Shown here piece by piece: positions 1 to 35,467 of a DNA stretch of 35,467 nt (positions are counted from its first letter, which is position 1; each line of letters opens with the position of its first letter). A model generated the notes under the pieces. It was not told where the DNA came from, made no database searches, and worked only from the letters and a program-made list of their open reading frames with translations. The DNA is taken from assembly GCA_016200205.1 (NCBI GenBank), contig JACQFF010000238.1, forward strand, positions 1 to 35,467, in the 5' to 3' direction. The position numbers and the translations under genes are program-made. This DNA comes from Planctomycetia bacterium (GTDB taxonomy: Bacteria > Planctomycetota > Planctomycetia > Pirellulales > PALSA-1355).

Positions 1-140
1 AGGTAGCCCATTGGCAGCGATCTCGCAACCAACAACAGGTCCGCGTCGACTGGCAATTCACAACCGCCGACGCCCGAATTAAGCTCAAACGCCTCTATCC
101 CGTGCTATCGCCGACGAACCAAACAACGACAGACCACTAG
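1..140 (+). pseudogene. C-terminal tail of a probable IS630-family transposase (cut by window edge)
   Basis: Reading from base 3, an open frame runs into a TAG stop at 138-140 and gives 45 residues. It contains VDWQFTTADARIKLKRLYP, which I recognise as the usual C-terminal signature of IS630-type DDE transposases. The upstream part lies outside the window, so it cannot be said whether the gene is intact or a remnant. The stop codon lies in a perfect 12-bp palindrome (CACTAGCTAGTG, 135-146). IS630 elements insert at TA, often inside CTAG, so the element may end close to here. No terminal inverted repeat could be tested because the left end is missing. The alternative is a chance open frame, but the match to a family ending is good. 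Confidence 0.55.
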
Positions 141-245
141 CTAGTGCTCCGTCAGGCTTGGGCATGTAAACGGGACAAGTGCAAATTTCCACGGGTTGGA
201 AGCGGTGCACAGAAATCAGCTCCCGTTTATTTCCCCATTGTCCCC

Positions 246-2402
246 CTAGTCCACTTCGGCCATTTTCGCAGTCACGCCGGACACAACACTCAGCCAGCGG
301 GTGATGGCCTGCGACAAAATCACGATTACCGAGCCGATCATCAGCACGGTGAAGGCGATGTTCAAGACGCCTTGAATCAGCATCGGGTTGAGGAGCGAAT
401 GGTTGCCGATCGTCCAGCCATCGTTGACCAGGCCCATAAACCGGCCGGTGATCATCTGGTAGCCGGCGGTCAGCGTGGTCGAGATCACGAACAACATCGG
501 CAGAATCGTCAAGGGGGCGTAGCGGCCCCGGCCGGCGTTGATCATCACGGTGGTGACCACCGCCAGGGCGATGACGGCCAGCATTTGATTGGCGATGCCG
601 AACATGGGCCAGATCGTTTCGATCGAGCCGGTCCAGATCAATCCGCCCCAACCGGCGGTCACCAGCGCCGTCGAGAGCACGGTGCCGGGCAGCCAGTCGG
701 TGCGATCAAAGGCCGGATAAACCTTGCCGAGGGCTTCCTGCAACAGAAAGCGCGCAATGCGGGTGCCGGTATCGATCGTCGTCAAGATAAAGAGCGCCTC
801 GAACATGATTGCGAAGTGATACCAATACTTGATGACCGATTCGAGATTGATCGCTCCGCCCGCCACGCGGTCCATGGCGTCGCGGAAGATTTGCGCCATC
901 CCGACGGCCAGCGTGACCGCCCCGCCGGTTCGCCCTCGCAACGCTTCGCCGCCGACCTGCTGCTCGATTTGGGCCAGGTTGTCGGTACCCGCGTCCATTT
1001 GGGTCAACCGGTCGGCATACAGCGAAACTTTCGACAGGTCGATATTGATCGCCCAATAGTCGCCTTGGGGCAACGACGCGGCGGCAATGAGCGCCATGAT
1101 TCCCACCAGTCCTTCGATGAGCATGGCGCCGTAGCCGATCAGGCGGATGTCGCTTTCGTTGGAAATCATCTTCGGCGTCGTGCCCGACGAAACCAGGGCG
1201 TGAAATCCGGAGATCGCGCCGCACATGATGCAAATGAAACAGAAAGGAAAAACGGCTCCGCTGAAGTAGGGCCCGCCACCGGAGGCAAAATGCTGGTTGA
1301 CCATCGGCGCTTCCAGCTTTGGATTGGCCACGATCACCGCGCCCACCAACAGCGCCACGGTGCCGATCTTCAAAAAGCTCGAGAGGTAATCGCGCGGACA
1401 CAACAGCATCCACACCGGCAGCACGGAGGCAATGAATCCGTAGCCACACAGGGCCCAGATCGTTTCGTTCCGCGACCACTGGAAATAGGGTTCCAAACTT
1501 GAGCCCGGTATCCAGTTTCCGGCCACGGTGGCCGCCAGCACCGCGGCGGCCCCAATGGCCGAGGCCTCGACAACCCGGCCTTTGCGAATCTTGTACATGT
1601 ACAGCCCGATGAACAGGGCAATGGGCACGGTACAGGCGATCGTAAAGGTGCCCCAGGAACTCCCGGGCACGCCTTGCGTAACGCCCTCGGGCAAGGCGAT
1701 GGCGTGCGCGTCGCCGGGGTCGAGCGGCGATCCACTCCGCGGATCGGAATCGACGGCACGCGGCCTGGCAATCGTGAAGGGTTCGCTGCGGACGACTTCG
1801 GCACTATTCGGGTAAACGATACGAGTGTTGGCCGGCAGCGTCGCATAATCGCGGGTTTTATCCGACCACAGCTTTGCGTCGGAGCCGGCGGGGATTTCGA
1901 ATTTCGTTCCCCCGGCGAGCTTGATCTCTTCGCCGCCTAAAGCTTTGACGACGACCACACCCAGCCCTGAAAGCGCGATGATCACGACAAACAAGATGGC
2001 CACCGACGCCGTTGTGCCGGCCAACGAGCCGATTTCGGCTCGGGCAATCTCGGCCAGCGAGCGACCGTTGCGTCGTACCGAAGCCGCCAGAACAAGCATG
2101 TCTTGCACGGTGCCGGCCAGACAAACTCCCACGACGATCCAGACCAGCCCGGGCAGATAGCCAAACTGGATCGCCAGCACGGGGCCGATCAGCGGACCGG
2201 CCCCGGAAATAGCGGCAAAGTGATGTCCGAACAATACCCATTTGTGCGTGGGATGGTAGTTCTGGCCGTCGTTCAACGTGTATGCGGGAGTCGTTCGCGA
2301 ATCGTCCAAGACGGCCACCTTGGCGGCCAAGAAGGTGCTATAGAAACGATAGGCGATGGCCAGGCAGCACAAAACAACAAGGATTAGCGGCATTGCGTGC
2401 AT
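246..2402 (-). CDS. cstA: Carbon starvation protein CstA family transporter
   Basis: A 718-residue polytopic inner-membrane protein of the CstA family, which in characterised bacteria takes up peptides or pyruvate under carbon limitation. Family features include an N-terminal membrane segment followed by GQNYHPTHKWVLFGHHFAAI, then ISGAGPLIGPVLA, GTVQDML, SSGTTPKMI and LTTIDTGTRIARF. All are present and in the usual order. The protein is unusual in carrying about 90 residues (roughly 156-248) between the segment ending VVVKAL and the WGTFTIA segment, where most CstA proteins have only a few residues. The start is ATG at 2402, with a weak GAGG about 11 nt upstream; Met4 is an alternative. It stands alone and is divergent from hppA. 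No CstA partner such as a YbdD-like small protein is visible downstream. The family call is firm; the substrate is not known from sequence. Confidence 0.95.
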   Translation of the reverse strand: MHAMPLILVVLCCLAIAYRFYSTFLAAKVAVLDDSRTTPAYTLNDGQNYHPTHKWVLFGHHFAAISGAGPLIGPVLAIQFGYLPGLVWIVVGVCLAGTVQDMLVLAASVRRNGRSLAEIARAEIGSLAGTTASVAILFVVIIALSGLGVVVVKALGGEEIKLAGGTKFEIPAGSDAKLWSDKTRDYATLPANTRIVYPNSAEVVRSEPFTIARPRAVDSDPRSGSPLDPGDAHAIALPEGVTQGVPGSSWGTFTIACTVPIALFIGLYMYKIRKGRVVEASAIGAAAVLAATVAGNWIPGSSLEPYFQWSRNETIWALCGYGFIASVLPVWMLLCPRDYLSSFLKIGTVALLVGAVIVANPKLEAPMVNQHFASGGGPYFSGAVFPFCFICIMCGAISGFHALVSSGTTPKMISNESDIRLIGYGAMLIEGLVGIMALIAAASLPQGDYWAINIDLSKVSLYADRLTQMDAGTDNLAQIEQQVGGEALRGRTGGAVTLAVGMAQIFRDAMDRVAGGAINLESVIKYWYHFAIMFEALFILTTIDTGTRIARFLLQEALGKVYPAFDRTDWLPGTVLSTALVTAGWGGLIWTGSIETIWPMFGIANQMLAVIALAVVTTVMINAGRGRYAPLTILPMLFVISTTLTAGYQMITGRFMGLVNDGWTIGNHSLLNPMLIQGVLNIAFTVLMIGSVIVILSQAITRWLSVVSGVTAKMAEVD
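1659..1937 (-). other. Family-atypical insertion inside CstA
   Basis: Residues about 156-248 of the CstA protein form a hydrophilic block between two membrane segments. It is rich in charged residues, Pro and Gly, and has no hydrophobic stretch, so it should be an extra-membrane loop domain. It is in frame and shows no repeats. Its function is unknown. Confidence 0.6.
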
Positions 2403-2850
2403 GGGGGCGCCTCAGGAGAACAAAAACCTGAATCTCATGGTTGTGCGAGCCTGACCAGCGTGAGCCGCGGCTCGATATCGGTGATCATTGTCCCATCAGA
2501 GCTGGCAGACCAGAGTCTAGCTTGACCGATCGAACAAGCGGAGGGGGATCGAGCCAAAAAAACGTCCGCGGCCATTCCAAAAACGGTGCTGGAGACAACT
2601 TGCCTGTCGGCACCAAACCCGTTAAGCTAGCCCTCTTTAAATCCTCTGCCCCCTTTAGGGAACTCTTAGCAGGGGCCGGCAGTCTAGGCGGATTCCTATG
2701 GTTTGACAGACCCTGTAAATCCCGGCAAAATGGTAAGTTTCTGTAGCATTCCCCTCCCGTCTCTAGGGAGAGTCTGCCACGTTGCTTACGCCGTACATCC
2801 CTTGAATAAACCAAGTTGACAGAACAATTCAGAAAGCATGTGAGGAGATC
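2403..2850. other. Intergenic region between divergent cstA and hppA
   Basis: A 448-bp spacer that should hold both promoters. Short open frames on both strands give low-complexity translations without recognisable family features, so I do not call a gene. A short palindrome (CTCTAGGGAGAG) lies near 2761-2772. The best promoter-like signal is listed separately. No riboswitch could be recognised. Confidence 0.6.
2703..2731 (+). promoter_or_regulatory. Candidate sigma70-type promoter for hppA
   Basis: A perfect TTGACA (2703-2708) is followed, after a 17-nt spacer, by CAAAAT (2726-2731, 4 of 6 to TATAAT). It lies about 120 bp upstream of the hppA ATG. The consensus -35 and ideal spacing are seen directly; promoter activity is inference. 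Confidence 0.4.
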
Positions 2851-5433
2851 ATGAAGAGAGTTCCAATTGTGATCCTGGCCGTCGCGGCAGCGGGCCTATT
2901 GATGGCGGCCGGCTGGTTACAACTTGAAGTCCCTGTCGCGCACTTGTTCGTTGGCCAAGAAGTCGCAGGGGCGACTGCAGCGCCTGCGGCTCATCACGCA
3001 ATTACGCTGTGGGAGCCGTTAATCAGCGATAAGTACGATCAATATGAGAAGCTCGCGTTGATTGCCAACGTCGTCGTCGCTTTGGCCGGCTTGGCATATG
3101 CCTTGATGCTAGTAGGTCAAGTCATTAAAGCGCCGCAAGGCACTCCCCGCATGCAAGAAATCGCCAAGGCGATTCGCGAAGGGGCCAACGCCTATCTCTA
3201 TAAGCAGTTTAGCGTTGTCGGTGTTTTGATCGCGTTGATTACCGTCGGGCTTTACTTTGCCGCCACTTATGCCAACGTCGCTCCTGAGATTGCATGGGGC
3301 CGGGCCATTGCGTTTGCCGTCGGGTCCACGTTTTCGGCGACCGTCGGTTTTGTCGGCATGCGGCTGGCCACAATCGGCAACTTGCGAGTGGCCGCGGCCG
3401 CTCAAGACAGCTTTGGCCAGGCCTTGCAGTTGGGCTATCGCACCGGCACGGTCACCGGCATGTTGACCGACGGTTTGGGCCTGTTGGGCGGCTCGATCAT
3501 CTTCCTCATCTACGGCGAACATGCCTACGAGGCCCTGTTGGGCTTCGGATTCGGCGGTACGCTGTTGGCCCTTTTCATGCGCGTCGGTGGCGGTATTTTC
3601 ACCAAGGCTGCCGACGTGGGCGCCGACCTGGTCGGTAAGCTCGAAGCCGGTATTCCCGAAGACGATCCGCGCAATGCCGCCACGATTGCCGACAATGTCG
3701 GCGATAACGTCGGCGACTGTGCCGGGATGGCTGCCGATATTTTCGAAAGTTACGAAGTGACCATCGTCGCCGCCATGATCTTGGGAATCGCCAGCTTTGG
3801 CCACAAGGGCGTGATTTTCCCGCTTTTGGTGCGGGCCATCGGAGTCATCGCCAGCATCATCAGCACCTATAGCGTGCGCGCCGGCGACAAGGGCACGGCC
3901 GGCGAAGCCATGAAAAGCGTCAACCGCGGCTTCATTATCGGATCGGCGCTCAGCGTGTTCGGGTTCATCGTGCTGGGCTTTTTGTATCTCAACTTCAACA
4001 ACGATTACCTCATTCAATATCCGCAGGCCGCGGCCGGTTTCCCGGGTGCGACTACTGAAAACGTCACCGCCGGCTTGCAGTATTGGGCCAACTTCGGCAT
4101 CGTGGGCCTCGACATGCGCGCCGCGTGGACTTGCTTGATCGGCATCATTCTGGCCGTGGCTTTGAACAAGTGCACCGAATACTACACGGGCACCGAGTAC
4201 GAGCCGGTCCGAAGCATGGCCAAAAGCTGCGAAACGGGCCACGCCACCAACATCATCCAGGGTTTTGCCGTGGGTTATGAGAGTACGGTGGCCGCCGTCC
4301 TCATTATTGTGGCGGCGATCATCGCCAGCGTGCTCGTGTATTCCGGCACATCGGCCACCTTCGTGGCGTTTGGCGTGGCCATGTGCGGCATCGGCATGCT
4401 CACGCTCACCGGCAATACGATCTCGATGGACGTATTCGGACCCGTGGCCGACAATGCCAACGGCATCGGCGAAATGGGCTATGACAAGAAGGCCCTGGGC
4501 GAGCCCCGGTACACGGTGGCCCGCCAGACTCTGGCGGACCTCGACGCAGTGGGCAACACGACCAAGGCCATCACCAAGGGAATTGCCATCGGTTCGGCCG
4601 TCATCGCGGCCGTGTCGCTGTTCAACAGCTTCATCGTCTCGGTGGGCTCCGGCGGCGCCGGCGAAAACGAACGGATCTCCAGCACGGTTTACAACACCGT
4701 GGCTGCGATGCTTACGATTTCCAATCCGATGCTCTTCATCGGCGTGCTGATCGGTGGCGCCGTGCCGTTTTTGTTCAGCTCGATGACGATTCGCGCAGTC
4801 GGTCGCGCGGCGTTCTTGATCGTGAAGGAATGTCGTTTGCAATTCCGCGATAAAGCCATTTGGGAAGGGACCAAGCGTCCGGATTACGGCCGCGTGGTGG
4901 CCATCTGCACGGGCTCGGCGCAGAAAGAACTCATCGGGCCGGGTTTGCTGGCCATGATGGTGCCGGTGCTGGTGGGCTTTGGCCTGGGCGTAATTGCCTT
5001 GGCCGGGTTCCTGGTCGGCATGATCATGTCGGGCCAGTTGTTGGCCGTGTTCATGGCCAATGCCGGCGGTGCTTGGGACAATGCCAAGAAGACCGTCGAG
5101 GACGAACCTAAGAGCCTCGAGAACAATACCGGCAAGGGCAGCGAAAAGCACAAGGCGGCCATCACCGGCGATACGGTCGGCGATCCGTTGAAGGATACCG
5201 CCGGTCCAGCCATCAATCCGCTGATCAAAGTAATGAATATGGTCAGCCTGCTGATCATCGGCTTGATCTTACCGTATGACAACGAGGTCGTCGATAGGTT
5301 GAAGAGCCTCAATGTGGACGTGCCGCTTAAGGAGCACGACGATTTCTACTGGGGCGCGATCGCCGTAGCCGCGGTTGCCTTGATCTGGTCGGTTTGGCAG
5401 TCCAAGCGCGAAACGATGCGAGAGACCGTCTGA
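2851..5433 (+). CDS. hppA: Membrane-bound proton-pumping pyrophosphatase, K+-independent type
   Basis: An 860-residue integral membrane enzyme that couples hydrolysis of pyrophosphate to cation pumping. The pyrophosphate/Mg site is complete: DVGADLVGKLE at 255-265, then EDDPRN and ADNVGDNVGD up to residue 289. In the GNTTKAITKG motif the decisive position is Lys572 (with Thr575). In this family Lys marks K+-independent enzymes and Ala marks K+-dependent ones, so this should be a K+-independent H+-PPase. About 16 membrane segments are expected. At 860 residues it is longer than many bacterial forms (about 700), with an extra N-terminal hydrophobic segment and a hydrophilic segment before the last membrane spans. 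The ATG is preceded by GAGGAG (2842-2847). It is followed by a strong terminator, so it is probably monocistronic. Confidence 0.97.
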   Translation: MKRVPIVILAVAAAGLLMAAGWLQLEVPVAHLFVGQEVAGATAAPAAHHAITLWEPLISDKYDQYEKLALIANVVVALAGLAYALMLVGQVIKAPQGTPRMQEIAKAIREGANAYLYKQFSVVGVLIALITVGLYFAATYANVAPEIAWGRAIAFAVGSTFSATVGFVGMRLATIGNLRVAAAAQDSFGQALQLGYRTGTVTGMLTDGLGLLGGSIIFLIYGEHAYEALLGFGFGGTLLALFMRVGGGIFTKAADVGADLVGKLEAGIPEDDPRNAATIADNVGDNVGDCAGMAADIFESYEVTIVAAMILGIASFGHKGVIFPLLVRAIGVIASIISTYSVRAGDKGTAGEAMKSVNRGFIIGSALSVFGFIVLGFLYLNFNNDYLIQYPQAAAGFPGATTENVTAGLQYWANFGIVGLDMRAAWTCLIGIILAVALNKCTEYYTGTEYEPVRSMAKSCETGHATNIIQGFAVGYESTVAAVLIIVAAIIASVLVYSGTSATFVAFGVAMCGIGMLTLTGNTISMDVFGPVADNANGIGEMGYDKKALGEPRYTVARQTLADLDAVGNTTKAITKGIAIGSAVIAAVSLFNSFIVSVGSGGAGENERISSTVYNTVAAMLTISNPMLFIGVLIGGAVPFLFSSMTIRAVGRAAFLIVKECRLQFRDKAIWEGTKRPDYGRVVAICTGSAQKELIGPGLLAMMVPVLVGFGLGVIALAGFLVGMIMSGQLLAVFMANAGGAWDNAKKTVEDEPKSLENNTGKGSEKHKAAITGDTVGDPLKDTAGPAINPLIKVMNMVSLLIIGLILPYDNEVVDRLKSLNVDVPLKEHDDFYWGAIAVAAVALIWSVWQSKRETMRETV

Positions 5434-5455
5434 GCGCGGCGTAACAAAACAACTT

Positions 5456-5497
5456 AAGGCCATCGGGCGACGTCGAAACGTTTCCCGTTGGCCTTTT
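5456..5497 (+). terminator. Rho-independent terminator of hppA
   Basis: Arm AAGGCCATCGGG (5456-5467) pairs with CCCGTTGGCCTT (5484-5495) with one mismatch in 12 positions. The loop is 16 nt, and the T-run spans 5494-5497. It begins 23 bp after the hppA stop. Confidence 0.75.
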
Positions 5498-5597
5498 CCG
5501 TTGCGCACCGACGAAAACAATTCATCCTTGCTTGCACATCGCCAGTACCTACAATTCGTGCTGAAGCGCGATACTTGGGAAATCGAGGAATGACTCA

Positions 5598-6488
5598 ATG
5601 AGCTGGCAGTCCGACCAACCCTCTGGCGCGATCCGACCCGGCAATTCCCATGCGGGCGTCGCCGAGACCCCGATTCAAGCCGAGGTGGTGCCTGCGAAAC
5701 GTGCTCCACGACGCGGGCGATTGAGGGTGCCGATCCTGCTCTTTGTAGCCACCTGCTTCACGACGTTATTCACGGGCGGACCGGCGTACGCCGGTCCGCT
5801 AATGTTCATTCTGCTCTGTCACGAATTTGGCCATTACCTGCAAGCGCGCCGTTACCATGTTTCGGCCAGCTTGCCCTATTTCATCCCCATGCCCATTGGG
5901 GATCTTGGCACGATGGGGGCGGTGATCGCCATGCGCAGCAACATGGGCGATCGCAAGGCGCTGTTCGATATCGGAATCTCCGGCCCGTTAGCGGGAATGG
6001 TGCCGACTTTGATTTGTTGCTTCGTGGGCTTGCAATGGTCCACGGTCGTCGAACTTCCGCGCGGCGGTGGCCATATGCTGGGCGAGCCTCTGCTGTTTCA
6101 GTTTTTGGCGAGTTTGCTTTTTGGGCCGCTGCCGGCCGGCAAGGAAATCTTCCTACACCCCTTGGCCTATGCCGGTTGGGTCGGCGTTTTGATCACGGCC
6201 TTGAATCTCTTTCCGATCGGCCAACTCGATGGCGGGCACGTGCTGTACGCGCTCTTGCGGAAGAAAGCACGCCTGGTGGCCTCGGTCCTGTTGGCGGTGG
6301 CCGTGGGGGCCGTGCTTTTGACACAAAGTTACCAATGGGGGCTGATGCTGGTGCTGTTGCTGGTGATCGGACCAAACCACCCACCCACGGCCAATGACGA
6401 GGTGCCGCTGGGAGCCGGCCGGATTGCCTTGGGTTGGCTCACGCTGATGTTTGTGATCGTCGGCTTCACGCCAACCCCATTTTCGTGA
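5598..6488 (+). CDS. Site-2 protease family membrane metalloprotease (M50)
   Basis: A 296-residue multi-pass protein of the S2P/M50 family, which cleaves substrates within the membrane. The zinc motif HEFGH is at residues 75-79. The second motif, LDGGH, is at 210-214 and follows NLFPIGQ, with Asp211 as the third ligand. The N-terminal ~45 residues are hydrophilic, and no PDZ domain is seen between the two motifs, unlike RseP. The family also includes the organellar EGY-like branch, where the FIPMPIG and GPLAGM segments are typical. The start ATG has GAGGA at 5585-5589, 8 nt upstream; an ATG at 5590 runs into a stop after three codons. The substrate cannot be told. It is convergent with smc. 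Confidence 0.92.
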   Translation: MSWQSDQPSGAIRPGNSHAGVAETPIQAEVVPAKRAPRRGRLRVPILLFVATCFTTLFTGGPAYAGPLMFILLCHEFGHYLQARRYHVSASLPYFIPMPIGDLGTMGAVIAMRSNMGDRKALFDIGISGPLAGMVPTLICCFVGLQWSTVVELPRGGGHMLGEPLLFQFLASLLFGPLPAGKEIFLHPLAYAGWVGVLITALNLFPIGQLDGGHVLYALLRKKARLVASVLLAVAVGAVLLTQSYQWGLMLVLLLVIGPNHPPTANDEVPLGAGRIALGWLTLMFVIVGFTPTPFS

Positions 6489-6549
6489 GCGGCCCGCCGG
6501 GGATCAGGCTTCGCGGTTTTGTTGTCGGACCCCCCGTCGCCACGGACGC

Positions 6550-9500
6550 TCAGGCGGCTTGCGTCTCGTCGTTTGTCCCGGCCGCTTCGTCGGACTGGCT
6601 TTCGCGGACATTGAGGATCTCGCCCGTGTCGCTGACGTCCTCGAATCGCACCGAAACCCGTTTCGACACACCCGACTCCTGCATCGTGATGCCGTAGAGC
6701 GTGCTGGCGCAAGTCATCGTCTTTTTCGAGTGCGTGACGACGATAAACTGGGTCCAGGCCAGGAACTCTTGCAGCACGCTAATGAATCGTTCGATATTGG
6801 CTTCATCCAACGCTGCGTCGACTTCGTCGAGCACGCAAAAGGGGCTGGGACGGCTGCGAAAGATCGCCAGCAACATCGCCACGCAGGTGAGCGTTTTTTC
6901 GCCACCGCTCAAGAGCGAGATACTGCGCGGCTCTTTGCCCGGCGGGCGGGCCACGATCTCGATGCCGCTGTCAAGGATATCAACCCCTTCGTCGAGCACG
7001 ATATCCGCCTGTCCACCGCCAAACAGCTTGCGAAACAGCGATTGGAAATGACCTCGCACCAACTCGAGCGTTTCGGCGAACAGCCGCCGACTGTCGGCGT
7101 TGATCTTGCCGATGATCTGTTCCAGCGATGCCTTGGCCGCGGAGAGATCTTTGTGTTGAGTGGAGAGCGTATTGAAGCGGGATTCCAATTCCTCCAACTC
7201 GGTAAGCGCGTCGAGGTTCACGCCGCCGATGCTGTTGAGTTTTCCGCGCAAGTCGGCGATCTCTCGCTCGACCTCCGAGCGCTCTTGAAGCTCCTCGGCC
7301 GACGGTTCGTGTTCCAGTTCGGCCAGCTCGATGCCGTAATATTCGCGCAGCCGGTCGGCCAGGGTCGTGCGTTCGTGGCGTACTTCTCCGGCGGCCAGTT
7401 CCTTGGTGTGCAGCCTGGCTTCAAGTTTGCGAATCCGCCCTCGAAAACGCCCAACGTCTTGAGCGAGTTGAGCCTTTTGTTCGCGCCACACGTCGCGCTG
7501 TTGGATATCTCGGACGGCGTCGGCCGCGAAACTTTCCTTGCGCAAATAGAGCTCGGCCAATTCCGATTCGGCCTGCAGAATATCTCGTTCGGCTTGACGC
7601 AGCCTGTCCAGGCACACTTCAAGCTGAGAGCGGCCGTCAGCCAAAGCTTTCCCGCGTTCTTGCTGATCGCGTTCGAATTGGCTTTTCTGGGCCAGCAGGT
7701 GGGAGAGTCGCTGTTCGCTTTTTACGACGTCGATTTTCGTGGCGTTGGTTTCCCGATTGAATCGCTGCCGCGTTTGCTCCAATTGACTGGCACGCTCGAC
7801 TCCTTCACCGATGCGATATTCGAGCTCGGCCACCGTGCTTTCGATCTTTTCCAACTGCGAGCGTGAATCGGACAACGCCGTGATGGCGTGCTGGTGCTCG
7901 TTTTCGGCGGTGTTCAATTCCGCGTCCACCGCGGCGTGCTGTTTTTCGACCTGGGCGAATCGTTCTTCCGCGGCCCCGGCGCGGAGTCGCTGCTGGCCGA
8001 GATCTTGGCTGCTGCGCTGGGATTCTGCCGATAGCGTTTGGGCCCGCTGATCGAAAGCGGCAATCCGCTTGTCGAGTTGCGCGCACAAACCTTGTTGTTG
8101 TTCGATCTGACCGCTCATCTCGGCAAGTTGTTGGCGCAGGACGCGCAATTCGCTGCGTCGGGAGATAAGGCCAGTGGACGTGTGTCGCGGCCCGACGTAG
8201 AGCGTGCCGTCGGCGGCGACTAGTTCGCCGGCGCGCGTTACGAAGCTCAGACCGCGGCCCGCGGACTCCGAAAGTGCCAGGGCGTGGGTTAGGCTTTCCA
8301 CAATCCATGTTTTTCCCAGGAGCCGTTTGGCCAACACGGCGAACTCGGGAGCCGTTTCCACGAACTCGTCGGCTCTACCCAACACGCCACCGTGGGCATG
8401 CAAATCGAGCTGATCGAGCTGCGTCTTCGGCGGCAAGACGTCGAGCCGAATAAACCCGACGCGGCCCGCCAGGAAAGCCGATGCTTGCAAGCGAGCCACC
8501 AGCTCGCGTCCCCCGGCAACGACGAGGCATTGAGCCATTTCGCCCAGCGCCACTTCCACTAGCGGGGCCGTCTCATAATTGACGTGCAGCAGATCAGCGA
8601 CCAGGCCGCGAATTTGTCCGAATGGACCAGCCGTGGTTCCTTGGGATTGAATCAAGACTTGTTTGACGCCCGCGCTGAGCCCTTCGAGCCGCTTTTCAAG
8701 TTCGTCCAGCACGGCGGCTCGCTGCGTCGCGCCGCTGAAGCGTTCGCGCGAGCTATTGAGTTGCTCGTGCGCGTGGGCGGCCTGGCGGCGACACTCGGCA
8801 AGTTGCGATTGCACCTGTTCGAGTTCGGTCTGCCGCGCTTGCGTCAGTTCCTCGAGTTGGGCCAACGTCTGCCGCAATTGGTCGACTTCGCCGGCCAGCA
8901 GTCCGCGAGCCGTGGTCAATTCGGCCAGCCGCTTGCCGCCGCGCTGGCGGATGGCCTGCGTGGAACTGACCTTTGCCTCCAGCCCGCTGATTCGATTGCC
9001 CAGCATGGCCGCGGCTCGCAAGTGCTCCAAGTGCGCGGCACGCCGCTGTTCGTTTTCGCCGCGCAATTCATCGACTTGGGCGGTGAGCTTGGTGAGTCCG
9101 CGTTCCTCTTCGGCCAGCCGCCGGGCGACTTCGCGATGCTGCTGCTCGGCGGAAACCAAGGCGTCGGTCGTAAGCTGCAACTGCTGCTGCAAGTCGCCGG
9201 CGCGAACGCTCATCGAAGTAAGTTGTCTGCGATAACGGGCGACTTCTTCTTCCAGGTCGCGGCAGCGGTGGCGCTGGTGTTCGATGGCCGATTCTCGCCC
9301 GGCGATCCGCTCGCGATTTTGAGCGATTCGCCCTTCGCTGGATCGCATCGCCGAATCGGCTTCGCTGATTCGCGTTTCCAAAGCCAGCGTTTGACGTTCG
9401 AGTGTTTCGACCTCGGCTAAATGAAGCGTGTTTTCATCGCGGGCGGTTTTCAGTTCACCCTCGAGCAATTCCAGCTTTGCGGTCAATGTGCGCCAATCGA

Positions 9501-10191
9501 CCAGCGCGATTTGGGTGCGCAGTGCCTGCAATCGGTCCGAGTACTCCTTGTATCGCCGGGCCTTGTTGGCCTGCAAGCGCACGCCGCGAAGGCGGCTATC
9601 GACTTCATCGACGATATCCGAAAGACGCAACAAGTTTTGCTCGACGCGTTCCAACCGCCGCAGCGCTTCGAGCTTCTTGGTTTTGAAACGGCTGATGCCC
9701 GCGGCCTCTTCGAAAATAATTCTTCGATCGCGGGGGGACGATTGCAGCAGAACGTCGACTTTGCCTTGCTCGATGACGCTATAGGCTTCGGTGGCCACGC
9801 CGGTGCCGGCAAACAGATCGCGAATGTCGCGCAAACGGCAAGGCTGGCGATTGATCAGATACTCGCCTTCCCCGCTGCGGTAGACGCGGCGGGTAATGTG
9901 CACCTCGGCGGCGTCGATGGCCAGCACGCGCGGGGAGTTGTCGATGGTGAGCGTGGTTTCCGCGGCGTTCAGCGCGCGCCGCGTGGCTGAACCGTTGAAG
10001 ATGACGTCGGCCATCTCCTTGCAGCGAAGGCTCTTGACGCTCTGCTCGCCCAGCACCCACTTGATCGCGTCGACGATGTTCGACTTGCCCGAGCCGTTAG
10101 GGCCCACCACGACGGTAATTCCGCGGGGGAACTCGAGCCGAGTTTTGTCGGCAAAACTTTTGAAGCCGACGAGTTCCAGCGCCTTGAGCAT
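6550..10191 (-). CDS. smc: Chromosome segregation ATPase SMC
   Basis: A 1213-residue SMC protein, the core ATPase of the bacterial condensin that organises and segregates chromosomes. The N-terminal ATPase half has Walker [10 protein letters not shown] (30-38). Two long coiled coils flank a Gly-rich hinge around residues 520-650. The C-terminal half has the ABC signature LSGGEK (1094-1099) followed by Walker [15 protein letters not shown]. Length and order are those of full bacterial Smc, slightly longer than the ~1190 norm because of a C-terminal tail. Start ATG at 10191; no strong ribosome binding site is seen. No scpA or scpB lies nearby. Confidence 0.97.
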
Positions 10192-10364
10192 GGGGCGAGA
10201 TAGGTTCAGCTAAAGTGGAGGTTCGACCTGTGGCGCTTTAGCCCCTTGAGGCTCGGCGGCAGACAGACGCCCCATTTTATCAAGGAACCTCTTCCTGGGC
10301 TGGCCTATTTTTGGTGATTTTGCCGCCAATTCTTGCTCCAGGTTGCGTCGCCGCCAACGGACAG

Positions 10365-12077
10365 CTAGCGGGTCGATTTCCGCTGTTTCGAGGAAAACAA
10401 ATCGGGTAGCGGATTGGCGACTTCGATCCGCTCATTGGAAACCGCCGCGTCGCCGCCATCGGCCAGGGCGTCTTCCTTGTGGCGGTAATTCCGACCGCCG
10501 TCGGGCAGCGCGTCGACTTCGAAGCGGCTCGCAAGCGCATGGCTCGCCTTGGCCTGCTGCAAGGCCTGCACCACGTCGGGATACGTGCCGCCGAGTTCCA
10601 CGATCGCGCGAATCACTTCATCGACTTTGGTCGCCACGATCCGTTTTTGATCCGGCTGCCCGACCACGAATTTGGCTACCAAAACCTTGTCGTCCGCGGT
10701 TCCCTTGACGAGAATCGACTTGCCGGCCTCGAGCACGAATGGTGTTTGTAGTCGCTGTTCGTGACCGAACAACACGATCTCGGGACGGAAGCTGCGGGTG
10801 ACGTGGATCATGAGTGGGCCGGTCGTGTTCAGCACGTGATATCCGAATTGCCCGCCCAGGTTTTCACCGCGAATCAGAGGATCGTTGGCATTCATGGCCC
10901 ATAGCGAGCGGAAGGCTCCGTAGCGCGTTTCGGAACTTGGCACTTCCAGCAGATTGACGAGCTCTTCATGGGCCGCCATATCGTCGATCGTGCTCAGGGC
11001 GGCCAATGCATAGGCGCGGAAGGCAGGCTCTTCGCGGGCCGCTTGGGCCAAGGGGGCCGCGGCCTGGCTTTCGTCGAGATAGGCCAGCGCTTCGGCCGCG
11101 TAGAATCGCACTTCCGCGTCTTTGCTGGCGATTCCCTGGGCCAGGGCACTCACGGCCGCGTGACCAATGGCCTCGAGCCGCAAGGCCGCGGTCGAGGCGG
11201 TAATCGGATCGAGCAACTGGCGCTTGAGCAGTTCAATTCGAAGGGTCTGTTCGGCGGCTGATTCCTTCACCGGAATGGCCCGCACCACGCGAATATAGCG
11301 AGCGGCGTTGTCTTTGTAGCGCGGATGGATTTTCAGATCGATGCGCTCGTCGCTACGAGGGTTAGCCACGCCTTGTTTGATGCCGCGCGAAAACGTGTGA
11401 AAGCGGCGGTTGATGGCGGTTCCGATCTGGGCGCTGAGCCGGATCGACTTGTCCTCCGGCGCGATGAACAGCCCGAGATCGCGCGTTTTCAAGGCCGTGC
11501 CCCCTCCCAGCACGCGTCCTCGCACCAGCAGCCCGGGGTCCTTCTCGGCATCGGCGGATGGATCGACCAACACGGCGCCTTCGCCGCGAGCCCAAGGATG
11601 GCCCTCGTGAATCTGACCGCCGAGCACGGCCATTTCGGTCATGCGCGTTTCCATCAGCCAACCGCCTCGCAAACTCGTGGTTTCGCTGCGCGCGGGCACT
11701 TGGACCTCGAGATCGAATTTGTCTCCCTTTTGGACGCCGGGTGGCAGGAAACCTCGCACCAACACCAGCGCGGTCGTCGGCGAGGCGAGGAGCCGGTCGG
11801 GATTTTGCACGCCAATCGTCTGCAGTTCGTGCAGCAGCGTCGCGCGTTGCGGCGAGGGAGCGGGATCTTCCCCCGTGTTGTCCAAACCCGTGACCAGCGC
11901 CACGGATTCAACCTTCACATAGGTGTGTCCAAAGGGCCGGGCGACTTCGCCGACTAGCCGGGTTTTGGATTCCAACGCGGTGGAGAGTTCTTCGGGGCTT
12001 TGGAAGCGCATCGCGGGCATAGCGCATCCGCAGAGAGCGACCAGACTGCACACCAGCCACGCGTGGCAGGGCTTCAT
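10365..12077 (-). CDS. Lipoprotein with FlgI (flagellar P-ring)-like domain and HEAT repeats
   Basis: A 570-residue predicted lipoprotein with lipobox LCGC at Cys18. Residues about 50-240 resemble the flagellar P-ring protein FlgI: VTGLDNTGEDPAP followed by LLHELQTIGV, a KGDKFDLEV segment, TSLRGGWLMET and a VLGGQ-type segment. Residues about 280-400 form helical HEAT-like repeats (for example AEVRFYAAEALAYLD). A C-terminal region of about 400-530 is beta-rich, followed by a charged tail. No other flagellar gene is in the window, so a P-ring role is doubtful; the FlgI-like fold may serve another outer-membrane or periplasmic ring or scaffold. The ATG is preceded by GGAG at 6-nt spacing, which fixes the start. 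Automatic annotation may label it FlgI. Family resemblance is good; function is unknown. Confidence 0.8.
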   Translation of the reverse strand: MKPCHAWLVCSLVALCGCAMPAMRFQSPEELSTALESKTRLVGEVARPFGHTYVKVESVALVTGLDNTGEDPAPSPQRATLLHELQTIGVQNPDRLLASPTTALVLVRGFLPPGVQKGDKFDLEVQVPARSETTSLRGGWLMETRMTEMAVLGGQIHEGHPWARGEGAVLVDPSADAEKDPGLLVRGRVLGGGTALKTRDLGLFIAPEDKSIRLSAQIGTAINRRFHTFSRGIKQGVANPRSDERIDLKIHPRYKDNAARYIRVVRAIPVKESAAEQTLRIELLKRQLLDPITASTAALRLEAIGHAAVSALAQGIASKDAEVRFYAAEALAYLDESQAAAPLAQAAREEPAFRAYALAALSTIDDMAAHEELVNLLEVPSSETRYGAFRSLWAMNANDPLIRGENLGGQFGYHVLNTTGPLMIHVTRSFRPEIVLFGHEQRLQTPFVLEAGKSILVKGTADDKVLVAKFVVGQPDQKRIVATKVDEVIRAIVELGGTYPDVVQALQQAKASHALASRFEVDALPDGGRNYRHKEDALADGGDAAVSNERIEVANPLPDLFSSKQRKSTR

Positions 12078-12283
12078 GCCTTGCTCCGTTGATTATTTTC
12101 TCGCCGACACCAGGGGCACGCGTGCCTCCATGCACGCAACGATACTCCGGCATGTCAGCCGCGAAAAACCGCGAACGAGTTGCTTGAGAAAGGGTTTGAC
12201 GAGGGCGGAAATGTATTGCGCGCAGGACGTATCGTCAAGACCGATTCCGTGACAAAGCGGGCCTACAACCGTAGTTAACCAGC

Positions 12284-12299
12284 CGTGCATGTTTGCACG
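12284..12299. repeat. Short inverted repeat downstream of yidD
   Basis: CGTGCA-TGTT-TGCACG is a perfect 6-bp stem with a 4-nt loop lying just after the yidD stop. There is no T-run on either side, so it is weak as a factor-independent terminator. Confidence 0.3.
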
Positions 12300-12314
12300 C
12301 ATGCTCGTGCTAGC

Positions 12315-12554
12315 TCACGGTGGATCGTAGCCCCCCTCGCCGAGCGGATGGCAACGAGCGATGCGCCGCAGTCCTCGCCAGGTGCCACGCACAAATCCAT
12401 ATTTGTGCACCGCCTGGATCATGTAGTTGCTGCACGTCGGGTCATAGCGGCAGTTGGATCCTAGCCAGGGACTGATCGATAGCTGGTACAGCCGCACCAA
12501 GGCGACCAGGAACCACGCAGGCGTTTGTTGAATCGACGTCCAGAGAAATAGCAT
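12315..12554 (-). CDS. yidD: Membrane protein insertion efficiency factor YidD
   Basis: A 79-residue protein with the full YidD pattern: [28 protein letters not shown], a G.WRGLRRI helix and [12 protein letters not shown]. YidD is a small membrane-associated factor that assists YidC in inserting inner-membrane proteins. It is normally next to rnpA and yidC. Here rnpA is 1.6 kb upstream on the same strand, with one opposite gene between, and yidC is not in the window. Three conserved cysteines (in CRYDPTCS and RCHP) are present. No clear ribosome binding site precedes the ATG. Confidence 0.95.
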
Positions 12555-12721
12555 GCTATCGACGGTCGTGGGTAAGGAGGCACCGGCCGTGGCGCGGAGT
12601 TATAACTGGCGATTCATTATAGACCTGTCGCCAAGGAGGGTCGACTTTTGCAGGACTCGATCGGCCGTTGGATCACGCGAAGGGTCCGCCAACCTTCCGT
12701 TGGGAAGCCATGCCTTTGATC

Positions 12722-12750
12722 TTGACAGAAGGCGCGAACCGCCGTCTTAT
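12722..12750 (+). promoter_or_regulatory. Candidate promoter for the MotA/TolQ-type gene
   Basis: TTGACA (12722-12727), a 17-nt spacer and TCTTAT (12745-12750, 4 of 6 to the -10 consensus) lie 90 bp before the ATG of the next plus-strand gene. This is a sequence match only. Confidence 0.35.
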
Positions 12751-12840
12751 TCGCACCCTTGGTCTAATTCCGGCAGGCGCTGAGGTCGCGTCTGGCAATA
12801 ACTTCTCGATTCAGACTTACTTATACGCATCGGTGACTTT

Positions 12841-14118
12841 ATGTCCGTCGCTCGAAAATCCGCGTTTTCCGTGAAAATCCTCGATCTTCCGCTGTTGGTC
12901 GCGGCTCTGTTGACGGTCCTTTATTATCTGTTTGTCACCCACGAGTCGATGAAGGACACCACGCTCTATCGCTATACGACCGAACATTCGGTCGAGTACG
13001 TCATCGTGGCATTTTTCATTTGGGGTCTCACGGACGCCGCCTTTCGGGCGCTCGCGTTTCCCCGAGAATTACTCGCCCTGCGCCAGCGGTGGCTGCCACC
13101 TCGGACTGCGCGGGAGCCAGTGTCCAACGCCGCGGCGATTTACGGGCACTTGCAGAAGAAACCACGATGGTTCCAGGAATCGAGACTCGGACAGCGGCTG
13201 ATGGCAGCACTGGCTCATTTGATCGAAAAAGAATCCGCCGACGAGTTCAGCGACTATCTGCGAAACCTGTCGGATCAGGACTACGAAAAAACTACCACCA
13301 ATTACGGCCTGATACGCTTCATCTGTTGGGTCACGCCGATGTTTGGGTTTCTGGGCACGGTCGTCCATTTCGGCACCGCGTTGGGTGGCCAATCGGCCGG
13401 CGAAATCGGGGACAAGCTGCCGACGGTTGTCGCGGAGATGGGCACGGCGTTCAACACGACGACGGTCGCCCTCATTGCCGCGACCACCATGATGTTTTGC
13501 TTGTTCCTTTGCGAACGCACGGAAAAGGGGATCGTCCATGCGATCGACCAGCGGACCGAGCGCGATTTGTTGAATCGCTTCGAGGTCGCCGACGCCAATA
13601 TGACTCCCTTCCTCAACGCCCTGCACTCCTCCAGCCAAGCCAGCCTGCAGGCGATGGATACGACCATCGCGCGGCAACTCGAAATCTGGTCGGGGGCGCT
13701 CCACAGCCTGCAGCGACAGACGGAAAGGCAACAGCAATGGCAATCCCAGGTGTGGGTCGAAATCTTGGAGAAACTCGATCAGCGGTTCGAGGCCAACGAT
13801 GCCCAGCGCGAGAAACGGCTTTTGCGACTTCTCGATGCCATGGAAGACAGCCGAGAAAAGCATCGGGCTGAAATAAAAACAACCATCGATCGCGTGGCCA
13901 GCTTGCAAGCCGATTTTGCGCGTTTTGTCGAAGCCCTTTCGGGCATCGCGCAGGGCGATGGCGAGTTGGTCAGGCTCCAATCGACGCTGGCCGACAATTT
14001 GCACGTGCTGCGCGAAACCCAGCAAATCGATCAGGCCCTGCATGGGCTGACCGCGGCCATTCATCTGCTCACCGCTCGCAATTCGCCGGCCGGAATCAAA
14101 GAACACCGCGCGGCGTGA
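12841..14118 (+). CDS. MotA/TolQ/ExbB-type proton channel family protein with coiled-coil tail
   Basis: A 425-residue membrane protein. Hydrophobic segments lie at about 13-32, 51-69, 155-181 and 206-224. The last two (around TPMFGFLGTVVHFG, then GTAFNTTTVALIAATTMM) match the pore-forming helices of the MotA/TolQ/ExbB family, including the conserved Gly/Pro and Thr-rich helix. Residues about 250-410 are Gln/Glu/Arg-rich and strongly helical, giving a long cytoplasmic coiled coil not found in ExbB or TolQ. The proton-carrying partner (ExbD, TolR, MotB or ZorB type) is absent next to it, since both flanking genes are on the other strand. It could power an envelope process with a partner encoded elsewhere. 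The ribosome binding site is weak. A role in Zorya-type defence is not supported. Confidence 0.8.
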   Translation: MSVARKSAFSVKILDLPLLVAALLTVLYYLFVTHESMKDTTLYRYTTEHSVEYVIVAFFIWGLTDAAFRALAFPRELLALRQRWLPPRTAREPVSNAAAIYGHLQKKPRWFQESRLGQRLMAALAHLIEKESADEFSDYLRNLSDQDYEKTTTNYGLIRFICWVTPMFGFLGTVVHFGTALGGQSAGEIGDKLPTVVAEMGTAFNTTTVALIAATTMMFCLFLCERTEKGIVHAIDQRTERDLLNRFEVADANMTPFLNALHSSSQASLQAMDTTIARQLEIWSGALHSLQRQTERQQQWQSQVWVEILEKLDQRFEANDAQREKRLLRLLDAMEDSREKHRAEIKTTIDRVASLQADFARFVEALSGIAQGDGELVRLQSTLADNLHVLRETQQIDQALHGLTAAIHLLTARNSPAGIKEHRAA

Positions 14119-14147
14119 AATAGGGCATTGAGCCTGCCGCCGCAAGA

Positions 14148-14504
14148 CTAGGCCCGGGCCAGTTTTTCCGCTGCCCGCCGCACCAGCCGGACGAGAGCGG
14201 CTTGCAACGATTGCAAGCACGGTTCGGCGCCGGAGCGGGGGATCGCGACGATGTCGATGCCCGGCGGGAGCTCGCTACGGGACAGGCGAAAAGCCTCGCG
14301 CAGCAGTCGCTTCCACCGGTTTCGCTGCACGGCGCCGCCGACCTTTCGCGACACCGAGAGGCCGATACGGCAGTGCGAGAGATCGTTTTGGCGAACGTAA
14401 ATCAACAGCACCGCGTCCGACGCGGAACAACGGCGGCTGTAAACACGATCGAAGTCGGCGGTGCTTCGCAGTCGAAATTGAGCAGGGAAACGCTGCGAAG
14501 TCAT
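14148..14504 (-). CDS. rnpA: Ribonuclease P protein component
   Basis: A 118-residue basic protein with the RnpA signature: an N-terminal FRLRSTADFDRVY, the GLSVSRKVGGAVQRNRWKR segment and LLREAFRL. It binds the catalytic RNase P RNA and helps mature tRNA 5' ends. It starts 9 nt after the stop of the small membrane protein gene and is probably cotranscribed with it and dnaJ. The usual upstream rpmH is missing. yidD, its usual downstream neighbour, lies further along the same strand but is separated by an opposite gene. The start ATG (14504) gives a normal length. Confidence 0.95.
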   Translation of the reverse strand: MTSQRFPAQFRLRSTADFDRVYSRRCSASDAVLLIYVRQNDLSHCRIGLSVSRKVGGAVQRNRWKRLLREAFRLSRSELPPGIDIVAIPRSGAEPCLQSLQAALVRLVRRAAEKLARA

Positions 14505-14513
14505 GAACGTTCG

Positions 14514-14828
14514 TCATTCCGGCTCGTGTGCCTGAGGTTTTGTAGGTTCACGCGGAACCAGCGGCTTGCGAAACCAATCGTCCTGGTGCCGCGGCGTTGG
14601 GTGGACCGGCTTGCCCATGACGCGCCGGAAGTGCCGCCCACACAAAACCACCAAAGCCACGAGTGCCAAACCGGCCAAAATCACGCCAAGCAAGGCCATG
14701 ACAACTTTCGCCCGCCGCTCGGGATCGAGTCGGTCCAACAGCGACTTGGCCTGTTCGTCGATTGCCAAAAGCGATTGCGCAAGCGGCGCCGGGGTGACGC
14801 TCGTCAATCGCGCCAGATCGTTTACCAT
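14514..14828 (-). CDS. Small single-span membrane protein in the dnaJ-rnpA unit
   Basis: A 104-residue protein of no recognised family. The N-terminal ~38 residues are amphipathic ([20 protein letters not shown]). A single strong hydrophobic segment at about 42-63 is followed by a basic stretch ([10 protein letters not shown]) and a Pro/Arg-rich tail. By the positive-inside rule the C-terminus would be cytoplasmic. Its ATG overlaps the dnaJ stop by 7 nt (ATGGTAA), implying translational coupling, and rnpA follows after 9 nt. This tight spacing is the main reason for calling it real. Confidence 0.7.
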
Positions 14829-15793
14829 CGCAAGTCTCGCCGGGGCTCTTGAGGACGCATGCTTCGGGAGTGCGCATCCAGTTTCTTGATCAATTCGACG
14901 CTCTCCGGGTCGAGCGGCGTGGGGAGCACGATTTGAATTTCGGCGAACAAATCGCCGGCCTCGCCATTGCGCCCGGCGACACCATGCCCTTTGATCCGCA
15001 ACCGCTTGCCACTGGACGTGTCCGGCGGCACGCGGAGCGAAATCGTGCCGCGCGGGGTCGGCACGTCGACTTTGGCCCCCAACGCCGCTTCGGCCAGTGT
15101 GACCGGCACGCGCACTTCCAAATTCCTCCCGCGGCGGTGGTACCAGGGGTGCGCGGCGATGTGAACGATGATAAAAATATCGCCCCGGGCGCCGCCGCGG
15201 CCCGCTTCGCCTTGCCCGCGGAGGCGAATTTTCTTGCCCTCTTCGATACCGGGCGGAATCTTGACCTCCAAGGTGTCGACCTTTCCAGTCTTGCGGCGGA
15301 CGGAGATTTGTGCCTGTCCGCCGAGCACGGCAGTCGCAAACGGGATCTCCAGCTCGGCCGAGACGTCGGTGCCCCGGGCCGCGCCTTGCGGAGCTTCGCG
15401 GCGAGGGCGACCGCCGGCGCGGCGGAACTGGCTGAACATGTCGCCGAACATACTCGTGGGGTCGCCGGAAAATTTTTCGCCGAAGAGCTGGCTGAAGTCG
15501 ATTTCTTCGGCACCGGTCGTCCCACCGCCCCATTTGGTTTGGCCACCGCCGCCGCGCGGCCCGGCTCCTATCGATTCGAACGAGCTGCCATACCGATCGT
15601 AGAGCTCCCGCTTGCTGGGGTCATTCAACACGTCGAAGGCGCGCTGAACTTCCTGGAACTTGGTTTTGGCGTCCTTGTTCTCGGGATTCAGATCGGGGTG
15701 ATATTTGCGAGCCAGTTTCCGATACGCCTTTTGAATGTCGGCTGGCGACGCATCGCGGCTAACGCCCAGGGTTTTGTAGTAATCTTCAGCCAC
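14822..15793 (-). CDS. DnaJ-class co-chaperone without zinc finger (CbpA-like)
   Basis: A 323-residue Hsp40. The J domain spans 1-70 with the HPD motif at 32-34, which stimulates DnaK ATPase. A Gly-rich, Phe-containing linker covers about 70-135. The C-terminal substrate-binding beta domains follow from ~140 ([14 protein letters not shown], then [28 protein letters not shown] and GDLFAEIQI). The CxxCxGxG repeats of DnaJ are absent, so it belongs to the type II (CbpA/DnaJ-B) class. The start is GTG at 15793 with no obvious ribosome binding site, but the J domain begins right there. It is the first gene of a three-gene unit and is divergent from the next secreted protein. Confidence 0.93.
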
Positions 15794-15960
15794 TGCGTGT
15801 CGTGAGAGTCAGAGGATTTTTAGCGGGGTCCGCACGGCTTCCGGCGCAAGCGCGTGACAACAGATATTTTAGGGCTCGGGGCCCAAACCCATCAAGCCGG
15901 GCCGGTTGGCCGGTTTGTGTGGCTAACGCGGCCTGAGCGCGTGCTACATTTGAATACGCC

Positions 15961-17544
15961 ATGTCCAGCCGCGTTTCCCAAACCCGCCGAGTTTTATCGA
16001 TGCGGATCCGGCCGGTTCGCCTGCTTCCGGCCGCCATTAGTTGCCTGGCGATGCTCGCGGCTCACGCGGGTACCGCTTTGGCGGGTCCTGGTGGACAGTT
16101 GAGAATCGAGGTCGTGGACCGAGACACCCTCCAGCCATTGGCCTGTCGCATGCATCTGACCAATGCGGCGAAACGTCCGCTGAAGGCCCCTAAAGTGCCG
16201 TTCTGGCACGACCACTTCGTCTTTTCCGGCAGCATTACCCTCAAGCTGCCCAAAGGCGAATATGCGTTCGAAGTGGAGCGTGGACCCGAATACTTGGTGC
16301 GCACCGGCCATTTCACGATGGACGATTTCTCAGACGATACGAAAACCGTCGATCTCAAAAGGTTCGTCGACATGGCCGGCGAAGGATGGTGGTCGGGCGA
16401 CTTGGACGTCGAGCGGCCGGCCAAGGATTTAGAGCTCCTGATGGAGGCCGAGGATCTGCACGTCGCCGAGTTGATTAGCTGGCCAAACCAGAAGAATCTG
16501 CTGCCAAGAACCAGCGTCTCGAATAATCCGTTGGTGCGTTTCGACGAGAATCGATATTACCATTTAGCCGGAGGAACCGATGCACGCGCCGGCGGGACGC
16601 TGCTGTTCTTCAATTTGCCCAAGCCTCTCGACCTGGCCGGGTTCAAGCCCGAGTTTCCGCCGCAGCAAGACTCGATTCGCTCCGCCAAGTCGCAGGGTAA
16701 TGTGTGGGTCGATGCGCAGAAGGCCTTTGGCTGGGACGTGCCCGTCTGGGTCGCCAGCGGCCAGCTCGATTCGGTTCAATTGGCCAACAGCAATTTGGGA
16801 CGCCGCTCGGCCGTCAGCAACGAAGCCGGCGGCAAACCACGCGACAAATTCTATTATCCCGATCCCACGGGCAATGGCCGCTGGTCGGAGAAAATTTATT
16901 ATCACCTGCTCAACTGCGGACTAAGACTTCCGCCTACCGCAGGCAGCGGCTCGGGAGCGGTCGCCAACCCCGTGGGCTATGATCGGATGTACGTGCACGT
17001 CGACGGAGAGTTTACCTATGAAAAATGGTGGGAGGCCCTTCGCGCGGGACGCGTCGTGGTGACCAACGGACCATTGATTCGGCCGAATGTCGAAGGCGAA
17101 ATGCCTGGCCACGTCTTTCGGGCCGACGCGGGACAGGAGATTGACTTGGAAGTCGGACTGACGCTTTCCACGCGCGATCGCGTCGCTTATTTGGAAATCA
17201 TCAAAAACGGCGAATTGGCCCATCAGGTGCGATTGGATGACTGGGCCAAGATGGGAGGCAAGTTGCCGCCGCTCAGTTTCAAGGAGAGCGGCTGGTTTGT
17301 GATCCGTGCCGTCACCGACGTGCCGAATACGTACCGCTTTGCCACGACGGGACCGTATTACGTCGAAATCGGCGATCAACCGCGGATCAGCAAATCGTCG
17401 GCGCAGTTTTTTCTCGATTGGGTGAAGGAACGAATGAAGAACCTGAAACTCGACGATGATGATGAGCGCGAAGTGGTGCTGAAATGCCATCGCCAGGCGC
17501 GCGAATATTGGCAGGGCCTGGTCGAGAAAGCCAACGCAAAGTAG
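15961..17544 (+). CDS. Secreted CehA/McbA-like protein with altered metal motif
   Basis: A 527-residue exported protein. If translation starts at Met14 (16000), the N-terminus is a neat signal peptide ending near ALAG; the upstream ATG is also possible, and neither has a clear ribosome binding site. Residues about 45-135 form a beta-rich, carboxypeptidase-regulatory-like domain. The next part resembles secreted planctomycete proteins of the CehA/McbA metallohydrolase family: EGWWSGDL, LLMEAEDLHVAELISW, then YEKWWEALRAGRVVVTNGP. In active relatives the first motif reads like SGDLHVHR; here it is SGDLDVER (145-152), so both motif histidines are replaced. It may be a non-catalytic or differently catalytic member. 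It stands alone and is divergent from dnaJ. The family link is from memory of motifs. Confidence 0.7.
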   Translation: MSSRVSQTRRVLSMRIRPVRLLPAAISCLAMLAAHAGTALAGPGGQLRIEVVDRDTLQPLACRMHLTNAAKRPLKAPKVPFWHDHFVFSGSITLKLPKGEYAFEVERGPEYLVRTGHFTMDDFSDDTKTVDLKRFVDMAGEGWWSGDLDVERPAKDLELLMEAEDLHVAELISWPNQKNLLPRTSVSNNPLVRFDENRYYHLAGGTDARAGGTLLFFNLPKPLDLAGFKPEFPPQQDSIRSAKSQGNVWVDAQKAFGWDVPVWVASGQLDSVQLANSNLGRRSAVSNEAGGKPRDKFYYPDPTGNGRWSEKIYYHLLNCGLRLPPTAGSGSGAVANPVGYDRMYVHVDGEFTYEKWWEALRAGRVVVTNGPLIRPNVEGEMPGHVFRADAGQEIDLEVGLTLSTRDRVAYLEIIKNGELAHQVRLDDWAKMGGKLPPLSFKESGWFVIRAVTDVPNTYRFATTGPYYVEIGDQPRISKSSAQFFLDWVKERMKNLKLDDDDEREVVLKCHRQAREYWQGLVEKANAK

Positions 17545-17570
17545 ATCCGGCACTCCGTTGCCGGACATGC
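17541..17570. repeat. REP-like palindromic element, copy 1
   Basis: It begins GTAGATCCGGC; CCGGCA (17547-17552) pairs perfectly with TGCCGG (17559-17564) across a 6-nt loop, followed by ACATG. The same layout recurs at 18833. It lies in the 36-bp convergent gap between two genes, where it may also act as a bidirectional terminator. Confidence 0.5.
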
Positions 17571-17580
17571 TCCGCTCAAA

Positions 17581-18429
17581 TCAACCGGCCGATTCTTGCC
17601 GCCGCCGCCTCACGTATAAGACAAACGCGATCAAGCCACTGCCGGCCAGCACCAACGATGAGGGCTCGGGCACCGATGCCAGGCCGTCCATTTCAAAACC
17701 CGTTGGCCCGATCAGCGTACCGAGACCAGTTAACGGATTGATCGCGTAGAGGTTTGAGTTACTGTCGGCCGTTGTGCTGCGCAACACGCCGTCGGAACCA
17801 TAATCGGGGTCATGGAACAAGTCCGCAGCCCCAGTCACATTTGAGCCCAAGGGCGTAATCCGGGTGGCGTTGCCGGTCGACGGATTGATCGAATAAAGAC
17901 CGAAGCCGATGCCGTAGAGCGTACCGTCAGGAGCGAAGTCGATCCCATTGATTTCTCCCGCGAATGGTGTACCGCTGGAGAACACCGTACCGGTTATGGG
18001 GACGCTCGAGAGCGTGCTGCCTGTGACAGAATTCAACTTAAAAAGTGTGTCACCGGCGTTGTTAACCGCAAATAGTTCATCATTCGGGCTGAATGCGATG
18101 CTGACCATCAGATCGGGCAATGGAGCAATGGTCGTCGCCAGGCCCGTGTTGGGATTGATCGTTTGCAGGCTGCTTGACGAGCCATACAAAACTCCATTGC
18201 GGCGAAAATCCATCCCTGGCACAAAGGAATGCGTATTGCCAATCACCGTCGCGGCGCCGGTGGAAGGATTGACCGAGTAAAGATCCGCCCCCGCCGTGAA
18301 TTGGGAAGCGAACAGCCGTACTGGCGTAGCTTGCGCGTGGGCCGGGCCGACCAAAGCTACGAGATAGGACGTTGCAAGAATTAGCGCAACAAATGGCCTC
18401 CGAAAAAACCAAGTTGATCTCGATGTCAT
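17581..18429 (-). CDS. PEP-CTERM sorted secreted protein with repeated beta-propeller-like motifs
   Basis: A 282-residue exported protein. The signal peptide spans about 1-33 (ending PAHAQA). The body has repeats of the type LYSVNPSTGAATVIG, LQTINPNTGLATTI, LYSINPSTGNATRI and LYAINPLTGLGTLIG, typical of a DUF4394-like or propeller fold. The C-terminus has VPEPSSLVL, a hydrophobic segment and RRRR, the PEP-CTERM signal handled by exosortase. The start is ATG at 18429 with AGGAGAA 6-7 nt upstream; the frame stays open to 18783 but that extension looks non-coding. No exosortase gene is in the window. The biological role is unknown; such proteins are usually surface or matrix components. Confidence 0.85.
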   Translation of the reverse strand: MTSRSTWFFRRPFVALILATSYLVALVGPAHAQATPVRLFASQFTAGADLYSVNPSTGAATVIGNTHSFVPGMDFRRNGVLYGSSSSLQTINPNTGLATTIAPLPDLMVSIAFSPNDELFAVNNAGDTLFKLNSVTGSTLSSVPITGTVFSSGTPFAGEINGIDFAPDGTLYGIGFGLYSINPSTGNATRITPLGSNVTGAADLFHDPDYGSDGVLRSTTADSNSNLYAINPLTGLGTLIGPTGFEMDGLASVPEPSSLVLAGSGLIAFVLYVRRRRQESAG

Positions 18430-18500
18430 GATTGTTCTCCTGGGCGATCTTGCGGGGCTATTAAAGACGGATTGCAGAACTAAGAAACCGCGAAAAAATA

Positions 18501-18580
18501 AGAGCCTATCCGAATACCAGCAGCGACATCGCTGAAATCGCCAGCATTGACAGCATTTTTTGGGTTCTCGGATAGGCTCT
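18501..18580. mobile_element. MITE-like element with 12-13 bp terminal inverted repeats
   Basis: AGAGCCTATCCGA (18501-18513) is repeated as its exact reverse complement at 18568-18580. If the termini are taken as GAGCC...GGCTC, the element is 78 bp and is flanked by TAA on both sides (18499-18501 and 18580-18582), which could be a 3-bp target duplication of the TNA type known for some IS5-group elements. It encodes nothing and contains a small internal palindrome (AGCGA-CA-TCGCT). The 54-nt loop is too long for a simple terminator. It lies in the 5' leader region of the PEP-CTERM gene. Confidence 0.55.
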
Positions 18581-18808
18581 AACTTGATCATAATTGTCCC
18601 TATCAGATAGTTGGAGCGAGGGTAATAGAACAGGAAACAGAAAACGTTCCACGCGCCGGCGCGACAAAGCGCAATTAGGGGCGGGGGACGGTCGCTGGGC
18701 ATGAGAGAGAGAGAGCCGTAAGAACACAACAGGTGTTGCGCGCGGGGACAACCGCGGTTGTCGCGACGAATCGGCTCTAGCACAAAAGCATTAGCAGGCC
18801 CTATCGAA

Positions 18809-18858
18809 GCTCGCCACGGCGAGCAAAGTTTTGTAGGTCCGGCCGCTGCCGGACATGT
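18809..18858. repeat. Double palindrome including REP-like copy 2
   Basis: GCTCGCC-AC-GGCGAGC (18809-18824) is a 7-bp hairpin followed by AAAGTTTT. Directly after it, GTAGGTCCGGC opens a second element in which GTCCGGC (18837-18843) pairs with GCCGGAC (18848-18854), followed by ATGTCC. The second part shares GTAGRTCCGGC...GCCGGACATG with the element at 17541. Confidence 0.5.
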
Positions 18859-19121
18859 CCCGTGAGCGACGCTGCGTCAGCTCGGGTTGTCTACTCACCA
18901 GCCGACATTTGCCATTTGGACCGAGCCTGAAGTCGATCCAGACTCACAGTAGCCATGATTGTACCCCCCCCGTGTGTCAAGGGCCTGCGGGAGTTTTTTC
19001 CGGGATTTTTTCCCCCGGCGGCCCCGCTTCCTTGGTTCTCATGGCCAGAATCATGCCCCCGCGAGGTGCTTTGCAGGGGTTTGTCGCTGGTCGCGCGCGG
19101 CAAATCGAGATCAGATGGCAT

Positions 19122-19140
19122 TGAATTAGCATCGAATTCA
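19122..19140. promoter_or_regulatory. Possible operator of the toxin-antitoxin operon
   Basis: A perfect inverted repeat TGAATT-7 nt-AATTCA lies about 78 bp before the antitoxin ATG. Many antitoxins of this kind bind palindromes in their own promoter region. The repeat is short and could be chance. Confidence 0.25.
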
Positions 19141-19217
19141 CTGCGAAAAAATCAACTCGACGCGGAAGGCAGGTCATGCGAAAATCAAGGTAACTTCAAC
19201 TCTTGAGGATTGGTGAT

Positions 19218-19478
19218 ATGCCCCATCGCGACCAAATCGTTGAGCAAGCTTTGACGCTCACCCCGGAAGACCGGGCCTATGTCGCCGACATGTTGGAACA
19301 GAGCCTGACAAAGGGGGGGGGTGCAACTCCGGAGATTGCCGCGGCGTGGGCTGAGGAAGTGGAGCGACGCATCGCCGCTTACGAGCGTGGAGACACGCAG
19401 GCCGTGGGCGCCGAAGTGGCGATCGACCGCATGCGCCGGTATCTTGCCGAGCACCGTACTCGTAAGGTGCCCTCTTGA
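19218..19478 (+). CDS. Antitoxin, putative addiction module component family
   Basis: An 86-residue acidic protein resembling the 'putative addiction module component' antitoxins: QIVEQALTLTPEDRAYVADML at the start, then AWAEEVERRIAAYERGD, ending in a basic tail. It should neutralise the downstream RelE/ParE-type toxin and may repress the operon. The ATG at 19218 has GAGG 9 nt upstream, which favours it over the in-frame TTG at 19203. The gene contains nine G in a row (19313-19321), coding Lys-Gly-Gly-Gly; slippage there would shift the frame and remove the C-terminal toxin-facing half. Its TGA overlaps the toxin start by 3 nt (TTGA). Confidence 0.85.
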   Translation: MPHRDQIVEQALTLTPEDRAYVADMLEQSLTKGGGATPEIAAAWAEEVERRIAAYERGDTQAVGAEVAIDRMRRYLAEHRTRKVPS

Positions 19479-19783
19479 ATTTTGCGGTCCTACCGGTCGC
19501 GGAACTGGAAGGCGTCGAGGCAGCGGTCTGGTACGACGACCGGCGTTTGGGATTAGGCGATGAATTCTTGGACGAATTGGGGCAAGTGCTCGAACGCATT
19601 CAGGCGGCGCCGGCAAGCTTCGCGTCGTTGGAAGGCTATTTCGGTCAACATGACGTTCGCCGCTGCTTGCTCAAGCGTTTCCCATATGCCGTAATCTTTC
19701 GCTGGCGGCCAGAGGAAGTGCTGATCGTCGCGGTCGGCCATGTGCGGCGTCGGCCTTTTTACTGGCTGGATAGGCTCGGCTGA
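19475..19783 (+). CDS. RelE/ParE-family toxin
   Basis: A 102-residue small basic protein with the RelE/ParE layout: an N-terminal strand and helix (VAELEGVEAAVWYDD), GLGDEFLDELGQVLERIQ, then CLLKRFPYAVIFRWRPEEVLIVAVGHVRRRPFYW. Members either cleave mRNA at the ribosome or poison gyrase; the sequence does not decide between these. The start codon is TTG inside the antitoxin stop (TTGA), so translation should be coupled to the antitoxin, which would keep toxin below antitoxin. It is convergent with nadE. Confidence 0.88.
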   Translation: MNFAVLPVAELEGVEAAVWYDDRRLGLGDEFLDELGQVLERIQAAPASFASLEGYFGQHDVRRCLLKRFPYAVIFRWRPEEVLIVAVGHVRRRPFYWLDRLG

Positions 19784-19830
19784 GCGGCCGTCGGGGCGGG
19801 TCTGGCACGTTCCGCGGTCAACCGGTCCGC

Positions 19831-20670
19831 TCAAGTTCCCCAATCGCGCGGATAGCGGAAGTCGCGGTCGACGGTGCGATGGGTCAGCTTGGCGATTACC
19901 GGCAGGCGGCGTTTGTATTGATTGCGGCGGATCATGCGCAGGACGCGCTCGATAAAGTCGGGAGCGAAGCCCGCGCGGACTAATTGTGCCGGCTGCCAGC
20001 GGCGGTCGACGAGCAACACCAGTAGCCGATCGACGTCGGCGTAGGTAAACCCGAGCTCTCCTTCATCGGTTTGCCCGACCCACAGATCGCCGCTGGGGTC
20101 CTTGTTCAGAATCTGCGCTGGCACGTTCAAATGCGCGGCCAATTGCCGCAATTGAGTTTTATATAAATCGCCGACGGGATTGATGGCTGATGCCAGATCG
20201 CCGAACTGCGTGCTATAGCCCAACAGCAATTCCGTTTTGTTGCTGGTGCCCAGCACCAGAGCGTCGAACGCGGCGCTTTGGTCATACAAGATGGTCATCC
20301 GTTCCCGGGCGCATTTGTTGGCCAGCCGCATCCGCGAGGCATCCGGCAAGCCGCCAAAATAGGCATCGATTTGCGAGGTGATCGGCACGTCGAGGCTGTT
20401 TACGCCCAGCGCGGCGATTGCCGCCTGGCTGTCTTCGCGCGTGGCTTGGCTCGACGTTTTGTAGGGCATTGTCACAACCAGCACGTTCTGGGGCCCAAGA
20501 GCTTTCACCGCCAAATAGGCCACGACGCTGGAGTCGATGCCGCCTGAAAGCCCTAAAACGGCGCGGTGAAAACCGGCGCGCGTGATCTCGTTGCGAATGA
20601 ATCGCACGAGGATTTCCTCGACCAACCGGGGGTTGATCGTCAGTTCGGCGTGGGTGGAATCAGCTTTCAT
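19831..20670 (-). CDS. nadE: NAD+ synthetase, synthetase subunit
   Basis: A 279-residue ATP-pyrophosphatase-fold enzyme that amidates deamido-NAD+ to NAD+. The PP-loop SGGIDSS is at 42-48. Other motifs are LGTSNKTELLLGYSTQFGD, DLYKTQL and DPSGDLWVGQTDEGELGFTY, all typical of NadE. The C-terminus (NQYKRRLPVIAKL) is normal. It has no nitrilase domain of its own, but the preceding gene encodes one and overlaps it by 11 nt, so the pair may act together as a glutamine-dependent enzyme. The ATG is inside the end of that upstream gene, implying coupled translation. Confidence 0.95.
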   Translation of the reverse strand: MKADSTHAELTINPRLVEEILVRFIRNEITRAGFHRAVLGLSGGIDSSVVAYLAVKALGPQNVLVVTMPYKTSSQATREDSQAAIAALGVNSLDVPITSQIDAYFGGLPDASRMRLANKCARERMTILYDQSAAFDALVLGTSNKTELLLGYSTQFGDLASAINPVGDLYKTQLRQLAAHLNVPAQILNKDPSGDLWVGQTDEGELGFTYADVDRLLVLLVDRRWQPAQLVRAGFAPDFIERVLRMIRRNQYKRRLPVIAKLTHRTVDRDFRYPRDWGT

Positions 20671-21583
20671 AACGCCGCCGTTTGACCCGCTGGAGTTCTT
20701 CGATGGTCAGGAGCAACTGTTCGTCGCGTCCCAAGGGCGTAATCAATCGCTGTCGTCGCAGTTCGGCCAAATCGCAAGCGGCAATGGTCAGACACTCGTC
20801 GAACGGCGGGGCCTCGGCCAGGATCCGGCCGTCGGGGCCAACCACCATGCTGCCGCCAAAAAAGCAAAGGCCATCCTCGAAACCGACGCGATTAACCACG
20901 ATTACCAGCGCGCCGAGCAGTTGTGAAAACGTGCGCGCCAATAGCTCGTAGGTTTCCGCGGTGCGAATCTTGGGGCCATCCACGCCCCGGGCCGGCGAAT
21001 TGATAATGCAGATCAACACGTCGACTTCCTCGGCCTGCATGATCGTCGCCGCCGAGACGTGCCACAGATCTTCGCAAACCAGCATGCCCACCCGGCCAAA
21101 ACGCTCGGCATTGAAGGCCCGAAATCGGTTGCCGGCGGAAAAATAGCGCTGCTCCTCGAACAGGCCGTAGGTCGGCAAATACACTTTGCGATGGACGTGT
21201 ACCAGGTGTCCGGCTTGGGAGTAAAACGCGGCGTTAAAGAACTGATGGCCGGAGGCTTCCTCGACGAAGCCGGCCACCAGGCCCATCGGACCGGCGGCCT
21301 CCATGAGCTGCGAAATCTCGAGGCTCCCGCGGCTCATGGCCACTTCGGGCACCATGTCGCGCAAAAAGTAACCCGTCAGCGACAGTTCGGGAAAGACGAT
21401 CAAATCGGCATTTTCTCGCTTGGCTGCCGCGATCCGTTCGAGATGTTTGGCCACGTTGCGCTGCCGATCGCCCAAAATGGGCGCGATCTGAGCCAAAGCC
21501 ACGCGCAGATCGGTTCGCTCAGGGTTCTCCAATAGCTGCGGCGCGGTCGCCGGCTGCTCGACGTACTTGGTGGAAGTTGGCAC
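20660..21583 (-). CDS. Nitrilase-fold glutaminase, probable partner of NadE
   Basis: A 307-residue carbon-nitrogen hydrolase if started at GTG 21583 (an in-frame TTG at 21622 would add 13 residues; neither has a good ribosome binding site). The catalytic triad of the family is complete: Glu66 in FPELSLTGY, Lys133 in HRKVYLPTYGLFEE and Cys170 in MLVCEDLWH. These motif forms match the N-terminal glutaminase domain of glutamine-dependent NAD+ synthetases (LRVALAQIAPILGD start). It likely releases ammonia from glutamine for nadE, which it overlaps by 11 nt. In many bacteria the two domains are one protein; here they are separate. A general amidase role is the alternative. Confidence 0.85.
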   Translation of the reverse strand: MPTSTKYVEQPATAPQLLENPERTDLRVALAQIAPILGDRQRNVAKHLERIAAAKRENADLIVFPELSLTGYFLRDMVPEVAMSRGSLEISQLMEAAGPMGLVAGFVEEASGHQFFNAAFYSQAGHLVHVHRKVYLPTYGLFEEQRYFSAGNRFRAFNAERFGRVGMLVCEDLWHVSAATIMQAEEVDVLICIINSPARGVDGPKIRTAETYELLARTFSQLLGALVIVVNRVGFEDGLCFFGGSMVVGPDGRILAEAPPFDECLTIAACDLAELRRQRLITPLGRDEQLLLTIEELQRVKRRRYES

Positions 21584-21767
21584 GAATCGTTCTACCGGAG
21601 AAAAAGGAACAAGCAGCCCCAAAGGCCCACTATTGGTAGCTTCGACCCTCTCTTAGGCGCTGTCAAGCGGCCACCGCCGATCCGCGGTGCTTGGTAGGGA
21701 AAACGAACAGCCGCGCTGGCGGTTTCACCAACGCGGCTGTCTTCACGCGACCCCTTCTCCCCAAGCC

Positions 21768-22115
21768 CTACTCCGCAGCCACCGGATCTTGCAAGCGGGC
21801 CAAATTCCATTGTCGGGTTTGGCCGTTCTGGAAATGCAAGGAAACCGGACCAGCGGCTTGTGTTAAGTTTGGCAAAGACGTTTCGAACACGAAGGGACCT
21901 TTGTTGCCCACGGTCCAAGCGACGCGCTGCGTTTTCTTGTCAACGGCGCCTTGGGGGCCGTTGCCGCTCGGGCGAATATTACTGGCTGGTTGTTCGCCAT
22001 CGCCGACGGCACGAGGCGCTGGATGATGTGCGCGGCCGCCGCGAGCTTGCAACTGAGTGGCGGTGAATCCCACAACCGATGCGAACGCCAACGCCAGCCA
22101 GATACTCGTTTTCAT
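21768..22115 (-). CDS. Small secreted hypothetical protein
   Basis: A 115-residue protein with a signal peptide of about 24 residues (MKTSIWLALAFASVVGFTA). A His/Pro/Gly-rich low-complexity segment follows, then a compact region of about 60-115 with WTVGNKGPFVFETSLPNL and VSLHFQNGQTRQWNL, which looks like a small beta domain. No family is recognised. The ATG has GAGGTG about 9 nt upstream. It stands between the nitrilase-type gene and the thioredoxin-like lipoprotein gene on the same strand, with spacers of about 185 nt on each side, so it is probably transcribed on its own. Confidence 0.65.
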   Translation of the reverse strand: MKTSIWLALAFASVVGFTATQLQARGGRAHHPAPRAVGDGEQPASNIRPSGNGPQGAVDKKTQRVAWTVGNKGPFVFETSLPNLTQAAGPVSLHFQNGQTRQWNLARLQDPVAAE

Positions 22116-22304
22116 CGTTCAGGCACCTCATCGGGACAGGCTAGAAGTCTTGAACGACATGGCCAGCCGTGGCTGGATCTGCCGAGGGGACACTGAAGCC
22201 TAGCTCACGACGAACACGAGCGGCGGGTCGCAGAGAGGTTTGCCGGCATCGCGGCTGATGAGCGACGTAAGTCGTCTATTGAGCAGCATTTACGAGCAGG
22301 CATG

Positions 22305-23105
22305 TCAAGGGCTTTGCTGCCTGATGGAGGGGTTCTGGCGCAACTGAAAGCGAATGGCTTGGGTCAGCTCTCGGCGAGTCGTGCGCGAGTATTCGATGTC
22401 GAGCCAGGCGATCTTGCCCGCGGCGTCGATGAGATAGGTGCGGGGAATTCTTTTGGTGGCAATCTGGCCGAAAGCGGCGCCTCGCGGATCGCTCAGGATC
22501 GGGAAATGGGCGTTGGCAGTCTTCGCTAGCTCGCCGGTCAACTGCGGGTCGTCGCCCACGTTGATGCCAACCACAGCCACTCCGTGGCCAGAAAATCGCT
22601 CGGCAACGTCTGGCCCCAGATCGGTCAGCTCTTGGACGGCATTAGGCTGGGCGCCGTTCCAAAACAAAACTACGGTGAGCTTGGACCCCATGAGTCCACC
22701 GAGCGTCCGTGGGGTGCCTTGCAAATCGGCAAGTTGCAACTCGGGCAGGGTGCCTCCCACCCCAACTAAGCAAGTTTGTGCGTGCGCCTGGCTCAGCACG
22801 ACTTGCGGCATGGTCAACTCCGCCGCTTGGGGATCATCGAACGGTTGCGGCGCTTGAGCAACGGAAGCCACGTCAGTCGCGTCGGAAGCGGGATTAGTTG
22901 CGACAATTCCGTGGGTAGCTAGGACTCGGGGAGGTGTTTCGGCGGGTGCTTTGACCTTCACCTCATATCTCAACGGCTTGGGTTTCGACGAATCAGCCTG
23001 CGCCGTCGATTTGTCGGCAGACGGAGAACTTTGGTTGCAACCCCACGCTGTCAGGGCCAAGGCGACTAGCGTAGCACCGCGGCAGGAAAACGCTCGAACG
23101 CGCAT
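22305..23105 (-). CDS. Thioredoxin-fold (AhpC/TSA-TlpA-like) lipoprotein lacking the CxxC motif
   Basis: A 266-residue predicted lipoprotein (lipobox AWGC, Cys23). A disordered linker to about residue 110 precedes a redoxin-type domain: LPELQLADLQGTPRTLGGL, VVLFWNGAQPNAVQEL, GVAVVGINVGDD, FPILSDPRGAAFG and RIPRTYLIDAAGKIAWLD. The position of the redox motif after the FW strand reads NGAQPNA (150-156), so both active cysteines are missing, while the cis-Pro (Pro221) is kept. It cannot act as a normal thiol-disulfide enzyme and is more likely a binding protein. The ATG at 23105 has GGAG 8 nt upstream, better than the in-frame TTG at 23111. It lies downstream of aspS by about 90 nt. Confidence 0.8.
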   Translation of the reverse strand: MRVRAFSCRGATLVALALTAWGCNQSSPSADKSTAQADSSKPKPLRYEVKVKAPAETPPRVLATHGIVATNPASDATDVASVAQAPQPFDDPQAAELTMPQVVLSQAHAQTCLVGVGGTLPELQLADLQGTPRTLGGLMGSKLTVVLFWNGAQPNAVQELTDLGPDVAERFSGHGVAVVGINVGDDPQLTGELAKTANAHFPILSDPRGAAFGQIATKRIPRTYLIDAAGKIAWLDIEYSRTTRRELTQAIRFQLRQNPSIRQQSP

Positions 23106-23196
23106 TTGCAAAACTCCGTTGCTTGCGTATGGCTCGAATTGGCGCTATTGGACCTGGGCAAGACGGCCGTCATTTTCGCCGGCGGACCGCATCTGG

Positions 23197-24984
23197 TCAA
23201 CGCCTGGACGGAGCTTCGCTGGCGCGAATTTGAATGCCTAGCTCGCGCAGTTGTTGAGGGTCCACCGGACCGGGGGCTTCGGTCATCAAGTCGGTGGCCT
23301 TTTGCGTCTTCGGAAACGCGATGCAATCGCGAATGTTGTCCAAACCGCCAAAAAGCATCACCCAGCGATCAATTCCCAAGGCGATGCCGCCATGAGGCGG
23401 AGCGCCATAAGCCAGTGCGTCGAGCAAGAATCCGAATCGCTCACGCGCTTGCGCCGGATCAATGCCCAATAGCCCAAACACCTGCTGCTGGACTTGTGGA
23501 TCGTGAATCCGAATCGTGCCGCCGCCCGCCTCGGAACCATTGATCACCAGGTCGTAAGCTTGTGCGCGGCACTTGCCCGGATCGGAAGCCAATAGCGGCA
23601 GATCTTGCGGCCGTGGGGCGGTGAACGGATGGTGCATGGCCGCCCAGCAATGGGACTCTTCGTCTCGGGCAAACATCGGAAACTCGACGATCCAAGAGAA
23701 ATTCTTGGTGTTCGGGTCGTAAAGCTTCAATTCTTCGCCGAACCTCTTTCGCAACGCATACAGGGCTTTGCATGTCACCTCGAATTGATCGGCCACAAAC
23801 AGCAGCAAGTCGCCGGGCTGGGCGGCCGTCCGCTCGGCAATTTTGCCCAACAGCGCCGGGCTGAAGTTTTTGGCAATCGGGGAGGCCAGCGTGCGGCCCT
23901 CCTCGACTTTGAACCAGGCCAGGCCCTTGGCGGCGAAATCCTGCATCACGTAGTTCGTCAATTCGTCGATGCCTTTACGCGAGTAATTGGCCGCGGCTCC
24001 CTTGACGTTGATGCCACGGACGCGTCCACCTCCGTCGGCCGTAGCTCGAAAAACGCGAAAGTCGGTCTCCTTGGCCAAGTCGGTGATGTCGACCAGTTCC
24101 ATGCCGAAACGCAAGTCGGGCGCGTCGTGTCCAAAACGCTCCATCGCCTCGTCATACGTCATACGCGGCAACGGCAGCTTGACCTCTTGGCCGAGTACCT
24201 CTTTGGCCAAACGCGCCACGAGCCCGTCGATCAGGCCGATGATGTCGTCGCTGTCGACGAACGACATTTCCATATCGAGTTGCGTGAACTCGGGCTGGCG
24301 ATCTGCCCGCAGGTCTTCGTCGCGGAAGCAGCGGGCCACCTGCACATAGCGATCGTAGCCGGCGATCATCAAAATCTGTTTGTAAAGCTGCGGCGATTGC
24401 GGCAGAGCGTAGAAACTGCCATGGTGGATCCTGCTGGGGACCAGATAATCGCGGGCTCCTTCGGGCGTGCTGCGGCCGAGCATGGGCGTTTCAACGTCGA
24501 CGAAGTCGTGCTCGTCGAAAAACGCGCGCATGCCGCGAATGATCCGATGCCGCAGAAGCATCGTGGCTTGCTGCTCGGGCCGCCGTAGGTCGAGATAACG
24601 ATACTTCAGCCGCAGATCCTCGTTGGGCAGCTCCTTGGCCCCCGGTTGAAACGGTGGAGTAAGGCTTTTGTTGAGGATCATCAAACGCTGGGGATGCACC
24701 TCGATTTCGCCGGTAGCCAGCCGCGGATTGGTAGTGCCTTCCGGGCGGTGGGCGACTTTGCCGGCGACCGCGACGACAAACTCGCTTCGTAGTGTGCGGG
24801 CCGATTCCTGGTTCTCCGGACCACTTTCGGGACCAAATACGATCTGCGTCTTGCCATACCTGTCGCGCAGGTCGATAAACAGCCCGCCGCCATGGTCTCG
24901 ATAGCTGTCGACCCACCCGCAGAGGGTCACTTCCTGGCCGATATTCTCGGCCCTCAACTCGCCACATGTATGAGATCGAATCAA
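23197..24984 (-). CDS. aspS: Aspartyl-tRNA synthetase
   Basis: A 595-residue bacterial-type class II synthetase that charges tRNA-Asp. The N-terminal OB-fold anticodon-binding domain (GWVDSYRDHGGGLFIDLRDR) is followed by motif 2 (CFRDEDLRADRQPEFTQLD), the GAD insertion domain of bacterial AspRS, and motif 3 (GIALGIDRW) near the C-terminus. The residue after RD in the OB fold is His31; in bacterial AspRS, His here goes with non-discriminating enzymes that also charge tRNA-Asn, while discriminating E. coli-type enzymes have Leu. The start codon is TTG, backed by GGAG at 7-nt spacing; the protein begins exactly where the family does. Confidence 0.97.
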   Translation of the reverse strand: MIRSHTCGELRAENIGQEVTLCGWVDSYRDHGGGLFIDLRDRYGKTQIVFGPESGPENQESARTLRSEFVVAVAGKVAHRPEGTTNPRLATGEIEVHPQRLMILNKSLTPPFQPGAKELPNEDLRLKYRYLDLRRPEQQATMLLRHRIIRGMRAFFDEHDFVDVETPMLGRSTPEGARDYLVPSRIHHGSFYALPQSPQLYKQILMIAGYDRYVQVARCFRDEDLRADRQPEFTQLDMEMSFVDSDDIIGLIDGLVARLAKEVLGQEVKLPLPRMTYDEAMERFGHDAPDLRFGMELVDITDLAKETDFRVFRATADGGGRVRGINVKGAAANYSRKGIDELTNYVMQDFAAKGLAWFKVEEGRTLASPIAKNFSPALLGKIAERTAAQPGDLLLFVADQFEVTCKALYALRKRFGEELKLYDPNTKNFSWIVEFPMFARDEESHCWAAMHHPFTAPRPQDLPLLASDPGKCRAQAYDLVINGSEAGGGTIRIHDPQVQQQVFGLLGIDPAQARERFGFLLDALAYGAPPHGGIALGIDRWVMLFGGLDNIRDCIAFPKTQKATDLMTEAPGPVDPQQLRELGIQIRASEAPSRR

Positions 24985-25104
24985 CGCTCAACTCCTCGCC
25001 AGTTACAGCGGTTTACCCACGGTTTCGCGTTACAGAATCGCCTATCTTACTCTAGACACACCCGCGGGGGAAAGGTGACAGATCGGCCATGGCGTCGCCA
25101 AAAG

Positions 25105-26046
25105 TCAGGCCTCGGTGCCGGCAATGCGCCTGGCCAAACCGGGAGCGTCAAACGGCTGCTCAATATCAACCCACCGACATTCGCTCAAACTGCGGAACCA
25201 GGTCAGTTGGCGTTTGGCAAATTGCCGGGTGCGAAGCTTTACAAGCGCGATTGTGTCGGGAAGATTGCGAACGCCCTTGAAATGTTCGATGGCCTCGCGA
25301 TAGCCGACGGCTTGAGCGGCAGTGTGGCTCGGCGGGCGAGTTCGCGCCAAAAGCGCTCGAACCTCGTCGAGCAACCCTGCCGCGAACATCGCGTCGACTC
25401 GCGCGTCGATCCGCCCCAGCAATTCCTTCTTGGGCCAGCGGAGCGTAAAAACGCGACACTGGTCGGCGGGCCGCGCGCGGTCAAATTGCCGTTGCAAATC
25501 GGTAATCGACTGGCCCGTTTTCTCCCAGACCTCGAGCGCTCGAATCACGCGGCGCGTATCGCGCGGGTGCAATCGCCTGGCGCTTCGAGCGTCGACCTGA
25601 GTCAACCGTGCATACACGCTTTCGGCACCCTCGCTTTGGGCAATGGCTTGCAAGCGGCGGCGTAGATCCCAATCGGCCGGCGGCCCGGAAAAAATGCCGC
25701 GTAAAAGCGACTTCAAATATAGTGGCGTGCCGCCGACAAACAGCGGCACGCGGCCGCGATCGGCGATTTGACGGACGGCATCCCGCGCGGCCGCCACGTA
25801 CTGCGCCAAGCTGTATTCCTGGTCAGGCTCGATCACGTCAATCAGATGATGGCGCACGGCACGGCGCTCTTCAATCGTGGGCTTGGCGGTGCCGATGTCC
25901 ATGCCGCGATACAAGGCCATCGAGTCGAGCGAAATAATCTCAGCCCCCAGGCGCTGGGCCAATGCCAAACCAACGGCCGTCTTTCCGCTCGCGGTCGGAC
26001 CGGTGAGGAACCAGCAATCACCAGGGGCAACCAAAGGAGAGCTCAT
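25105..26046 (-). CDS. miaA: tRNA dimethylallyltransferase
   Basis: A 313-residue enzyme that adds a dimethylallyl group to A37 of tRNAs reading codons that begin with U. The P-loop GPTASGKT is at 16-23, followed by DSMALYRGMDIGTAKP, the HHLID segment, LFVGGTPLYLKSLLRGIF and RRVIRALEV. Length and order are normal. The C-terminal ending (RQFAKRQLTWFR) is also typical. It starts at ATG 26046 with a weak ribosome binding site, ends about 120 nt from the aspS start and is divergent from hisE. Nothing unusual was seen. Confidence 0.96.
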   Translation of the reverse strand: MSSPLVAPGDCWFLTGPTASGKTAVGLALAQRLGAEIISLDSMALYRGMDIGTAKPTIEERRAVRHHLIDVIEPDQEYSLAQYVAAARDAVRQIADRGRVPLFVGGTPLYLKSLLRGIFSGPPADWDLRRRLQAIAQSEGAESVYARLTQVDARSARRLHPRDTRRVIRALEVWEKTGQSITDLQRQFDRARPADQCRVFTLRWPKKELLGRIDARVDAMFAAGLLDEVRALLARTRPPSHTAAQAVGYREAIEHFKGVRNLPDTIALVKLRTRQFAKRQLTWFRSLSECRWVDIEQPFDAPGLARRIAGTEA

Positions 26047-26133
26047 CGATGTGGCATCAAAAATGGGGACGGGAGCTTGCGGTTATAAGTCGTAAGGGGC
26101 TGATGCGGCCAAGACTTCGGGTTACACGGTCGC

Positions 26134-26162
26134 TTGCGGACTGGGCCCTCAGAGCCTACATT
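26134..26162 (+). promoter_or_regulatory. Weak candidate promoter for hisE-hisG
   Basis: TTGCGG (26134-26139), a 17-nt spacer and TACATT (26157-26162). Each hexamer matches 4 of 6 consensus bases. It lies about 50 bp before the hisE start and is offered only as a match. Confidence 0.2.
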
Positions 26163-26209
26163 GCCAAGAATCGTAAACAATGGCAATTCCGTGTTGAAGG
26201 CGCCGATCC

Positions 26210-26572
26210 GTGGGCGATGCCGATTCCATTCTCGCTCGATTGATGACCGTGATCGAGGACCGAAAGGCGAAACCCTCGGAAAAATCGTACACCAACCGGC
26301 TGCTGGCCGGTGGCGTGGAGAAGATCGGGGCCAAAATCGTCGAGGAAGCTGCCGAAGTTGTCGCCGCGGCGGCCGAACCTGGTCCCGACGGTCGGACTCA
26401 TACCATCTACGAAGCCGCCGACGTCGTTTATCATTTGTTCGTGCTGTTGGGCTACCGCGACATTTCCTTGGCCGAAGTCGAAGCTGAGTTGGCGCGGCGG
26501 TTCGGCATCTCCGGCTTGGATGAAAAAGCCTCGCGCGCCAACCAAGGCAAGCCCCCCGCGGGAACTTCATGA
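26210..26572 (+). CDS. hisE: Phosphoribosyl-ATP pyrophosphohydrolase
   Basis: A 120-residue all-alpha MazG-like enzyme for the second step of histidine biosynthesis: hydrolysis of phosphoribosyl-ATP to phosphoribosyl-AMP. Motifs include SYTNRLLAGGVEKIGAKIVEEAAEV and YEAADVVYHLFVLL, which carry the metal-binding acidic residues. The start is GTG at 26210, preceded by GAAGG; an in-frame TGA lies 15 nt upstream. It is a stand-alone HisE without the HisI domain. Its stop overlaps the hisG start as ATGA, so the two are translationally coupled. No other his gene is in the window. Confidence 0.93.
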   Translation: MGDADSILARLMTVIEDRKAKPSEKSYTNRLLAGGVEKIGAKIVEEAAEVVAAAAEPGPDGRTHTIYEAADVVYHLFVLLGYRDISLAEVEAELARRFGISGLDEKASRANQGKPPAGTS

Positions 26573-27420
26573 ATAATCTGCGGATTGGTATTCCCAGTAA
26601 AGGCCGGCTGGCCGAAATCGCGGGCGAACTGCTGAAAGAAGCGGGCCTGAGCTTTCGCCGCCAAGAGCGCAGCCTGTTTGCCCGCTGCCGCGAAGTCCCG
26701 GTCGACATCACCTTCTTGCGCACCGAGGATATTCCAGTGCTGTGCGCCGAAGGGGCCATCGACATGGGCATCACCGGCGGCGATCTGTTGGCCGAGAGCG
26801 GCGCGGAACTGGCCAACCGGCTCGACCTGGGCGTGGGCGAATGTCGCCTGGCGGTTTGCGTGCCCGAGGAAAGCCGCATTTCCAGCCCCGCGGAACTTGA
26901 TGGCTGCCGCGTCGCCACCAGCTTTCCCAACGTCACGCAGGGCTTTTTGCGCGAGCACAAGGCCAAAGCCCATTTGGTCAATCTGTCCGGCTCGGTCGAG
27001 ATCATGATTGCGCTGGGCGTGGCCGATGCGATTGTCGATCTGGTGGAAACCGGCAGCACGCTGGCGGCCAATCGTCTGCGGGTGCTGGCGGAAATCGGCC
27101 GTTATCAAACGGTTCTGGTGCAAAACCCGGCCAATCGTCACGGCGAGCTGGCCGATCGCGTGGTGCGGCGGCTCGAAGGCGTTGTCATCGCCCGCAGCTA
27201 CTCGCTCTTGGAATACAACGTGCCGCGGGCGAAGTTGCCGGCCGCCGAAAAGATCACGCCGGGCTTCAATTCGCCCACGATCAGCGCGCTCGAGGACCCC
27301 GATTGGTGCGCCGTGCGCGTGATGGTGCGGCGCACCGAAATCATCTCCATCATGGAGCAGCTCGAAGCGCTGGGCGCCTCGGCGATTCTAGAGACCGCGA
27401 TCACCAACTGCCGGTTGTAG
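26569..27420 (+). CDS. hisG: ATP phosphoribosyltransferase, long form
   Basis: A 283-residue enzyme of the first, committed step of histidine biosynthesis (ATP + PRPP). The N-terminal catalytic domain has RIGIPSKGRL, MGITGGDLL, RVATSFPN and the PRPP-binding segment DAIVDLVETGSTLAANRL. The C-terminal ~75 residues form the regulatory HisG_C domain (ITPGFNSPTISALEDPDW, then ISIMEQLEALGASAILE). With this domain it should be the hexameric, histidine-inhibited long form that does not need HisZ. It overlaps hisE by 4 nt and ends 9 nt from the convergent amidohydrolase gene. Confidence 0.96.
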   Translation: MNNLRIGIPSKGRLAEIAGELLKEAGLSFRRQERSLFARCREVPVDITFLRTEDIPVLCAEGAIDMGITGGDLLAESGAELANRLDLGVGECRLAVCVPEESRISSPAELDGCRVATSFPNVTQGFLREHKAKAHLVNLSGSVEIMIALGVADAIVDLVETGSTLAANRLRVLAEIGRYQTVLVQNPANRHGELADRVVRRLEGVVIARSYSLLEYNVPRAKLPAAEKITPGFNSPTISALEDPDWCAVRVMVRRTEIISIMEQLEALGASAILETAITNCRL

Positions 27421-27429
27421 TCGTCGGCG

Positions 27430-28680
27430 CTATTCATCGGCAGCTTGCTCGGTGATCTCGCCGCGCACCCAAGTCTGCACTACCCGCGCGGTGGGTGCAA
27501 ACAGCAATTCGTGCGGGTCGCCCGCCGACGCGTCATCAAGACGAACCACGTTCAGATTGGCGAGCTTTCCTGGCTCCAGCGTGCCCATCTGTCGATCGAG
27601 CCCCAGAGCCCGAGCGCCAGCAAGAGTCCCCAGTTCGAGAATTTTGGATAACATCACATCGTTGTGACGCTCGGCCACGAAGCGCATTTCCTCAAACAAG
27701 CTCAGATCCGGGTTCGAAGCCCGGCTGTCGGTCCCCAAGGCCATCGAGATGTTCATGGCCAGCATGCGGGCCAGAGGATAGGACGGGTGGCCAAAAAAGT
27801 GATGCGTTCTCGGGCAATAGACGACCGCCATCGCCTCGGCGCGATCGGCGAGAAAATCGAGCTCGGCTCGGTCCAGGTAGTTGCCGTGAATCACCAGCGC
27901 CCGCGGCGCGCGGGCCAGTTGCACCAGATAATCGAAAATGCGAGGGTAGCGGGCATCGGCAAGCGGGTCCCACGATTGCAAATCCTCCAGCAATTCACGA
28001 AACGGCCCTGAACCCCCTCGCAACAACTCGATCTCTTCACGCGATTCAGCCAAGTGCATGGCCAGCGGAACCTGAAATCGTTGGCTCAACTCCACGAGAC
28101 TTGCGAGCAACTCCGGATGGACCGTGTAGGGAGCGTGCGGACTGAGCCCTGGCCGAACGCGCTTGAAAGTTTGCCCCCAGAGCAAAAACTTCTCAGCCGC
28201 CCAGACCGCTCGGGCGATGCGATCGCGCAGCGGAGCGATCGACTCGTGAAACATGACGACGATAGATCGCAGTTCGGCTTCAAGTCGGCCGTTTGATCGC
28301 CAATCGCTGGTGGCGATTTCTCCCAGAGCCGTCGTGCCTGCGGCGAGACTTTCCCGTAGTCCTTGCATCGCAGCCGATGGGCCGGCATCGGCCGTGGCCC
28401 GCCGGTGCTCAATCACCTGACGGATCCAATCGGGCAGAGGCATGCTAGGCCGACCGATCGGAACTGCCAGATCGCTGAATTCCAAATGCGTGTGAGCATT
28501 CACGAAGCCCGGCAGAATCGCGACATTGCCCAAGTCTTGCACCGGGCAATCGGGGACTTTTGACCCGACTGCGACAATGCTGGGCCCGCAAATGGTGACA
28601 CAACCGCCCGGAATGGGCGGGCCAGCGACAGGGAAGACAAAGCGAGCTTTTAAGGCCAGTAGTGATTCGTAATTGGCCAT
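27430..28680 (-). CDS. Amidohydrolase, candidate aminodeoxyfutalosine deaminase
   Basis: A 416-residue metal-dependent deaminase of the amidohydrolase superfamily, ATZ/TRZ-like. Metal ligands are visible: His63 and His65 (NAHTHLEFS), His209 (AMHLAES, with Glu212), His265 (VIHGN) and Asp318 (LGTDSRASN). The segments GLSPHAPYTVHPEL and CPRTHHFFGHPSYPL are also conserved in the group. Amidohydrolases of this group include 6-aminodeoxyfutalosine deaminases, and the futalosine genes mqnC and mqnA lie 3.3 kb upstream on the same strand. That role is inference from context; guanine, SAH/MTA or other deaminase activity is possible. The ATG start has no strong ribosome binding site. The gap to the preceding permease gene is 49 nt. 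Confidence 0.8.
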   Translation of the reverse strand: MANYESLLALKARFVFPVAGPPIPGGCVTICGPSIVAVGSKVPDCPVQDLGNVAILPGFVNAHTHLEFSDLAVPIGRPSMPLPDWIRQVIEHRRATADAGPSAAMQGLRESLAAGTTALGEIATSDWRSNGRLEAELRSIVVMFHESIAPLRDRIARAVWAAEKFLLWGQTFKRVRPGLSPHAPYTVHPELLASLVELSQRFQVPLAMHLAESREEIELLRGGSGPFRELLEDLQSWDPLADARYPRIFDYLVQLARAPRALVIHGNYLDRAELDFLADRAEAMAVVYCPRTHHFFGHPSYPLARMLAMNISMALGTDSRASNPDLSLFEEMRFVAERHNDVMLSKILELGTLAGARALGLDRQMGTLEPGKLANLNVVRLDDASAGDPHELLFAPTARVVQTWVRGEITEQAADE

Positions 28681-28729
28681 GAGCGCACTCGAAACTGGCT
28701 CTTTGGCGGGTGTAACCCATCGCGCGCAA

Positions 28730-30943
28730 TCAGCTCGGCAACCACTGCGGCGATTGCTGGTCGATGGCCTCTTGCAACGATTCTTCCGGCGTGCGGGCGT
28801 AGGGGAGTCTTTGAAACCATAACAAGATGGCGATGCTTGCTGCGAGGCCGCACAATACGACCGGCCAGTGATAGAGTTGGCCTTCGTCGGATGCGTTGCG
28901 CATCAGCCAGTGCAACCAATGATCTTCCTGGCCCAGGGTGGGCGCGACTTGCTTGATCAGCAAACCCATCGAATTGTGGACGACATGGAATAATACGCCC
29001 GGCAACAAGCTGCCCGACTGAATTGCCAAAAAGCCAATCACCATGCCGACCAGACACGCGATTATCGACTGCTGGAAAATCGCGTGCGCGGCTCCGAAGA
29101 AAACGCTGCTCAGGATGATCGCCGTCCATTTATGCCCCACGTGTCGCAGTCCCGAGAGGATAAATCCACGGAACGCCAATTCCTCGCAAATGGCCGGCAT
29201 AACGCCGAGCGCCAGCACCATGATCCAAATGCTGTCTGGCTCGATCAGCAGGCGATCGAGTTCTTTGGCGAACTGCTCGCTGAGCGGGTACACCCGATTG
29301 ACGACTGTTTGCAGTACGTTGATGGCTGGATGCAGTGTCACAGCCAACAGCACTGCGGCTAACGGAGCGATCAACGGGGGCCTGCGCAACAACAGGGTTT
29401 GGGCCGGACTGCGGGTGAGCATGATCGTCATCAGGAGCGCCGGCGTGGCCACCACGACCAATTGCGTGACGACGGCCAACACGGCAAAATCGCGGAACGT
29501 GTGCGGCATCGGCAGGGCGAAGCTCATGAAAAATCGAATCATCAAGATCAGCACGCCGCAAAACATCGCTTCGGACACGCTGGGCGTGTTCTCGCGGTCG
29601 CGCAGCAAGTGCTTGATCCACAGGTTGATGTCCCACCGTTCGCTCTCGCGAAAGAGCACCGACTCGGTGTTGAATTGATCGGTGGCCCAACGGATCGCCA
29701 GCCAGCAACACGCCAGCGTCACCGCGACCACCAGCGGAATATAGGGTAGCACTTTGAAATAATTGCCCTCGAGCATCGCGCGCAGCAGCAGCACGACGCC
29801 GGTGATCGGAATCAGGCTATTGCCCAAATTGAGCTCCACGCCCGGCGCCATCGGCAAAATTGTCAGCGGCATCGTGACCAGCACCAAGGGCATCAAATAG
29901 TACTGACCCTCTTTGGTGCTGCGGGCAAAGGCCGCCAGGGCCAGGCAAAGCGCGCTGAATAGCGCCGAAACGGGCACCAGCGCCGCCAACAACCAGACGA
30001 TGGCCAGGCCCGGGGGTGGCCCCAAATTGGGTAACTGGCTGAGCACGAATGATCCGGTGATGGCCAGGCTGAGCAGATTCAAGATGGCCGTGGCCATGCT
30101 GAAGAGCATGATCGTCAGCAACTTACCCCAAACGATTTCGATGCGCTCGGCTGGGCTGCTAAGCAGCGTTTCCAGCGTGCCGCGTTCCTTCTCGCCGGCA
30201 CACAAATCGATGGCCGGGTAGAAGGCCCCGGTCAGGGCCCAAATCAACAGCACGAAGGGCAGAACTTTGGACCACAGGGCCGCTTTGTGCTGACCGATTT
30301 CGGCTACATCCAGCGTGGCGATCTCGAAGGGCTTGGCTGCCGCAGGAGAAACTTTGCTGTCTTTGAGGTTCTGTCGCCCGATTTCCTCGCGCCACCGGTC
30401 GAGCACCTCCGAAACCCGGCGATAGGCCGCTCTCGAGGCATCTTTTGCCAGATTCGGATAGATGTCGACATTGGGGATTTGCGCGTCCGCTCGACTTTCG
30501 CCGCTCTTGTCTTCGAGAAGTGAGTTGTGGAAGCGGGCAAATTGCGCGGCGAAATTCGGCGGGAAGTACACCACGACTTCATAGTTTCCCTGCTGCATGT
30601 CACGCCGTGCCTGCTCCAGGGGATCATAGGGAGTTCCGGCCTCCGCCGCCTTTGACGGCTGCAATGAGAGTTGCAAGAGCCGCGCCGTGCTCGGATCGGT
30701 AAACAGATTGCCGGCGAAGCGATCTTGCTCCACTAGCGGGGGCAATTCGGCGCTTACCGGCGAGCCAATCACCAGCACGCGAATGGGATACTCGCGCATG
30801 AATTGGGTGACTTGAAAAAAGCTCATTCCCAACAGCGGGTACAGCAGCAGCGGCAGCACCGCGATCATGAACAACGTGCGCCGATCGCGCAGTTGATCGC
30901 GAACTTCCCGCATGAGAATCAGTTTGACGTTCGACCAGTTCAT
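28730..30943 (-). CDS. ABC-2 type permease fused to CPBP intramembrane protease
   Basis: A 737-residue membrane protein. The first ~400 residues are a NatB-like ABC-2 permease: an N-terminal span after REVRDQLRDRRTLFM, a large extracytoplasmic domain (about 55-225), then LCAGEKERGTLETLLSSPAER and five or more spans. The C-terminal part (from about 560) is a CPBP (CAAX-like) protease with its motifs intact: EELAFR with Glu587, Glu588 and Arg592; FFGAAH with His620; HVVHN with His653 and Asn657. The ATPase gene ends 25 nt upstream, so the two form an exporter. The tail may process or protect against an exported peptide; the substrate is unknown. Confidence 0.88.
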   Translation of the reverse strand: MNWSNVKLILMREVRDQLRDRRTLFMIAVLPLLLYPLLGMSFFQVTQFMREYPIRVLVIGSPVSAELPPLVEQDRFAGNLFTDPSTARLLQLSLQPSKAAEAGTPYDPLEQARRDMQQGNYEVVVYFPPNFAAQFARFHNSLLEDKSGESRADAQIPNVDIYPNLAKDASRAAYRRVSEVLDRWREEIGRQNLKDSKVSPAAAKPFEIATLDVAEIGQHKAALWSKVLPFVLLIWALTGAFYPAIDLCAGEKERGTLETLLSSPAERIEIVWGKLLTIMLFSMATAILNLLSLAITGSFVLSQLPNLGPPPGLAIVWLLAALVPVSALFSALCLALAAFARSTKEGQYYLMPLVLVTMPLTILPMAPGVELNLGNSLIPITGVVLLLRAMLEGNYFKVLPYIPLVVAVTLACCWLAIRWATDQFNTESVLFRESERWDINLWIKHLLRDRENTPSVSEAMFCGVLILMIRFFMSFALPMPHTFRDFAVLAVVTQLVVVATPALLMTIMLTRSPAQTLLLRRPPLIAPLAAVLLAVTLHPAINVLQTVVNRVYPLSEQFAKELDRLLIEPDSIWIMVLALGVMPAICEELAFRGFILSGLRHVGHKWTAIILSSVFFGAAHAIFQQSIIACLVGMVIGFLAIQSGSLLPGVLFHVVHNSMGLLIKQVAPTLGQEDHWLHWLMRNASDEGQLYHWPVVLCGLAASIAILLWFQRLPYARTPEESLQEAIDQQSPQWLPS

Positions 30944-30968
30944 CGTGGCTGGGATGGGGCGGTCTTGA

Positions 30969-31736
<768 letters not shown>

Positions 31737-31963
31737 CGTGAGCCGGTTCGTGCCGAGTTTGCCGACCGCGTGAGTAACGGATGTGCCGCTTGTGCCGCTG
31801 GCATGGGCCGCGCAGACCGCGATCGTGTGCCCCCATGCACTTACCGTAAGGGTACCACATATTGCGCGCGACGGTGAGCGGCACTTATCCGCGAGAACCC
31901 GACAGCGCGAACGGAATTCGTTGGATTGGCACAGAGCCACCAGTAGAGGCAGTCGCGATTGCG

Positions 31964-33058
<1,095 letters not shown>

Positions 33059-34006
33059 GTTCGACTCCGCAGGGTGCCAGGCCCAGTTGGGCCGCTTTTT
33101 TGTAGAACAGTTCCAGTCCACGCTGCTCGCGCGGGCCCAAGTAGAAATGTAAGTTGTCGCGCAAATACGACACGCACTGCGGCCGAGTCAGCCCCAGTGG
33201 CCCGGCTTCACGCTCGGCGATGTCGTTCAAGTGCGCCAGTCCCGCATCGCGGGCCGCGCAAAGTGCCGCATCGATCCCATCGAGTTCGGCGCCGCTTCGA
33301 GCCACCCACATTGCGAATACGAATGGCAACTCGGCCCAGCGGCACCATTCATCGCCCAAGTCCCACACGATTTCGAACCGCCCGCCCGGCGAATGCATGG
33401 CCCGATCGCCAATCAAGAGCACCGCGTCGGCATCGGCGTCGTCCAAAGAGGAGTCCACCGGCAAGGCCAGCAACTGCGGCCGCAAGCCATGGCGTTCGTC
33501 GAGCAGGATCCGGGCTAGCGCCACGCTGGTGCGCGAGCCTTCGTCCAAGGCCAGAGTGCGGATCGACGCGATTGGCCCGCGGCTAAACAGCTTCACGCTC
33601 AACACCGGCCCACGGCAGGCGATGCAGGCGTTGGAAACGATGGTGTAAGACGGGTCGCGAAAGAACTCGATCGAGGGGATCAGGGCCACGTCCAGGCGCC
33701 CGCGGGCCAGGCTGTCGGCAAGGCGGCTGGGTAAGTCCAGCACGATCTCCGCCTGGGGAGCGTACCGCTCCATGCCGTAAATGAGCGGCTTGGTGTTGAG
33801 GTAATTAACTGCTCCTATGCGGACCTTCCGACGGTTTTTCATAGTGGATCCATCGCTCCTGCTGAACCGCCCCCGCGGATTCCCATGCGGGTGCTTGTGA
33901 ATCTTTTCACTAATCGTCATTATAAAGGCCAGCGAAACAGCGCACAGCCCATTCTCGGGCTCTATTGTTGGCACATTTGATTCCTCCACAACCGATTCTC
34001 CTTCCG

Positions 34007-34717
34007 ATGAAACCCATCGTCCAAATCTCACTCGATATCACCACGGCGAAAGAAGCTCTCGAAACGGCGGAACTTGCCATGCGAGCCGGTGTCGATTGGC
34101 TGGAAGCCGGCACTCCGCTGATCATCGCCGAGGGCATGCACGGCGTCCGGGCCCTGCGGCAGCGATTTCCCAAGACGCCGATTGTCGCCGATCTGAAGAC
34201 CATGGACGGCGGCTACTTGGAGGCCGAAATGATGGCCAAGGCCGGCGCCACGCACGTGGTAGTAATGGCCCGGGCCCACGAAGAAACGATCCGCTGCGTG
34301 GTCAAAGCCGGCCACGATTTCGGCGTGAAAGTGATGGGCGACAACATGGTTTGCGAAGACATGGTCGCCGGGGCCAGGTGGCTGGAAGATTTGGGCTGCG
34401 ATTTCGTGATCCACCACATCGGCTACGACGAGCGCCGCGGCATTGCCGCCCGGGGGCAGCGGATGCCCAGCCCCTTGGATCAATTGCGCAAAGTCGTCGA
34501 GGCCGTTAGCGTGCCGGTCCAGGCCGTGGGCGGCCTGACGCTGGAGCAGGCGGTGCGCACGCCTGAATATGGGGCTCCGCTGGTGGTGCTCGGCGCGCCC
34601 TTGACGATCGATGCCGACGCCTTCAAGACCGCCAGCGGCGATTTGGAAGGTTCGTTGCGAATGATTTGCGATAAAGTTCACAGTTATGGTGATGTTCCGG
34701 TAGGGAAAAAGAAATGA
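34007..34717 (+). CDS. HPS/KGPDC-family (HUMPS) decarboxylase-fold protein
   Basis: A 236-residue TIM-barrel protein of the family containing 3-hexulose-6-phosphate synthase, 3-keto-L-gulonate-6-phosphate decarboxylase and OMP decarboxylase. The catalytic set is visible: Asp10 (QISLDIT), Glu33 (WLEAGTPLI), and Asp62, Lys64, Asp67 in ADLKTMDGG. The late segment VPVQAVGGLTLEQAV forms the phosphate site. It may act as an aldolase fixing or releasing formaldehyde, or as a sugar-phosphate decarboxylase. The partner isomerase (PHI) of the RuMP route is not seen; instead a dehydrogenase gene overlaps its stop by 4 nt (ATGA), pointing to sugar or sugar-acid metabolism. No good ribosome binding site precedes the ATG. 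Confidence 0.85.
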   Translation: MKPIVQISLDITTAKEALETAELAMRAGVDWLEAGTPLIIAEGMHGVRALRQRFPKTPIVADLKTMDGGYLEAEMMAKAGATHVVVMARAHEETIRCVVKAGHDFGVKVMGDNMVCEDMVAGARWLEDLGCDFVIHHIGYDERRGIAARGQRMPSPLDQLRKVVEAVSVPVQAVGGLTLEQAVRTPEYGAPLVVLGAPLTIDADAFKTASGDLEGSLRMICDKVHSYGDVPVGKKK

Positions 34718-35467
34718 CAAATGCCGCGGTCGTAAACTACGGGCCCGAGAAGTTCAGCGTCGAGCTGCGCGAGATCGCGCGACCCACGATTGGCTCGGAA
34801 GATGTGCTGTTGGAAGTGGCGGCGGTGGGCGTCTGCGGCAGCGATCTGCATCAGTGGACTGCCGAGCATAGTTGGCCCGTGAACTATCCGGTCGTGCTGG
34901 GCCATGAATTTGCCGGTGTGGTGGTCGAATTGGGCCAGCGCGTCTCCGGCTGGCGCGAAGGCGACCGCGGCGTCAGTGAAACGGCGGCCGTGATCGATCC
35001 CGATAGCCCGCTGACTCGCCAAGGCCTGTACAACCTCGACCCGACGCGCAAGGGTTTTGGCTACGGGGTGAACGGCGCCATGACGCGGTACGTGCGCGTC
35101 CCGTCCCGTTGTTTGCATCATCTGCCCGATGATCTGCCGTTCGAGAAAGCCGGACTGACCGAGCCCTGCTGCGTGGCCTACAACGCCGTGGCGGTCAATT
35201 CCAACATCAAGCCGGGTGACCGCGTGGTGGTGCTCGGGCCGGGACCAATCGGGCTATTGTGCGCGGCGATGGCTCGGCTGCAAGGCGCCGACGTCGCCGT
35301 GGTGGGGCTGGAGCGGGATCGATCTCGGCTCGCGGTCGGCGAACAATTCGGTTGCACCGCAGTCGTCGAGGGACTCGACGCATGGGTCAAACAAGGCGAT
35401 GGGCTGGGCGTGGATGGTGTCATCGACGCGGCTGGAATCTCCGCCACGCTGAAAACGGCCATCGACA
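34714..35467 (+). CDS. Zinc-type medium-chain dehydrogenase (partial, cut by window end)
   Basis: The first 251 residues of a medium-chain dehydrogenase. The catalytic zinc ligands are present: Cys41 (GVCGSDLH), His64 and Glu65 (LGHEFAG). The nucleotide motif GPGPIGLLCAAMA and LTEPCCVAYNAV are like sorbitol/threonine/erythrulose-type dehydrogenases. The four-cysteine structural zinc loop is absent: the segment between GDRGVSETAAV and RKGFGYGVNGAM reads IDPDSPLTRQGLYNLDPT with no Cys. The length of the loop is preserved, so this is substitution rather than deletion. It overlaps the HPS-like gene by ATGA. The substrate is probably a polyol or sugar; it cannot be told further. Confidence 0.88.
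   Translation, partial: MTNAAVVNYGPEKFSVELREIARPTIGSEDVLLEVAAVGVCGSDLHQWTAEHSWPVNYPVVLGHEFAGVVVELGQRVSGWREGDRGVSETAAVIDPDSPLTRQGLYNLDPTRKGFGYGVNGAMTRYVRVPSRCLHHLPDDLPFEKAGLTEPCCVAYNAVAVNSNIKPGDRVVVLGPGPIGLLCAAMARLQGADVAVVGLERDRSRLAVGEQFGCTAVVEGLDAWVKQGDGLGVDGVIDAAGISATLKTAID

Follow-up and report, generated by a model that had tools for sequence, protein, structure and literature searches.

The question raised by this locus is whether the fold of FlgI, a part of the flagellar bushing, can be put to use where there is no flagellum. The window, by which we mean the whole stretch of 35,467 nucleotides that was analysed, carries on the minus strand a gene (10365..12077, stop codon included) for a protein of 570 aa. 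A sequence-only reading had described it as a FlgI-like domain joined to HEAT repeats and a beta-rich C-terminal part in a lipoprotein, away from flagellar genes; we refer to it as the FlgI-HEAT protein. It begins with a lipoprotein signal peptide (aa 1–18; 12024..12077, minus strand) ending at the lipobox cysteine, Cys18 (LCGC). The lipid anchor was borne out as a prediction by the invariance of this cysteine, which was found in 62 of 62 aligned orthologues. The residue after it was mostly S, T, A or M in these orthologues and never D.

A profile search against FlgI gave a significant match above the cut-off. The Pfam FlgI model (PF02119) matched aa 58–275 with E=1.2e-17 and 64.4 bits (cut-off 25.3), and with the FlgI subfamily model PRK05303 the protein scored 58.6, below the 300-bit cut-off. 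A HEAT_2 match followed at aa 289–351 (Pfam, E=2.2e-8). Among the 28 phylum-wide aligned members of the family the FlgI match was present in all 28 and the HEAT_2 match in 27, and a family profile built from these members matched the FlgI structures with E=1.4e-30, covering the part of the chain that forms the upper inner ring domain (IRU) and the outer ring domain (OR). In mature FlgI the OR comprises residues 1–11 and 160–230, the IRU residues 12–159 and the lower inner ring domain (IRL) residues 231–346 (PMC8298488). An AF2 model made from the 62 orthologues was confident (pLDDT 87.6, pTM 0.83), and its best fold was FlgI, with Z 17.7 over 197 residues (model 40–271) and a large overall rmsd of 8–9 Å that reflects the multi-domain alignment. 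FlgI chains compared with aa 40–274 (11256..11960, minus strand) showed fold Z 16–18 and an hhalign E of 3.9e-33, and this segment corresponds to the IRU and OR. The HEAT segment occupies aa 275–395 (10893..11255, minus strand). Here the model contains tandem helix pairs (helices at aa 274–395), HEAT folds matched the model with Z up to 9.7, and no FlgI match was found by profile–profile comparison with hhalign.

The sequence-only reading had treated the beta-rich C-terminal part as a separate module; it turned out to be FlgI's own IRL (aa about 419–522; 10512..10823, minus strand). The hhalign comparison of this segment with FlgI extended over 87 collinear columns and reached the FlgI C-terminus, with E=6.6e-7 for the phylum profile and 4.1e-5 for the order-level profile. 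The domain was also folded alone (pLDDT 88.8), and FlgI was then the Foldseek rank 1 match, weakly (E=0.039, prob 0.98). VIA-align placed the lone domain on FlgI residues 247–365 with Z 6.8 and 6.6 and an rmsd of 2.5 over 76 residues, values below 8 being weak if taken alone, while the closest unrelated fold reached Z 4.0. The segment was assigned to the IRL because sequence profile, domain order, domain range and fold agree. The joint alignment, hhalign and the model of the C-terminal domain folded alone led us to reject a replacement of the IRL by the HEAT block. IRU, OR and IRL thus occur in the FlgI order, and the HEAT block interrupts a full FlgI-type chain, which differs from a FlgI domain with two foreign modules attached. 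As judged from the profiles and the model, the predicted protein is a complete FlgI-type chain with about 120 HEAT residues inserted at the OR/IRL junction. Of the architecture first proposed, both the FlgI-like domain and the HEAT repeats stood, and it is their joining that has to be read as an insertion.

The location away from flagellar genes was confirmed, as a Pfam scan of the genes around the FlgI-HEAT gene in the window found none that was flagellar. The source genome is 95.8% complete. The FlgI-HEAT protein was its sole FlgI match, so the separate true FlgI for which the sequence-only reading had proposed to look was not found in it, and searches for FlgH, flagellin and Flg_bbr_C (rod/hook) gave no matches. 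A weak FlgA match in this genome proved to be CpaB/RcpC of a Tad pilus cluster. Several genomes of 96–99% completeness showed the same pattern of flagellar absences. In a one-contig genome (G167) the flagellar genes are located at several separate loci, and therefore a single missing contig is an unlikely cause of all the absences in the source genome. Closed genomes (G311, G331 and G127) keep the FlgI-HEAT protein without FlhA, FlgH, flagellin or rod proteins. Flagellated relatives (G167, G357 and G339) carry the FlgI-HEAT protein together with a true FlgI, FlgH, rod proteins and flagellins, and in flagellated relatives the true FlgI is located in a flgG-flgA-flgH-flgI cluster. As a separate observation, in one genome (G353), which has flagellin, flgG-like and flgA genes but gave no FlgH match, the canonical FlgI on contig C62 (locus L190, at about 6.3 kb) is reduced within a single open frame to the 33 profile positions at its start and the 41 at its end; either an internal stretch was deleted or the assembly is at fault.

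A tree of the common region resolved the FlgI-HEAT family and planctomycete FlgI as separate clades with support 100/99; the tree is without an outgroup, and one row (L099) is on a long branch. The residues by which FlgI meets its flagellar partners pointed in the same direction. In Salmonella FlgI, Lys63 and Lys95 face the rod (residue roles from PMC8298488). The corresponding positions are K or R in 27/32 and 28/32 planctomycete FlgI sequences, and in the FlgI-HEAT family they are mostly P at the first and T at the second (21/28), the window protein having P101 and T134. In the family, charged or polar residues predominate at the FlgH-pocket positions 46, 50, 104 and 117, and the hydrophobic pocket is not conserved. 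Several marks of a functional P-ring were not observed: flagellar gene context and co-occurrence with FlgH, rod and filament are lacking, as are the rod lysines and the FlgH pocket, and the predicted lipidation does not fit a protein that is soluble in the periplasm once its Sec signal has been cleaved. The FlgI-HEAT protein is almost certainly a non-flagellar paralogue of FlgI, and the proposal that its P-ring fold does not serve as a flagellar part held. The protein neither lacked a structural match to FlgI nor proved to be the only FlgI of a flagellated strain, placed in the basal body.

Two readings would nevertheless keep the protein within a flagellar apparatus. That it is a true P-ring protein, or an accessory flagellar ring, agrees with a FlgI homology that spans all three domains; however, the protein is present without flagellar genes, forms its own clade, has lost the rod-contact lysines and in flagellated relatives stands beside a separate FlgI that adjoins FlgH, so that we regard this reading as barely credible. 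For the source genome a true P-ring is refuted unless the genes for rod, hook and filament all escaped detection. The other reading takes the protein as the outer ring of a flagellar-type export gate (FliOPQR-FlhAB) in an aflagellate cell. The source genome does keep fliO, fliP, fliQ, fliR, flhB, flhA, flhF and a flhG-like ATPase gene (contig C299, positions 4906–15739, locus L182) without rod, hook or filament matches, but an FlhA match was absent in 7 of the 60 genomes that carry the FlgI-HEAT protein, including the three closed ones, which weakens the reading, and the flagellated relatives have the protein besides a true FlgI. An export-gate ring is therefore very unlikely. Independently of this protein, FlhA was also present in seven other genomes (G274, G257, G266, G365, G377, G295 and G360) without matches to flagellin, Flg_bbr_C, FlgH or FlgI; FlhA without these partners, there and in the source genome, represents an export gate lacking a visible flagellum.

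In a survey confined to Planctomycetota, all 40 genomes sampled from the class and 81 of 392 from the phylum contained full-length members. A clear score gap separated these members (E below 1e-53) from canonical FlgI matches (E above 1e-31). The protein was not found in many other lineages of the phylum, most of which are represented by less complete genomes. The survey of co-conserved genes revealed an association absent from the sequence-only reading, namely the adjacency of smc. In the window the gene for the chromosome segregation protein SMC (6550..10191, minus strand; 1213 aa; TIGR02168, E 2.6e-298) is directly downstream of the FlgI-HEAT gene on the same strand, with a gap of 173 bp; overall the gaps between the two genes were 3–196 bp. 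By a strict tblastn criterion smc was immediately downstream on the same strand at 33 of 41 phylum-wide loci. ORF calling added two loci beyond these (L065 and L085) and a third probable one (L082), and at another (L090) smc was 2.9 kb away. At four loci (L064, L095, L100 and L101) smc was not within the flank examined and the FlgI-HEAT protein was kept. Among 80 Pirellulales loci smc was adjacent at 70, a contig end intervened at 4, and smc was not adjacent or not found at 6. The commonest other neighbour family occurred at 7 loci, compared with about 30–35 for smc, and none was comparably conserved. No terminator-like site was found on the coding strand between the two genes, a scan that is weak evidence.

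In the window a MotA/TolQ/ExbB-like proton channel protein of 425 aa is encoded divergently from the FlgI-HEAT gene (12841..14118, plus strand); a tie to it was rejected, as this neighbour is not conserved in relatives. Elsewhere on the minus strand we noted an ABC-2 permease that carries a fused CAAX-protease (Rce1-like) domain (28733..30943), which adjoins an ABC ATPase (30972..32699), a VitK2_biosynth family gene of menaquinone biosynthesis, Mqn type (33030..34031), and two ORFs, each about 340 aa long, for which Pfam gave nothing significant (14517..15533 and 26046..27071).

These observations suggest that the FlgI-HEAT gene encodes a FlgI paralogue that is ancient in Planctomycetota, has been passed on vertically and was freed from the flagellum. 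After Sec export and lipidation the protein would reach the periplasmic face of the outer membrane, a placement we favour because Asp is absent after the lipobox cysteine. In E. coli a residue other than Asp at this position favours the outer membrane, and the sorting rule may not hold in Planctomycetota. The OR domain may contact peptidoglycan, as proposed for FlgI, whose OR has been likened to OmpA-like and secretin N3 domains (PMC8298488). Side contacts of the FlgI type could build an oligomer, either a ring or an arc, and the HEAT block would offer a partner a new surface on which to dock. Co-transcription of the gene with smc would speak for a housekeeping role tied to growth and against motility; work on the envelope while these bacteria divide or bud is the most plausible form of such a role. 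We consider the chances about evenly balanced that the protein, going by its sequence features, is an outer-membrane/peptidoglycan scaffold with such a growth-linked role. An actual ring, argued by analogy with FlgI, which assembles into a ring of 26 subunits, is rather unlikely, and the loss of the FlgH pocket and the rod lysines could also mean that a ring is never formed.

In line with that loss, the protein may be an outer-membrane lipoprotein that works as a monomer or dimer and does no more than link this membrane to peptidoglycan or offer the HEAT block to a partner, the FlgI fold being retained for stability with no ring. FlgA and FlgH, which FlgI requires, are absent in the source genome and in other members, as this reading would expect; yet all three FlgI domains are kept throughout, including the inner-ring IRL, which exceeds the needs of a simple tether, and we hold this reading to be possible though doubtful. 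Our proposal is weakest where it passes from the adjacency of smc to a role in division or segregation, which is guilt by association. The two genes may stand together simply because their order was inherited or because they share a promoter, in which case the protein would serve general envelope integrity with no tie to segregation. The FlgI-HEAT protein is predicted to be periplasmic and SMC is cytoplasmic, which places them in different compartments, and the protein is kept at the four loci where smc is outside the examined flank; however, no neighbour is as conserved as smc, and inherited order is a reading we take seriously while giving it less than even weight. The fullest form of our scaffold proposal, in which a P-ring-type outer-membrane ring of flagellar origin with a HEAT docking block takes a share in division or budding in planctomycetes lacking FtsZ and, being expressed together with smc, couples these processes to the segregation of chromosomes, is improbable.

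Within the papers covered by a literature search no description of the FlgI-HEAT protein or of its pairing with smc was found, and the protein is not named in the main text of the Planctopirus limnophila essential-gene paper. The FlgI fold itself is familiar, and what is new to us is this architecture with its lipid anchor, the independence from the flagellum and the pairing with smc. Here a full-length FlgI-type chain with a new insertion is a predicted envelope lipoprotein of phylum-wide occurrence, which is retained where flagella are lacking and stays beside smc. A component of the motility apparatus seems to have been converted to housekeeping work in the envelope, and this, should the role be confirmed, would plainly be an exaptation of part of a flagellar ring. 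Many planctomycetes are without FtsZ, and the gene is a concrete candidate for envelope organisation during their growth.

Three known systems invite comparison. The gene zipA, which adjoins smc in Pseudomonas-type genomes, likewise places an envelope protein next to smc, but ZipA is unrelated to the FlgI-HEAT protein, the planctomycete gene order is reversed and no link to FtsZ is known. Periplasmic proteins of the HEAT_2/PBS-lyase type share the HEAT_2 match and the alphaRep-like helical pairs; they are free solenoids, whereas here a short block is embedded in the FlgI fold. FlgI itself (Salmonella structures 7CLR, 7BGL and 7CBL) is the best match in both sequence and fold, with collinear IRU, OR and IRL. 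In contrast to FlgI, which is soluble after signal cleavage, the FlgI-HEAT protein is predicted to be lipidated, has a HEAT insertion between OR and IRL, does not conserve the rod lysines or the FlgH pocket, and is encoded outside the flagellar cluster by a gene that adjoins smc and is kept without flagella.
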